Source of the DNA: Bowdeniella nasicola | Lineage (GTDB): Bacteria > Actinomycetota > Actinomycetes > Actinomycetales > Actinomycetaceae | Reading direction: 5' to 3' | Length of the DNA stretch: 58,551 bases | Assembly (NCBI RefSeq): GCF_001907295.1 | Contig: NZ_MQVR01000004.1 | Coordinates: 1-58,551 of the forward strand | Shown here: piece by piece, positions 1 to 58,551 of the stretch | How positions within the stretch are numbered: position 1 is the stretch's first letter | Layout of the letters: the number at the start of each line of letters is the position of its first letter | Made by a program: the position numbers and the translations under genes | Notes under the pieces: model-generated | Told to the model about the DNA's origin: nothing | What the model saw: the letters and a program-made list of their open reading frames with translations, nothing else | Databases searched by the model: none

Positions 1-94
1 CCTGGGCTTCCGGAACCTGACCCACTACATCGCCCGCAGCCTCCTCGAGGCCGGCGGATTCAAACCCCGACTACACCCTCGATTGTGAAGAGCC
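1..94 (+). mobile_element. 3' end of an ISL3-like insertion sequence (truncated by window edge)
   Basis: Bases 2-88 encode the last 28 residues of a reading frame open at the window edge. It starts LGFRNLTHYIARSLLEAGG and ends LHPRL before a TGA at 86-88. This resembles the C-terminus of ISL3-family (IS204/IS1001/IS1096/IS1165) transposases. The stop codon overlaps GAAGAGCC (87-94), the reverse complement of GGCTCTTC, with which ISL3 terminal inverted repeats typically begin. The element therefore appears to end at about 94. ISL3 elements usually make 8-bp target duplications, so ACTTAGGT (95-102) would be the flanking copy. The other end lies outside the window, so this is inference from one end only. 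Confidence 0.6.
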
Positions 95-119
95 ACTTAG
101 GTCCCCCAAATGGTTTTCG

Positions 120-1793
120 CTAGCCGGCGTAGTTCGGATCGGTCACGCCGCTGGCGGCAAGGCTCCAGCCGGCGCCCGCGCGCACGTAGAGGTCACCGAT
201 TTCCGTTGCGACAACGATGGAGCGGTCCGAGTTGCCGGAGGCGATCTGGGTGGCGCCTGGGATCGGGGGCAGCGTGGTGCGTGGGCCGCCGAGCGTCGCG
301 ATCGTGACCGCGGGGTCGGAGGCGAGCTGGTCGCGCACGAGGATCGCGACGTCGGAGCCGCCAACCCAGTCGGCGTCGAGCACGCTGCCGGTGGGCAGGA
401 CGATGTCTTCGGGGCTCGCGAGGCCCGTCGGGGTGCCGTTCTCGTCGCGGATGACGGTGGCGACGCGCACGACGACGGTCGTGCCGACTCGCATGAGGAT
501 GAGGGCGCGGGCGCCGTCGGCCGAGATCCGGGCGCGCATGACTTCGGGACCGTCGAGCCAGGGCGCGTCGACCTGCTGGCTCTGTCCCGCATGTTGCGTC
601 ACGGTCAGCGAGCCGCGGGCTTGGCGCGGCCCGCTCCAGACCCAGCCGAGGCGGTCGACGCTCGGTGGGATGAGGTCGGGCCCTTCGATGAGGACCTCCG
701 AGGGGCCTTGGCCGGCGGGGATGGTGCGGACGGAACCGGTGGCATCGAGGACGACGATCGGGCCCGCGCTGCCGTCGAATGGGGCCGACGGCGAGGCGAG
801 CGGACCCTCGACGCCCGCGGGGTTCGGCACCGGCACGAGGTCACGGCCGTTCCAGCGCACGAGATTGCCGGCCGAGATCGCTAGCGGCTGGCTCGCGGGG
901 TTGGGTGCCTCGATCACGGGCGCCGCGGCGACGGGGATCACTTGCGTGCCGTTGATGCGCAACTGCACCGATTGGACGGTGCCGCTGCCGGCGATGGTGC
1001 GCTGGATCTGGGTGTAGATCAGTTGGAGCTGATTAGCATCGGGCCGCTCCCCTGGCACGGTGAGGTCGACGGTGACGGCGTCGTTCGTCGTCGCGATATT
1101 GCCGTTGATGCGAGTGCCGTCGGGAACAGCGGTGCGCACACCCGGCTGCAGCCAGGAACTCGGGCCGGACAGGAGGGCCGCGAGCGCCCCAGAAACGAGG
1201 TGGGGCCGCGGGAACCAGCGGGCCTCGGGGACGAGGACTTCGGTGTCGGGCGTAATGAAGTAGAGGGGCACGCGGTCGAAGATCTGCTCGAAGCGCACGT
1301 CGGGGATCGCGATCCCGTTGGGCAGGGTCGCGATGCGCCACTGGCCGGCGGCGTTTTTGATGAGGGAGAACGTGCGCACGACCTCGACGGGCTGGCGGCG
1401 CACCGTGTAGCGGCCTCGGGAGTCGACCTCGGCGAGCGACATCGACGTGACGCGCACGCCGCCGGATTCGACTTCCTCGGGCGGGATGGGTTCGGCCGAG
1501 TCGATGACGTCGACGCCGGCGTACGGGTCCCACGACAGCGCCGCGGTTTCGGTGAGGTAGAGCTTCGCGGCGGCGAATTCGTCGGAGTAGCCGGCGGCGG
1601 AGGCGGCGAGGAAACCTTCGATGATCTCGCGGGGTTCGGCGTTGTTCGTCGGCCCCGAATACAGGACGTCGACCTCACTGCGTTCCGGCAGGCGCGGGTT
1701 TGAGGTGTAGACCGGGCCGGAATCGGGCAGCGCCGTGCAGCCCGCGAGCGCGAGGGCGGCGAGGGCGGCGAGGAGCCGACGGGAGCGTCTCAT
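120..1793 (-). CDS. lpqB: Lipoprotein LpqB, accessory to the MtrAB two-component system
   Basis: This 557-residue lipoprotein has a basic N-terminus, a hydrophobic stretch and a lipobox LAGC with Cys at about residue 19, so it should be lipid-anchored outside the membrane. A GerMN-type domain lies at about residues 195-290, with the phrase TAVPDGTRINGNI. The remainder is the LpqB beta-propeller domain, ending in the usual short tail (DPNYAG). Length matches the family. Its ATG overlaps the mtrB stop (ATGA, 1790-1793), so mtrA-mtrB-lpqB is one translationally coupled operon. In mycobacteria LpqB interacts with MtrB and modulates MtrA phosphorylation. The stop codon is only 25 bp from the insertion-sequence end, so the genes usually found downstream of lpqB are absent here. 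Confidence 0.95.
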   Translation of the reverse strand: MRRSRRLLAALAALALAGCTALPDSGPVYTSNPRLPERSEVDVLYSGPTNNAEPREIIEGFLAASAAGYSDEFAAAKLYLTETAALSWDPYAGVDVIDSAEPIPPEEVESGGVRVTSMSLAEVDSRGRYTVRRQPVEVVRTFSLIKNAAGQWRIATLPNGIAIPDVRFEQIFDRVPLYFITPDTEVLVPEARWFPRPHLVSGALAALLSGPSSWLQPGVRTAVPDGTRINGNIATTNDAVTVDLTVPGERPDANQLQLIYTQIQRTIAGSGTVQSVQLRINGTQVIPVAAAPVIEAPNPASQPLAISAGNLVRWNGRDLVPVPNPAGVEGPLASPSAPFDGSAGPIVVLDATGSVRTIPAGQGPSEVLIEGPDLIPPSVDRLGWVWSGPRQARGSLTVTQHAGQSQQVDAPWLDGPEVMRARISADGARALILMRVGTTVVVRVATVIRDENGTPTGLASPEDIVLPTGSVLDADWVGGSDVAILVRDQLASDPAVTIATLGGPRTTLPPIPGATQIASGNSDRSIVVATEIGDLYVRAGAGWSLAASGVTDPNYAG

Positions 1794-3373
1794 ACTTTTT
1801 CCTCCAAGACGTGCAGCGCGAGCGGCGAGGGCCCCATGGGCTCTCCGCTGCGGCGCGGCAGGGTGAGGAGGAAGGCGGCGCCGACCTGTTCTTCGCCCCA
1901 GGCCTGCAGGTCACCGCCGTGCAGGCGCGCGTCTTCCAGCGAGATCGCAAGCCCGAGGCCGGAGCCGCCGATCGTGCGGGCGCGGGAGGTGTCAGCGCGC
2001 CAGAACCGGTCGAAGACGTGCGCGGCGGTGTCCTCGCTCATGCCGACGCCGTGGTCGAGGACGCGGATCGCGGCGGTCGTCTCGTCGGCGGCGAGCGAGA
2101 TGTCGACGGGCGCGTTTTCCGAGTGTTCGATCGCGTTGATGACGAGGTTGCGCACGATCCGCTCGATGCGCCGCGGGTCGATATCGGCCGCGACGGGCCG
2201 CTCGGGCATGTTGGTGCGCAGCGTGACGCCACGGGCGCCAGCGAGTGGTGTCGCCATCTCGACGACGTTGGTGATGACGTGGCGTAGGTCGGTGTCTTCG
2301 AGGGACAGGACGGCGGCGCCGGCATCGAAGCGGGAGATCTCCAGCAGGTCGGACAGCATCGACTCGAAGCGGTCGAGCTGGTTATACAGCAACTCCGCGC
2401 TGCGTTTGGTCACGGGATCGAAGTCGGCGCGTGCGTCGTGCAGGACTTCGGCGGCCATGCGGATGGTCGTCAGCGGCGTGCGTAGCTCGTGGGAGACGTC
2501 GGAGACGAAGCGGCGCTGGACGCGGGAGAGTTCTTCGAGAGCGACGATCTGTTCTTGCAAGGAGGCCGCCATCATGTTGAACGAGGCCCCAAGGGTCGCG
2601 AGCTCGTCGCGACCCTTCACGTCCATGCGCTCATCTAGGACACCGGCCGCGATGCGTTCGGCCGTGAGCGCTGCCTGCCGTACGGGCTTGAGGATCTGGA
2701 ACGTCGACGCCCAGGTGAGGACCGCGAGCACCGCGATGAGCGAGAAGGCGCCGATGTTCAAAATCCGCATGACGAGGTTGACGCTCTGCTGCTCGGCGGC
2801 GAGCGAATAGACGGTATAGAACTCATACGGCCCTGCCAACGGCAGCGTGATGCGTTGGCCGACGATAATCCCGGGCGAGCTGCCGTTCGCGGTCGGCACG
2901 CGCACGGACTGCCACAGCTGCGGCGCCGAGGAGTCGAGCTTCGTGCGGAGCTCATCGGTCACGAGGTCGACGAGTGAACGGTCGGTGACGTAATAGCCGG
3001 CCGTCGGGCTCTGCCCGGATTTCGGCAGCAGCATGACGCCGACGGTTTCGGTGCTGGTGAGGCGCTGTTCGTAGATGATGTCGTAGACGACGCGCTGGAT
3101 CTGGGCGGTGGATTGCACGTTCGCGCTATCGACCGCGGCCTGCGCATGGTTCGCGCGCCACAGCGCATCGGAGAGCAATTGGTCGACGCGGTCGTTAAAG
3201 ACGCCGTCGCGGATCGAGGTCGAGACGAACGCGCCCACGATCGCGAGCGCGATGGCGCCCGCCAGCACGATCGTCGTCGCCACCCGGACAGCGAGCGAGG
3301 CCCGCCAGCGTCGCGGCAGGGCGCTGAGGTGGCGCCGCAGTGACCCCCGCCAGCTCGGTATCGCGTCCATCAC
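1790..3373 (-). CDS. mtrB: Sensor histidine kinase MtrB
   Basis: This 527-residue membrane sensor kinase controls the response regulator MtrA. Transmembrane segments lie at about residues 30-52 and 203-224 and flank an extracytoplasmic sensor region. A HAMP domain (about 225-280) follows, then a HisKA domain with phospho-acceptor His295 in FVSDVSHELRTP. The HATPase domain shows the N-box (RNLVINAIEHSE), G1 (DHGVGM) and G2 (GGSGLGLAI). The GTG at 3371-3373 is followed at once by ATG (3368-3370), and both overlap the mtrA TGA (3370-3372), so either could be the start. The 3' end overlaps lpqB by 4 bp. MtrAB is a conserved actinobacterial system linked to cell division and cell-wall hydrolase expression. 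Confidence 0.95.
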   Translation of the reverse strand: MMDAIPSWRGSLRRHLSALPRRWRASLAVRVATTIVLAGAIALAIVGAFVSTSIRDGVFNDRVDQLLSDALWRANHAQAAVDSANVQSTAQIQRVVYDIIYEQRLTSTETVGVMLLPKSGQSPTAGYYVTDRSLVDLVTDELRTKLDSSAPQLWQSVRVPTANGSSPGIIVGQRITLPLAGPYEFYTVYSLAAEQQSVNLVMRILNIGAFSLIAVLAVLTWASTFQILKPVRQAALTAERIAAGVLDERMDVKGRDELATLGASFNMMAASLQEQIVALEELSRVQRRFVSDVSHELRTPLTTIRMAAEVLHDARADFDPVTKRSAELLYNQLDRFESMLSDLLEISRFDAGAAVLSLEDTDLRHVITNVVEMATPLAGARGVTLRTNMPERPVAADIDPRRIERIVRNLVINAIEHSENAPVDISLAADETTAAIRVLDHGVGMSEDTAAHVFDRFWRADTSRARTIGGSGLGLAISLEDARLHGGDLQAWGEEQVGAAFLLTLPRRSGEPMGPSPLALHVLEEKV

Positions 3374-4053
3374 GACGCGGGATTACCCGCCCGATATCCG
3401 ACGCCACGCACCGTGAGGATGATTTCGGGGCGCTCCGGGTCGCGTTCGACCTTGGCGCGCAGCCGCTGGACGTGAACGTTGACGAGGCGCGTGTCGGCCT
3501 GGTGGCGGTAGCCCCACACGTCCTGGAGCAGGACCTCGCGGGAGAACACCTGCCACGGTTTGCGCGCGAGCGCGACCAGCAGGTCGAATTCCAGCGGGGT
3601 GAGCGCGATGAGTTCGCCATCGCGCTTCACTTCGTGCGCGGAGACGTCGATTTCGAGGTCGCCGATCGACAGGCGCTCGGAGTCCTCATCGTCCTTCCGG
3701 CGGAGACGTGCGCGCACGCGGGCGACGAGTTCCTTCGGTTTAAACGGCTTCGGAATATAGTCGTCGGCGCCTGCCTCCAGACCGGTGACGATATCCGTCG
3801 TATCGGATTTGGCGGTCAGCATGACGATGGGAACCCCGGATTCTTCGCGAATGATGCGACAGATCTCGATGCCGCCCATCCCGGGGAGCATGAGGTCGAG
3901 CAGCACGAGGTCGGGCTCGGTTTCCCGGAATGCGCTCACGGCCTGCGCGCCGTCGGCGCAAAAGGTGGGCTCAAATCCCCCCGCCGACAGGACGATACCG
4001 ATCATCTCTGCCAGGGCCGTATCATCATCAACCACGAGGATTTTGAACGTCAT
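3370..4053 (-). CDS. mtrA: DNA-binding response regulator MtrA (OmpR/PhoB family)
   Basis: This is a 227-residue OmpR-type regulator. The receiver domain (about 1-115) carries the acidic pocket VVDDD near the N-terminus, phospho-acceptor Asp53 in DLVLLDLMLPGMGG, and the switch Lys in PKPF. The C-terminal winged-helix domain ends in ILTVRGVGYRAG. The frame stays open upstream to 4227, but homology begins at MTFKILVVDDD, so the ATG at 4053 is chosen; the extra 58 codons look non-coding. It is the first gene of mtrA-mtrB-lpqB. The 93-bp gap to the divergent gene at 4147 should hold both promoters. Confidence 0.96.
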   Translation of the reverse strand: MTFKILVVDDDTALAEMIGIVLSAGGFEPTFCADGAQAVSAFRETEPDLVLLDLMLPGMGGIEICRIIREESGVPIVMLTAKSDTTDIVTGLEAGADDYIPKPFKPKELVARVRARLRRKDDEDSERLSIGDLEIDVSAHEVKRDGELIALTPLEFDLLVALARKPWQVFSREVLLQDVWGYRHQADTRLVNVHVQRLRAKVERDPERPEIILTVRGVGYRAGNPAS

Positions 4054-4146
4054 AACGCTATTGTCGCAAATTTGGTCCAGCGGCGTCGCGTGGATGCATC
4101 GGGGTAAAGCGCTGTGGCACGATAGGGAAACGAATAAGGAGGGGCC

Positions 4147-5328
4147 GTGACAACACCACCGCATGATGGCGGAAGCCGCGATGACAGCACCCAGTGGTCC
4201 TGGGATAACGTTCCGCAAGTCGAGCACGACTCCCCATCAACGCCCAATGAGGCCGGCTACGGCGAGCGGCGATTCTCGACCCCGAACCCCACCCCGTCCG
4301 GCCCGCCCCCGGCGGGCGGCTACGCCCCGATCCCGGTCGGCGGCAATTTCGGTGAAGTGCGCCCCGGCATTATTCCGCTGCGGCCGCTCAAGCTCGGAGA
4401 ATTCTTCGACGGCGGATTCTCCGCGATCCGTTTCAACCCGGGCGTGATGCTCGGCGTGGCGGCGATTGTCATCTTCACGTCGCTGCTCATCGAACTACTG
4501 CTCTCCTTCACGGTTTTCCAGACGTTCGGCGATATCATCGCGGGCGCCCAGGCGAACAGCCCGGCGATCTCGGACCAGCAGGCCCTGACGTTCCTCTTGT
4601 CGGTGCTCGCCTCGAGCCTCGTGTCCTTTATTGCGTCGACGATCCTCACCGGTTTGCTGATCCAGTGCGTCACCCAGTCGATCCTCGGCCGCCGAGTCAC
4701 CCTGTCGGATGTGTGGCAGCAGTCCAAGGGCCGCATCCTGCCGCTGTTCGGACTCACGCTAGTCATCACCACCATCGTCGTCGTCATGACGATCGTCATG
4801 ATCCTCGTCTTTATCGCGTTCCTCCTTGGAATTGGCTCGTTCGTCCAGCCCGAATCAACCGGCTCCGTGATCGCCATGGTGCTCTTCGTCGCCGTCGGGG
4901 TCGTGGGCACCCTCGTCGCAGTGTTGTGGTTCTATGTCAAGACCGCGCTCGCGACCCCGGTGCTCATGGCAGAAAAGGCGGGCGTCTTCGCTTCGATCAA
5001 GCGGTCCTTTGCGCTCACGCGCGGCTACTTCTGGCGCATCGCTGGGATCCTTTTCCTCACGCTCCTGCTCATGAGCATCATGGTGGGCATCGTGTCCTCG
5101 CTGTTCGGCGGCATCATGAGCTTCGGCCTCGCGACATCCGGCGCGACCGATAATCCGGCCGACCTGTTCTCCTGGTCGTCGGTCATTTCCGCCGTCATCA
5201 ATTCGCTACTCGAATTGATCTTCACCCCGTTCCTCGCCGCCGTCATCACGCTGGTCTACACCGACACTCGGATGCGTAAGGAAGGCCTCGACCTCCTGCT
5301 GCAGCGAGCCGCCGCCCAAAACTCGTAG
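4147..5328 (+). CDS. Polytopic membrane protein (glycerophosphodiesterase membrane-domain-like)
   Basis: This 393-residue protein starts at GTG behind a strong AAGGAGG site. The first ~85 residues are hydrophilic and rich in Pro, Gly and Ser. About six transmembrane helices follow, for example around FNPGVMLGVAAIVIF and GLTLVITTIVVVMTIVMIL. Such Pro-rich N-termini followed by a GPDPase_memb-like membrane domain are common near mtrAB in actinobacteria. No catalytic phosphodiesterase domain is present, so the function is unknown. It heads a plus-strand run with the DUF4129, DUF4350, MoxR and DUF58 genes (11-bp gap to the next gene). Confidence 0.8.
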   Translation: MTTPPHDGGSRDDSTQWSWDNVPQVEHDSPSTPNEAGYGERRFSTPNPTPSGPPPAGGYAPIPVGGNFGEVRPGIIPLRPLKLGEFFDGGFSAIRFNPGVMLGVAAIVIFTSLLIELLLSFTVFQTFGDIIAGAQANSPAISDQQALTFLLSVLASSLVSFIASTILTGLLIQCVTQSILGRRVTLSDVWQQSKGRILPLFGLTLVITTIVVVMTIVMILVFIAFLLGIGSFVQPESTGSVIAMVLFVAVGVVGTLVAVLWFYVKTALATPVLMAEKAGVFASIKRSFALTRGYFWRIAGILFLTLLLMSIMVGIVSSLFGGIMSFGLATSGATDNPADLFSWSSVISAVINSLLELIFTPFLAAVITLVYTDTRMRKEGLDLLLQRAAAQNS

Positions 5329-5339
5329 GCCCACGCTCG

Positions 5340-6017
5340 ATGCTCGTCTTTGAAATTCCCGTCAGCCCGGATGCCGAAGAGGCGCGTCGGGCTGCCCGCG
5401 AGGAGTTATCAAAGGCGATCTACAATCACCAGCCGGGAGTCATCTCGCGTGTCATGCGTTGGCTCTCGGATCGCCTTGCCGAGCTGTTCAATATCTCGCC
5501 GACATCGACCAGTCCGTGGCTCTCGGTCATCGTGCTCGGTCTGCTCATCGTTGCGCTGCTGATCTCGCTGGTCTTCTTCACGTGGATCCGCTCGAACCGG
5601 CGAGCCCTTGCCGATCGGGCCAAGTCGGCGACGCTCTTTGCCGACAATGCCGACAGCGCGACGCTGGCGGCGCGCGCCGCCCAGTTCGCGTCGGCCGGAA
5701 ACTTCACCGAGGCGTTCCGCGAGCAGTTCCGCTTCCTCATTCGCTTCGCCGACGAACGCGCGCTCATCGCCGACCAGCCCGGGATGACCGCGCAGGAGGC
5801 GGCAACCGCGCTCGCCCAGCTCGATCACGACTATGCGACGTCGGTCCGCTCCCAGGCGGACCTGTTCGACGCGGCCAGCTACGGCGACCTCTTCCTCACC
5901 TCGCAGCACTACGAGGCCCTCATGAGCCTCATCAACCTGCTGCGCCCGCGACTCGCTGCGATGAGCCCCCTCGTCGACACTGGTGAGCCGAGCCCAGGCG
6001 GTAAGGGGCGGTCATGA
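5340..6017 (+). CDS. DUF4129 domain-containing membrane protein
   Basis: This 225-residue protein has a short cytoplasmic N-terminus, one transmembrane helix at about residues 60-82 (LSVIVLGLLIVALLISLVFF) and a C-terminal helical DUF4129 domain (about 110-205, with AGNFTEAFREQFRFLIRFADE). DUF4129 proteins typically co-occur with MoxR, DUF58 and DUF4350 genes, as here. The molecular function is not established. The gene overlaps the next by ATGA (6014-6017), which indicates translational coupling. Confidence 0.88.
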   Translation: MLVFEIPVSPDAEEARRAAREELSKAIYNHQPGVISRVMRWLSDRLAELFNISPTSTSPWLSVIVLGLLIVALLISLVFFTWIRSNRRALADRAKSATLFADNADSATLAARAAQFASAGNFTEAFREQFRFLIRFADERALIADQPGMTAQEAATALAQLDHDYATSVRSQADLFDAASYGDLFLTSQHYEALMSLINLLRPRLAAMSPLVDTGEPSPGGKGRS

Positions 6018-7158
6018 GCGATCTCTTCGCCCCCGAATATGTCGGGATGACCGGAAGTAAACAGCGTCGAGCCTCGCGCACGGGCCGCATCATCACCGTG
6101 CTCTTCGCGCTCGGCGTGGTACTGCTTGTCATCTTTGCCGCGCTGCGTGAACAGGGCACGTCAGGCGAACTCAGCCCCGATGTCACGACCCCGACGGGTG
6201 CCCGCGCCCTCGCCGAGTTGCTGCGCGCCGAGGGCGTCCAGGTGGTGACGGCGACGCGGATCGCCGACGTGCAGGCCCAGGCCCGCCCGGGCACGACGAT
6301 CTTCGTCGCCAAGACCGACAACCTGTCCGAATCGCAGCAGCAGATCATCCACGACCTCAACGCCGATGTCGTCCTCATCGGCAACCCGTACTCCGGGCTC
6401 GAGAAGACTGCGAGCGCGATCGACACCGCGCCCGAGGGCTCCGACGTTGCCGTCACTGCGCAGTGTTCCGACCCCGATGCGACGGCGGCCTCCCGCATCT
6501 CGGCCTTCCTCGGGTCGTTCACCTCGAATGACCCGTCGGTCACGCTGTGCTTCCCCGTCGAAGGGGGCGGCGCCTATGCCGTGTGGGATCACAGCGGCAA
6601 CGCGCGCCGCGCGATTGCCGACGGCACGTTGCTGTCCAACGCGAAGCTCGGCGACGACGGGAACGCCGCGCTCGCGATGCGCGCGCTGGGCAAGAACCCG
6701 ACGCTCGTGTGGTACCTGCCGACCTATGAGGACGCCAGCCAGACGATCGTTTACGCGCCCACGTGGTTCCGCTCCCTCATGTGGTTCGCGCTCTTCTTCA
6801 CCCTCGCCGCGATCGCCTATTGGGCGCCGCGGTTCGGGCCGGTCGCAACCGAACGCCTGCCCGTCGTCGTACGCGGCGGCGAGATCGTGCGCGGGGTCGG
6901 GCGTCTGTACGCCTCCCGCCGCTCCAGCGCACACGCCGCCCAGTCCCTGCGCGAAGGTACGATCGCGCGCCTCTCGTCCCACCTCGGCCTGTCCCGCGAC
7001 GCGGGCGAGGCCGCCACCATCGCCGCCCTGAGCGCGGCAACGAATCGATCCGCAGCCGACCTGCGGGCCCTGTTGTACGGCGATCCGCCCACCACGGGCA
7101 ACGCCCTGCAGGAGCTCGCCACCGAACTCACCCGCCTGGAAAGTGAGGTCCACCTGTC

Positions 7159-7162
<4 letters not shown>
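6014..7162 (+). CDS. DUF4350 domain-containing membrane protein
   Basis: This 382-residue protein has one N-terminal transmembrane helix (about residues 26-46). An extracytoplasmic DUF4350 domain follows (about 50-220, with TPTGARALAELLRAEGVQVV), then a second helix at about 255-272 and a cytoplasmic C-terminal region. It overlaps both neighbours by 4 bp (ATGA at 6014-6017 and 7159-7162). In other actinobacteria DUF4350 proteins sit between DUF4129 and MoxR genes, which matches this order. A role as a membrane partner of the MoxR ATPase is inferred from synteny only. Confidence 0.88.
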
Positions 7163-8226
<1,064 letters not shown>

Positions 8227-8228
8227 CC

Positions 8229-9524
8229 ATGGCGATCTCAGCTCGGGCACTCGCGCTCGCGGGGGCCGGAATCATCCCCGTGGCGTTGCGCCCTGCCGCC
8301 TCCACTGTGCTGTGGTGGGCGCTCGCGTGCCTCGTTGTCGTCGGGATCGATTTCTTCCTCGCCCCGCGCCCGGCCACGCTGACGATCACCCGCCAGGTCC
8401 AGCCCTCGACGGTGCGCCTGGGCGGGGCGGCGAGCACGACGCTCGCCGTGTTCAACACCGGATCGCGCCCGGTGCGCGTCGCCGTGCGCGACGTGTGGCA
8501 GCCGACCGCCCGCATCGAGCCCGAGACTTCCGTCCTGTCGATCCCGCCCGGCGAGCGGCGCCGCACGCTCGGCGAGCTGAGCCCCGTGCGCCGCGGCAAG
8601 CGCCGCGCCCAGGCCGTCGCGCTGCGCGTGGCCGGCCCGCTGCGCCTCGCCTACCGCACCCAGACGCGCCAGGTCGAAGGCTCGCTGCTCGTCCTGCCGC
8701 CGTTCCACGCGCGCCAGCACCTACCCTCGCGGCTCGCGCGCCTGCGCGAGATGGACGGCCAGTCCTCGGTGAACATCCGCGGCCAGGGCACGGAGTTTGA
8801 CTCGCTGCGCGAATACGTCGTCGGCGATGATGTGCGTGCCATCGACTGGCGCGCGACCGCCCGCGCCCAGGACGTCATGGTGCGCACCTGGCGGCCCGAG
8901 CGTGACCGCCGCGTCGTCGTCATCATCGATACCGGCCGCCTCGCCGCCGTGCGCCTCGGTAACGAGATGCGCCTCGATGCGTCGATCGAAGCGACGCTCC
9001 TGCTCGCGGCCCTGTCCGCCCACGCCGGGGACCGGATCGACGTCCTCGCGCTCGATACGCAGGTGCGCGCGCATGTGCGGTCGAATTCGGCGACGACGAT
9101 CATGCATCAGCTCGCCGTCGCGCTCGCAGACGTGGAGCCGAACCTTGGGGAGACCGACTGGTCGCTCGCGGCCGCCCTCGTGCGCCGCACCGTCAGCCAG
9201 CGCAGCCTCGTCGTCGTGGTCACGGCCCTCGATGCCGCGGTCATTTCCGGCGCGATGCGCCAGGCAATCGGCGCGCTTGCGACCCAGCACACCGTCGTCG
9301 TCGCGGGAGCCGTCGATACCGAACTCGCCGAGCTCGCCGCGGACCGCGAGGAGCTCTCCCAGGTCTATATCGCGGCCGCCGCCGAGCGCTCGCTGCTCAG
9401 CGGCCAGGAGGCCATCGCCTCGCTCTCGCGCGCCGGCGCCTTCGTCGTCCAGGCGCCCGCATCCGAGTTGCCGCCGCGCCTGGCGGACATGTACCTGCAG
9501 CTGAAAGCCACCGGCAAGCTCTAG
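8229..9524 (+). CDS. DUF58 domain-containing protein, MoxR partner
   Basis: This 431-residue protein has two N-terminal hydrophobic segments (about residues 5-45), a beta-rich middle, and the DUF58 signature EFDSLREYVVGDDVRAIDW at about 195-215. A von Willebrand A-like fold with VVVIIDTGR follows. It is the last gene of the MoxR operon. Its TAG stop overlaps, on the palindrome CTAG (9521-9524), the stop of the convergent ABC exporter gene. DUF58 proteins are commonly encoded beside MoxR; the substrate is unknown. Confidence 0.92.
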   Translation: MAISARALALAGAGIIPVALRPAASTVLWWALACLVVVGIDFFLAPRPATLTITRQVQPSTVRLGGAASTTLAVFNTGSRPVRVAVRDVWQPTARIEPETSVLSIPPGERRRTLGELSPVRRGKRRAQAVALRVAGPLRLAYRTQTRQVEGSLLVLPPFHARQHLPSRLARLREMDGQSSVNIRGQGTEFDSLREYVVGDDVRAIDWRATARAQDVMVRTWRPERDRRVVVIIDTGRLAAVRLGNEMRLDASIEATLLLAALSAHAGDRIDVLALDTQVRAHVRSNSATTIMHQLAVALADVEPNLGETDWSLAAALVRRTVSQRSLVVVVTALDAAVISGAMRQAIGALATQHTVVVAGAVDTELAELAADREELSQVYIAAAAERSLLSGQEAIASLSRAGAFVVQAPASELPPRLADMYLQLKATGKL

Positions 9525-11329
9525 CGAGCGCGCTCGTCGTAGATCCGCAACGCCGCGATGAACTCCTGGTAGAGCTCGTCGCGGTCGAGCAGCTCGTGGT
9601 GGGTGCCCGCATCCCGGATCCGCCCGGCCTCAAACACGACGATCTGGTCGGCATCGAGCACGGTCGACAGCCGGTGGGCGATCGTCACGACGACGCCCGA
9701 CTTCGAGGCCTTCGCGATAACGTCCTGGATCGCGGCTTCGGTCGTGCCATCGAGTTGGGCGGTCGCCTCGTCGAGCAGCAGGATGTCGGGCTGGCGGACG
9801 AGGACGCGCGCGATCGCGAGGCGCTGGCGCTCTCCCCCGGACAGCCGCGTCTCGGACACGTCCGCGTCGAACCCACCATCGAGGCTGCGGATCTTGTCGT
9901 CCAGCCGAACCGCGGCCAGGGCCTGCCAGGCTTCCTCGTCGCTCGGGTCATCGGCGATGCGGAACAGCACGTTATCGCGCACGGTTCCGGGGATAACGGG
10001 CGTTTCCTGCTCGACGTAGGCGATCCGCGAGCGCACGTCGGCGATCGCGAGGTGATCGTAGGGGACGCCGTCGAGCTCGAGGGTGCCGGAGGCCGGCTCG
10101 ATGAACCGCAAGATCAGCGAGAAGATGGTCGTCTTTCCGGCTCCCGAGGGCCCGACGAGCGCGACGTGTCCGGTGCGCGGAATCTCGAGCGTGACCCCGG
10201 CAAGGGCAGGGTTCGTCGCGTCGTGATAGCGCGCGGTCACGTCGCGCAGCGCCAGCACCGGGGCCGCGCTCGGCTCCCCGCGCGGCGCGGGCGCCGCTCC
10301 CGCGGGCACGGCGGTGGTGTTTTCTTCTTGGAGGTGTTCGGTCTCCCGGATCCGCGCGGCCGCGGCGAGGCCGGACTGGACGGAGGAGACGGCCCCGGCC
10401 AGCAGGCTGATCGGCTCGACGATGTTGAAGGCGTACAGCAGGAACGCCACGAGCGTTGACACGTCCAGCCCGCCGGTCGCGACGCGGCCGGCGCCGATGG
10501 CCAGGATAATGATCGTCGCGAGCTGCACGCCGCTGACCGCAACCGTGCCCACCAGCGCGACGTACCAAACCGAGCGGATCGAGTGGCGGGTGGATTCTTC
10601 GGCCTTCGCGTTCACGCGGGCGATCTCGCGGCTTTCCGCCTGGCTCGATTTCACCGTCCGCAGGGCACGAAAACTCCCTTCGAGCATTGCGCCGAGCTCC
10701 CCCATTTCGTCCTGGGAGCGCTTATCGGCCTGCCCGATCTTTGGTACGAGGATGACGAACGCTAAAACGATGACGAGCAGTGAGAGCAGTGTCGTCACGA
10801 GCAGTGGCAGGTCGAGGACCGCCATGAGGATGATGGTGCCGACGATCGAGATGACGCCGTTGATGAGCTCGACGATGCTCGTCGTCGTTGCCTCGCGCAA
10901 CAGCGACGTATCGCTCGTGACGCGCGTGATGAGCTCGCCGGATCGGAATCGCTGGACCGGTTCGAGCTTGGCTCGCAAGAACCGGCGAATCAGGCTGCGG
11001 CGGGCGTCGAGCACGATCGTCTCCGCGAGCCGACCCATGAGAACGCTTTGTGACAGGTTCGCGACCGACCCGACGACGAGCAGGATCACGAGTGCCGTCA
11101 CCGGCCAGGTGAGGTCGAGCGAGATCGCAAGGGAGTCGAGGACCCACTTCACGACGAGCGGCGTCGCGAGCGTGATCCCCGTCGCGGCGAGCCCGAGCAC
11201 GAGGCCCGCGACGAGCGTTTTTCGGTGCGGGCGGACATAGGACCACAGCAGCGGGATCCCGCCGCGCAGCGGCACCCGCGGCTCGCTTTCGGTGTCTTCA
11301 GCCTCGCTGCCGGGGTCGGAGTCGCGCAT
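9521..11329 (-). CDS. ABC exporter, fused permease-ATPase half transporter
   Basis: This 602-residue protein has an ABC_membrane domain of about six helices (about 40-320) followed by a nucleotide-binding domain (about 360-595). The latter has Walker A GPSGAGKTT, signature LSGGERQRLAIARVL and Walker B DILLLDEATAQLD. The frame is open back to 11464, but the first 45 residues are atypical, so MRDSDPGSEAEDTE (ATG at 11329) is the likely start. The linker before the ATPase is unusually Ala/Pro-rich. Half transporters of this type export lipids, peptides or drugs as dimers; the substrate cannot be read from sequence. It lies 11 bp downstream of the damaged Clp_N-SRPBCC gene, so the two may share a transcript. 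Confidence 0.92.
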   Translation of the reverse strand: MRDSDPGSEAEDTESEPRVPLRGGIPLLWSYVRPHRKTLVAGLVLGLAATGITLATPLVVKWVLDSLAISLDLTWPVTALVILLVVGSVANLSQSVLMGRLAETIVLDARRSLIRRFLRAKLEPVQRFRSGELITRVTSDTSLLREATTTSIVELINGVISIVGTIILMAVLDLPLLVTTLLSLLVIVLAFVILVPKIGQADKRSQDEMGELGAMLEGSFRALRTVKSSQAESREIARVNAKAEESTRHSIRSVWYVALVGTVAVSGVQLATIIILAIGAGRVATGGLDVSTLVAFLLYAFNIVEPISLLAGAVSSVQSGLAAAARIRETEHLQEENTTAVPAGAAPAPRGEPSAAPVLALRDVTARYHDATNPALAGVTLEIPRTGHVALVGPSGAGKTTIFSLILRFIEPASGTLELDGVPYDHLAIADVRSRIAYVEQETPVIPGTVRDNVLFRIADDPSDEEAWQALAAVRLDDKIRSLDGGFDADVSETRLSGGERQRLAIARVLVRQPDILLLDEATAQLDGTTEAAIQDVIAKASKSGVVVTIAHRLSTVLDADQIVVFEAGRIRDAGTHHELLDRDELYQEFIAALRIYDERAR

Positions 11330-11340
11330 GAAAGGACAGC

Positions 11341-12329
11341 CTACTGGAATACGCGGCTGATGGACGCGGCCAGGTTGGAAAGCTGGACCCATGTCATATA
11401 CCGATGAACGGGACGCAGGAGCCACGACGCCCGACGCCGGGATACTGCGGTGTTGCGGATCCACGCGCCTGCGATGACAAGCTGCGTTCCCCCGGCGGCC
11501 GGGGCAATCGTGATACGAATGGCCCGCTCGTTAGACGAGGGCATCTCGGGCCAGGAATATCGCCATTCGAGGAGGTATGGCTCCTCGCATCGTGTCACTT
11601 CCACCCGGATCTTTTGCCGTTCCGGCGCAATGCGAAGAGGTTTGCCGTCCGGATGGTTGAGCGGCGCATATGCGGTCCAAGACGACCCTTTTCTCACACT
11701 TTCGGGGACATCATCAACCGATCCGATCCCGGGTTCCCACTCGGCCATCCTCGTCGGATCGGAGAGCAGTTGCCACACCTTTGTAAGAGGTGCGGGGATG
11801 AAGGCGTCGACGGAACGGCTCACGATCGCCGAATCGAATTCCGCAGTCTCACGAGGGGCGACGTACTCGACTTCTGCCAGACGAACACGTATCGCGTCTG
11901 GCGTGACCCCGAGACGCTGCAAGATCGCCTGAATCAGGCCACTTGGCTCCACCAGCAGTTCGCGGAGCACGTCGGTGGTGTTGCCCCGCGTGCCTCACCT
12001 TTGCCTGCCCGCTTGATCACCTCGAGGGCACCAGGCGACCATTCGTATCCGCTGGTTTTATGGATCGTCACCGGGCCCGGAGCAGGCATCTGAGTGTGAA
12101 TCCCGAGCAATGAAAGCTGGTCAGCATGCTGCGCATCCACGGCTGCGCGTGCCAGCTCCAAAGTGATCCCGAAGCTGCGCAGGGTCTGGCCCGCGGCCTG
12201 GCCGTTGAGAACGAGCGCTAAGAAGAGATGCTCGACTCCTACGGCATGCTCTCCGCGTCGAGAGGCTTCCTCTATCGCGGCAAGGGAAAGGGTATGAACA
12301 GCCGCGAGTGCGGTGGTGTTCTTGGTCAT
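11341..12329 (-). pseudogene. Clp N-terminal-domain / SRPBCC fusion protein, frameshifted
   Basis: Two overlapping minus-strand frames join into one ~329-residue protein. The first (12329 to about 11990) is a Clp_N repeat domain: ALAAVHTLSLAAIEEASRRG, then HAVGVEHLFLALVLNG. The second (about 11985 to 11341) continues it with TDVLRELLVEPSGLIQAIL and then an SRPBCC/START-like domain (about residues 165-310, with FIPAPLTKVWQLLSDPTRMAEWEPG). The frame breaks at a G-run (CCCC on the plus strand at 11984-11987) and needs one extra base, or two fewer, to restore it. The start follows AGGAGG and overlaps the upstream HTH gene stop (ATGA). Clp_N usually marks ClpA/B/C, but no ATPase domain is present. 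A sequencing error in the homopolymer is the main alternative to true decay. Confidence 0.75.
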
Positions 12330-12571
12330 CGGTTCCTCCTAGGGACAGGAATCGACGGGTCGATTCTCTTGGCGTATTTCCGGTGCACGACCTGACGGGA
12401 GACCCCGAGAGCTGCGGCGATCTCTTGCCAACTCATTCCAGCGCGAAGCGCTGCCTCGACTTGTGAAAGCTCGAGTCGTTCCGTGAGCGAGCGCAACGAC
12501 GCAATAGCGCGGAGACCGGCTCTGGGATCGCTGTGATCAGATGCGATATCTACTACCTGTCACGACAACAT
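12326..12571 (-). pseudogene. Small helix-turn-helix regulator, interrupted by an early stop
   Basis: A frame of 81 codons reads ATG TTG TCG TGA and then continues QVVDIASDHSDP and LRAIASLRSLTERLE into a helix-turn-helix, MSWQEIAAALGVSRQVVHRK. This is like the small HTH proteins encoded next to Clp_N proteins in many actinobacteria. The TGA at codon 4 (12560-12562) blocks the ATG at 12571. The only later in-frame start before the HTH is a TTG at 12496, which would give a shortened ~56-residue protein. The stop overlaps the Clp_N ATG (ATGA), showing the operon. Either the gene carries a nonsense mutation or it starts at the TTG. Confidence 0.6.
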
Positions 12572-12574
12572 AGC

Positions 12575-12623
12575 GTCAACATATGTTGCTAAGGAGGCCT
12601 GTGTCAACCGATGTTGCTAAGGA
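12575..12623 (-). promoter_or_regulatory. Operator-like repeats in the promoter of the HTH/Clp_N-SRPBCC operon
   Basis: Two copies of a 21-bp repeat (12575-12595 and 12603-12623) are spaced 28 bp apart and differ at only two positions. On the plus strand they read GTCAAC, AT or CG, then ATGTTGCTAAGGA. The copy nearer the HTH gene contains the perfect 12-bp palindrome CAACATATGTTG (12577-12588). A third CAACAT lies at 12566-12571. On the minus strand TTGACA (12607-12602) is followed 18 bp later by TATGTT, a plausible -35/-10 pair overlapping the palindrome. The layout suggests autoregulation by the adjacent HTH protein. Confidence 0.55.
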
Positions 12624-12636
12624 TGCAATGAAGCTA

Positions 12637-13638
12637 CTAGCGCAACGTGCCTTCGAGTTGTCGGTAGCCTGCGTCGTCTTGGGAAAGGTCGCCGTCGAGT
12701 CCGAGGCGCGCGGCGCGGCCGCCGACGATGAGCGTGTAGAGCCAGTACCCCGCGAGCGCAATCGCGCCGATCGCGATCTTGGCCGCGGTCGGCAGCTCGC
12801 TGCCGGTGACGAAGCCTTCGATGATGCCGGAAACGCCGAGGACGAACACGAGTCCGATCGCGACGATCGCGAGCGTGCGCCCGTCTTCGGCGAGCGCGCG
12901 CGTGCGGCTGCGATGCCCGGGCGAGACCCACGCCCAAAACAGCCGGAAGCCGGCGCCCGCGGCGATGAAGATCGCGGTGAGCTCGAGCAGGCCGTGCGGC
13001 AGGATCGAGTAGAAGAAGACGTCGAGGTGATCGTGCAGCGCCAAGACGGCGCCCGCCTGACCGACGGCGACCGCGTTGTTGTACAGGATGTAGGCCGGCA
13101 GCGCGCCGCTGATCCCGGAGCCGACCATGATCGCAGCGATCCACGCATTATTCGACCACACCTGAGCGGCGAAATCGGGGGCCGGATAGTTCGTGTAGTA
13201 CGCGACGAAGGCCTCTTCGGCGTACTGCTTCAGTTGCGAGGGCGTCCCCACGGCCGACTGCATCGCGGGCGATTGATAAAACGCCCAGCCGTAGGCGATC
13301 CCGATCGCGATGAACAACACCATCGCACCCACGGTGTGCCAGCGGACGCGGTAGAACGCGAGCGGGAGCGTGATCGTGAAGAATTTCGCGATGCCGGGCA
13401 GCGAAAAGTTTTCCGTCTCGGTCAGTCGCGCGCGGGCGCGAGCGACCGTGATGGACAGCCGAGACACGAGCGACGGGTCGGGCGCGGAAGTGCGGATGAC
13501 CGATAGGTCGCGCGACGTCGAATGGTAGAGCGTCCCGAGCTCGTCGATCTCCTCGCCGCTTAAGGCACGGCGCGCGGCGAGCTCATCGAGGCGTTTCCAC
13601 TTGTTCGCGTGAAAGGCGCTGTATGCATCGGTGTCCAC
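12637..13638 (-). CDS. Stage II sporulation protein M-like (SpoIIM/DUF95) membrane protein
   Basis: This 333-residue protein has a hydrophilic N-terminal region (about 1-95) followed by about six transmembrane helices of the SpoIIM/DUF95 type, including the family-typical stretch HGLLELTAIFIAAGAGFRLF. In Bacillus SpoIIM is part of the engulfment complex, but actinobacterial homologues occur in non-sporulating species, almost always divergent from an RDD gene and near MoxR/DUF58 genes, as here. The start MDTDAYSAFHANKW (13638) leaves an 18-bp divergent gap to the RDD ATG. Function is unassigned; a membrane-organising role is inference. Confidence 0.88.
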   Translation of the reverse strand: MDTDAYSAFHANKWKRLDELAARRALSGEEIDELGTLYHSTSRDLSVIRTSAPDPSLVSRLSITVARARARLTETENFSLPGIAKFFTITLPLAFYRVRWHTVGAMVLFIAIGIAYGWAFYQSPAMQSAVGTPSQLKQYAEEAFVAYYTNYPAPDFAAQVWSNNAWIAAIMVGSGISGALPAYILYNNAVAVGQAGAVLALHDHLDVFFYSILPHGLLELTAIFIAAGAGFRLFWAWVSPGHRSRTRALAEDGRTLAIVAIGLVFVLGVSGIIEGFVTGSELPTAAKIAIGAIALAGYWLYTLIVGGRAARLGLDGDLSQDDAGYRQLEGTLR

Positions 13639-13656
13639 CCCTGTAATGTGCCATAT

Positions 13657-14454
13657 ATGACCACCGCAGTCTCCTCTTCAGCGCCGCTAGGCAATGAATC
13701 GATCATCACTGGCGAGGCCATCGAACTTGAGGTTCGGCCCGCGTCAGGGCCGCTGCGCGCGCTCGCGGGAATCATCGATGCCGGGCTGTGGGTCGCGACG
13801 GGGATCTTCGCAATGCTCATGTATACGCGCTTCGGGCCCGTGCTCAATCCCGCTCAGGCCCAAACGCTGCTCATCCTCGGGATCGCGGCTCTCACGTTCG
13901 GGATCCCGTTCCTGATCGAGTGGCTGACCGGTGGTAGGTCGCTCGGCAAGACCGTCGTCGGCATCCGGGTATTGCGCGAAGACGGCGGGCCGGTGCGTCT
14001 GCGCCACGTGTTCGTGCGGGCCCTCGTCGGCGTGGTCGAAAACTGGGCGACGTTCGGGGCGCTCGCCACCGTTGTTTCGCTGGCCAATGCGCGCGGCCGC
14101 CGGCTCGGTGATCTGCTCGCGGGAACGTACTGCGTGCGGATGCGCGACGTCGAATCCGATCCGTACCCGCTCGTGCTGCCGCCCGAGCTCACGGAATGGG
14201 TTCGCACGGCCGATATTGCGCCGATTCCCTCAAACCTGTCGAACCGGGCCCGCATTTTCCTCACGCGCTCGGCGACGATGAGCCCGCAGGCGCGCCAGAC
14301 GCACGCCGAATCGCTCGCGGCCGAGCTCGAGGGCTTTGTCTCTCCCCCGTCGCCGGCCGGCACGCATCCCGAACGGTTTATGGCCGCGGTGCTCGTGCGG
14401 CGGCGCAATGAGGAGTACCTCTCGCTGCTGCGCCATCGCGAGGCTGTTCGGTAA
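13657..14454 (+). CDS. RDD family membrane protein
   Basis: This 265-residue protein has an RDD domain at about residues 20-150. The Arg appears in EVRPASGPLRALAGIIDAGLW, and a second helix pair follows with FLIEWLTGGRSLGKTVVGIRV. The C-terminal ~110 residues are cytoplasmic. The frame opens at 13609 but the sequence from MTTAVSSSAPLG (ATG 13657) fits the family, and 13657 is just clear of the divergent SpoIIM-like start. The 3' end overlaps the convergent Trm112-like gene by 77 bp. RDD proteins are of unknown function, with some proposed as transporters. Confidence 0.88.
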   Translation: MTTAVSSSAPLGNESIITGEAIELEVRPASGPLRALAGIIDAGLWVATGIFAMLMYTRFGPVLNPAQAQTLLILGIAALTFGIPFLIEWLTGGRSLGKTVVGIRVLREDGGPVRLRHVFVRALVGVVENWATFGALATVVSLANARGRRLGDLLAGTYCVRMRDVESDPYPLVLPPELTEWVRTADIAPIPSNLSNRARIFLTRSATMSPQARQTHAESLAAELEGFVSPPSPAGTHPERFMAAVLVRRRNEEYLSLLRHREAVR

Positions 14455-14626
14455 CGATCGCCTCGTCCGCGAGCAGGACGGGGATCCCGTCGCGGATCGG
14501 ATAGCGATATTCGGGGCGCACGCCGCGCGTGACAAAGCAGCCGCCGCCCTGTTCGCTGTAGTGCAGTTTTTCGCCCGTCACGGGGCAGATCAGGGCCTCG
14601 CTTACCCAGGCCGGCAGGTCAGTCAT
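14378..14626 (-). CDS. Trm112 family protein
   Basis: This small protein of 82 residues has a core of ALICPVTGEKLHY, then RPEYRYPIRDGIPVLLADEA, typical of bacterial Trm112-like (YcaR/DUF343) proteins. The start MTDLPAWVSEAL is preceded by GGAGACC. The C-terminal 25 residues after DEA run antisense to the RDD gene end, so the last part may be read-through of little function. Trm112 proteins act as zinc-ribbon partners of methyltransferases in eukaryotes and archaea; bacterial roles are unclear. The gene overlaps the upstream DUF3499 gene by 8 bp and is probably co-transcribed with it. Confidence 0.83.
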   Translation of the reverse strand: MTDLPAWVSEALICPVTGEKLHYSEQGGGCFVTRGVRPEYRYPIRDGIPVLLADEAIVTEQPRDGAAARGTPHCAAARAPRP

Positions 14627-15005
14627 CGAGGTCTCCTTCGTTTGAAATGACCCGCAGCTGCGGGCGTCCCGCCGGCGCCTGCGTGATATCGCGCGCCGGG
14701 GAACGCTCCGCCGGCGGCACATAGGGCTTCGGACGCTTGGACGCCTCCAGGACCGCGTCGGCGAGCGCCGTCAGATCATCGCTGGAGGGCTCCGCGACCT
14801 GGTAGTTCACCTGCAACCGCACAACGTCCCAGCCGCGCGGGGCCGTGAGAGATTGGGCGTGCTCCTCGCACAGGTCATAGGCGTGCGGCTCCGCCTTCAC
14901 CGACAGCGGACCGACGATCATCGAGGAGTCCTCGTACACGTACGTCAGGGTCGCGACGGCGCTGCGCGAGCAGCCAGGACGGATGCAGGGACGGACGGGT
15001 TTCAC
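14619..15005 (-). CDS. DUF3499 family protein
   Basis: This 128-residue protein starts at GTG (15005) with VKPVRPCIRPGCSRSAVATL and contains HAYDLCEEHAQSLTAPRGW, the two Cys-containing blocks that define DUF3499, a probable zinc-binding protein restricted to actinobacteria. The frame is open to 15323, but the upstream part is antisense to the divergent metallopeptidase-like gene. In actinobacteria DUF3499 is regularly divergent from that gene, as here. Function unknown. Confidence 0.9.
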   Translation of the reverse strand: MKPVRPCIRPGCSRSAVATLTYVYEDSSMIVGPLSVKAEPHAYDLCEEHAQSLTAPRGWDVVRLQVNYQVAEPSSDDLTALADAVLEASKRPKPYVPPAERSPARDITQAPAGRPQLRVISNEGDLDD

Positions 15006-15042
15006 CCTTCGATGGTACCCGCTTTCGCCTAGGCTATAGAGC

Positions 15043-15486
15043 GTGCCCTTTCTCCCTTCGATCCCCACCCGCCGCTCCGGACGCCGCCGCGATCGGCACG
15101 GTCGCGGCATCCGCGGTCCATTGATTCCGCCGGCGCTGCCGGGCTGGCGCACGCGGCGGGAAATCTTCGACGATATCGTCAGCGATAACGTGCGCGATCT
15201 CGTGCGCGAGAACCCGAAGCTACGCAATGTCGAGTTCGCTGTCGAGGAGGTTCCGCCGTCGAATCCGTCGCGGTTCGAGGCGCACGGCATCACCCTGGCG
15301 CGCACGTTTGCGGCCGACCGCACCCACGGGCTGCGCTACCGCGTCGTGCTCTACCGCCTGCCGATCGCGACGCGCTGCACGAGCGATAAGGAGATCGACG
15401 AGCTCACGCATTACGTCCTAATCGAACAGTGCGCCGACATCCTCGGCGTCGCCGTCACTGATCTCGATCCGGACTTCCCCCTGTAG
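15043..15486 (+). CDS. Metallopeptidase-family protein lacking the HExxH motif
   Basis: This 147-residue protein starts at GTG with a basic N-terminus. The core begins GPLIPPALPGWRTRREIFDDIV and matches the zincin-like (MPN/PF06262) family that partners DUF3499 in actinobacteria. At the place where active members carry HExxHxxG it reads VLIEQCADILG, so no zinc-binding histidines are present at that site. It is probably a non-catalytic family member, as seen in other actinobacterial copies. The 37-bp divergent gap to DUF3499 holds both promoters. Confidence 0.8.
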   Translation: MPFLPSIPTRRSGRRRDRHGRGIRGPLIPPALPGWRTRREIFDDIVSDNVRDLVRENPKLRNVEFAVEEVPPSNPSRFEAHGITLARTFAADRTHGLRYRVVLYRLPIATRCTSDKEIDELTHYVLIEQCADILGVAVTDLDPDFPL

Positions 15487-15514
15487 GGCGCGCCCCGGTG
15501 CTAACGTCACAGTT

Positions 15515-16612
15515 ATGATCAGCGCACCCCTGATTGAGCGGAAGTTGTGTGGCCCCGGCCCCTGCAACCCGTACGCTGAGGCCCAGGTGGCCCTCACCCG
15601 CCCCCTGCTCGGGCATCTCGACCCAGAGTTTTTGCGGATCATGGACGAGACCTGCGAGATGCTGCGCACGGTGTGGGGCACGGAAAACCCGCGCACGCTG
15701 CCGCTATCGGCGACCGGTTCGGGCGGCATGGAGGCCGCCTTCGTCAACACGGTCCACAAGGGCGACGTCGTCGTCGTGGCCGTCAACGGCCTGTTCGGGC
15801 AGCGCATGTGCGAGGTCGCCTCACGGCTGCACGCGCGCGTCGTGCCCGTCGACAGCCCGTGGGGCGAACCGATCGATATCCACGCGGTGCGCCGGGCGCA
15901 CCCCAACCCGGACATCATCGCGGCCGTCCACGCCGAAACCTCCACGGGCGTACGCAATGACATCGCCGCGCTCGGCGAGATCAAGGGCAATGCGCTGCTG
16001 CTGACCGACCACGTCACCGCGATCGGCGGCAGCGAGGTGAGCGTCGATGACTGGGGCGTCGATATCGCGTATGCGGGCACCCAAAAGTGCCTCGGCGTCG
16101 CACCGGGGCTCGCCCCGTTCACCATCTCCGAGCGGGCATTTAAACGCCGTGTCGGGCGGCCGTCGTCCTGGTATTTCGACCTCGGCCTGCTCGGCGGCTA
16201 CGTCGGCGGCAGCGCCGGCCGGCAGCGCACCTACCACCACACCGCACCCACGGGCATGGTCGTCTCCCTGCACGCCGCGCTCACGCGCATCCTTGCCGAG
16301 AGCCTCGATACCGCGATCGCCCGCCACGAGGCCGCGGGGGCGGCGCTGCAGCAGGGACTGGTCGACATGGGCCTCGAGCTGTTCGCCGCCGAGGGCGCGC
16401 GGCTGCCGCAGCTGACCACCGTGCGCGTGCCCGAGGGCGTCGATTCGGCGGCGGTGCGTCGCCACCTACTCGAGCACTATTCGCTCGAGATCGGTGCGGG
16501 CGTCGGCGAGTATGCGTCGAGCGTGTGGCGCATCGGGCTCATGGGGCCGAACGCGAGTCCGGCGACCGTCGCGCTCGTCCTGGGCGCGCTTGGTGAGGCG
16601 CTGGGCCGCTAG
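15515..16612 (+). CDS. Alanine-glyoxylate / serine-pyruvate aminotransferase family protein
   Basis: This 365-residue class V, PLP-dependent aminotransferase has the N-terminal GPGPCNPY and GHLDPEF phrases of the AGXT group. The cofactor-binding Asp is in LLLTDHVTAIGG and the Schiff-base lysine is Lys191 in AGTQKCLG. Family members transfer amino groups from serine or alanine to glyoxylate or pyruvate; the exact substrate cannot be told. It lies 28 bp after the metallopeptidase-like gene. Its stop shares CTAG (16609-16612) with the convergent DUF5719 gene. Confidence 0.88.
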   Translation: MISAPLIERKLCGPGPCNPYAEAQVALTRPLLGHLDPEFLRIMDETCEMLRTVWGTENPRTLPLSATGSGGMEAAFVNTVHKGDVVVVAVNGLFGQRMCEVASRLHARVVPVDSPWGEPIDIHAVRRAHPNPDIIAAVHAETSTGVRNDIAALGEIKGNALLLTDHVTAIGGSEVSVDDWGVDIAYAGTQKCLGVAPGLAPFTISERAFKRRVGRPSSWYFDLGLLGGYVGGSAGRQRTYHHTAPTGMVVSLHAALTRILAESLDTAIARHEAAGAALQQGLVDMGLELFAAEGARLPQLTTVRVPEGVDSAAVRRHLLEHYSLEIGAGVGEYASSVWRIGLMGPNASPATVALVLGALGEALGR

Positions 16613-18093
16613 TCGAAGTCGCCGAGCCGGACTGTCACCGTCCGGCGCACATCCGAGTCGACGATCGCCGGCAGGGCCGCGGACATCGTGCCGCCCTCGC
16701 CCGCGACGTCGAGGATGCTCGCGGCACTGATCGGCACGTTGGCCGAGAGCTGCACGGCGCGCGTGCCTTCCGGCAGCGACGGGACGCGCACGCTCCCGGC
16801 CGGGATCTCGAGTCGGGCTTCCTCCCCGACCGCGCCATTAGCCGCGACCGGACGATACGTCACGCTCGCGCCCGACGTCGAGGGGGCCGTGATCGCGACG
16901 TGCGCGGTGATGCCCGCCTCGGCGATGCCCGGAACGTAGAGCTCGCGGCCCGCCGTGGCCGAGGGGATCCACGCCGTCGAGGACACGCCGCCCTCGCCGT
17001 CCCGGTGCGTCGCCGCCGCCGCGAGCACGGGCTGGTTGGATTCGACCTCGATCGAGTAGTCGCCCTCCGCGAGCGCCGCGAGGTCGATGTCTTGGACCGC
17101 GCCCGCATCGATCGCGAGGGACTCGGCGCCGGGCAGGGTCGTCGCGCCCTCGGCCGAGAGCATCGTGACCTTCACCGTCGCGACCTCGTCGCCGGGGTTA
17201 ACGAGGCGCAGCACGTCGCCGCTGCCGCCCGCGAGGTGGACGCCAGAGACGAGCTGGGTGCGCTCCGCGCCCGCGCCGGGCGAGACGATCGCGCTGCCCT
17301 TGGCGATGATGCCATCGAGGCGGTGCGTGACGATCGCGGGGACGAGCGCGCCGCCGTCGACCTTGATGTGCAGGGCGAGGCGCTCGATTTCGGAGATGGA
17401 GGATTCGAGCAGGATCTTTTCCGTCTTGCCGGGGGCGACGGAGGTCCTCGCGACCGAGCCTTCGGGCAGCGCGCCGCGTTCGCTATAGGCCTCGATCGTC
17501 GCCGTCGCGACCGTCTGTCCGGGGTTGGTGAGCACGAGTTCGGCGCTCGCGCCGACGGTCGTGGCGCCGCCGAGCAGCCAGGCGTCGGTGATGGGCGATG
17601 CGCACGTCATCGCGGTCAGGCCGCGCAAGTCGCCGGCGGTGTTGATCGTGGCGGTGCCGCCGACGAGCGCGGGGCGGGCGCCGCCGGAGGGCTGGGCCGC
17701 GACGATGCCGGGCTCGTGTTCGTTATCGAGGGACAGGATAGCGGCCGGGGTGCCGGAAAAGTCGAAGCGCTGGCCGTCGGTCTGCCGCGTGTAGGCGGCG
17801 CTGCCCGCGGCGGATTGGCGCGGCAGGACGGTGAGCGAGGTGAGGGTACGGCTCGCCGCGGTGCGCTCACCGAATTCCTCGTCGCCTTCCTGTTTGCCTT
17901 CGGCATACGGGCCCGCGAGGCACGCCTGGCGGACCTCCGAGGGCGGGAGCTCGACGGCGCTCGCGGCGCTCGGCTCCGGAGGCTGCGGCAGCGTGACGCG
18001 CGGGCTGGTTACGGCGACGGCGACGACTGCGCCGACCATGACGATGGCGAGCACGATCGACAGCGCGGTCTTGGTTAAGCGGAGAGCATTCAC
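16609..18093 (-). CDS. DUF5719 family exported protein
   Basis: This 494-residue protein starts at GTG (18091-18093), overlapping the upstream glycosyltransferase stop (GTGA). One N-terminal transmembrane or signal-anchor helix (about residues 8-30) is followed by an extracytoplasmic, beta-rich, Ala/Gly/Val-rich region of repeated short domains (for example ELVLTNPGQTVATATIEAY and VLRLVNPGDEVATVKV). In actinobacteria this family lies directly downstream of a large multi-pass GT2 gene near whiB, as here. A joint role in cell-surface glycan assembly is inferred from synteny. Confidence 0.85.
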   Translation of the reverse strand: MNALRLTKTALSIVLAIVMVGAVVAVAVTSPRVTLPQPPEPSAASAVELPPSEVRQACLAGPYAEGKQEGDEEFGERTAASRTLTSLTVLPRQSAAGSAAYTRQTDGQRFDFSGTPAAILSLDNEHEPGIVAAQPSGGARPALVGGTATINTAGDLRGLTAMTCASPITDAWLLGGATTVGASAELVLTNPGQTVATATIEAYSERGALPEGSVARTSVAPGKTEKILLESSISEIERLALHIKVDGGALVPAIVTHRLDGIIAKGSAIVSPGAGAERTQLVSGVHLAGGSGDVLRLVNPGDEVATVKVTMLSAEGATTLPGAESLAIDAGAVQDIDLAALAEGDYSIEVESNQPVLAAAATHRDGEGGVSSTAWIPSATAGRELYVPGIAEAGITAHVAITAPSTSGASVTYRPVAANGAVGEEARLEIPAGSVRVPSLPEGTRAVQLSANVPISAASILDVAGEGGTMSAALPAIVDSDVRRTVTVRLGDFD

Positions 18094-21000
18094 GGGCGGA
18101 CCTCCCGGCGGGGACGCGGGATGGCGAGCAGGGCGGTGATGAGCGCGGTAATCGCGCCGGCGATGAGCCAGTAGGGCTGGTAGACGGGCTGGTAACGCAC
18201 GGTCAGCTCGCCCGCGTGGGCGGGCAGGTCGAAGGCCTGCTGCCAGCCGTGGTCGCTCGCGCCGAGCGAGGCCCCGTTGTAGCGGGCCTGCCAGCCGGAA
18301 TCGGCGCGCTCGGCAAGGACGAGGGTGCGCGTCGCGGAGCCTTCCGCGACCTGGGTGCGTACGCCGTTGCCCTCCGAGGCGATCGCCTGCAGCTCGTCGC
18401 CATCTGCGATGCGGGCGCGGGATGTCACGGTGCCGGACTCACTGCCGGCGTCGACGCGCCAGATCGTGCCCGAGCGGTTGACAGTGACGCGCGAGACGCC
18501 GGGCGTCGCGTCGAGTGCCGCGACGAGGCGGGCGTGGGCGGACTGGTTCACGTCGCTCGCGAGCTCGTCGACGGGCGGCACGACGATGACGCCGATACCG
18601 GCCGCGCCGAGTTCGGCGGCCCCGGTATCGGAGTTGCTGGCAGCGAGGTTCGCGACGGAGGCGCGGAAGGATTCGGCCGCGGCGTCTGCGGTGTCGTGCA
18701 GCGAGCGCACGGCGATGACGGACGCCGAGGTCAGCATCGTCTGGCCGTCGGTGCGCACGACGTCGGCGCGCAGGCCCTCGTCGGCTTCGGGGGTCAGGAT
18801 GAGCGTGCGTTCCTGTCCGACGCCCGCGGCCAGCTGCTGCGCGAGGGCCGGCGTCGGCAGTGCGGACGTGGCCTTGACCTGCATACGCTGCGCGGCCTGC
18901 GGCCCGATGATCAGCGCCCAGGACAGCGGCACCGCGATGGCAAGGACGGCGGTCGCGATCGCGACCGCGTGGCGCCAGCCGAATGTCGCGTCGGCGAAAT
19001 ATTCGCGCGTGCCCGTTACCCCGGCGACGGCGGCGATCAGCAGGCCCGCGACCAGGAGCGTAACGAGCGGCGCGGTATTGGCCGTGACGGCCTCGCCCGC
19101 GACGTGGGCGATGATGATATCGCGCACGACGATGAAGCTCGCGGCGGCGATGAGGACGACGAACCAGCCGAGGCGCACCGCAAGACCGGTACCGCCGCGG
19201 CGCCCGAGCGCGGCGAGGGCCGCGACGAGCAGGACGGTGCCCGCGCCGATCGCCAGCGGGGCGAGCGGGATGGGGCCGAGCGAGCCGGTCGGCAAAGGTG
19301 CGGACCAGCCGAGTAGCGCCGTGCGGATATCGCCACTGGAGGTGTTTTGCGGCAGGCCCGGGCTCGTCACCGCGAGCTGCCACAGCCCCTCGCGCACCAT
19401 CGCGACGAGGCGCGGCGCATGCAAGACGAGCGTGGGGATCGGAATGAGCAGGAAGGCGAGTCGGTGGTGCGCGATGACGAGCTGGGAGGCCCACAGCAGC
19501 ACGATGCCCGGTAGCAGCAGGACAGGCGCGCCTGCCGTGATGATCGCGAACGCGATCGCCGCACCGGCGGCCGCGGCGACGTTCGTCTTGCTGCGCATCG
19601 CTCGCAGCGGCGCGGGCGCCTCGTCGGTGGTGACCTCCGGCGTGCTCGGGGCAGGTTCGTCGCTGTGAAGGCGGGCGGCGAGGGCTTCGCGGTCGACGCG
19701 CTGCGCGCCGACCATGCCGGACTCGACAACGTCGTGCCGCTCGGCGGCGACGGCCCGCGTGAGTCCGAGGATCATCCACGGCAGCGTCATATGGGCCAGG
19801 GCCGGGCCGAGCTCACCGGCGTGCAGCGCCGGGATGAAGCTCGGGGCCAGCGCCCAGGTGATCGCAACCCAGGCACGGATGAGGATGGAGCGGGTGCCCG
19901 CGCCGGCCGCGAACCAGGCGCCGACGCCCGCGAGTGGGACGGCGAGCCGATAGGTCAGCGGCACGAGCGCGGAGAGGTTGCCCGTCAACAGCAGGCCGGG
20001 CAGCAGCGTCCACAAGAAGGCATCGGGCGGTCCGGGGTGGCCGAGCCCGACGTCGAGCCAACCGGACGTTGCGGCCCGGTAGGTCTCCAGGAGAGACCCG
20101 GTCGCGCGCTGGAGCGCGCCGCCCTCATAGATGCCGGCGGTCATCGGCGGACGGATCAGCCAGATGCCGATGCCGAGCAGGGCGAGCGCGAGCAGGGTGA
20201 GGACCGCGCGGCGGCGCCGGGCCAGGCGCGCGAGTTCGGCGAGTTCGAGTTCGCTCGGGGCCGCGGCGGCCTTGGCCGCGTCCTTATGGGAGCGCCGCAG
20301 TTCGCGTTTCTTTGCCGCGATGACCGAACGCGGGGTATAGATCCGCTCGAGCGTCGAGCGCGCGACCCGACGGCTCACCTCGGTGCTCTTGCGCGTCGCC
20401 AGCCACTGCTGCGGCGAGGACAGGACATGCGCGCCCGCGCGCAGCTCGGCGGTGAGCAGGTCGAAGTCCTTGCGCGCCAGGCGCCACAGCGCCCGCAGCG
20501 GGGTGAGGATAAGGATCGCGAGGTAGACGAGCGGCACCTGCCAGCCGGGCACGCCGGAAATCCACGTGTGGAGCTGGGCGGCGCGCCGATCGCCGAAGGA
20601 GCGGCGCACATCGGGTGCCTGCTCCTCATCGGAGCGCAGGCCCTGATAGGACGCCTGGGCGTGAAAGACGATGGCGGATGGCACGACGACGACGCGGTAG
20701 CCCGCAAGGCGCACGCGGCGCGAGAGCTCCAGCCCGTCGTTGAAGGGGCCGAGGTGCGGGTCGGTGCCGCCGAGGCTCGTCCAGATATCGCGGCGGATGA
20801 GCGCGCCCGCGATGGACACGCCCAGGACATCGCTGCGGTGATCGAGCTGGCCCTGGTCGATCTCGTCGACGTCGGTTTCGATGAAGCGGCGGGTCGTCGA
20901 GGTCGCGTTGATGCCCGCGGCGAGGAGGCGGTCGGGTTTCGCCCAGTCGCGCTCCTTACAGCCCGCGAGCCCGATCGAGGTGGCGAGTTCGACCTCGCGC

Positions 21001-21428
21001 AGCAGTTCAGCAAGGGCCCGCTCCTCGGGCGCGGAATCGTCGTGCAACAGCCACAGCCAGGCCACCGCCCCTTCGCGCACGGCAGGGATCTCGCCGGTGC
21101 GGGCCTCGCGGCGTTGGGCCGCGCGCGTGAGCAGTTCTTGGTGTTCGGCAAGGCCCTGGCGCACCGCGTCGCCGAAATTCTCAGCTCCGGGGATATTGAT
21201 GACGCGCGTGGGCAGGGCGTGATCGTCGAGGGATTCGGCGACGACTTCCTGGATGGGCCTACCGGAACCTAGCGAGCGGCCGGGGGCCGCGACGTCGATG
21301 ACAACGAGCCGATCGGGTAGGTGCTCCTGGGCACCGATGCCGCTCAGCGTTCGCTTGAGATATGGAGTGTCACCGCACGTCACAACGACGGCGGTGACAT
21401 CTTGGTCGGGGTGAGCCTTAGGCGTCAT
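18090..21428 (-). CDS. Large GT2 glycosyltransferase with multi-pass membrane domain
   Basis: This 1112-residue protein has an N-terminal GT-A domain (about 1-290) with VTCGDTPYLKRTLSGIGAQ, the acidic motif LLHDDSAP and AYRVVVVPSAIVFHAQASY-like features near the acceptor region. About 12-14 transmembrane helices follow (about 300-860) and the C-terminal extracytoplasmic region ends in a last helix, LIAGAITALITALLAIP. The GT domain should act on the cytoplasmic face and the membrane part may move or extend the product. It is upstream of and overlaps DUF5719, the usual actinobacterial pairing, and sits beside whiB2. Substrate unknown. Confidence 0.88.
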   Translation of the reverse strand: MTPKAHPDQDVTAVVVTCGDTPYLKRTLSGIGAQEHLPDRLVVIDVAAPGRSLGSGRPIQEVVAESLDDHALPTRVINIPGAENFGDAVRQGLAEHQELLTRAAQRREARTGEIPAVREGAVAWLWLLHDDSAPEERALAELLREVELATSIGLAGCKERDWAKPDRLLAAGINATSTTRRFIETDVDEIDQGQLDHRSDVLGVSIAGALIRRDIWTSLGGTDPHLGPFNDGLELSRRVRLAGYRVVVVPSAIVFHAQASYQGLRSDEEQAPDVRRSFGDRRAAQLHTWISGVPGWQVPLVYLAILILTPLRALWRLARKDFDLLTAELRAGAHVLSSPQQWLATRKSTEVSRRVARSTLERIYTPRSVIAAKKRELRRSHKDAAKAAAAPSELELAELARLARRRRAVLTLLALALLGIGIWLIRPPMTAGIYEGGALQRATGSLLETYRAATSGWLDVGLGHPGPPDAFLWTLLPGLLLTGNLSALVPLTYRLAVPLAGVGAWFAAGAGTRSILIRAWVAITWALAPSFIPALHAGELGPALAHMTLPWMILGLTRAVAAERHDVVESGMVGAQRVDREALAARLHSDEPAPSTPEVTTDEAPAPLRAMRSKTNVAAAAGAAIAFAIITAGAPVLLLPGIVLLWASQLVIAHHRLAFLLIPIPTLVLHAPRLVAMVREGLWQLAVTSPGLPQNTSSGDIRTALLGWSAPLPTGSLGPIPLAPLAIGAGTVLLVAALAALGRRGGTGLAVRLGWFVVLIAAASFIVVRDIIIAHVAGEAVTANTAPLVTLLVAGLLIAAVAGVTGTREYFADATFGWRHAVAIATAVLAIAVPLSWALIIGPQAAQRMQVKATSALPTPALAQQLAAGVGQERTLILTPEADEGLRADVVRTDGQTMLTSASVIAVRSLHDTADAAAESFRASVANLAASNSDTGAAELGAAGIGVIVVPPVDELASDVNQSAHARLVAALDATPGVSRVTVNRSGTIWRVDAGSESGTVTSRARIADGDELQAIASEGNGVRTQVAEGSATRTLVLAERADSGWQARYNGASLGASDHGWQQAFDLPAHAGELTVRYQPVYQPYWLIAGAITALITALLAIPRPRREVRP

Positions 21429-21439
21429 CTATGGCGGGG

Positions 21440-21751
21440 TTAGCTGATGCGACGCTTCAACTTACGACGTTCGCGTTCGGACAGCCCGCCCCAAATACCG
21501 AATCGCTCATCGTTTTCCAGCGCATATTCCAGGCAGCGCTTGGCTACCGGACACGACGCGCACACCCGCTTGGCTTCCCGCGTGCTACCGCCCTTTTCGG
21601 GGAAGAACGCTTCCGGATCAGTCTGGGCGCACAGCGCCAGCTCGTACCATGCCGGGGTGCCGTATTCGACGCTCTCGTAGGGGTCGAGCATACGATGCTC
21701 GGTTTGCGGGTTCTGAGCGGAGATTGGTCCGTCACCCAGGATGTTCCACAC
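21440..21751 (-). CDS. whiB2: WhiB2-type iron-sulfur transcriptional regulator (WhmD-like)
   Basis: This 103-residue Wbl protein has four cluster-ligating cysteines at 41, 64, 67 and 73 (C-x22-C-x2-C-x5-C), the turn FGIWGG (84-89) and the basic tail ERERRKLKRR. The block ALCAQTDPEAFFPEKGGSTR is diagnostic of the WhiB2/WhmD group, which is needed for septation in mycobacteria and streptomycetes. Start is GTG (21749-21751) behind GGAGAG; an internal ATG at 21691 is less likely. The 96-bp divergent region upstream contains a palindrome listed separately. Confidence 0.93.
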   Translation of the reverse strand: MWNILGDGPISAQNPQTEHRMLDPYESVEYGTPAWYELALCAQTDPEAFFPEKGGSTREAKRVCASCPVAKRCLEYALENDERFGIWGGLSERERRKLKRRIS

Positions 21752-21792
21752 GGTCGCTCTCCGTTCGGTCGATCAATGTCTGTCTCTAAATT

Positions 21793-21802
21793 ACACGCGT
21801 GT
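21793..21802. promoter_or_regulatory. Palindrome ACACGCGTGT between whiB2 and the TIGR03089 gene
   Basis: A perfect 10-bp palindrome lies about 41 bp upstream of the whiB2 GTG and 46 bp upstream of the divergent ATG. It is flanked by TTA and CAC. Its central position in a 96-bp divergent intergenic region makes it a candidate operator, but a 10-bp palindrome can occur by chance. Confidence 0.3.
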
Positions 21803-21847
21803 CACTCGCATTCGTCAAGTGAATCGGTGATATACGTTCTCCGCCGT

Positions 21848-22561
21848 ATGATGGCTACTATGCCCCCACGCCATAATCCCGCGTCGATCCTCGCCGCGAT
21901 CGCCGCCTGTCCCGGTCCCGCCCTCACGTGGTACTCCGAGGCTGAACGTGTCGAGCTCACCGGCGCTGTCCTCGCTCAGTGGATCGCAAAGACCGCGAAC
22001 TACCTGGTCACCGACGTGGCCATCGAGCCCGGCGCCACCGTATTCATCGACCTGCCGGTTTCCTGGCGCTCGCCCATATGGGTATTCGGCACGTGGCTCG
22101 CCGGCGCCGGCGTCGCGTTCCGTGAGATTGATGACGTCGACGTCATCGTGACCGACCGGCCGGAAGACTTCACTACCTCCCCCGCCGATGTGCTCGCGGT
22201 CGCTCTGCCCGCCCTCGCGCGTGAATTCGAGTGGGAATTGCCGCCCATGATCGCCGATGCGAACGCCGATGTCATGGCCGCCGCCGACCAACTCGGCCCC
22301 ATGCCGCCGCTAGACCCGCAGGCCGTGGCCGTCGCCGGCCCGAACCTGCGCTTTGGGGACCTCGACGAGTTGCTCGTGGGTGGCACATCGGACCGCATCA
22401 TGGTGCGCCCGGCGAACAACCAAGAACTCGTGCGGACCGTGAGCTCCCAGCTGCTTGCGGGCGGTTCGATCGTCGTCATCGATCCGAGCGATGAGACGAT
22501 GAACTGCCAGTCCGTGGCAGCCCAGGAGGCAGCCCTCCCGCTGCGCGGCGCCTGTCGGTAA
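21848..22561 (+). CDS. TIGR03089 family protein
   Basis: This 237-residue protein is of the actinobacterial TIGR03089 family, which resembles a truncated acyl-CoA synthetase-like (AMP-binding) domain. It starts with NPASILAAIAACPGPALTWY, then VELTGAVLAQWIAKTANYL and PGATVFIDLPVSWR. The complete adenylate-forming motifs of active ligases are not seen, so catalysis is doubtful. Three in-frame ATGs are possible (21848, 21851, 21860) and no Shine-Dalgarno site decides between them. The open frame to 21431 overlaps whiB2 antisense and is not expected to be translated. The family is regularly found near whiB and cell-wall glycosyltransferases. Confidence 0.82.
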   Translation: MMATMPPRHNPASILAAIAACPGPALTWYSEAERVELTGAVLAQWIAKTANYLVTDVAIEPGATVFIDLPVSWRSPIWVFGTWLAGAGVAFREIDDVDVIVTDRPEDFTTSPADVLAVALPALAREFEWELPPMIADANADVMAAADQLGPMPPLDPQAVAVAGPNLRFGDLDELLVGGTSDRIMVRPANNQELVRTVSSQLLAGGSIVVIDPSDETMNCQSVAAQEAALPLRGACR

Positions 22562-22581
22562 GGCCACCTAGGGACGATGTC

Positions 22582-23478
22582 CTAGCGGACGACGCGGGCG
22601 TAGCGCTTCTTCGGGTGGAAGACGAGGCCCTTCAGGCCCGCCTTGATGAGCCTTAAGCGCAGCTTGGCTGAGACCCCCGAGCCGTGCAGCTGCTTGAGCA
22701 TGTTCTCGGCGAGCTGGACGGCGATCGTCGGCGAACGCAGCGAGAACGCGGCCGAGACCTGGTTGCGCACGCCGTATTCGAACTTCCAGATGTTCTTGTC
22801 GGTAACGTCACCGAAGTTCACGCCGCGGTTCTCCCCCAGCAGGTGGTCGACCTTGGAATCGGCGACGAAAATGCCGGGCCGGAATTTGCTCAGGCGCATC
22901 GTGTACTCAGCATCGTCGTACCAGATGAAGTACTCGCGATACGGCAGGCCGCATTCGCGCACCGCGTCCTTGGTGATGAGGCAGGAGACGAACGAGCAGG
23001 ACTTCACGAGCTGGTAGGGCTCGTTATGCGCCATGTGGCGCGGCCAGTCCCACGTCGGGTCCGGCGTGTTCATCTCGCACAGTTCGCCGTCGGTCCACAA
23101 CACCATCGAGCACGCGAAGCTCGGCTGATCGCCGGTGCGCTCTTCGAACTGGTCGATACCGCCGAGCAACGCCTTCAGCGCATCGGGCCGCGGGACGGTG
23201 TCATCGTCCATGATCCAGTAGGCGTCATAGCCCGCGCCGTAGGCTGCCTGGATGCCGTGGGCGAAGCCGCCTGCACCGCCGGTGTTGCGCTTCAGCCGCG
23301 TGATCGTGGTCGGGACCGCCGCCTTGCGCGCGGCGAGCATTTCGGGCGTGCGGTCGGTGGAGGCATTATCGACGACGATGATGCGGTCGACCGGGCGCGA
23401 CTGGGCTTCTAGGCCGGCCAGGGTTTTTTCGAGCATGTCGGCCCGGTTGTAGGTCACGACGACGGCAGCGACGCGCAT
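22582..23478 (-). CDS. GT2 glycosyltransferase, GlfT1-like galactofuranosyltransferase
   Basis: This 298-residue GT-A enzyme has AVVVTYNRADMLEKTLAGLE at the N-terminus, VDNASTDRTPE for nucleotide binding, RNTGGAGGFAHG and the metal-binding motif IMDDDTVPRPDAL. These features match the group of mycobacterial GlfT1 (Rv3782), which adds the first galactofuranose residues to a lipid-linked acceptor. It is the last gene of a five-gene operon with glf, wzm and wzt, which supports UDP-galactofuranose as donor. The gene upstream ends 2 bp before its start. Specificity is inferred from context. Confidence 0.85.
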   Translation of the reverse strand: MRVAAVVVTYNRADMLEKTLAGLEAQSRPVDRIIVVDNASTDRTPEMLAARKAAVPTTITRLKRNTGGAGGFAHGIQAAYGAGYDAYWIMDDDTVPRPDALKALLGGIDQFEERTGDQPSFACSMVLWTDGELCEMNTPDPTWDWPRHMAHNEPYQLVKSCSFVSCLITKDAVRECGLPYREYFIWYDDAEYTMRLSKFRPGIFVADSKVDHLLGENRGVNFGDVTDKNIWKFEYGVRNQVSAAFSLRSPTIAVQLAENMLKQLHGSGVSAKLRLRLIKAGLKGLVFHPKKRYARVVR

Positions 23479-23480
23479 GA

Positions 23481-25136
23481 TTACTCCTTCGTAGTCTTTC
23501 CCGCGAGCGTGCGGTAGTGGTCGGCATAAAAATCTTCGGCCGAGGTGCGCGAGGCGAGGTCGGCAACGAGCGACATCTGACGCGACATGAGCGAGCGACG
23601 CTCGGCGTCATCGGAGGCGAGGCGCTTCAGCAGCGCGACGGCGTGGGCGAGGAAGCTCTTGGGCTCGCGCGGCAGCAGCGCGCCGGGCGCGACGACGGTC
23701 AGCTGAGAGCCAACGTCGGCGCTCACGACGAGTACGCCGGCGCCGGTAGCCTCGAGGGAGGTGAGCGTCAGGCCCTCATTATCGGAGGTGATGAGCAAGA
23801 CATCGATCTCGGATAAGAAGTCTGTGACCGGTCCCCACTCGCGCGTCGCGACGACATCGGCGAGGCCCGCGCGGGCCAGGTGGTCGCGCGTGTAGCTGGC
23901 GAGCTCACCGCTGCCCTGCATGACGAACTCGAACGCCTCCGGCTGGGCGGCGTGCAGCTTGCGGGCGACATCGACGAAGAGGAACGGGCGCTTTTGCAGG
24001 CTCATCCGGCCAAGGAACCCGACGCGGAGCTTCTTTCCCGGGCGCGGCGCGATCTCGGCAGGAGCGCTCGCGCTCGCGCGTGCGGTGAGGCCCGTGAGCG
24101 GATAGTAGGCGACCTTGCCCTGATCGATGCCGGCCTCGCGCGTGTAGATCTCGCGCAGCTGCGGGCTGATGACGTGGTGCAGGTCGATCAGGCGCGAGGC
24201 GCGCACCGAGTCGGCGACATAACCGCCGCCGCGATGCTCGACGATGTGGACCGAGTCCTCGATGCGCGTATCGGGCAGCAGCGTGCGCACGAGGCCGAGA
24301 TTTTCGTAGGCGAGCACCGAGTGGTGGATGTGGATCGCCGCGGGCTGGTAGGTCCGCAGGAGCTTATCGACGAACGGGGTGCGTTCGACCTGACCGAACG
24401 TCTGGGCGCACAAGAACACTTCCTCGGCGATGCCGTAAGCACGGCCCAGCAGGCGCTGCGGCGCGCCGCGGTCGACGGTGATGAGGATGCGGTAGCCCGC
24501 ATCGCGAGCGAGCTCGGCCTGGCGGAACGCCCATTCTTCGGCGCCACCGTTTTCCAGCCAGTGCATCGCGATCCACATCCACGGCTTACCGTCCTCCGTA
24601 CGCGAGAGCGGGCTCGCGGAGTCGACCGTCGGCGCGGTCAGCTGCCAGCGCTGGTCGTAGGCGGAGTTGCGGGACTGGCGGTAGCGGTCGAGCGCGATCG
24701 GCATCTTGCCGTACAGGCGCCGGTAGACCTGGCTCATCGCCTTGCCCTTGAGCGAATCGGGCTTCACGAAGATGAAGGGCGCGTCCCCGTCCATGACGGC
24801 ACGCGAGGGCAGCAGTAAGAAGCGCTGCTGGGGCACGTCACCGCTGCCCGACTTGGGCGTCGCGATGAGGATGCCGTCGGCTTCCGGCATGACGACGTCC
24901 GCGGGGCGGATATCGCGCAGCGTATTGCGGTCCTCGAGCGGCTGGGTGTCGCACAGGAACAGCCGCAGCATGATCGTGCGGTCGGGGTAGGTGAGGATCT
25001 GCGGCTTGAGCGCGGAGATGAGCCAGCGCTCATCGAGCCGGGCCAGCACGTCGCGTGCTTCGTCGCTCAGCGACAGCTCGATCGTGTGGTCGCTAAAGGC
25101 CTCGGCCAAGGCGCGCTGGGTGCTTCCTACCTCCAC
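23481..25136 (-). CDS. GT4 glycosyltransferase with ~180-residue N-terminal extension
   Basis: This 551-residue protein has a GT-B fold at about residues 190-540, with LENGGAEEWAFRQAELARDAG, then VGFLGRMSLQKRPFLF and the donor-site region LLITSDNEGLTLTSLEATGAG with the EX7E-type pattern. The first ~180 residues form a separate, unrecognised domain. The GTG start (25134-25136) overlaps the wzt stop by one base (TAGTG). Position between the ABC exporter and GlfT1-like genes suggests it builds or primes the exported galactan or its linker. The donor sugar is unknown. Confidence 0.85.
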   Translation of the reverse strand: MEVGSTQRALAEAFSDHTIELSLSDEARDVLARLDERWLISALKPQILTYPDRTIMLRLFLCDTQPLEDRNTLRDIRPADVVMPEADGILIATPKSGSGDVPQQRFLLLPSRAVMDGDAPFIFVKPDSLKGKAMSQVYRRLYGKMPIALDRYRQSRNSAYDQRWQLTAPTVDSASPLSRTEDGKPWMWIAMHWLENGGAEEWAFRQAELARDAGYRILITVDRGAPQRLLGRAYGIAEEVFLCAQTFGQVERTPFVDKLLRTYQPAAIHIHHSVLAYENLGLVRTLLPDTRIEDSVHIVEHRGGGYVADSVRASRLIDLHHVISPQLREIYTREAGIDQGKVAYYPLTGLTARASASAPAEIAPRPGKKLRVGFLGRMSLQKRPFLFVDVARKLHAAQPEAFEFVMQGSGELASYTRDHLARAGLADVVATREWGPVTDFLSEIDVLLITSDNEGLTLTSLEATGAGVLVVSADVGSQLTVVAPGALLPREPKSFLAHAVALLKRLASDDAERRSLMSRQMSLVADLASRTSAEDFYADHYRTLAGKTTKE

Positions 25137-25878
25137 TACTGTTCCTTCCCGTCGCGCATCATCGCGACCGCTTGGTGGACATTGCCGTCGAAGACCAGTT
25201 CGCCCTTGCGTAGCAGGATGCCGCGTTCACACATGCTGGCGACGAGGTCGAGGTCGTGGGAGACGATGACGAGCGACTTGCCTTCGAGCTTGAGCTCTTC
25301 GATGCGCTTCAGGCATTTCTTTTGGAACGGCTCGTCGCCGACGGCGAGGATTTCGTCGATCAAGAAGATGTCGGGGTTCGTGTGGACCGCGACGGAAAAG
25401 GCGAGGCGCAGGAACATGCCCGAGGAGTAGAACTTCACCTCGGTGTCGATGAACTGCTCGATTTCGGAAAACGCGACGATGTCGTCGAAGGCGGCGTTGA
25501 TTTCGTCTTCACTCATGCCGAGGATCGCGCCGTTGAGGTAAATGTTTTCGCGGCCCGTGAGGTCGGGGTGGAAGCCCGCGCCGACCTCGATGAGGCCCGC
25601 GATCTTGCCGCGCACCCGGATCTCGCCCTCGTCGGTACTCATGACGCCCGAGATGAGTTTGAGCATCGTCGATTTGCCCGAGCCGTTAAACCCGAGGAGC
25701 GCGACCGTCTCGCCCTGCTTGAGGGAGAACGAGACGTCGTTCAGCGCAGTGAAAGATTCGGTGAGTTCGCCGCGGCGGCCCTTGAAATTCCACACGACCC
25801 ACTCTTTGAGAGAGTGCGTGTGCTTGAGGGTGAACTTCTTGACTGCGTGCTCTACGCGGATGACATCGGTATCGCTCA

Positions 25879-25879
<1 letters not shown>
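25136..25879 (-). CDS. Polysaccharide ABC transporter, ATP-binding subunit (Wzt/TagH-like)
   Basis: This 247-residue ATPase has Walker A GFNGSGKST and a variant signature YSSGMFLRLAFSVAV in place of LSGGQ, a mark of polysaccharide and teichoic-acid exporters. Walker B is DIFLIDEILAVGD, followed by EPFQKKC. It ends soon after the nucleotide-binding domain, so it lacks the C-terminal carbohydrate-binding domain found in some Wzt proteins. That matches mycobacterial Rv3781 and short KpsT/RfbE forms. Its ATG overlaps the permease stop (TAATG), indicating coupling. It should energise export of the galactan made by this operon. Confidence 0.92.
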
Positions 25880-28093
<2,214 letters not shown>

Positions 28094-29431
28094 GTGCTGA
28101 CCGCACTGGAAAACCGGCTGACTCAAGACATCACCCCCGCAGATAGCGCTGAGCTGGCCGCGCTCGCGGCACAGGTGTCCATCCCTGATCTCATCCGCGT
28201 CGTCGAACACGTGCCCGCGAAGCGCGGGGCTCTCATGTTCCGGCTGCTGGCTAAGGACCGCGCACTCCACGTCTTTGAGGCGCTCGACTCCGGCCACCAG
28301 GCCGACCTCCTGGCCGCGCTGCGGGATGAGGAGATCACCGGGTTCTTCACCGAGATGGATCCCGATGATCGTGCCGCCCTGCTGGACGAAGTCCCGGCGT
28401 CGGTGGCCGATAAGCTCCTGCGGGGACTGACCCGGCGGGAGCGCGACCTCACGTCGGCTCTCCTCGGCTACCCCAAGGGCAGTATCGGCAGGCGCATGTC
28501 GCCCGAGGTCGTCCCGGTCCGAGCCTCCCGCACCGCCGCCTATGCGCTCGACCTGCTGCGGAACCGGGAGGCCGAATACGAAACGCTGTACATGATCCCG
28601 GTCATGGACGACACGCGCCGGCTCGTCGGCGTTGTCTCCCTGCGCGACCTGTTCACCGCCCCCGCCGATACCACCGTCGCCGATCTCATGAACGCCCCCA
28701 TCAGCGCATACGCCACCGACGACGAGGAACGCGTCGCCCGCGAGCTCCTTGCCGTCGGCCGCATCGCCATGCCCATCGTCGACGCCGAAGACCGCATCGT
28801 TGGGGTCCTCACGGTCGATGACGCGTTGGAGATCGCGGAGGCGGCCGATACCGAAGACGCGGCCCGGCACGGCGGACACGAGCCGCTGCGTCGACCCTAC
28901 CTATCGACACCGGTCCTCAGCGTCGTGAAATCCCGCATCGTCTGGCTGCTCGTGCTCGCTGTCTCTGCCGTCCTCACGGTTCAGGTGCTCGAGATCTTTG
29001 AAGCGACCCTCGCCGAAGTCGTCGTGCTTGCCCTCTTCATCCCGCTGTTGACCGGTACGGGCGGCAATACCGGAAACCAGGCCGCGACGACGGTGACGCG
29101 CGCGCTCGCGCTCGGCGACGTGTGGAGCCGGGATGTGCTGGCCGTCCTGTGGCGCGAAGCGCGGATCGGTTTCACCCTGGGCGCGGTGCTCGGCTCGCTC
29201 GGGTTCCTCGTCGCGAGTCTCGTCTACGGCACCTCGATCGGCGCGGTCATTGGCCTGACGTTGCTGAGCGTGTGCACCATGGCCGCCTCGCTCGGCGGTG
29301 TCATGCCGATCATCGCGAAAACCGTGGGCGCCGATCCGGCCGTGTTTTCCAACCCATTCATCTCGACGTTTTGTGACGCCACGGGTCTCATCATGTATTT
29401 CCTGATCGCGAAGGCCGTGCTTGGGCTCTAG
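28094..29431 (+). CDS. mgtE: Magnesium transporter MgtE
   Basis: This 445-residue protein has an N-terminal MgtE_N superhelical domain (about 10-125), two CBS domains (about 130-250) that sense magnesium in known homologues, and a C-terminal five-helix channel domain. The channel carries the family motif GTGGNTGNQAATTVTRALALGD. The GTG start is set by GGAGG; the overlapping ATG at 28092 runs into a stop after two codons. The stop shares CTAG (29428-29431) with the convergent membrane-protein gene. It separates the two polysaccharide loci and has no obvious functional link to them. Confidence 0.94.
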   Translation: MLTALENRLTQDITPADSAELAALAAQVSIPDLIRVVEHVPAKRGALMFRLLAKDRALHVFEALDSGHQADLLAALRDEEITGFFTEMDPDDRAALLDEVPASVADKLLRGLTRRERDLTSALLGYPKGSIGRRMSPEVVPVRASRTAAYALDLLRNREAEYETLYMIPVMDDTRRLVGVVSLRDLFTAPADTTVADLMNAPISAYATDDEERVARELLAVGRIAMPIVDAEDRIVGVLTVDDALEIAEAADTEDAARHGGHEPLRRPYLSTPVLSVVKSRIVWLLVLAVSAVLTVQVLEIFEATLAEVVVLALFIPLLTGTGGNTGNQAATTVTRALALGDVWSRDVLAVLWREARIGFTLGAVLGSLGFLVASLVYGTSIGAVIGLTLLSVCTMAASLGGVMPIIAKTVGADPAVFSNPFISTFCDATGLIMYFLIAKAVLGL

Positions 29432-31380
29432 TCCCGATGCTGGTCGCAGAGCGAGAGCCTGTACAGCGCTGCTCCCCCGCCGGAGTCGACCAGTTCAAAC
29501 CGGTCGATGTGGCGTCGGCCGATGCGCAGGCCCTCGTACTTGTTTTTCGCCTCGTTTTCTGGCCAGTATGTCCGCTCATCGGTGTAGTAGTAGTCGATTC
29601 CAAGCGACTGTAGCGTCGTACAGATGTGGTGGGACATGTTGAGCTTGTCGAAGTAGGCACCTACCTCGTAGCCCTTTTGTCCCCACGCGCCATCGAGGTG
29701 GTGGTACAGCACGTTGATATCGGCGATGCCATAGAGCAGGGCGGCACCCGTACGAGGGTCACCGATGACGCGGGCATTGGCCGGGAGCTTGTCCTTCAGC
29801 CGGTGCTGAAGCGCTACCTCTTCTGGGGAGATCAGCGCGTTGTAGCCGTCCTCATTCTTGAACTCATAGTTCAGCTTCAACAGCCAGTAGCCCTGGTTGT
29901 AGTTGAACCCATGCGTGGTGAGGCCAAGCGCACCGACCGTCACGACGGCTGCGGCTGTACGGAGCACGGCAGGGCGGTTCGCGGTGAACATGTCGACGAC
30001 CCAAGCGATACCGAGACCGACGAGGGGCGCAGCGACTACTGGCACAATCGCGCCGAGGCGCACCGGGTCGAAATACCACGGTGCGAGCAGACGGTAACCC
30101 GGCAAATGCACGACGGACGACAGGACGAACAAATAGGCAGCGGTCGCATAAGCGGGAATCAGCCAGCGGGCCTGCCGCGATCGCGCGGCCACGATGAGGC
30201 CGAGGATGAGCCCGACGAGTAGACCCCACTCCGGGACGGGATCACCGTAGCCCTGTTCGCTCAGTTGCGAGTCTGCAAAGACGCCAAAAAGCTCGCGACC
30301 AATCGTCCCGACGGGATCCCGCTCCCAGCTTTTGACAACCTCGAACAACGGCGATTTCCAGATCACGAATAGCATCGCCGGAGTGCCGATGAGGCCCAGC
30401 CAGGCAACGATGCGTTGCCAGCGATCGCTGATTGCTTCTCGCCGGGCGCGGATGAGGAAGAACAGCAGAATCCACCAGCCAACCGCGGTGGCAGCAAAGA
30501 TCGATGAAGGGTGGACCAACCCGAGACCAGCAAGCCCGACGATTGCCGCTACGAGGGCAACCAGCCCACCGCCATCGCCGCGTTTGGTGAAGCGGACGAG
30601 TGCCGCGAGCACGAGCGGCAGCACGACATAGGCGGCCATGACCGGCCAAAGCGTTCCATAGGAGGCAGGACGTTCCGGCAGCGAGGAAAAGCTCATCGCG
30701 GCGAACGCTCCGATAATCGGCGCAAAGCGCGAGGTCGGCATCAAAACCGACAGCAGCACCGCGACGCTGAACGGAAACAGGACGCTGCCGAGGACGACAG
30801 CCGCGGAATTCGTCGCGACGACGACGTCGGAGGTATAACTCAGCGCGACGAGGTCATGCCACCCGCCCGGATAGAACTGCGCATTGAGATCGACATTCGC
30901 GATCGCGCCGATAGCCGTCGACGATCCGTTGGATGTGTCGAGGATGTAACGGACTGCATTGATATGGAAAACACCGTCCCAGGTTTGGGGCGGAAGTTTC
31001 GGGTCGACGATCGCCTTCATTGCCGGCAGGATCCCAAACGGCGCCGCGAGCACGGTTCCGAGGAGCACGGGCCACGCGGGCGCCGAGATGGGGCGAACGA
31101 TGGGCCATCGCTTCTGCAGGACCAACGCGACGCCGGCTAAGGACATGAGACCGATGGCGACGACGAGCCCGAACGAGAGCTTCGTGAACGGGACGTCGGC
31201 GAAAGAGAAAACGACGGGCACCCACGCGATCGCGGCAAGAGAGATCAGGGGCGCAAATGCGAGGACTGCGAGCCCACGTACCCGTGCCGCGAGGAGTGCG
31301 AGTGCACCGGGTCCAATGAGCCAGGCCAGCACGAGCAGTGAGGACGGGATCGCTGCCAGCCAGTTGCTCACAATCGTCAT
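29428..31380 (-). CDS. DUF6541-like large membrane protein (copy 1)
   Basis: This ~650-residue protein has about 12-14 transmembrane helices followed by a soluble C-terminal region. ATG 31380 is preferred, because GGAAACGG precedes it and it lies 2 bp after the upstream stop; 31395 is possible. The C-terminal region contains ARVIGDPRTGAALLYG, then LGIDYYYTDER and ALYRLSLC, shared in spirit with the copies at 36990 and 49139. Members of this family occur in actinobacterial surface-glycan loci. The architecture (many helices plus an extracytoplasmic domain) suggests a GT-C glycosyltransferase or polymerase, but no catalytic residue is assigned. Confidence 0.8.
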   Translation of the reverse strand: MTIVSNWLAAIPSSLLVLAWLIGPGALALLAARVRGLAVLAFAPLISLAAIAWVPVVFSFADVPFTKLSFGLVVAIGLMSLAGVALVLQKRWPIVRPISAPAWPVLLGTVLAAPFGILPAMKAIVDPKLPPQTWDGVFHINAVRYILDTSNGSSTAIGAIANVDLNAQFYPGGWHDLVALSYTSDVVVATNSAAVVLGSVLFPFSVAVLLSVLMPTSRFAPIIGAFAAMSFSSLPERPASYGTLWPVMAAYVVLPLVLAALVRFTKRGDGGGLVALVAAIVGLAGLGLVHPSSIFAATAVGWWILLFFLIRARREAISDRWQRIVAWLGLIGTPAMLFVIWKSPLFEVVKSWERDPVGTIGRELFGVFADSQLSEQGYGDPVPEWGLLVGLILGLIVAARSRQARWLIPAYATAAYLFVLSSVVHLPGYRLLAPWYFDPVRLGAIVPVVAAPLVGLGIAWVVDMFTANRPAVLRTAAAVVTVGALGLTTHGFNYNQGYWLLKLNYEFKNEDGYNALISPEEVALQHRLKDKLPANARVIGDPRTGAALLYGIADINVLYHHLDGAWGQKGYEVGAYFDKLNMSHHICTTLQSLGIDYYYTDERTYWPENEAKNKYEGLRIGRRHIDRFELVDSGGGAALYRLSLCDQHRD

Positions 31381-31382
31381 CG

Positions 31383-32219
31383 CTACCGTTTCCATCCCGT
31401 GCTCATTGCGGTGCGGTACAGCACCTTCTTAATCCCTGCCGGGATGAGTCGATACCCGCCGCGGACCGCGATGTTGCGCACGAACTGCATCGGCGAGGTG
31501 ATGCCTGCTTCTAACATCGCGCGCTGGAGCTGGACTTCGGCACGCACCATGTCGAGCCCGCCACGACGCGAGTATGCGCCTGCCCCAACGCGGTAGCGCA
31601 CGAGGATATCGGGAACGTTCGCGACGCGGGCTCCGGCGTGCACCATGCGTGCGAACAGCCAGTAGTCTTCCATCTTCGTCAGGTCGTCATATCCCCCCGC
31701 CGCGTTGACGGCGGCGGCGCGGAAGACAACGGACGGATGGTTAAACGGGTCTCGCAGGGGCAGGACATCGCGAATGTCCTCGGCTGTCATCGGCAGTCGA
31801 CGTACAAGTCCGGTTTCGGACTCATCGGCCTGGAACTCCGCGATTCCCGCACCGAGGAGATCGAGGTCCGTCATGAGCGGGATCTGGACCGCGAATCGGT
31901 TCGGGAGGCAGATGTCATCGGCGTCGGCACGCGCGATAACGTCATGCTCGCAGTGTTTGAGTCCTTCGCGCAGTGCGCGGGCGAGGCCAACGTTGTCTGG
32001 CAGCGGCACGACATCGACGCGGATTCCGCCGGTGATCTCTTCGGCGCGGGCAAGGACGCGAGAAATCTCGGTCGGCACTGGACCGTCACGCACGATGACG
32101 ATCTGGTCTGGTTTGAGTTCCTGGTCAACGCTGACGGACTGCAGCGCCCGGGTTAAAAAGACGGCGTTGTCTCCGCGGTAGACCGCCATGAGAACGGAAA
32201 ACTGCGGGAGGTTAGCCAT
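31383..32219 (-). CDS. GT2 family glycosyltransferase
   Basis: This 278-residue GT-A enzyme has FSVLMAVYRGDNAVFLTRAL, the nucleotide-binding IVIVRDGP, and the metal-binding DxD region ARADADDICLPNRF. NHPSVVFRAAAVNAAGGYD and KMEDYWLFARM form the acceptor side, as in O-antigen and capsule GT2 enzymes. It overlaps the upstream GlfT1-like gene by 8 bp and is followed 2 bp later by the DUF6541-like gene, so these form one operon with the nucleotide-sugar dehydrogenase. Donor and linkage unknown. Confidence 0.9.
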   Translation of the reverse strand: MANLPQFSVLMAVYRGDNAVFLTRALQSVSVDQELKPDQIVIVRDGPVPTEISRVLARAEEITGGIRVDVVPLPDNVGLARALREGLKHCEHDVIARADADDICLPNRFAVQIPLMTDLDLLGAGIAEFQADESETGLVRRLPMTAEDIRDVLPLRDPFNHPSVVFRAAAVNAAGGYDDLTKMEDYWLFARMVHAGARVANVPDILVRYRVGAGAYSRRGGLDMVRAEVQLQRAMLEAGITSPMQFVRNIAVRGGYRLIPAGIKKVLYRTAMSTGWKR

Positions 32220-33162
32220 GGATACGCCCCGCGCGGGCCTGGATCACTCGCACCTCATCGGCGACCGGAGTGTTCGCAAGTACGACCTCGACGGGCGTAG
32301 GTGCCTTCCCGGCGTCCTTCATCCCGCGGCGCGCGTGCTTCAACAGAGTGCCACGCTGCCCCGACGCGTAGACAGTCTGGCCCCAACGCAGGACCGAGCG
32401 GCCGCCGTACAGGAGCCGCTCGACCGGACCGAAAGCTTCCGAGCGGGTGAACAACCAGATCTTGTTGCGGACCTCGTTGTAGAACCTGGCTCCCGGGTCG
32501 GTCTCGGAGGCTCCGAACGTGCGGGTGAGATGGTGGACGACCGAGTCGGGGACGAACAGCCCCACGCGGTAGCGCAGCAGCCGGGCCGTGTACTCGAAAT
32601 CGTCGTTCCACAAGAAGAAATCCGCCTCGGGCAGGCCATCTTCCCAGATCGCGCGCGCGTCGATGAGGATCGAAACGAACGAAGCCGAACGGATCTGACG
32701 GGCACCGATAGCGCGGGCCGCCGCGATGAGCTCGCGGCTGGCACCAGGTCTGTTACGCGGCGTGTTCATCGGGTGCTCGCGGCCATCGGACCATACGGCC
32801 CGCGACGCGAGGATCGCTGGCGTGCCGGGATAGTCCGTGCGCGCCTTCAGCAGCGCCGACAGCGCCGTTGGCGTGGGGATCGTGTCATCATCCATGACCC
32901 AAACGAGGTCAGCGTCGTGCTGGACAACAGCCCGCGCCATTCCGGCCGCAAAGCCGCCCGCTCCCCCGAAGTTTTCCGTCATCGTCACGACCTCGGTGAC
33001 GACATCGTGGGCTCGTGCGAGCTCACCGGAGTCATCGGTCGAGGCATTGTCGATCACGACAACGCCGTCAACGGGTCGGTCCTGACTCGCCAGTCCGTCG
33101 AGTGTCTGAGCGAGGAGGTCGCGGCGGTTGTACGCCACGACGACAGCGATCACGGAAGTCAT
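32212..33162 (-). CDS. GT2 glycosyltransferase, second GlfT1-like copy
   Basis: This 316-residue enzyme has AVVVAYNRRDLLAQTLDGLA, VIDNASTDDSGE, NFGGAGGFAAGMARAV and the motif WVMDDDTIPTPTAL. It is clearly paralogous to the enzyme at 22582 and belongs to the GlfT1-like group, so it may use UDP-galactofuranose, or another furanose or rhamnose donor. It lies 21 bp downstream of the nucleotide-sugar dehydrogenase. A galactofuranose or deoxysugar residue in the second polysaccharide is therefore possible, but this is inference. Confidence 0.86.
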   Translation of the reverse strand: MTSVIAVVVAYNRRDLLAQTLDGLASQDRPVDGVVVIDNASTDDSGELARAHDVVTEVVTMTENFGGAGGFAAGMARAVVQHDADLVWVMDDDTIPTPTALSALLKARTDYPGTPAILASRAVWSDGREHPMNTPRNRPGASRELIAAARAIGARQIRSASFVSILIDARAIWEDGLPEADFFLWNDDFEYTARLLRYRVGLFVPDSVVHHLTRTFGASETDPGARFYNEVRNKIWLFTRSEAFGPVERLLYGGRSVLRWGQTVYASGQRGTLLKHARRGMKDAGKAPTPVEVVLANTPVADEVRVIQARAGRIHG

Positions 33163-33183
33163 GGAATCCCTTACGGCTGGCCG

Positions 33184-34482
33184 TTAGTTCGCGGCGTCGC
33201 CGATGACGAGGCGCGGCGTTCCCTTCCACAGCTCCGCCGAGGTCACGCGACGGCCGTCGAACAGGAGCTTGATGCCGGGGAAATCGGCCGGCTTGATCTC
33301 GGCGTACTCGGGGTGGTCCGCCTGGACGATGACAGCGTCGACATCCTCACCGAAGTGGTAGGGCTGCCAGCCGAAGCCTTCGATTTCCTCATCGGAATAC
33401 ATCGGGTCGTGCACGGCGACCTTTGCGCCGCGCTCGGCGAGTTCGGTCACCGTGCGGAAGACGCCGGAGAACGCCGTCTCCTTGACCTTGCCTCGGTAGG
33501 ACGCGCCCAAGACCGCGACCTTGGCGTCCTTGAGCTCGCCGAGGACCTCTTCGACGCGCTGCACGACGTAAACAGGCATCTCGGCGTTGAACTGGCGCGC
33601 GGTCCGCACGACGGACGCGTCGGGGTCGGTCGACAGGTACAGGCGCGGGTAGACGGGGATGCAGTGGCCACCGACGGCGATGCCGGGCAGGTGGATGTGC
33701 GAATACGGCTGGGAGTTGCAGGCCTCGATGACCTTGTTGACGTCGATGCCGACCTTGTCGGCGTAGACGGCGAACTGGTTCGCGAGACCAATGTTGACAT
33801 CGCGGTAGGTGGTCTCGGCGAGCTTGGCCATTTCGGCCGCCTCGGCGCTACCCATGTCCCACACGCCGTTCGGCTTCGGCAGGTCGTCGCGCTCGTCGAA
33901 GGACAGGACTGCCTCGTAGAACTCAATCGCGCGCTTGGTGCCTTCTTCGCTCAGGCCGCCAACGAGCTTCGGGTACTTGCGAAGGTCTTCGAACACGCGG
34001 CCGGTGAGGACGCGCTCGGGCGAGAACACGAGGTGGAAGTCGTGGCCTTCCTTGAGGCCGGAGCCTTCCTCAATCAGCGGACGCCAGCGGTTGCGGGTCG
34101 TGCCGACCGGCAGCGTGGTCTCATACGAGATGAGCGTGCCCGGGCTCATGTGTTTGGAGAAGGAACGCGTCGCCGCATCCATCCAGGCGAAGTCCGGCTC
34201 CCAGGTCTCGTCGTTGACGAACAGCGGCACCACGATCACGATCGCTTCGGCACCCGGAATCGCCTCGGAGTAGTCGGTAGTCGCACGCAGCTTGCCCGCC
34301 GGCACGAGCTCGGAGAGCTTTTCCTGCAGGTGCGCTTCGCCGGGGAACGGCTCCTTGGCCTCGTTGATCGAAGCGACGGTCTGCTCGTTTACATCAACGC
34401 CAATGACTTCATGTCCGGCGTCGGCAAACTGCACGGCCAGCGGCAGGCCGATCTTTCCCATGGCGACAACTGCAATACGCAT
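33184..34482 (-). CDS. Nucleotide-sugar dehydrogenase (WbpA/WecC-type)
   Basis: This 432-residue UDP-sugar 6-dehydrogenase oxidises the C6 alcohol of a UDP-HexNAc to a uronic acid with two NAD+. The N-terminal Rossmann domain starts IAVVAMGKIGLPLAVQFA; GTTR and FSPERV follow, and the catalytic cysteine is Cys274 in GGHCIPVYP. The C-terminal NAD-binding domain contains VLGASYRGKVKETAFSG. It resembles UDP-GlcNAc (WbpA) or UDP-ManNAc (WecC) dehydrogenases more than UDP-glucose dehydrogenase. With the genes at 35922, 45283, 46273 and 47373 it can supply a diacetamido-uronic acid donor. ATG is preceded by AAGGAG. Confidence 0.9.
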   Translation of the reverse strand: MRIAVVAMGKIGLPLAVQFADAGHEVIGVDVNEQTVASINEAKEPFPGEAHLQEKLSELVPAGKLRATTDYSEAIPGAEAIVIVVPLFVNDETWEPDFAWMDAATRSFSKHMSPGTLISYETTLPVGTTRNRWRPLIEEGSGLKEGHDFHLVFSPERVLTGRVFEDLRKYPKLVGGLSEEGTKRAIEFYEAVLSFDERDDLPKPNGVWDMGSAEAAEMAKLAETTYRDVNIGLANQFAVYADKVGIDVNKVIEACNSQPYSHIHLPGIAVGGHCIPVYPRLYLSTDPDASVVRTARQFNAEMPVYVVQRVEEVLGELKDAKVAVLGASYRGKVKETAFSGVFRTVTELAERGAKVAVHDPMYSDEEIEGFGWQPYHFGEDVDAVIVQADHPEYAEIKPADFPGIKLLFDGRRVTSAELWKGTPRLVIGDAAN

Positions 34483-34619
34483 GCGCGCTACTCCTTAATT
34501 TCAGACAACGCCCCCTGGCACGGTCACTAGTCAGTGTAACCATCACACTCGCGCACTGCGGAAAAGCCGGGCCTGTGGCGGTAAGGTCGAGTCAGCAAAA
34601 TATCGCAGAAGGAGACGAT
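34483..34619. promoter_or_regulatory. Divergent promoter region between dehydrogenase and flippase genes
   Basis: This 137-bp region separates the minus-strand sugar-dehydrogenase operon from the plus-strand flippase-epimerase operon. It holds strong ribosome-binding sites at each end (AAGGAG on both strands). The centre (ACTAGTCAGTGTAACCATCA, about 34526-34545) is less GC-rich than its surroundings. No clear -35/-10 pair or operator was identified. Confidence 0.4.
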
Positions 34620-35912
34620 GTGCGCGAGCGCTGGAAGACGTTGACGGTGAAATATCCGATCCTCGTCTCGATTTCCACGTTGCTGTCGGGAACGATGGTG
34701 GCGCAGCTCATCGGCATTCTTACCCAGCCAATCCTTGGGCGCATCTACACTGAAGAACAGTTCGGCCTGCACGCTATCCTCCTCGCGATCCCCCTCACCG
34801 TGGTCGCCGTCGGCGCGCTGCGCTACGACATGGCGATCATGTTGCCGTCCGATGAGAGTGAAAGCCGTCGGCTGCTGCGAGCATCCCTCGCTATCATCGG
34901 CATCCTCTCGCTGCTTACAACACTGGTCACGTGGGTATTCCGAACTCCGATCTCTGAACTGGTCAATGCACCCGAGCTCGCGCCCTGGCTGCCCATTAGC
35001 GGCCTGATCGTCGCAACTCTCGGTGGTATCGGGACGATCACGTTCTGGCTCAATCGCCAGCTCGAGTACGGCACCATCTCTCGTAACCGCATGTTGATGG
35101 CCGGAGCCCAGGCTGGCGGCCAGATTGGCGCCCACTACGTCGGACTTGGCGGGCTCTTCGGCCTCGTTTGGGGTCAGATACTCGCCCAGGGCGCAGCGAT
35201 TGGTCTGCTTGCGCACCGAGCGCGGGACGCGATCTTCACACCCTCCGGCTGCACAACGCCACTCAAGGAGCTATTCAGCCGGTATAAGAAGATGCCGCTG
35301 CTTAACGCGCCGAACGCGCTCGTCGATGCCTTCCGGATTAACGGAATCGTCGTGTTGCTTGGCATGGCCTATTCCGCTGCCATCGTCGGCCAGTTCGGGA
35401 GGTCCTGGGGCCTGATGCAAGCCCCCGTAACCCTCATCGCCGGCGCGATCAGCCAGGTCTTCTACCAGCGCTTTGCCACGGCGAAGCGGGGCGAGTTGTA
35501 CAAGCTCGTGCGCCTATCGGTACTCGTCGCCATCGGAGCCGCGGCAATCCCCTTCCTCATCCTGTTCGTTATTGCTCCGTGGCTTGTCCCCTGGTTCCTT
35601 GGCCCAACTTGGGAACTTGCGGGCGTCATTTCCCAGGCGTTGATCCCGTGGCTCTTCATCATGGTCGCGACTTCGCCGATTTCGACGGTGTTCGTCGTCG
35701 TTAATCGCCAGCAGGACATGCTCATGTTCGCGATCGCCTACGCTCTCATCCCGCTTTCGCTCATCTTTCTATTCGGCGCAAAGCTCGATATTGTGGCCAT
35801 GATGTGGCTCATTTCCGCCACGATGAGCATCATGCTCATCGGCTTGACCGCACTCACCCTCTGGGTCGCGCACCGCTTCGATCACGGTGAAGAGACCTAC
35901 GAAGTTGAATAG
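34620..35912 (+). CDS. Wzx-type oligosaccharide flippase
   Basis: This 430-residue polytopic protein has about 12 transmembrane helices and belongs to the MATE/MOP polysaccharide flippase group. It has LLSGTMVAQLIGILTQPILG near the start and RIYTEEQFGLHAI, typical of Wzx-like proteins. GTG at 34620 is chosen because AAGGAG lies 7 bp upstream and homology begins there. The overlapping ATG at 34618 is out of frame and soon stops, and the open frame from 34575 adds no homology. It should flip a lipid-linked repeat unit of the amino-uronic-acid polysaccharide, separate from the ABC route used for galactan. Confidence 0.88.
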   Translation: MRERWKTLTVKYPILVSISTLLSGTMVAQLIGILTQPILGRIYTEEQFGLHAILLAIPLTVVAVGALRYDMAIMLPSDESESRRLLRASLAIIGILSLLTTLVTWVFRTPISELVNAPELAPWLPISGLIVATLGGIGTITFWLNRQLEYGTISRNRMLMAGAQAGGQIGAHYVGLGGLFGLVWGQILAQGAAIGLLAHRARDAIFTPSGCTTPLKELFSRYKKMPLLNAPNALVDAFRINGIVVLLGMAYSAAIVGQFGRSWGLMQAPVTLIAGAISQVFYQRFATAKRGELYKLVRLSVLVAIGAAAIPFLILFVIAPWLVPWFLGPTWELAGVISQALIPWLFIMVATSPISTVFVVVNRQQDMLMFAIAYALIPLSLIFLFGAKLDIVAMMWLISATMSIMLIGLTALTLWVAHRFDHGEETYEVE

Positions 35913-35921
35913 GAAGACAAC

Positions 35922-36983
35922 ATGAAGATCCTGTCAGTCGTCGGTGCCCGCCCCCAGTTTGTGAAGCTCGCTCCGATCGCGAAAGCGATGGCCGCTGCCG
36001 GCGTCGACCACGTGATTTGCCATACCGGCCAGCACTACGACCCGATGCTCTCGGATGTGTTCTTCGAGGATCTGGGGATCCCCGCTCCCGATGTGCACCT
36101 CGGTGTCGGATCGGCGAGCCACGGCAAGCAGACAGGTGGCATCCTCGCCGCAATGGATGACGTTCTCGCCGAGCACGAGCCCGACTGGGTCCTGGTCTAC
36201 GGTGATACCAACTCGACCGTCGCGGCAGCCCTCGCTGCGGTCAAACAACACATCAAGGTTGCCCACCTCGAGGCAGGCCTGCGCTCCTTCAACCGTCGCA
36301 TGCCCGAGGAACACAACCGGGTTCTAACCGATCATTGCGCTGACCTCCTGCTCGCTCCCACAACCGTCGCGGCCGAGCATCTGGAGCGGGAAGGCCTCGC
36401 CGAGCGCACGATCGTCGTCGGCGATGTGATGACCGACGTCCTCTATCAGGTCCGCGATGCCGTCGCCGATAAGCCTTCCCCGATCGGGGCTGAGCTCGGG
36501 CTCGAGGACGGCACATACTCCGTTGCAACCATCCACCGCGCGGAGAACACCGATGACCCACAGCGTCTTGCGGCCGTATTGGAATCTCTCGGGCGAGTCG
36601 ATCACCCGGTCGTGCTGCTCGCGCACCCGCGCCTGGTCGCGAAATGCGAGGCCCACGGCCTCGACATCAACCAAGGCAACCTCCGTTCACACGCTCCGCT
36701 TGCCTATCCCGACCTCGTCGCGTCGTGCTTGAAGGCTCGCGGTATCGTCACTGACTCTGGTGGTCTGCAGAAGGAAGCCTTCCTCCTGCGCGTACCCGCC
36801 ACGACTGTGCGGCCCGAAACCGAATGGGTTGAGACCGTTGAGCTCGGCTGGAACGTCTTGGTGGAGCCGGGCGATGCGCTCACGGCTGCCGCGACGCGCC
36901 CGCGCCCCGAAGACACCGACGAACAGCCCTACGGCGATGGCAACGCGGCTGAGCGCGTTGCCGCCGAGTTACTGCGGGCCTAA
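35922..36983 (+). CDS. UDP-N-acetylglucosamine 2-epimerase family enzyme (WbpI/WecB-type)
   Basis: This 353-residue GT-B-fold epimerase has KILSVVGARPQFVKLAPIAK, HTGQHYDPMLSDVFFEDLGI, YGDTNSTVAAALAA, HLEAGLRSFNRRMPEEHNR and the HRAENTDD loop. The phrases LGVGSASHGKQTGGIL and RSFNRRMPEE are closer to WbpI/WlbD, which epimerise UDP-GlcNAc(3NAc)A to the manno form, than to classical WecB with its RTGDLYSPWPEE-type segment. It follows the flippase by 9 bp. Whether it acts on UDP-GlcNAc or on the 3-acetamido uronic acid needs assay; the pathway genes at 45283-47972 favour the latter. Confidence 0.88.
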   Translation: MKILSVVGARPQFVKLAPIAKAMAAAGVDHVICHTGQHYDPMLSDVFFEDLGIPAPDVHLGVGSASHGKQTGGILAAMDDVLAEHEPDWVLVYGDTNSTVAAALAAVKQHIKVAHLEAGLRSFNRRMPEEHNRVLTDHCADLLLAPTTVAAEHLEREGLAERTIVVGDVMTDVLYQVRDAVADKPSPIGAELGLEDGTYSVATIHRAENTDDPQRLAAVLESLGRVDHPVVLLAHPRLVAKCEAHGLDINQGNLRSHAPLAYPDLVASCLKARGIVTDSGGLQKEAFLLRVPATTVRPETEWVETVELGWNVLVEPGDALTAAATRPRPEDTDEQPYGDGNAAERVAAELLRA

Positions 36984-36989
36984 CAGCCG

Positions 36990-38933
36990 CTACTTATTAC
37001 AAGCGTCGATCCGGTACAGGGTTGCGCTGCCCCCGGATGCAAGCTTGGTGAAGCCCTTTGACGTGTCGACGCCGTAGAGCCCCGGACGCAGTTCATCGGT
37101 GTAGCCACCGTTGTAGTAGCGCGCCTTGTCATCGTAGAAGTACTTGATCCCGTGGTCGTTCAGGATCTTACAGATGAATGGGTCAGAATCGATTAGGCGG
37201 AACCGCTGCAGTAAGAACGCGTCAAGCCCGGTCTGGGGATAGTTCGGGTAAGGCCACACCACTCGAATGTTGGAGAGCGGCTGGAGCAGCGCCGCACCTG
37301 CAGCGGGATCCCCGAGTACGTAGGCGTCCTTCGGCAGGATGTCCGCCGCAGACTTGATCATCTCGACTTCTTCAGGAGTGGCGAGATAGCGGACGTTATC
37401 CTCACTCGGATTAAAGGTCGTCTTGGTGTCGTGGGCGACACCCTTGAAGCCGTACGCCGTGACGGCAAGCATAATGACGGTGCAGACGCCAAGAGTTCTC
37501 GTGAGAGGAATCTCCGTGAGTTTCCACTGTCGTTTTGCGAGCCACGAGGCAGCTTCGTAGAACAGGATCCCTAGCATGGGAACAAGGAAAATCGCCGCCG
37601 CAAACTCTGCCCGGTTGGGATTCGAGTAGTACAGCGCGGTTAGGTGGCTAATGCCGTCGATGGGCAGGTAGCTTCCCAGGACAATGAGCCACTGGGAGAA
37701 CCACGCGATGACGAGCGCGTGGCGGCGCTTGCGCCAGGCGACGAAGATAGCAGCGAGCGTAAGGACGCAGACGGCCGCGTAGAACAAGACGGCGTAGGCT
37801 CCCCCGCCCGGAAGGAACATCGACGTCGAGAAAAAGACCTTAGCGATAATGTTGTCCCACTCAACTTTTGGGAAGCGAGCGAAGTAGTATCGCTGTGGTC
37901 CCGGAAGGATCATGAAAAGGTAGGCTGCGGCGACGAAAAACGCCGCAAGAGCGACGACGCCAACCCCCCTCGCATATCGCTTGTTCTGCAGATCCAGCCA
38001 GCCGCGCCACAGGAGGTAGGCGACAACGAGCGCAAACAGCGGAATCGACAGCGGTAGGAAAACCGAGGGATGGACCGCGAATACGCCGATGAGCGGTAGC
38101 AAGAAGATCCCGAACGTGAGCACTATTCGCCGGATGCTTGTCTTGCCGAGATTGTCGATGATCGCGCCAATCAACCCGGGGAGCGCAGCAAAGGCTAAAA
38201 CGAATGGCCACAATGTCGTCGCAAGCGCCAGTCGAGTCAGAGCGAGAGGCGCGAACGAAGCCGCAAGCAGGCCCCAAGGGTAAACCTTCTCTTCCTTCGC
38301 AGCGACCATTGCGAAAGCCGCCGCACCGAGGAGGAAGATCAGCGGAGTCACGACGAGCGACGCATTGGTCACGGCAAGGGTGTCCTGCGGCCCAACGGTG
38401 ACCAGCGAAAGCAGCGCATGCCAGGCGTTGGGATAATACCAAGGAAGCGGGTCAATTCCAGCCATCGTGGCATTCGACTCGAGCGGAGAAGCATTGCCTG
38501 TCCGCTCCATCAGCCACAGCTGGTTGTAGTGGTAGTTCGAATCCCCACCCTGGACCGGGTTTGACGCGTTGGAGGTCAAGACGATCGGTGCAATGGCGAT
38601 CAGCCATATCACTAGGGCAAAAGCCAGCATCTGCCAGTCATAACGATTCCGCCACAACGAGAGGTCTGGCCTCCACTTACGGGTAATAACCCCGTGAACC
38701 CCGAATGCTACAGCGGCAGCGACCACGGTGGCGATGATAAACGGGATGAGGCCCCACCGTATGGGCAGCTGAGGCTGTATCGCGGACAGAAGCGCCACGA
38801 TCCCAAAGGTCCAGGCAGGGGCCTGGGCAACCGCTAGCAGCGGGCGGGTCGCGGGTCGCCCCGCGAGGACGAGGAGCAGGCCCGGCAGGAAAGTAATGAG
38901 GACGATTGAGGAAATCTCAGGGAGATACCTCAT
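36990..38933 (-). CDS. DUF6541-like large membrane protein (copy 2)
   Basis: This ~647-residue protein has about 12-14 transmembrane helices and a soluble C-terminal region that contains YVLGDPAAGAALLQPLSN, then HGIKYFYDD and TLYRIDAC. These match the positions of the corresponding phrases in the copies at 29428 and 49139. Start is ATG 38933 or a TTG at 38948, and neither has a strong ribosome-binding site. It is the last gene of a minus-strand run of glycosyltransferases (43513 to 36990). It may be a membrane glycosyltransferase or a polymerase; no enzymatic role is established. Confidence 0.8.
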   Translation of the reverse strand: MRYLPEISSIVLITFLPGLLLVLAGRPATRPLLAVAQAPAWTFGIVALLSAIQPQLPIRWGLIPFIIATVVAAAVAFGVHGVITRKWRPDLSLWRNRYDWQMLAFALVIWLIAIAPIVLTSNASNPVQGGDSNYHYNQLWLMERTGNASPLESNATMAGIDPLPWYYPNAWHALLSLVTVGPQDTLAVTNASLVVTPLIFLLGAAAFAMVAAKEEKVYPWGLLAASFAPLALTRLALATTLWPFVLAFAALPGLIGAIIDNLGKTSIRRIVLTFGIFLLPLIGVFAVHPSVFLPLSIPLFALVVAYLLWRGWLDLQNKRYARGVGVVALAAFFVAAAYLFMILPGPQRYYFARFPKVEWDNIIAKVFFSTSMFLPGGGAYAVLFYAAVCVLTLAAIFVAWRKRRHALVIAWFSQWLIVLGSYLPIDGISHLTALYYSNPNRAEFAAAIFLVPMLGILFYEAASWLAKRQWKLTEIPLTRTLGVCTVIMLAVTAYGFKGVAHDTKTTFNPSEDNVRYLATPEEVEMIKSAADILPKDAYVLGDPAAGAALLQPLSNIRVVWPYPNYPQTGLDAFLLQRFRLIDSDPFICKILNDHGIKYFYDDKARYYNGGYTDELRPGLYGVDTSKGFTKLASGGSATLYRIDACNK

Positions 38934-38954
38934 CCACGAAAGCAGCAAAGTCCG

Positions 38955-41303
38955 TTATGACCTTTCTGATCGGGCGCATGACAGCACGAAAGACGCGACT
39001 GCCTCACCCATCGCCGACATCGATTTATGGTCCTGCACCCATTCCGCAAGGCGTTCTCGTTCCGCATCAGTGGCAGCGGAGCGTCTCACCTTGAGCATCG
39101 AGGAAGCGACCTTGTCCGCAGAGAACTCTGCGACTTCTCCAAGCTGATGGTTGGTGATATCGACCGTTGCAGGTCCCGCGCCAGCGTACACCACCGGGGT
39201 GCCGCTTGCGAGGGCCGTTAAGACCTTCGTGGGATAGGCAAAGTCGTACCCAAGCCCGGGGACGATAGACACGAGTGCGCCAATAGCCCCTCTTTGCCAC
39301 GCGGCGGCTTCTTCTGGCCCAACGGGCTCTAACACGACGACCGGGTTTGTAATTCCGGTCGCAGTTGCAAGAGATGCTGCTTGCTCCTCGATGCGGGGAA
39401 CCTGCGAGCCGCGAGCGAGGAAGACAATCTGGGTGTCCGGGTACTGATCAAGGACCTTGCTGAAAGCCTCAACGAAGATTTCGGCTCCTTGCCACTCCGA
39501 GGCTGTACCCGCGTAGATGAAATATGGATGCTTAACCCCGGCGACTGCTAGCTCCTCAGTCGTTAGCTGACGGCCGGAGGGGTTAAAGAGTTCGGTATCC
39601 GCACCGTTCGGCTGCACCAGAACGTTTCGTCCACCGAGCTCACGTACCCGCTTTGCGACGCCATCGGACACAGCGACGACGCCAGAAGCTCCTGAGATCG
39701 CGAAACTCTCCATCATCTTCACAGCGCGCACGACCACGTTGGGAGCTCCCGTATTTTCGGAAGCATCCGACCACACGTCCGCGGCGTACCAAACGTAAGG
39801 AAACCGCCTAAGGAGCGAAACGAGCCGCATGAAGGATCCGGTTGTCGGTGGAGGCTCAACGAGAGCCACGTCCGGTTTCGAACCAATGAGGGCCCGGAAT
39901 GACGCCTGCAAATCGAACGACATGTACGGCAAGTAGCCGCGCAAGTAGTCACTCTTGTCGCGTAGAACCGGGACCCGTACGATATTCGGCTCGAAGGAAA
40001 CCGTGGGCGCGGAGCTAGGCGGCTTCGATGTGATGACCCGGACGTCGGCCCCTTGGGCCGTCAAGGCTTTCTCCACGGCTTCGAGCCTGAATGATGCTGC
40101 TGAAGCTTCCGGCATGTGAATCCGAGAAACGACCAACGCTCGCTTCTTGCGCGAGTATGCATCGATCACTTTCCGATATGCGACTAGGTGGCGGTTAATG
40201 AACACGCTGGCCGACGATCTTCCCCATGCGCGGTGCCGAATCTCTCCGTTAGAGAATCCTTGGCCGTTGGCATATGCGCTGACCATCTCTTTCATGGCGC
40301 GAGCGAAAGCGCTGGTGTCGTCGATGGGTACGACACACCCCATGCCGTCAGTCGCCATGTGTCGACCACCTGAGGTTGCCGTGGCAATACAGGGGATGCC
40401 CATGCTCTGCGCTTCAGCATAGACTGTTCCACCGGCCTCTCGAGCCGAGAACAGGATGAGACAGTCGCCCCGATTCATTTCTCCGGGCATTTGGTCGCGG
40501 CCGACACGACCAGCGAACTCAATGGCGTCGCGGCATCTTAGATCGGCTGCAAAGGACCGCAGTTCTCGAACTCTTTCCGGATCTCCACCGATGACGAGGA
40601 AACGAGTGTGGGGAAACTCAGCGTAGACCGCATCGAAAGCTAGGAGGCTCTCTTCTACCCGTTTGTTTCTATCGAGATGCGAAACGTGCATGAAGGTGAA
40701 GGTGTCCGTGTCCGGGACATGAGTGGGCTGCTCAAAGAAGCGGCCCGGAACCGGCAGACTCATCACGCCAAAGGTCGAGCAACCGTAATACTCGGACAGC
40801 TTCTCAGCGAAGTCGGGCGACACTGCGTAATGAAAACTGGCTCCACACACCGCGTCCCGGATCATCCGATAGCGATAGCTCTTCGGATTCCGTGTAAGCG
40901 ATGACGGACGGTGCTCCGTAATGCCGTACGGGACCCCCCAACGCCGCGAAAGGGCCTGAGCAACGAGAATGCCAGGGAAAACCGAATGCGAGTGAATGAC
41001 ATCCGGAACCCCGAACTCTTCCTCGTACACTTTGGCGATCCGCGCGCTGAACAGTTCGATCAGTTGTCTATCACCCGGAACGATCCCCAGTGGAACCGTG
41101 GGAAAATCCTGATGGATTACTTGCTCAGCTCGGTTTAGCCGTAACCCAGTTTCCCGCTTTTTCCACGCTGTCGTGGGGTTAAGCGCGATGACGCCCACTT
41201 CGATGCCGGAACTTCGCAGCATTGAAACCTGTTCCGCGAAGAAGCTTCCATTAAAGGGCTGGCTCTCGGTTGGATACCAGGATGGTGTCCACAGGACATG
41301 CAT
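38955..41303 (-). CDS. Tandem GT4-GT4 glycosyltransferase fusion
   Basis: This 782-residue protein is two complete GT-B glycosyltransferases in one chain. The first (about 1-385) starts HVLWTPSWYPTESQPFNGSF and carries MHVSHLDRNKRVEESLLAF and EAGGTVYAEAQSMGIPCIA. The second (about 388-782) restarts with ALVVSRIHMPEASAASFRLE and carries FIYAGTASEWQGAEIFVEAF and YPTKVLTALASGTPVVYAG. Single-domain relatives are about 380 residues, so this is a genuine fusion. It could add two successive sugars. Its ATG overlaps the upstream stop (TGATG). Confidence 0.87.
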   Translation of the reverse strand: MHVLWTPSWYPTESQPFNGSFFAEQVSMLRSSGIEVGVIALNPTTAWKKRETGLRLNRAEQVIHQDFPTVPLGIVPGDRQLIELFSARIAKVYEEEFGVPDVIHSHSVFPGILVAQALSRRWGVPYGITEHRPSSLTRNPKSYRYRMIRDAVCGASFHYAVSPDFAEKLSEYYGCSTFGVMSLPVPGRFFEQPTHVPDTDTFTFMHVSHLDRNKRVEESLLAFDAVYAEFPHTRFLVIGGDPERVRELRSFAADLRCRDAIEFAGRVGRDQMPGEMNRGDCLILFSAREAGGTVYAEAQSMGIPCIATATSGGRHMATDGMGCVVPIDDTSAFARAMKEMVSAYANGQGFSNGEIRHRAWGRSSASVFINRHLVAYRKVIDAYSRKKRALVVSRIHMPEASAASFRLEAVEKALTAQGADVRVITSKPPSSAPTVSFEPNIVRVPVLRDKSDYLRGYLPYMSFDLQASFRALIGSKPDVALVEPPPTTGSFMRLVSLLRRFPYVWYAADVWSDASENTGAPNVVVRAVKMMESFAISGASGVVAVSDGVAKRVRELGGRNVLVQPNGADTELFNPSGRQLTTEELAVAGVKHPYFIYAGTASEWQGAEIFVEAFSKVLDQYPDTQIVFLARGSQVPRIEEQAASLATATGITNPVVVLEPVGPEEAAAWQRGAIGALVSIVPGLGYDFAYPTKVLTALASGTPVVYAGAGPATVDITNHQLGEVAEFSADKVASSMLKVRRSAATDAERERLAEWVQDHKSMSAMGEAVASFVLSCARSERS

Positions 41304-42400
41304 CAGCGTCCTCCGCTCTCACCGGTCAATGATGCCGCGATCTGTCTCGCACGGGCCGGCCAACTGTGGTTATGCCTTACTGCCTCGCACCGGCTCGTTA
41401 CCTCTGCAAGTTCTGCCGGATTGTCCAGCAACCGGACGAGCACGTCCTTGATCTCGGATACGGAGTTATCGGTCGTCCAACCGATCCCCAACTCGTCGAT
41501 ACGCTTACCGGTCAGCGATCCCTTTGTGCCGATGATGGGCTTGCCACGGCCGATGTACTCATAGAACTTGAACGGCGAGGCGAACTCGCGATACTCGAGT
41601 GGCTCGAATGCAACGGAGCAGATGTTCGCGTCCTCGTACAGTTTGTTCAAGCCCTCGCCGGACTCGTGGACGATACGAATGCCATTCGAACCGGCCTCAG
41701 GATATTCGTGAGCAACCGCCTGCCAACGCGACGCCTCAGTGCAAATGGTGAGCCGCGCACCGTCGATCTCGCTGACGGCACGTACCAGGTTGTGCATCCG
41801 ATAGTGGTCGCCTACACCACCGACATAGAAAATCGACACGCCCTCCCTTGGCCCCGAGGACTCTACGATCTGACCACCGGGAGGTAGCGCTTCATGGCGC
41901 GGCTTAGTTACCTCAGGTAGGTACTCACCCATCTCCATGGACGGGAGGAAGATGACGTCACAATACTTCTGATACGTGAAAAGCTCAGCTCGGTACAGCA
42001 ACTTCATGACAGCTGCCAGTGGTTGGCCGACCCGTTGGTCGTACTCCTCGAATTTCCAGTAGATATCGCGGTAAAAGATGCCCGAAGGTATGCCACGAGA
42101 CTTGGCGAACCGGAAAATCTCCAGATCGAGGAATGGATGTGGAGGCAAGTGCTTACGTTCCGTCACCGACGGCGGGATGGTCGCGTTCTCTGAGTACATG
42201 AAGTCGATCTTTTGACCAGCTTCAACGCGCTTCCGGAGCGCCGCAAACCGACGCTTTCGCTCGACGGCATACCCGGTAATATCTAGGATTTCGAAGCCTA
42301 GATCTTCGAATGCCTGCAGCATCTTGATCGGTCGAATCGCGGAAGCTGAGACCGAGTCGGGGTTCAGCGGATACGGGGCATGGTAGATCATCGTCGGCAT
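41303..42400 (-). CDS. GT-B fold glycosyltransferase, probably GT4-like
   Basis: This 365-residue protein has an N-terminal MIYHAPYPLNPDSVSASAIR, then EILDITGYAVERKRRFAALR, and a C-terminal GT-B donor region with REFASPFKFYEYIGRGKPIIG. Start ATG 42400 is chosen because GGAG lies 8 bases upstream; 42412 is an upstream alternative. It is 18 bp downstream of the GT4 gene at 42419 and overlaps the next gene at TGATG. The family is a diverged GT4-like one found in actinobacterial surface-glycan loci. Donor and acceptor unknown. Confidence 0.8.
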   Translation of the reverse strand: MPTMIYHAPYPLNPDSVSASAIRPIKMLQAFEDLGFEILDITGYAVERKRRFAALRKRVEAGQKIDFMYSENATIPPSVTERKHLPPHPFLDLEIFRFAKSRGIPSGIFYRDIYWKFEEYDQRVGQPLAAVMKLLYRAELFTYQKYCDVIFLPSMEMGEYLPEVTKPRHEALPPGGQIVESSGPREGVSIFYVGGVGDHYRMHNLVRAVSEIDGARLTICTEASRWQAVAHEYPEAGSNGIRIVHESGEGLNKLYEDANICSVAFEPLEYREFASPFKFYEYIGRGKPIIGTKGSLTGKRIDELGIGWTTDNSVSEIKDVLVRLLDNPAELAEVTSRCEAVRHNHSWPARARQIAASLTGESGGR

Positions 42401-42418
42401 TGTGGTCTCCATTCGCTG

Positions 42419-43513
42419 TTAGCACTGACGCGCGAGCTTTTCGTACAGATCCGTGTAGGCCTGCGCGATTGAGGTCGATTCGAAGCGGTCCCCGACCGTT
42501 GCCGCGATCTCATCAGCGGTGAGTGCCGCCGTTCGCGCGTTCAATTCGAGAATCGCCTCAGCATACGCTTCAGGATTCTGCTGATCGACCGTGATTCCTA
42601 CCGAACGATCAATGTACTCACCCTGCCCCCCGTTGGCGCCGACGACGAGCGGGCGCCCGTTGACAATCGATTCAGCGGCAGCGACGAAGAAGTTATCGGC
42701 GCGAGTCGGGCCAAAGAACATGTCGGCCTTAGCGATATATTCGCGCACTTCCTGCGCGCTCTTCGTGCCCGGGAAATCTGCCTTCACACCTAGCTCGGAC
42801 GCGAGCTCGATCGCCGCTTCCCGCAAGGGGCCATCGCCAAGCCACGTTAGCGACGCGTCGTGTCCGCGATCCTTGAGAACCTTGAGCGTGCGTACGGCAA
42901 GGAGTGGGTCCTTGCGCTCGACGAGCGCGCCGGTCGAGATGAGGTTCAATGTCTTGCCCTGCTCGGGGCGTTCCGCGAGCGTGGCCGGTGATGGAACCTG
43001 GCACGGGATGACGACGACCTCGCGGCGCCCACGAACCTCGCGAATCGGGGCCGCGAGGAATTCACATACCGCCACGACGACATGGGGCAGCTTTTCCATC
43101 TGCAGCAGCATCGGCAGCATCGCGCGCGCCGGAGCAGGCAGCGTCTCCGGCGAGGTAATCGCCGACCAGTGTTCGGTGTGGACCCACGGCATCGTCGGGC
43201 GAGAGAATACGAGCGGCTCGATTGCACTAAGCGCCTGGGTGTGGACGATGTCGGCCCCGTGGAGCAGCGCAGTCATCTTGCTTGCAGCACGCAGGATGCT
43301 GATGGGGTTGTTCGTATCCATCGGGATGCGAATGACCTGGAGCCCTTCATGCCAGACGCGGCGAGTGCCATCGTCCTCGTGAGACGGCACCAAATGGATG
43401 ATGCGAATGTCATGGCCCGCTGCCTGGAACGCCGCCGCATCCTTGACGACAAATGCCCCGGAAGATGGGTTCTTCGCCGTCGGGAACCACGGTGTCACTA
43501 TCGCAACGCGCAT
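42419..43513 (-). CDS. GT4 family glycosyltransferase
   Basis: This 364-residue GT-B enzyme starts RVAIVTPWFPTAKNPSSGAF and contains NLISTGALVERKDPLLAVRTL, LGDGPLREAAIELASELG and the donor-site region FFGPTRADNFFVAAAESIVNG. It is the first gene of the minus-strand run 43513-36990. The 104-bp gap to the divergent asparagine-synthase-like gene should hold two promoters. It is typical of retaining GT4 enzymes in capsule and cell-wall polysaccharide loci; the sugar is unknown. Confidence 0.88.
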   Translation of the reverse strand: MRVAIVTPWFPTAKNPSSGAFVVKDAAAFQAAGHDIRIIHLVPSHEDDGTRRVWHEGLQVIRIPMDTNNPISILRAASKMTALLHGADIVHTQALSAIEPLVFSRPTMPWVHTEHWSAITSPETLPAPARAMLPMLLQMEKLPHVVVAVCEFLAAPIREVRGRREVVVIPCQVPSPATLAERPEQGKTLNLISTGALVERKDPLLAVRTLKVLKDRGHDASLTWLGDGPLREAAIELASELGVKADFPGTKSAQEVREYIAKADMFFGPTRADNFFVAAAESIVNGRPLVVGANGGQGEYIDRSVGITVDQQNPEAYAEAILELNARTAALTADEIAATVGDRFESTSIAQAYTDLYEKLARQC

Positions 43514-43617
43514 CGATCATCCTTCGAGTAGTATGCCCTGTGCAGGCGAGTCGAGATCCCTACCAGCCTACCGTGAGAGCGCACCGGGAATCACTGCGCC
43601 ACAGTCAAGGAGAAGCG

Positions 43618-45213
43618 ATGACACCGACCTTCGAGCTTTCGGATAAATCCTGGTCCACCACTCATCATCAGGGACTTAACATCCACTCTCGAGGTCGTAT
43701 AACCGACTCCCTCGAGCAGCTGGATCTGCATGATTCTGCCGCTGTCGTCGACGCCGTCCGATATCACGGCGGCGCTTTGATCGTCGCCACCAATGAGACG
43801 GTCACCATCTACCAGGACCTGATTCGCTCCTTCCCCGTGCTCTTCACCGCGTCGACGCCTGTCATCATCGGTGACGACCCTCGCGCGATCGCACGGCACC
43901 GGCCGCTATCAATCAGCCCAGCATCGGCGCGCGAGTTCGAAGGCATGGGTTTCGTCTCAGGGGAAGACACCCTATATGAGGGCCTAAAGCAGACGATGCA
44001 GGGCACGACAACGACGATCGACCTAGCTACCGGCACCCACACCGTCGACGACTGGGGACGCTGGTTTTTTGAAACCGATCGCATCACCGACCCGGACGAG
44101 CTTGGCACCGTTTTCGATAAGGCTCTCGATCAGGCAATGAACCGTCTGGTGGCAGAGGCGAAGGACTCGAACATCCTCATCCCGCTATCTGGCGGCCTCG
44201 ATTCCCGCCTCCTCATCTCGTGGCTGGTCGCGCACAACATCAAGAACGTCGTGACATTTACCTACGGCGTGGCAGGGTCACGCGAGAGCGAAATCTCCCG
44301 CCAGATCGCAACCGCCGCACATTACCCGTGGGAGTTCGTCGAATACGATCCCCAAAAACTGCTCGAGCGTTGGCACGCGCCGGAAACTGAAGAGTTCTTG
44401 CGCTTCTGCTACGGCGGCGTCTCACTCCCCCACATCCAGGATTGGTACGCCCTCGAGGACCTCCTCGCCCGCGGGATCGCGCACGAAGGCGACATCGTCG
44501 TGCCCGGGCATACGATCGTCGGCAACATGCACGACGAGGACACCCTTGATGAGGCTCCCCTGCCACTCGGCCGGATCGCTCAGCTCATCGCGGGACACCA
44601 CTATGACATTCAGGGTCCACGCCTCACTCCTGAGGGCGACCCCGCCTACGTGGCAAAGCTGCGCGAGTTCATCGCCAGCGGTGGCTACGACGGATCTGCC
44701 GAGTCGGTCCAGGACGCGCTCGAGGCCTATAACGTGCGGGAACGCCAAGCCAAGTACATCAACAACTCGATGCGCGCCTACGAGTACTACGGGCTTCGTT
44801 GGTCCCTTCCGATGATCGATGCGCCCGTATGGGACGCGTGGCGTAAGGCCAGTCCGGAACTATCCCTCACGCGCGACTGGTACCGCGATTACGTGACTGC
44901 CCGATTCGAAGCCGCGCTCGGCGACAGTGCCGAGATCGCTCCGTACTACCAGCCGATCGCCGTCGAGGATCATCGCCGTGATCAGATCAAGAAGATCCTC
45001 GCCGCTACCGGGCTCCTGGCACTCGCCAACCGCGCGTTCTCTACCTATTCATCGCTTCATGATGGCACCGCGCTCGACGTTTACATTACGGACCGTTCCA
45101 GGCCCGTTACCGCGTTTGACCTCATGCGCGGCCGCAAGCTCATTGGCTTCTGGACATCGGCATTCCTTGCCGATGCCTGGAGCAAGGGCGCGCGCGTCGT
45201 TCAGGTGGATTAG
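43618..45213 (+). CDS. Asparagine-synthase-like protein without glutaminase cysteine
   Basis: This 531-residue protein has an asparagine-synthetase C-terminal (PP-loop ATPase) domain with the signature SGGLDS at 191-196 and downstream helices to the end. The N-terminal ~180 residues look like a remnant of the class II glutaminase domain (TIYQDLIRSFPVLFTAS recalls the conserved region), but there is no catalytic Cys2, since the chain starts MTPTFELSD. The ATG follows AAGGAG. In Pseudomonas O-antigen loci, WbpS-type members amidate uronic acids. Here the neighbours make an amino-uronic acid, so amidation using free ammonia is a reasonable inference. Another ATP-dependent ligase role is possible. 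Confidence 0.82.
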   Translation: MTPTFELSDKSWSTTHHQGLNIHSRGRITDSLEQLDLHDSAAVVDAVRYHGGALIVATNETVTIYQDLIRSFPVLFTASTPVIIGDDPRAIARHRPLSISPASAREFEGMGFVSGEDTLYEGLKQTMQGTTTTIDLATGTHTVDDWGRWFFETDRITDPDELGTVFDKALDQAMNRLVAEAKDSNILIPLSGGLDSRLLISWLVAHNIKNVVTFTYGVAGSRESEISRQIATAAHYPWEFVEYDPQKLLERWHAPETEEFLRFCYGGVSLPHIQDWYALEDLLARGIAHEGDIVVPGHTIVGNMHDEDTLDEAPLPLGRIAQLIAGHHYDIQGPRLTPEGDPAYVAKLREFIASGGYDGSAESVQDALEAYNVRERQAKYINNSMRAYEYYGLRWSLPMIDAPVWDAWRKASPELSLTRDWYRDYVTARFEAALGDSAEIAPYYQPIAVEDHRRDQIKKILAATGLLALANRAFSTYSSLHDGTALDVYITDRSRPVTAFDLMRGRKLIGFWTSAFLADAWSKGARVVQVD

Positions 45214-45235
45214 TGGCAGTTCCTTCATACGCGAA

Positions 45236-45263
45236 CCGGCGCCGACCGAAGGGTCGACGCCGG
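45236..45263. terminator. Bidirectional hairpin between convergent genes
   Basis: A 12-bp stem with one mismatch (CCGGCGCCGACC at 45236-45247 pairing with GGTCGACGCCGG at 45252-45263) closes a GAAG tetraloop. It lies in the 69-bp gap between the convergent asparagine-synthase-like and Gfo/Idh genes, where a terminator for both strands is expected. No long T-run follows, as is common in high-GC actinobacteria. Confidence 0.75.
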
Positions 45264-45282
45264 ATTCAGCTGGGGAGGAAGA

Positions 45283-46269
45283 CTAGAGCCGGACGGACTC
45301 GCCGTCGGCCGCGGACTTCAGGATCGCTTCGACGACCTCGAGCGTGCGAACGCCCTCAGCCATCGAGACGTGATCGTTGCGCTTGCCAAGAATGGCGTCA
45401 CGGAAGTTCTCTTGCTCCACTCGCAACGGTTCGCGCTTTTCAAGGGCGAACCGGGTTACCTCACCTTCGGAGACCCCCCGAAAGTTCGCCACCTGCGTCC
45501 ACTCAATCGGGATGATGCCGTTGCGGTACAACGTTAGATCGCCGAGTGCGGTATCCGCGACGAGGGCTCCCTTCTCGCCGGTGACGATCGTCGTGCGGTC
45601 CTTGAACGGCGACAGCCAGTTCACCAGGTGGTTGACGAGCACGCCGTTAGCCATGCGTCCCGAGACGGTCACCATGTCCTCGTGTTCGCGGCCCGACTTG
45701 TAGGCGGTCTGGGCGAAGACGACTTCGTAGGTCGCGCCCGCGACCCAGGCAGCCAGGTCAACATCGTGCGTCGCGAGGTCCTTCACCACACCCACATCGG
45801 AGATGCGGGCCGGGAACGGAGACTGGCGGCGGGTGACAATCTGGTAGATCTGGCCGAGTTCGCCGTCCTGGATGCGCTTACGCATCTCCAGCAGAGCCGG
45901 GTTGCAGCGCTCGACGTAGCCGACAGCACCGACGAGGCCGGCCTTCTCGAAGGCTTCGGCCACGCGGCGGCCCGACTCGACGTCGGCAGCGATCGGCTTT
46001 TCGACCATCGTGTGAACGCCGGCTTCCGCGAGCGCCAGGGCGGCTTCCTCGTGGTAGACCGTCGGGACAGCAACCATCGCGGCATCGAGGCCCTGGTCGA
46101 TCATCGCGTGGACGTCGGGCAGGACCTCAAGATCCTTTGCAACGCCGAACTTATCGCCGCCGGGATCCGCGATCGCAACGAGGTCCATGCCCTCGGTCTC
46201 GCGGATCACGCGGGCGTGGTGGCGGCCCATCGAGCCGACACCGAGCAGGCCTACGCGCAGGTTAGCCAT
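45283..46269 (-). CDS. Gfo/Idh/MocA oxidoreductase (WbpB/WlbA-like)
   Basis: This 328-residue NAD(P)-dependent dehydrogenase has the Rossmann start RVGLLGVGSMGRHHARVI and the catalytic Lys motif MVEKPIA, with the C-terminal domain containing LATHDVDLAAWVAG. In Pseudomonas and Bordetella, WbpB/WlbA oxidises C3 of UDP-GlcNAcA. It is downstream of, and 3 bp from, a DegT aminotransferase and an N-acetyltransferase. That order is the same as in known UDP-2,3-diacetamido-uronic acid loci. The family is broad, so specificity rests on these neighbours. Confidence 0.86.
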   Translation of the reverse strand: MANLRVGLLGVGSMGRHHARVIRETEGMDLVAIADPGGDKFGVAKDLEVLPDVHAMIDQGLDAAMVAVPTVYHEEAALALAEAGVHTMVEKPIAADVESGRRVAEAFEKAGLVGAVGYVERCNPALLEMRKRIQDGELGQIYQIVTRRQSPFPARISDVGVVKDLATHDVDLAAWVAGATYEVVFAQTAYKSGREHEDMVTVSGRMANGVLVNHLVNWLSPFKDRTTIVTGEKGALVADTALGDLTLYRNGIIPIEWTQVANFRGVSEGEVTRFALEKREPLRVEQENFRDAILGKRNDHVSMAEGVRTLEVVEAILKSAADGESVRL

Positions 46270-46272
46270 GGA

Positions 46273-47376
46273 CTACGCACCCGCCTTCGCGACAGCGTTG
46301 ACAGCCTCAACGATGCGGTCGAGGTGCTCGTCGGTCAGCGACGGGTGCACCGGCAGCGAGATCACGGACTTGGCCGCTTCCTCGGTGACGGGCAGGTCGA
46401 GGCCCGGAGCGAAGTGCGTGAGCGATTCGAGGCGGTGGTTCGGGATCGGGTAGTAGACGCCCGAGCCGACCTGGTATTCGTCCTTCAGGGCAGTCACGAA
46501 GGCATCGCGGTCCTGGCCATCGACGCGGATCGTGTACTGGTGGTAGACGTGCACGGCGCCGGCGGCGACCGGCGGGACGATGACGCCCTCGAGGTTTTCG
46601 TTCAAGAATGCGGCGTTCGACTGACGCTTTTCGGTCCACGCGTCGACCTTGGTCAGCTGCACGCGGCCGATCGAGGCGTGAATGTCGGTCATGCGGTTGT
46701 TCAGGCCCACGAGTTCGTTTGCGTACTGACGCTCCATGCCCTGGTTGCGCAGCAGGCGCACGCGGCGGGCGATTTCCTCATCGGCGCACGACACCATGCC
46801 GCCTTCGCCGGAGGTCATGTTTTTCGTCGGGTATAGCGAGAACATCGCGAAGGTGCCGAACGTGCCGACCTTCTCGCCGTTGAGCGAGGCGTTGTGCGCC
46901 TGGGCGGCGTCCTCGAACAGCATGAGACCGTGCTTGTCGGCGATCTCCTTCAGGGCCGGCATATTGGCCGGGTGGCCGTACAGGTGCACCGGCATGATGG
47001 CCTTGGTCTTGTCGGTGATGGCGGCTTCGACGCTCTTCGGGTCGAGGCAGAAGTAGTCGAGCTCGATGTCTGCGAAGACCGGGGTCGCGCCCGTGAGGGC
47101 CACGGAGTTACCGGTCGCGGCGAACGTGAAGGAAGGAACGATGACCTCATCGCCGGGGCCGATGCCCGCGGCCAGCAGGCCGAGGTGCAGGCCCGAGGTT
47201 CCGGAGTTCACGGCGACGCATTCACGGCCCGAGACCATGTGCCCGGAGAATTCCTTTTCGAAGGCGGCCACTTGCGGTCCCTGCGCGACCATGCCGGAGC
47301 GTAGGACCTCATCGACAGCGGCGCGTTCTTCGTCGCCGATAATCGGTTTGGCGGGCGGGATGAATTCCTTGCTCAT
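46273..47376 (-). CDS. DegT/DnrJ/EryC1/StrS aminotransferase (WbpE/WlbC-like)
   Basis: This 367-residue PLP-dependent sugar aminotransferase has FVPPAKPIIGDEE-like N-terminal homology, NSGTSGLHLGLLAAGIGPGD, FEDAAQAHNASLNG and the PLP lysine Lys185 in SLYPTKNMTSGEGG. In the WbpE step it converts UDP-3-keto-GlcNAcA to the 3-amino sugar with glutamate as donor. The ATG (47376) overlaps the upstream acetyltransferase stop (ATGA), so the frame open to 47607 is not used. It is 3 bp from the oxidoreductase. Confidence 0.9.
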   Translation of the reverse strand: MSKEFIPPAKPIIGDEERAAVDEVLRSGMVAQGPQVAAFEKEFSGHMVSGRECVAVNSGTSGLHLGLLAAGIGPGDEVIVPSFTFAATGNSVALTGATPVFADIELDYFCLDPKSVEAAITDKTKAIMPVHLYGHPANMPALKEIADKHGLMLFEDAAQAHNASLNGEKVGTFGTFAMFSLYPTKNMTSGEGGMVSCADEEIARRVRLLRNQGMERQYANELVGLNNRMTDIHASIGRVQLTKVDAWTEKRQSNAAFLNENLEGVIVPPVAAGAVHVYHQYTIRVDGQDRDAFVTALKDEYQVGSGVYYPIPNHRLESLTHFAPGLDLPVTEEAAKSVISLPVHPSLTDEHLDRIVEAVNAVAKAGA

Positions 47377-47972
47377 TTGCTCTTCTCTTCTTTCAACTTG
47401 CCATTGACGAGCTCGTAGCGGACACCGGATTTCGGACAGGTGAAAATGCCAGGCGCGGCCTCTTCCAGTTTGACGCCTGACTTGGAAACCCAACCGATCT
47501 GACGCGCCGGAACGCCTGCGACCAGTGCGAAGTCGGGCACATCCTTGACGACGACGGCGCCGGCGGCCACGGTTGCCCAGGCCCCGATCGTCACGGGTGC
47601 GACACACACGGCGCGAGCACCGATCGCGGCGCCCTCCTTGATGGTGACGCCCACGGGCTCCCAGTCTTCGCCGGACTTCAGCGAACCGTCGGGGTTGATC
47701 GCACGGGGATTGTGATCATTGGTGAGGACGACCGCGGGGCCAATAAAGACACCATCGGCCAGTTCTGCGGGCTCGTAAACGAGCGCGTAGTTCTGGACCT
47801 TGCAGTTATCCCCCATCTGAACACCGGTGCCGATATAGGCGCCGCGTCCCACGATGCAGTTCTTCCCCATCGTCACCCCCTCTCGCACTTGTGCGAGGTG
47901 CCACACAGAGGTGCCGTCGCCGATGACGGCTTCCTCGGAGACATCTGCGGAATCGACGATTCTGCTGGCCAT
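47373..47972 (-). CDS. Left-handed beta-helix N-acetyltransferase (WbpD/WlbB-like)
   Basis: This 199-residue hexapeptide-repeat acyltransferase has repeated imperfect hexads (for example CIVGRGAYIGTGVQMGDNCK) and TNDHNPRAINPDGSL with the conserved catalytic-type His, as in WbpD/WlbB. These acetylate the 3-amino group of UDP-GlcNAc3NA using acetyl-CoA. Start is ATG 47972 after GAGGAGGATAC; the frame open to 48029 is not needed. It is the first gene of the operon acetyltransferase-aminotransferase-oxidoreductase. The C-terminal KLKEEKSK tail is charged. The two steps fixed by its partners make this assignment strong. Confidence 0.88.
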   Translation of the reverse strand: MASRIVDSADVSEEAVIGDGTSVWHLAQVREGVTMGKNCIVGRGAYIGTGVQMGDNCKVQNYALVYEPAELADGVFIGPAVVLTNDHNPRAINPDGSLKSGEDWEPVGVTIKEGAAIGARAVCVAPVTIGAWATVAAGAVVVKDVPDFALVAGVPARQIGWVSKSGVKLEEAAPGIFTCPKSGVRYELVNGKLKEEKSK

Positions 47973-48037
47973 GTATCCTCCTCGGGCAAGCGGCCGGGTT
48001 GCGGACATTACCGCTAACTCCTGTAACAATACCTTCT

Positions 48038-48718
48038 ATGAGTCCCACTCCCGTAGACGACGCTTGGCTCGTCGTCCCTCTGTACAACGAGGCGACAGTC
48101 ATCGGCGACGTCATTACCGAGGCGCTCCGGTATTTCTCTCACGTCGTCTGCATTGATGATGGCTCCGCCGACGATTCCGCGGCGATCGCGCAGTCGGCCG
48201 GCGCCATCGTTGTCCAGCATCCGATCAACCTGGGACAGGGGGCGGCCCTCCAGACGGGATTCGACTACGTTCTGATCAAAACGACCGGCCAGTACGTTGT
48301 GACGTTCGACGCCGATGGCCAGCACGACCCGGTCGAGGCCGTCGCCATGGTCGAGCGCGCCAAGCGCGATGATCTCGCCATCATCTACGGCTCACGATTC
48401 TTAGACAAGCGGACCAAGCCCGGTCTGCTCAAGCGCATCGTGCTCAAGACCGCGACCCTCATGACACGCCTGACCACGGGTCTGAAGCTCACCGATGCCC
48501 ACAATGGGCTGCGCTGCCTGCGGCGCGATGCCCTCTCGGCCATTCGGATCCGCCAGGACGGCATGGCCCACGCATCGGAGATCGTCTCGCAGCTCGCGCG
48601 CACGAAACTGCCGTGGACCGAGATGCCCGTACATATCCGCTATACCGACTATTCACGCAGTAAGGGCCAGTCCCTGTTGAACTCGGTCAACATCCTCGTT
48701 GACCTCATCATGCGGTAG
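48038..48718 (+). CDS. GT2 glycosyltransferase, dolichyl-phosphate-mannose-synthase-like
   Basis: This 226-residue enzyme has the compact GT-A pattern of GtrB/DPM proteins: VVPLYNEATVIGDVI, VCIDDGSADDSAAIA, the metal-binding TFDADGQHDP and YGSRFLDKR. There is no C-terminal transmembrane pair. Start is ATG 48038. It is followed 26 bp later by a DUF2304 membrane protein, a pairing seen in many actinobacterial and archaeal glycan loci. It may transfer a sugar to a polyprenyl phosphate and use the DUF2304 protein as membrane anchor. The 65-bp divergent gap to the acetyltransferase holds both promoters. Confidence 0.88.
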   Translation: MSPTPVDDAWLVVPLYNEATVIGDVITEALRYFSHVVCIDDGSADDSAAIAQSAGAIVVQHPINLGQGAALQTGFDYVLIKTTGQYVVTFDADGQHDPVEAVAMVERAKRDDLAIIYGSRFLDKRTKPGLLKRIVLKTATLMTRLTTGLKLTDAHNGLRCLRRDALSAIRIRQDGMAHASEIVSQLARTKLPWTEMPVHIRYTDYSRSKGQSLLNSVNILVDLIMR

Positions 48719-48744
48719 GGACACAAGGAAAGGGAACGCCCCAG

Positions 48745-49203
48745 ATGATTCATTCCCAGCTCGTGCTCGCGGAAGCCTCGCTCACGTCCTTTGCCACCAC
48801 GAACCGGTTTTGGATCCAGCTGCTGCTGATTCTTGGCGTCGTCATCGCGGGTATCATCCTGACCCGGTCCTCGGCCGGAGCCCGCCACCAGGCGATCCGT
48901 CGAATCTTCATGGCCCTGTTCGCGGCCGTCGCGGTGTATTTCATCATCTTCCCGTCCGCCGCCTCGCAGATCGCCCGTATAGTCGGGGTTGGTCGTGGCG
49001 CGGACCTACTGCTCTATGCCCTCGTTGTTGCGTTCTTCAGCTTCGTGGCCACCTCGTTCAAGCGGGTGGCTGCCATGGAACGTCGAATTACCGAACTATC
49101 GCGTCAGCTCGCGATTTCTCGAGCCCCGGGACCGGAGGCTATTCATCAGCAGCCGCCGACGCGACCGAACGAGGACATCGATCCGGAAGCTCCCACACGC
49201 TGA
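48745..49203 (+). CDS. DUF2304 domain-containing membrane protein
   Basis: This 152-residue protein has three transmembrane helices (about residues 24-42, 57-75 and 86-104) with FFSFVATSFKRVAAMERRITELSRQLAI after the third, the DUF2304 pattern. It ends in a hydrophilic Pro-rich tail. The partner is the GT2 enzyme immediately upstream. Its last 65 bp overlap, in antisense, the end of the convergent DUF6541-like gene. Function is unknown; a membrane scaffold for the GT2 is inferred. Confidence 0.85.
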   Translation: MIHSQLVLAEASLTSFATTNRFWIQLLLILGVVIAGIILTRSSAGARHQAIRRIFMALFAAVAVYFIIFPSAASQIARIVGVGRGADLLLYALVVAFFSFVATSFKRVAAMERRITELSRQLAISRAPGPEAIHQQPPTRPNEDIDPEAPTR

Positions 49204-51052
49204 CGCTGCCTGCCTTCGTCACGCGGGTCATGCCCGACGTGTCGACGCCATACATGCCCGAAGAATCCATACTCACTTTGGCGCCCTGCACCTTAGTATC
49301 CTCGTCAAGGTAGAGATACCGGATCCCCTGCTTGCGCAGTTCGGGGCACAGTTCTCCTTGCCGCTCAGCCAGCCCCTTAATCGCGGACCAGACGGTCGGC
49401 AGCTGGGCAGCGAGCGTGAGCTGCCGGACCCGAGAATCGACACCCGAATAGCCGTAGGCGAACGCCGCTCCGTTTGCAGGATCCCCAATAATCGATCCTT
49501 CATGCGGCAGGCCGTGCTTCTTCAGCCACCGCAGGACTGCGAGGTCATCCTCGTCCGCCATCGTGCCGTAGGCGATCGAGCCGGGCTGATAGGCCGCGGC
49601 AACCAACTGGGTGCGCGGCACGATACGGAATCCGGCGGTCGCCACCGCGACGATCACGAACACTGCAGCGACTCGGCGCCAGCTGGCTACCCCGAGGATG
49701 ACGGCGATCGCGAGCGTCACGAGCAGCGCCATGACCATGGTGATGACGGGGGCGATCCGGGCCGCCTGCGAATACCAGGGCGTCGCAAGGGTCCGCGGCC
49801 ACACATTATCGACGCGCGCGACCGCTCGGATCACGAGTGGCAACACGAGCGCGCCGGTGACACCAAATGCGCCCCAGCGCGGCAGTCGCCGGAAGACGAA
49901 GACCAGCCCGGCGATCGTTCCGATCGCGAGGAGCGCTCCCCCGAGGTACCAGTCATTGGCGCGCCACAGCGAGGTGTAATCGATGAGGGCAGCAGCGAAT
50001 TCTCCGAAGGGGTTCGCTCCGGCACCGCGTTCGAAGTCTCGCACGCTCGCGGACAGTTTCCAGTAGACGAGGCCGACACCGATCGCCGCGAGGACGCCCA
50101 CGACTACGCCCGCTCGCACGAGCATCGCGCGCTCGGAGTTCCACGCCTTAGGGACGACGTGGATCAGCCAGGCGAGGGTGATCGGTCCGAGAACCGCGGC
50201 GAGCGAGGCGACCGCGATCGGGTGGGCAAGTGCCATTCCGAACGTCGCGACTGCGGCGGCACACCGGATCGAAAGCCTCCGGTCGGTGAGCCCAGCGATA
50301 ACGCCGGGCAAGATGACTGCGGCCGCTGCGTACGGAAGGGCAGACAGGAGCGGAAAGAGTACCGCGGGGACGGTGACGAAGGCAGCCGAGACCGGCAGGA
50401 TCCACGCCGTGAGCATGCCCGGGCGGATGAGCAGTGTCTCGCCAAGGCGGGATTCGATCTGCCAGGCCAGGAGCAGCATGCCGCTTGCCCACACCGCAAC
50501 GCCGTACACGTAGATCGAGGCGTTTAGGACCTGCACACCCTCGCCATAGGCAAGCGAAATCAGGCCGTTAAACGCGCTCGGATAGTAGCGGGGGCTGCCG
50601 CCCTGCTGATAGAGCGGGGCTAGTGACCACAGCGAGCTCGCGGTCTCGTTATCGCGGATCGCTCGGATCGACGACAAATGGAAGACACCATCCCATTGCT
50701 GCAGCAGCGTCGAAAGCGAGCCCATACCCCATATGAGCGGCAGGGCGAGCAGAACGACGCCGAGGGCGATCGGTGCGTAAGTCCAGCGCTTGAGAGCAAC
50801 AAAGTGCGGAGTCGCAGAGACGACGAGTCGCGCAAGGGCCGCGAGCGCCAGGACGATCACGAGGCCTACCGCCGCGGACACCAGGTTGAAGGGGAGCCCG
50901 ACGAGATACGTGACCGTCGCAATGGCCTCAGACAACAGGAGGCTGACTCCCGGGGCCAGTCCCAGCGCCCACGGCCACGGGATCCGAAGGATCCTCAGCG
51001 TGAGAGCGCCGGGAAGGAAGGCGACCGCGGCGACGGTCAGGACAGTAAGCAC
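49139..51052 (-). CDS. DUF6541-like large membrane protein (copy 3)
   Basis: This 637-residue protein starts at GTG (51052) and has about 12-14 transmembrane helices, starting VLTVAAVAFLPGALTLRILR. The C-terminal soluble region contains SIIGDPANGAAFAYG, QGIRYLYLDED and VSVWELPDRC, matching positions in the copies at 29428 and 36990. It lies at the far edge of the polysaccharide locus next to the LCP genes. Its 3' end overlaps DUF2304 by 65 bp. A role as membrane glycosyltransferase or polymerase is possible but unproven. Confidence 0.8.
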   Translation of the reverse strand: MLTVLTVAAVAFLPGALTLRILRIPWPWALGLAPGVSLLLSEAIATVTYLVGLPFNLVSAAVGLVIVLALAALARLVVSATPHFVALKRWTYAPIALGVVLLALPLIWGMGSLSTLLQQWDGVFHLSSIRAIRDNETASSLWSLAPLYQQGGSPRYYPSAFNGLISLAYGEGVQVLNASIYVYGVAVWASGMLLLAWQIESRLGETLLIRPGMLTAWILPVSAAFVTVPAVLFPLLSALPYAAAAVILPGVIAGLTDRRLSIRCAAAVATFGMALAHPIAVASLAAVLGPITLAWLIHVVPKAWNSERAMLVRAGVVVGVLAAIGVGLVYWKLSASVRDFERGAGANPFGEFAAALIDYTSLWRANDWYLGGALLAIGTIAGLVFVFRRLPRWGAFGVTGALVLPLVIRAVARVDNVWPRTLATPWYSQAARIAPVITMVMALLVTLAIAVILGVASWRRVAAVFVIVAVATAGFRIVPRTQLVAAAYQPGSIAYGTMADEDDLAVLRWLKKHGLPHEGSIIGDPANGAAFAYGYSGVDSRVRQLTLAAQLPTVWSAIKGLAERQGELCPELRKQGIRYLYLDEDTKVQGAKVSMDSSGMYGVDTSGMTRVTKAGSVSVWELPDRCPRSVASAAADE

Positions 51053-51131
51053 ACTCTAAGTCTGGCATGCCTACCTCGTTCCCTGGTCGGATCGCCCTGC
51101 CCACCCGCGAGATGGTTTTTGTCGTATCGCG

Positions 51132-51137
51132 TATGAT
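51132..51137 (+). promoter_or_regulatory. Possible -10 box of a near-leaderless lcp promoter
   Basis: TATGAT lies 8 bases before the GTG of the first LCP gene (51146) in the 93-bp divergent gap. There is no Shine-Dalgarno sequence between it and the start, which is consistent with a leaderless transcript, common in actinobacteria. No convincing -35 box is seen. Confidence 0.4.
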
Positions 51138-51145
51138 CGGATATC

Positions 51146-52387
51146 GTGCAGAAAAATCGTCATGCCCAGATACGGAAAGCTCCTCCGCGCTACTCGCGGA
51201 CCCCGCGAAAAGGCCGCCTGCGGTGGCATGTAGCGCTCGCATCCGTCCTGGGTATCGTGCTGTTTTTCGGCACCTCTTTCGGGCTCGCCTGGTGGCGTCT
51301 GCAGGGCAATGTCGCGGTCACCAGTATCGATAAACTTATTGATAACCGCCCGTCTGCGAGCACCTCGCCGCCCCCGCTCGACCCGAACGCGGGTCACCCC
51401 ATTAACCTGCTCGTCATCGGCTCCGACGTCCGCCACGGCGACTTCGCCGATAAGTCGATCGAAGGCATGCGCGGCGATGTCACGATGCTCATCCACGTCT
51501 CCGCAAAACGCGATCGTGTCGATGTCGTCTCTATCCCCCGCGACCTACGCATCAACATCCCGTCCTGCAACCTGCACGACGGCACGAAAACCGGGGCCGC
51601 GAAGGACCGCAAATTCAACGAAGCGTTCGCTCGCGGTGGCGCCAAGGGCAACGTGTCCGAGGCTGCCGCTTGCACGATCAAGACCGTCGAATCCCTCACC
51701 GGGGTCTATATCGATGACTACGTCGTCGTCGATTTCCAGGGCTTCCAGACGATGGTTGATGCCCTCGGCGGCGTCCCGCTGTACTTCCCGAAGGACGTCG
51801 ATGACCGCCGCGCAGACCTGCACATCAAAGCCGGCTGCCGCCTGCTCGACGGACATGATGCCCTCGCCGCGGCGCGCTCGCGCTACGCACAGGGCGATGG
51901 CTCTGACCTCAGCCGCATCGAACGCCAGCAGCGCCTCGTCGGCGCGATCATCCGCGAAGCATTGAAGCTGAACCTGCTCACGAACCTGCCGTCGCTTTAC
52001 TCCTTCCTGGATGCGGCGACGAAGTCCCTGTCGGCCGGCCCGCAGATCGGATCGCTCACGACGATGGCCGGCCTCGCCTACTCGATTCGCAATATCGATC
52101 CGGCTTCGGTCACGTTCCTTACGACTCCCGTGCGCTGGGCAGGCGACCAGATCTACATCGGTGCCGATGCGCAGCGCGTCTGGGACAACATCAAGGCCGA
52201 TCGGCCGTTGAACTACGACCCGGATGCGGAAACCCCGTCCGAGTCCCCGAGCGAATCGGCGTCCCCGTCCCCGACAGCGACGAAGGCGACCCCGAGCCCG
52301 TCCGCGAGCACCGAGCCGGGCAAGACGGCCGAACAGGACGACGAGTTCCCGACGTGTACCCGAGAGAATGCGCAACCGAATGAGTGA
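51146..52387 (+). CDS. LytR-CpsA-Psr (LCP) family cell-wall glycopolymer ligase (1)
   Basis: This 413-residue protein has a basic cytoplasmic tail, one transmembrane helix (about residues 28-50) and an extracytoplasmic LCP domain (about 85-250). The conserved residues are in IGSDVRHGDFADKS, VVSIPRDLRI and KFNEAFARGG. The last ~50 residues are Ser/Pro/Glu-rich and disordered. LCP enzymes transfer lipid-linked glycopolymers to peptidoglycan or arabinogalactan. GTG start at 51146 without a Shine-Dalgarno site. It overlaps the second LCP gene by 8 bp. Confidence 0.92.
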   Translation: MQKNRHAQIRKAPPRYSRTPRKGRLRWHVALASVLGIVLFFGTSFGLAWWRLQGNVAVTSIDKLIDNRPSASTSPPPLDPNAGHPINLLVIGSDVRHGDFADKSIEGMRGDVTMLIHVSAKRDRVDVVSIPRDLRINIPSCNLHDGTKTGAAKDRKFNEAFARGGAKGNVSEAAACTIKTVESLTGVYIDDYVVVDFQGFQTMVDALGGVPLYFPKDVDDRRADLHIKAGCRLLDGHDALAAARSRYAQGDGSDLSRIERQQRLVGAIIREALKLNLLTNLPSLYSFLDAATKSLSAGPQIGSLTTMAGLAYSIRNIDPASVTFLTTPVRWAGDQIYIGADAQRVWDNIKADRPLNYDPDAETPSESPSESASPSPTATKATPSPSASTEPGKTAEQDDEFPTCTRENAQPNE

Positions 52388-53642
52388 CCTGCCTCCCCGG
52401 TTCCAACCGAAGAAGCGATCACAAGCGCCGGGCGCCGACGGTGCGCGCCGCGTCGACGCGAACGGCACGGGCGACCAGCCCCGGTTCAAGCCGGTCCGCA
52501 GGCCGAATGCGCCGCAGCGGCAGTCGCTGCTCGGCAACTCCGAGCAGTCCGAACAGCCGCGCTCGATTCCACCGGCCCGCAAACCCCCTGCCCGCCAGGC
52601 ACCCCCGCAGCCGGCTCCGCAGGTGGCGCGCCCGGTCAACGAGACCGCGATGGGTGCTCCCGTCTCCCAGCAGCCGGCACCCGCGCCGCGTCCAGTTCGG
52701 CGCCGCCGCCGACGCCGGATCCCGATCATCCTTGCGCTCCTGCTCGTCTTCCTGCTGGCCTGGCCGGTCGGCCTACTCATCTGGGCAAACTCGAAGCTGA
52801 ATAAGATCGATGCGCTCTCCGGCGCCGCCACCACGGATGGCACGACATACCTGCTCGCGGGCTCGGATTCGCGCGCGGACGGCGAGATCCCCGACGACAC
52901 CGAGGGTCAGCGCACCGACACGATCATCATGCTGCACCGCGCGCCCAACGGGCAGACGTCGATGGTATCGCTGCCGCGCGATACCTACGTCGCGATTCCC
53001 GGCCACGGCAAGAACAAGCTCAACGCTGCCTACGCCATCGGCGGCGCTCCCCTGCTCGTCTCCACGGTCGAAGGGCTCACGGGCGTCACGATCGACCACT
53101 ACGTCGAGATCGGGATGGGTGGCGTGCGCCAAATCGTCGATTCGGTCGGCGGCGTGAACCTGTGCCTCGACTACGACGTCGATGATCCGAAGTCCGAACT
53201 CGTCTGGAAGGCCGGCTGCCACGACACCGACGGCAAGACGGCCCTCGCGTTTGCGCGCATGCGCTACTCCGACCCCAAGGGCGATATCGGCCGCCAAGAG
53301 CGCCAGCGCCAGGTGATCTCCGCGGTCGTGAAGAAGGCGGCGACGCCCGGCTTCGTGATCAACCCGTTCTCCCAAACCTCCACGGTCGGCGCCGGTACGA
53401 AGGCCCTCACCGTCGATCAGTCAACCGGCATTATCGACCTTGCGTGGCTCGCGTGGTACTTCCGCGCCGCCTCCGGCGAGGGCGGCCTCACTGGCCATCC
53501 GCCGATCGCCGACTATAACTTCCGCCCCGGCAAGATTGGCCAGGCGATCAAGCTCGATACCGAGCGCGCGGTCGAGTTCTTCTCCAAGATGACCGCCGGT
53601 ACCCTCACCGCCGACGACATGCAGATCGCGCCCGGTAGCTAA
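52380..53642 (+). CDS. LytR-CpsA-Psr (LCP) family cell-wall glycopolymer ligase (2)
   Basis: This 420-residue protein has a long basic, Pro-rich cytoplasmic region (about 1-110), one transmembrane helix (IPIILALLLVFLLAWPVGLL) and an LCP domain with AGSDSRADGE, MVSLPRDTYVAI and NAAYAIGGAPLL. Start at ATG 52380 overlaps the first LCP stop; ATG 52368 is an alternative, and the frame open to 52224 is antisense-free overlap only. Two adjacent LCP genes beside a locus that makes two glycans fit one ligase per polymer, but neither substrate can be read from sequence. The stop abuts the decayed gene on the other strand. Confidence 0.92.
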   Translation: MSDLPPRFQPKKRSQAPGADGARRVDANGTGDQPRFKPVRRPNAPQRQSLLGNSEQSEQPRSIPPARKPPARQAPPQPAPQVARPVNETAMGAPVSQQPAPAPRPVRRRRRRRIPIILALLLVFLLAWPVGLLIWANSKLNKIDALSGAATTDGTTYLLAGSDSRADGEIPDDTEGQRTDTIIMLHRAPNGQTSMVSLPRDTYVAIPGHGKNKLNAAYAIGGAPLLVSTVEGLTGVTIDHYVEIGMGGVRQIVDSVGGVNLCLDYDVDDPKSELVWKAGCHDTDGKTALAFARMRYSDPKGDIGRQERQRQVISAVVKKAATPGFVINPFSQTSTVGAGTKALTVDQSTGIIDLAWLAWYFRAASGEGGLTGHPPIADYNFRPGKIGQAIKLDTERAVEFFSKMTAGTLTADDMQIAPGS

Positions 53643-54343
53643 CGGTCGAAGAAGATCCGCTGGAACCACTCGGTATCGGTCAGCTCCAGGTTTTCCTGGA
53701 AGACCTCCAGTGCCTGCTTCGGGCGTGCCGAAGCCGCCCGCACGGTGCGAGGCGACCTTGACATCCACACCCTAAAGTCGAGCAGCACGATGAGGTGAAG
53801 CGTGAAGGTACCGGCGATCGCGATCAGGGCAAAGATCCCGACGACCGCGAATACAGCGTCGAGAACTCGATGAACGAGGAGATGAAATTGGGCAGTTTGA
53901 TGCCCTGCAGGAAGCTGAGGTTAAACCCCACCCCCGAGATCGGCGCACGATCACCGCGAGGTAGAACACCAGCAACACGTCGCCGAGGCCCCCGGGTTCT
54001 TCGAGCGCACGAGCCCGTAGCGCAGCAGCTCACGGTAACTCGTCTCCGGCCGGCCGTGGCGGGCTCGGGCGGTCAGGACGATATAGCCGTTGGTCTCGAT
54101 GACGAACCCGACGAGCAGCAAGAACAGGGTCAGGCACACAAAGACGATGCCACGCCAGGTGAAGAGGAACTGGACGATCGTCGCGTTGGTGACCGCGCCC
54201 TCGGAAGACGCGAGTTAGATGCCGGCGACACCATAGAGCGGGACGATGACCGCTGCCATGAGAAGTTTCGCGAACACCTGATAATTCAAGGCACGCGGCG
54301 CAACATCGCCGAAACCCGCTATTAACCACCGCCACCACGTCAC
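53639..54343 (-). pseudogene. Decayed integral membrane protein gene
   Basis: Segments in different frames join into one ~234-residue membrane protein. It starts at GTG 54343 (VTWWRWLIAGFGDVAPRAL), then QFLFTWRGIVFVCLTLFLLL and SYRELLRYGLVRSKNPG. GVGFNLSFLQGIKLPNFISS follows, then GIFALIAIAGTFTLHLIVLL and the ending EVFQENLELTDTEWFQRIFF. Lesions are an in-frame TAA (54215-54217), a frame break at a run of Cs (53989-53993), another near 53945-53950 and another near 53860. The layout weakly resembles the membrane domain of glycerophosphodiester phosphodiesterases, without a catalytic domain. Its final stop overlaps the second LCP stop (CTAA). Clearly non-functional. Confidence 0.8.
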
Positions 54344-54377
54344 AAGGTTAGTCTACGGCAGGGTGTTAGATGGAGAT

Positions 54378-55334
54378 ATGACGCTCTCACCACTCACCAA
54401 GCTCGCAGTCATCGGTGCCGGATCCGTCGGCACCTCTCTCGCCTACGCGGCCGCGATCCGTGGCTCCGCCAATACGGTCGCGATCTACGACGTGAACCGG
54501 GAAAAGGTTGAGGCCGAGGTGCTCGACCTGTCCCACGGAACTCAGTTCTTCCAGGCCGCACATATCCGCGGCGGCGCCGATATCGAGTGCGTGCGAGATG
54601 CCGATGTCGTCGTCATCACCGCGGGTGCGCGGCAAAAGCCTGGCCAGACCCGTATCGATCTCGCCGGGACGAATATCGATATCCTGTCCGACCTGCTGCC
54701 CAAACTGTTGCAGCAGGCGCCGAACGCGATCTACATGCTCGTGACCAACCCATGCGACATCCTCACGACCGCGGCCCTACAGATTTCTGGCCTGCCCCGC
54801 AGCCGCGTACTGTCCTCGGGAACCGTTCTCGACTCGTCGCGCCTACGATGGCTCGTCGGCCGTAAGGTAGGCATCTCGCCGCGTTCGGTGCACTCGATGA
54901 TGATCGGTGAGCACGGCGATACCGAGTTCGCGCTGTGGTCCTCGGCCACGATCGGGCAGGCGCCCCTGCTGCAGTGGTGCGATAACGACGGCAATAAGGT
55001 CTTCACCCCGGAAATCCTCGACGAGCTCGAACACGAGGTCACCGACGCCGCCTACCGCATCATCAAGGGCAAGGGTGCGACGAACTACGCGATCGGCGTC
55101 GCAGGCGCCCGGATCGTCGAAGCACTCTTCGGCGACCACCACGCGGTCCTGCCCGTCTCGACGATGCTCGACGGCTACCGCGGCATCTCCGGAGTCGCGC
55201 TTTCGGTCCCCTCGGTCGTCGGCCGCAAGGGCGTAGAGCGCACGATTGAATTCCCCTTCGATGAGCGCGAGGACGCCCTGTTCCACAAGAGCGCGGAGGC
55301 CCTGCTCGCGGTGCAACGTTCGCTCGGGATTTAA
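54378..55334 (+). CDS. ldh: L-lactate dehydrogenase
   Basis: This ~318-residue NAD-dependent enzyme reduces pyruvate to L-lactate. It has the Rossmann motif AVIGAGSVGTSLAYAA, the substrate loop GARQKPGQTRIDLAG (Gln rather than Arg at the specificity position, so lactate rather than malate dehydrogenase), VTNPCDILT and the catalytic His179 in GEHGDTEFA. Start ATG 54378 is favoured by homology; an in-frame GTG at 54363 adds five residues, and neither has an ideal Shine-Dalgarno spacing. It suggests fermentative growth. It is transcribed away from the pseudogene. Confidence 0.93.
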   Translation: MTLSPLTKLAVIGAGSVGTSLAYAAAIRGSANTVAIYDVNREKVEAEVLDLSHGTQFFQAAHIRGGADIECVRDADVVVITAGARQKPGQTRIDLAGTNIDILSDLLPKLLQQAPNAIYMLVTNPCDILTTAALQISGLPRSRVLSSGTVLDSSRLRWLVGRKVGISPRSVHSMMIGEHGDTEFALWSSATIGQAPLLQWCDNDGNKVFTPEILDELEHEVTDAAYRIIKGKGATNYAIGVAGARIVEALFGDHHAVLPVSTMLDGYRGISGVALSVPSVVGRKGVERTIEFPFDEREDALFHKSAEALLAVQRSLGI

Positions 55335-55355
55335 TCTCCCATTCCATTGCCGGTG

Positions 55356-55371
55356 ACCAACAAGTGTTGGT
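55356..55371. promoter_or_regulatory. Inverted repeat ACCAACA-AG-TGTTGGT between ldh and the GH3 gene
   Basis: A perfect 7-bp inverted repeat with a 2-base centre lies 22 bp after the ldh stop and 44 bp before the GH3 ATG. The two-base loop makes it a poor terminator hairpin, so an operator for the glycosidase gene (LacI-like size) is as likely. No regulator gene is adjacent. Confidence 0.45.
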
Positions 55372-55414
55372 TGAATATGACTAACCGTGTCCCGAGCAAT
55401 GAAGAGGTCCGGCA

Positions 55415-57667
55415 ATGACGCCACCCGGTTGCCCGTTCCACTCCCCCACGACCCCCAAGTTCCGACGCGTGCTGACCGCCGCGGTTGTCGCGCTCCTCGC
55501 GACTGGGGGTCTTGGTATGTCCGCCGCCGCTAGTCCCACGGCCCCACCCACCGCGGTGGTGTCAGCCGCGGCATACCAGCCGAGCGCCGAGGAGATAGCC
55601 ACGTGGCCGTGGCTCGATCAATCGAAGACTCCGGAACAGCGAGCCCAGCTGCTGGTCGATGCGATGAACGAGGACCAGCTCGTCCACATGCTGCACGGCT
55701 ACTCCTCCCTCATCGGCACGCGCCTAAAGCCCGGAGGCCCACCGTCGATCGGCTATATTCGCGCGATCCCAGAGCTGCGAATCCCGGCCCTCGTGATGTC
55801 CGATGGCCCGTCGGGCCTGCGCAACGGCGAGAAAGCGACCGCCCTTCCGGCCCCGATCACCCAAGCCGCGTCGTTCAACAAGGACCTCGCCTATGCCTAC
55901 GGCAAGACGATCGGCCAGGACGCAGCCGACCGCGGCCAGGATCTGATCTTCGGGCCCGGTTTCAACCTCGCCCGCAACCCGCAGGCAGGCCGCACGTTCG
56001 AGTACTTCGGGGAGGATCCGTTCCTCGCCGGTTCGATGGCGGCGGCGAATACACGTGGCCTGCAAGATACCGGCATCATGGCGACGCTGAAGAACTACGT
56101 CGCGAACAACCAGGAAACCAACCGCACCCTGAACAACTCGCAGGTCGATGACCGCACGTTGCACGAGATCTACGAGATGCCGTTTAGGATCGCGATCCAG
56201 CAGGCCGAGCCGGCGGCCGTGATGTGCGCGTACAACAAGATCAACGGCAAGACCGCGTGCGGCTCGAAGGAAACTCTCATCGATGACCTGCGCAACCTGC
56301 ACGGTTTCGGTGGTTTCGTCGTCACCGACTACCCCGCCGCCTGGTCCCCGACCGACATCAAGAACGGCCTGAACGTCGAATTGCCCGGATCCTTTTGGAC
56401 CACGAAGTCCCAGATCAACCGCGCCGTCTCCAAGGGCCAGATGACGTGGGATGACGTTCGGGGCCGGGTGAAGGAAACCCTCGTCCAGATGTTCCGGTTC
56501 AAGATGTTCGACCACCCGTGGGACGAGAAGGAAGCCGACCGCGCGCGCACCATCACGGAGGTGCCGCCGGAGCGCGGCAACGCGGTCGCCCAGCGTGCCG
56601 TCGAAGAAGGCGCGGTCCTCATGAAGAACGACGGCATGCTGCCGATCGGCACGACGCTCGAAGGCAAGTCCGTCTCGCGCGTCCTCATCGTCGGGTCGGG
56701 CGCGAAGAAGCCGATGTCGGGAGGTGGCTCCTCCAATGTCACGAGCCCAGTCGCTTCCGACTCCGCGATCGATGCCCTGAAGAAGCGCCTCGGCCCCGAG
56801 ATCGAGGTCGCCTACCACTCGGAGTGGGATCCGGTCGGCATCAAGCGGGAGGCGGCGAAGGCGGATTACGTCATCGTCTTTGCCACCCAGATCTCGACCG
56901 AGCTCATCGACCGACCGAACCTCGATTTCCTGCCGCACATCCATAACGCGGTGAGCGCGGCCGCGAAGGGCAATGCGAATACTGTCGTCGTCGTGCAGGC
57001 GGGCGGTCCCGTGCTCATGCCGTGGCTCGACAAGGTCCGCGGCGTCCTCAACGTCTTCTACCCCGGCCAGGCCGCGGGCGAGGCGACCGCGCGACTGCTG
57101 ACCGGCGAGGTCAACCCGTCGGGCCGACTGCCACAGACCTTCCCCGCGACGAACTCGCAGTTCCCGGCCAATACGCGAGCCCAGTTCCCGGGCGCGAAGG
57201 CTGGCTTCGAGGCGCGTTATACCGAGGGCATCATGATGGGCTACCGCTGGTACGAGACGCTCGGCCAAAAGCCCGCGTTCCCGTTCGGCTTCGGGCTGTC
57301 GTACACCACGTTTGACGTCTCCGAACCGAGTCTTGCCGCCGCGAGCGGCTCGGCGACCGAGCCCGTCAAGGTCAGCGTGACCGTGCGTAACACTGGCGAC
57401 CGGGCGGGCGCGGTCGCGCCCCAGGTCTATGTGAAGAAGCCGGAGCGCGCGGGCCTGCAAACCCCAGCGAAGGAGCTCGTCGCGTTCGACAAGGTCACCC
57501 TCGCGCCCGGTGAGGAGCGCACGCTCACGATGAGCGTGGAGGCGCTGCAGCTGTCCGTATGGAACACCGCCACCCAGGCATACGAGGTACCCGCGGGGAC
57601 ATTTGTGTTCAGCGCTGGACTCGACGTGGCGTCGACGAAGGGAGCGGCGAGCTACCGGGTGAAGTAA
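55415..57667 (+). CDS. Secreted glycoside hydrolase family 3 (beta-glucosidase-like)
   Basis: This 750-residue exported enzyme has a signal peptide (about 1-45, hydrophobic core VLTAAVVALLATGGLGM), an N-terminal GH3 barrel (about 70-370) with PALVMSDGPSGLR and YFGEDPFLAG, and the nucleophile Asp in GFVVTDYPAAW. A C-terminal alpha/beta sandwich (about 400-620) and an FnIII-like domain (about 645-745) follow. The usual KHF triad at the substrate site is KNY (TLKNYVANNQE) and the usual SDW is TDY, so specificity may differ. No LPxTG or transmembrane anchor is seen, so it is released or cell-associated by other means. ATG follows GAGG at a loose spacing. Confidence 0.9.
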   Translation: MTPPGCPFHSPTTPKFRRVLTAAVVALLATGGLGMSAAASPTAPPTAVVSAAAYQPSAEEIATWPWLDQSKTPEQRAQLLVDAMNEDQLVHMLHGYSSLIGTRLKPGGPPSIGYIRAIPELRIPALVMSDGPSGLRNGEKATALPAPITQAASFNKDLAYAYGKTIGQDAADRGQDLIFGPGFNLARNPQAGRTFEYFGEDPFLAGSMAAANTRGLQDTGIMATLKNYVANNQETNRTLNNSQVDDRTLHEIYEMPFRIAIQQAEPAAVMCAYNKINGKTACGSKETLIDDLRNLHGFGGFVVTDYPAAWSPTDIKNGLNVELPGSFWTTKSQINRAVSKGQMTWDDVRGRVKETLVQMFRFKMFDHPWDEKEADRARTITEVPPERGNAVAQRAVEEGAVLMKNDGMLPIGTTLEGKSVSRVLIVGSGAKKPMSGGGSSNVTSPVASDSAIDALKKRLGPEIEVAYHSEWDPVGIKREAAKADYVIVFATQISTELIDRPNLDFLPHIHNAVSAAAKGNANTVVVVQAGGPVLMPWLDKVRGVLNVFYPGQAAGEATARLLTGEVNPSGRLPQTFPATNSQFPANTRAQFPGAKAGFEARYTEGIMMGYRWYETLGQKPAFPFGFGLSYTTFDVSEPSLAAASGSATEPVKVSVTVRNTGDRAGAVAPQVYVKKPERAGLQTPAKELVAFDKVTLAPGEERTLTMSVEALQLSVWNTATQAYEVPAGTFVFSAGLDVASTKGAASYRVK

Positions 57668-57671
57668 CGAT

Positions 57672-57720
57672 AGGGACTTCGGTACCGTCACGTGGCAAAG
57701 CCAGCCGCACCGAAGCCCCT
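57672..57720 (+). terminator. Hairpin downstream of the GH3 gene
   Basis: An 11-bp near-perfect stem (GGGACTTCGGT at 57673-57683 with ACCGAAGCCCC at 57709-57719, one mismatch) flanks a 25-base loop, starting 6 bp after the GH3 stop. A T-containing stretch (TCAGTTTCGTT) follows. It fits an intrinsic terminator. Confidence 0.6.
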
Positions 57721-57756
57721 CAGTTTCGTTCTCGGGCGTGATCCATGCCGGCCTCG

Positions 57757-58340
57757 CTAACCGACTCCATTAACTAGCCAGGTACCGTCCGGCTGTTTGA
57801 CAAGGTTGACACTGCGATAGCGGATTTCGGGCTCGCTGCTCCAGCCGTCGCGGCCTTTCCATTGGATCGTCACAGCGTAGTCCCGCCAGATGTTTCCAGG
57901 TTCATCCGGCGGCGGATTGAAGTCCGCGTCGTCCACTGTGACGACGGTGTAAGCGCGATGATCTGCGGCTTTGTTCCACTCTCTGCTCGGTTTGACATGG
58001 TCGGGACGTAGAAACTCTTCCTTAAGATCACCGGTAGTCCAGCATGCCGCACGGTTGGTCGAGAGGATCGGTTGGCATCGACGACCGCGTCCTGAAGGAA
58101 CTCTGTTTTGATGAAAGCGCGGCCAACGACCTCCGGGTCCCGCATATCAATGTCACTCGGCGAGAAATCCGCACCCTTAGGCCAATCACCCTCTTCCGTA
58201 GATGCAGATGGTTGCGGCTCCGAGCTCGCTGTGGTCTCGGACGACGGGGCAACTGACTGAGGCGGCGTGGGCGGAGTTCCAGAACAGCCAGCGAGCGCCA
58301 GAGCCGTTGCCAACGCAATCAAAGAGGGGAGACGTCTCAT
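57757..58340 (-). pseudogene. Small secreted lipoprotein gene with a frameshift
   Basis: The gene starts at ATG 58340 with MRRLPSLIALATALALAGCS, a clear lipoprotein signal with lipobox LAGC. It continues through a Ser/Thr/Pro-rich linker into DMRDPEVVGRAFIKTEFLQ. Somewhere about 58045-58065 the coding signal moves to another frame: NRAACWTTGDLKEEFLRPDH, then AYTVVTVDDADFNPPPDEPG and VNLVKQPDGTWLVNGVG, ending at TAG 57757-57759. Joined, it would encode about 190 residues. The alternative unshifted frame runs on to 57870 but loses this regular sequence. No known domain was recognised. A sequencing error is possible. Confidence 0.6.
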
Positions 58341-58551
58341 TTTTTGGTTCCTACTCGGTCTATGACCTGACACGGAGCTGCCCACGAGCAAACACTGATC
58401 TGATGGATCCGCGACTGACCCTCCCCAGGCAGAACACTTGCGGCACTCCGACGCTCGATAGTTGAGTCCCTCATAGTGGTGTAGCGGGGTGGTCGTGCTG
58501 GACAGCAGGGCGGTCACCGCGTGATCCTCGAGTTCATCTTCTACAACTCAC
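58341..58551. other. Non-coding end region, possibly the end of an IS256-like element
   Basis: No convincing gene is seen in the last 211 bases. On the minus strand the frame ALLSSTTTPLHHYEGLNY is open, and the DNA CTACACCACTATGAGGGACT resembles terminal sequences of IS256-family elements in actinobacteria as remembered, but this was not verified. The upstream promoter of the lipoprotein gene must lie here. The window ends before any transposase can be seen. Confidence 0.25.

Follow-up and report, generated by a model that had tools for sequence, protein, structure and literature searches.

The window (the whole stretch of DNA analysed, 58,551 nucleotides) contains a polysaccharide locus in which a gene for a PP-loop protein of the asparagine-synthase superfamily stands among genes for sugar-nucleotide and assembly functions. 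The relevant features are given below; residue counts refer to an alignment of 78 sequences, the window's own protein and 77 homologues (loci L121 and L133, truncated or split, were dropped).

33184–34482, minus strand: WbpA-like UDP-sugar 6-dehydrogenase (TIGR03026 above cut-off)
34575–35912, plus strand: flippase-like Polysacc_synt protein
35922–36983, plus strand: WbpI-like UDP-GlcNAc 2-epimerase (TIGR00236 above cut-off)
36990–43513, minus strand: assembly block of a DUF6541 protein, a double GT4 protein, the glycosyltransferase-like GT_41303 (under the Pfam cut-off) and a GT4 protein
43618–45213, plus strand: putative PP-loop amide synthetase (asparagine-synthase superfamily) without a working glutaminase domain, 531 residues (ORF, Pfam, AlphaFold2, profile and structure matches)
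43618–44082, plus strand: degenerate class II glutaminase-like (Ntn) N-domain, residues 1–155, nucleophile strands missing (predicted fold; D67 in 78/78, R70 in 75/78, S71 in 76/78)
44188–44208, plus strand: PP-loop SGGLDSR, residues 191–197 (S191, G192, G193, D195, S196 and R197 in 78/78)
44503–44514, plus strand: PGHT motif, residues 296–299, at the position of AsnB SGEG (His298 in 78/78)
44743–44769, plus strand: RQAKYINNS motif, residues 376–384 (R376 and I381 in 78/78, K379 in 76/78)
45283–46269, minus strand: WbpB-like Gfo/Idh/MocA sugar dehydrogenase (Pfam family only)
46273–47607, minus strand: WbpE-like DegT aminotransferase, start probably further in (Pfam family only)
47373–48029, minus strand: WbpD-like hexapeptide acetyltransferase (Pfam family only)
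51146–53642, plus strand: two LytR_cpsA_psr genes, 51146–52387 and 52224–53642 (second start probably further in)

The UDP-ManNAc3NAcA route is thus represented in the window by homologues of each of its five Wbp enzymes, the WbpA and WbpI types scoring above NCBIfam cut-offs and WbpB, WbpE and WbpD being assigned by Pfam family and by the company they keep. The first-pass annotation had proposed that this locus makes a uronic acid, and the diamino-uronic-acid pathway beside the PP-loop gene bears this out. The scanned neighbours are polysaccharide genes and an MgtE-type transporter gene that lies inside the polysaccharide region (28094–29431, plus strand). A lasso-peptide or beta-lactam cluster is not supported, no gene of either kind being found among the scanned neighbours.

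Several other features of the region were observed. The double GT4 protein is a single ORF of 782 residues (38955–41303, minus strand) with two GT4 halves (two stretches each, four Pfam families), and it is matched by two separate genes in several other loci. The region also contains three large DUF6541 proteins (29428–31395, 36990–38948 and 49139–51052, minus strand), of which the one at 36990, the DUF6541 gene that diverges along with the PP-loop gene in close pairs of loci, could be a polymerase or a transferase.

Sequence signatures and predicted fold

The 531-residue protein begins with MTPTFELSDKSW (MTPTF). Its reading frame stays open upstream, with in-frame starts back to 43453, and AAGGAGA stands upstream of the ATG at 43618. 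The first-pass annotation had reported an intact PP-loop and a missing nucleophile, Cys2, and had named beforehand a missed upstream start with Cys2 as the finding to look for against its reading. The PP-loop SGGLDSR is indeed intact, and none of the six in-frame starts from 43453 up to and including 43618 is followed by Cys. An upstream start with Cys2 is therefore ruled out in the 43453–43618 extension.

Pfam Asn_synthase (PF00733) matches residues 167–251 with 28 bits (cut-off 21), which together with the SGGxDS PP-loop places the protein in the Asn_synthase superfamily. A QueC Pfam match falls below its cut-off, no glutaminase family is detected by Pfam at E values up to 0.1, and PHROGs gave weak matches only, to phrog_16728 (function unknown) and phrog_1550 (QueC-like). 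Membership of the AsnB family (TIGR01536) was rejected, given a score of 27.7 bits against a cut-off of 267.1 and the lack of a nucleophile Cys after the start Met. The WbpS-type family (TIGR03108) was rejected at 20.7 bits against 816.9. The WbpS-type relationship suggested by the first pass therefore does not hold, and uronamide formation is not transferable from WbpS. WbpS, WbqG and PGN_1234 (TIGR03108) do resemble the protein in genomic setting, an asparagine-synthase-like gene beside Wbp or other amino-uronic-acid genes, and amino-uronic-acid genes lie in the same locus here; it differs from this group in scoring far below the cut-off and in lacking the glutaminase active site.

An AlphaFold2 model built with the 77 homologues reached a pLDDT of 95.0 and a pTM of 0.93. 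When the whole model was searched with Foldseek, beta-lactam synthetase came first (E 4e-14), followed by human asparagine synthetase, CarA, E. coli AsnB and TsnB9, with TM-scores of 0.44–0.56 over the top five. The corresponding VIA-align Z-scores were close to tied (18.2–19.6): CarA 19.6 (3.7 Å, 396 residues), beta-lactam synthetase 19.5 (3.6 Å, 388), TsnB9 19.5 (3.9 Å, 443), E. coli AsnB 19.2 (3.6 Å, 376) and human asparagine synthetase 18.2–19.0. The whole-model alignments begin at residue 31–44 of these chains.

Residues 1–155 folded alone gave a pLDDT of 95.2 and a pTM of 0.89. VIA-align ranked TsnB9 first for this domain (Z 10.4; 3.0 Å, 149 residues), with beta-lactam synthetase at 10.2 (3.6 Å, 133, from its residue 15), CarA at 9.0 (3.9 Å, 150, from its residue 31), human asparagine synthetase at 8.1–8.3, E. 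coli AsnB at 7.3 (3.4 Å, 122) and the class II glutaminases GlmS and PurF at 6.8–6.9, from their residue 65–66 on. Foldseek ranked beta-lactam synthetase first for the N-domain alone. A low Z-score alone means little, and the match list to rank 38 consists of asparagine-synthetase relatives and glutaminase-type domains, which points to a fold of the glutaminase type that has lost its first strands and the nucleophile with them. The first-pass annotation had regarded the N-domain as a remnant, and the structure prediction agrees: the modelled domain resembles a class II glutaminase but lacks the nucleophile-bearing strands.

Profile comparisons favour beta-lactam synthetase. The N-domain profile gave 9.6e-9 for this enzyme and 0.029 for TsnB9, and profile A2 gave 3.4e-11 for beta-lactam synthetase, 8.1e-9 for CarA, 2.7e-7 for human asparagine synthetase and 4.5e-5 for E. 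coli AsnB. Beta-lactam synthetase and CarA have an N-domain without the catalytic Cys. The model is likewise predicted to combine a two-domain AsnB-like fold with a glutaminase-type domain lacking Cys, and these two enzymes (1jgt and 1q15; Z 19.2–19.6) are its closest relatives by profile; the protein differs from both in that the first part of the N-domain is missing. A fold match to another ligase group with matching neighbours had also been named in advance as counting against the first-pass reading. The fold match was found, with beta-lactam synthetase best by profile and Foldseek; the matching neighbours were not, the identified neighbours being polysaccharide genes.

Alignment with AsnB-like proteins by hhalign in global mode gave a probability of 99.8% at 13% identity. 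It pairs residue 1 with AsnB residue 68 (Met as 1), so that the first 67 residues of E. coli AsnB, a member of the same superfamily, are unmatched, and NGE and SGEGSDE are replaced. PGH298T falls on AsnB SGE348G, which puts His298 at the position of Glu348, a residue with a role in AsnB; this placement comes via AsnB Glu348 only, the beta-lactam synthetase alignments not covering the PGHT region. Beta-lactam and carbapenam synthetases have a Tyr-Glu dyad, with Tyr where AsnB has Glu348 and the present protein His. For AsnB Lys449 no clear equivalent is seen in the C-terminal part, where the alignment is unsure.

Conservation, co-occurrence and divergence

Homologues were found in 18 of 99 relatives, own genome counted (E 0.001; one, G066, is weak), and the gene is present in 76 of the 213 genomes of the host's taxonomic family (at 1e-10). 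A 40-sequence set, the window's own and 39 homologues from the best-scoring fetched loci, was found by whole-protein search; loci L016–L018 and L020 (truncated, split or weak) were left out. SGGxDSR, PGHT, H272, Q274, D275, R376, Q377 and Y380–I381 are invariant in 40/40 of this set, in which ORF choice was partly guided by such motifs. None of its printed N-termini has Cys after the chosen start, and L019 yielded no start.

A scan of named genomes gave 469 related places, of which 79 loci were kept. Members include Bowdeniella nasicola (55% identity), Actinomyces, Schaalia, Leucobacter, Arthrobacter and others, and more distant ones occur in Pseudoalteromonas, Carboxylicivirga, methanogens and several uncultured bacteria. 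The scan used patterns with SGGxDSR and PGHT, and conservation of these motifs in the wider loci is therefore partly built in. In the 78-row alignment Asp67, His298, Arg376, Ile381 and Pro398 are present in all rows and Thr299 in 67/78.

An in-frame start followed by Cys, 188–288 codons ahead of SGG, was found in 4/80 loci of the present type and in 21/23 AsnB-like loci, and GxGxDE in 2/80 versus 20/23, one ORF being taken per locus. The comparison is biased, because E. coli AsnB was the query for the 23 AsnB-like loci and most of them matched it through the glutaminase domain. Loss of the Cys and shortening of the N-terminal domain are a family trait, not gene damage.

The association of the gene with the uronic-acid (Wbp) pathway is strong. 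A match to the window's wbpB (at 1e-40) occurs in 146/213 genomes of the family and in 76/76 of those that carry the gene (Fisher p 5e-17, uncorrected for kinship); the gene without wbpB was seen in none of the 76. Carriers have wbpI (at 1e-90) in 66/76 cases and the control gene glf in 42/76 (p 0.03, uncorrected for kinship). Within the largest genus, wbpB is present in 31/31 carriers and missing from 6/18 non-carriers (p 0.001). It lies on the same contig as the gene in 68/76 genomes and within 20 kb in 64/76.

In the 79 wider loci, examined over stretches of at most 9 kb on each side and in some cases on short contigs, at least one of the five Wbp genes was found in 64 and at least three in 41 (58 and 37, respectively, at an identity of at least 40%). 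None of the five was found in the examined stretch of 15 loci (21 at an identity of at least 40%); these 15 comprise 8 of the 11 methanogens, 4 Actinomycetaceae and 3 others. The homologue of Pseudoalteromonas flavipulchra is followed, on its own strand, by members of all five Wbp enzyme families: WbpI-type epimerase, TviB-type dehydrogenase (above cut-off), Gfo/Idh/MocA, hexapeptide and DegT genes. Both identified neighbours lie on the strand opposite to the homologue in 21/79 loci, and in 22 loci none was identified within 400 bases. No amine-supplying neighbour was recognised in a search of neighbour clusters, a poor test because these were filled by long antisense ORFs of high-GC loci. Two clusters of that search look like glycosyltransferases, by inspection only.

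Across 58 loci including the window, the median pairwise identity of the protein is 32.8%, compared with 27.3% for DUF6541, 39.6% for GT_41303, 42.0% for the flippase and 67–77% for WbpA, B, E, D and I, each gene other than the PP-loop gene being found in 26–54 of the loci. We then considered close pairs, defined by WbpA or WbpB at an identity of at least 90% (39 pairs from 27 loci). The protein falls below 60% identity in 18/39 of these, and the Wbp genes in none of the pairs scored. Where the protein is divergent, GT_41303 is below 60% in 17/18 pairs (2/20 of the others), DUF6541 in 14/15 (4/18) and the flippase in 4/6 (0/15). For example, WE8B-23 and CCUG 34288, both labelled Actinomyces oris and kept as separate species representatives, share 97% identity in WbpA and 42% in the PP-loop protein (local alignment). 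Over all pairs, rank correlation with the identity of the protein (DUF6541 0.52, flippase 0.38, GT_41303 0.29, WbpA 0.49, WbpI 0.35) does not separate the assembly genes from WbpA and WbpI, and the co-divergence thus rests on close pairs, which are not independent; since they share loci, we claim no p-value. Between close relatives, then, the protein diverges with a glycosyltransferase and DUF6541 and not with the Wbp genes, a pattern compatible with an enzyme that recognises the glycan after assembly, or with one whose product the transferases recognise.

Proposed reaction and alternatives

Tentatively, we take the protein to be an amide synthetase of the AMP-forming type that joins an external amine to a 2,3-diacetamido uronic acid at its C6 carboxylate, with substrate and donor as we infer them. 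The PP-loop would adenylate the C6 carboxylate of a 2,3-diacetamido-2,3-dideoxy uronic acid, ManNAc3NAcA or its gluco form, made by the locus's own Wbp genes. The acyl-AMP would then be attacked by the external amine, for which an amino acid or another small amine is the likeliest candidate, in preference to ammonia derived from glutamine; the product would be an N-substituted uronamide. His298 may act where AsnB has Glu348, and the N-domain would be a class II glutaminase remnant retained for a structural role or to bind substrate. The reaction is probably carried out on an assembled or lipid-linked glycan.

The absent nucleophile, the degenerate N-domain and the adjacent diamino-uronic-acid pathway support the earlier suggestion of a donor other than the protein's own glutaminase. 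Given that the protein has no glutaminase, this donor would be free ammonia or an amine. An amine is favoured by the nearest profile relatives, the His in place of Glu348, the low conservation and the ManNAc3NAcA-L-alanine of Pseudoalteromonas, none of which is decisive; an N-substituted amide is at least as likely a product as the plain uronamide. Beta-lactam synthetase and CarA both work with amines, and CarA forms an intramolecular amide. The same type of product is reported for beta-lactam synthetase (PMC6594144). In Pseudoalteromonas, 2,3-diacetamido-mannuronoyl-L-alanine has been reported (PMC3210612), and it is linked to the Wbp-cluster homologue at the level of the genus, not the strain. 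Against the amine reading, the profile lead of beta-lactam synthetase is modest, the structural Z-scores are near a tie, the Foldseek TM-scores reach only 0.44–0.56, and TsnB9, not beta-lactam synthetase, leads the N-domain ranking by VIA-align. To our knowledge, TsnB9 is not an amine-using synthetase of the kind proposed here. In the open-licence literature searched, we found no polymer structure or assay tied to this gene, and no link between the published polysaccharide of P. flavipulchra and its locus.

The same uronic acid could instead receive free ammonia, giving the plain uronamide that WbpS is held to make, an outcome that we consider rather unlikely. NAD synthetase and QueC are ammonia-only PP-loop enzymes without a glutaminase, and loss of the glutaminase is therefore no proof of an amine donor. 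The AsnB-like PesC is described as able to use ammonia instead of glutamine (PMC13060819). Uronamides formed from 2,3-diamino uronic acids are also known: the linking sugar of P. gingivalis is reported to be one, with WbpS required (PMC7468200), and P. rubra is reported to have a GlcN3NA amide (PMC3210612). The wbpB co-occurrence (76/76) suits ammonia as donor as well; the His at the Glu348 position in 78/78 sequences and the best profile matches, beta-lactam synthetase and CarA, argue against it. It is less probable still that the carboxylic acid activated by the enzyme is a different one, in the glycan or in a substituent, the Wbp sugar being a mere neighbour in the polymer. The 8/11 methanogen loci with none of the five Wbp genes in the examined stretch would suit such a role, as would close pairs in which the protein changes with assembly genes and not with sugar-nucleotide genes, but the host family has 0/76 carriers without wbpB.

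WbpG in P. aeruginosa O5 is reportedly a PP-loop enzyme that forms an acetamidino group on an N-acetyl of its sugar. Such a modification of the 2- or 3-N-acetyl, in place of a C6 amide, would share PP-loop chemistry and the same Wbp sugar, but it is very unlikely given the predicted two-domain AsnB/beta-lactam synthetase fold, the absence of an N-acetyl-sugar amidotransferase model among the six NCBIfam matches (E up to 0.1) and the lack of a HisH/HisF-like partner among the scanned neighbours. We give least credence of all to a housekeeping role as an ammonia-dependent asparagine synthetase, or to an inactive pseudoenzyme. The protein is the only AsnB-superfamily member detected in its own genome: a search with E. 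coli AsnB gives none at 1e-20, and the other two PF00733 matches are ORFs that read, by inspection, as GMP synthase and NAD synthetase. However, the PP-loop is invariant in 78/78, SGEGSDE is replaced, and the gene occurs in just 76/213 genomes, always with wbpB.

Amide formation on glycan acids has precedents. In H. pullorum, WbpS is described as an asparagine-synthase-like gene needed for a uronamide (PMC6025236), and a locus for a uronamide-bearing glycan in Bordetella contains BB0880, a putative asparagine synthase (PMC12407052). The C-terminal domain of Campylobacter jejuni Cj1438 is reported to form an amide between a uronic acid and an amine in an ATP-dependent reaction, after transfer of the sugar to the chain, and to produce ADP (PMC11800397); it is therefore not an AMP-forming PP-loop enzyme, unlike the one proposed. 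In an actinomycete, Streptomyces griseus, the utr (teichuronic-acid) locus is described as making a ManNAc3NAcA polymer via a Wbp-like pathway; the carboxyl carbon of this polymer shifts with pH, suggesting that the acid is free, no asparagine-synthase-like protein is among the Utr proteins described, and the string 'asparagine synth' is absent from the main text (PMC13274773).

A wider and more doubtful proposal is that these uncharacterised, widespread AMP-forming ligases attach amino acids or other amines to wall polymers of the teichuronic-acid type at the carboxyl of the uronic acid. Close relatives, for instance in Actinomyces, would have exchanged donor or acceptor specificity along with their glycosyltransferase and DUF6541 genes, and the ligases would thereby help to set wall-polymer serotype. 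Fold and chemistry of this kind are already known; the searches of open-licence PMC papers yielded none that deals with the sub-family, the His motif or the occurrence of such genes in Wbp loci. If correct, the amine reading would add a further route to amides of polysaccharide acid groups besides WbpS-type amidotransferases and the ADP-forming Cj1438, with a His motif not described in the literature found. It would also show how many Actinomycetaceae tune wall-polymer charge, aid the prediction of wall structure from genomes and supply a ligase for glycan chemistry.

Some individual loci deserve mention. Carboxylicivirga (L126:8872–12160) has two tandem family members, both with PGHT and SGGxDSR, and in Methanoculleus a PGA_cap (capsule synthesis) gene (L128:7489–8652) directly adjoins the homologue. 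Three homologues are in two pieces, as if broken (G031:C1:537804–539155, G131:C1:2264080–2265482 and G125:C8:2293–3698), and the one in G031 lies 170 kb away from wbpB.
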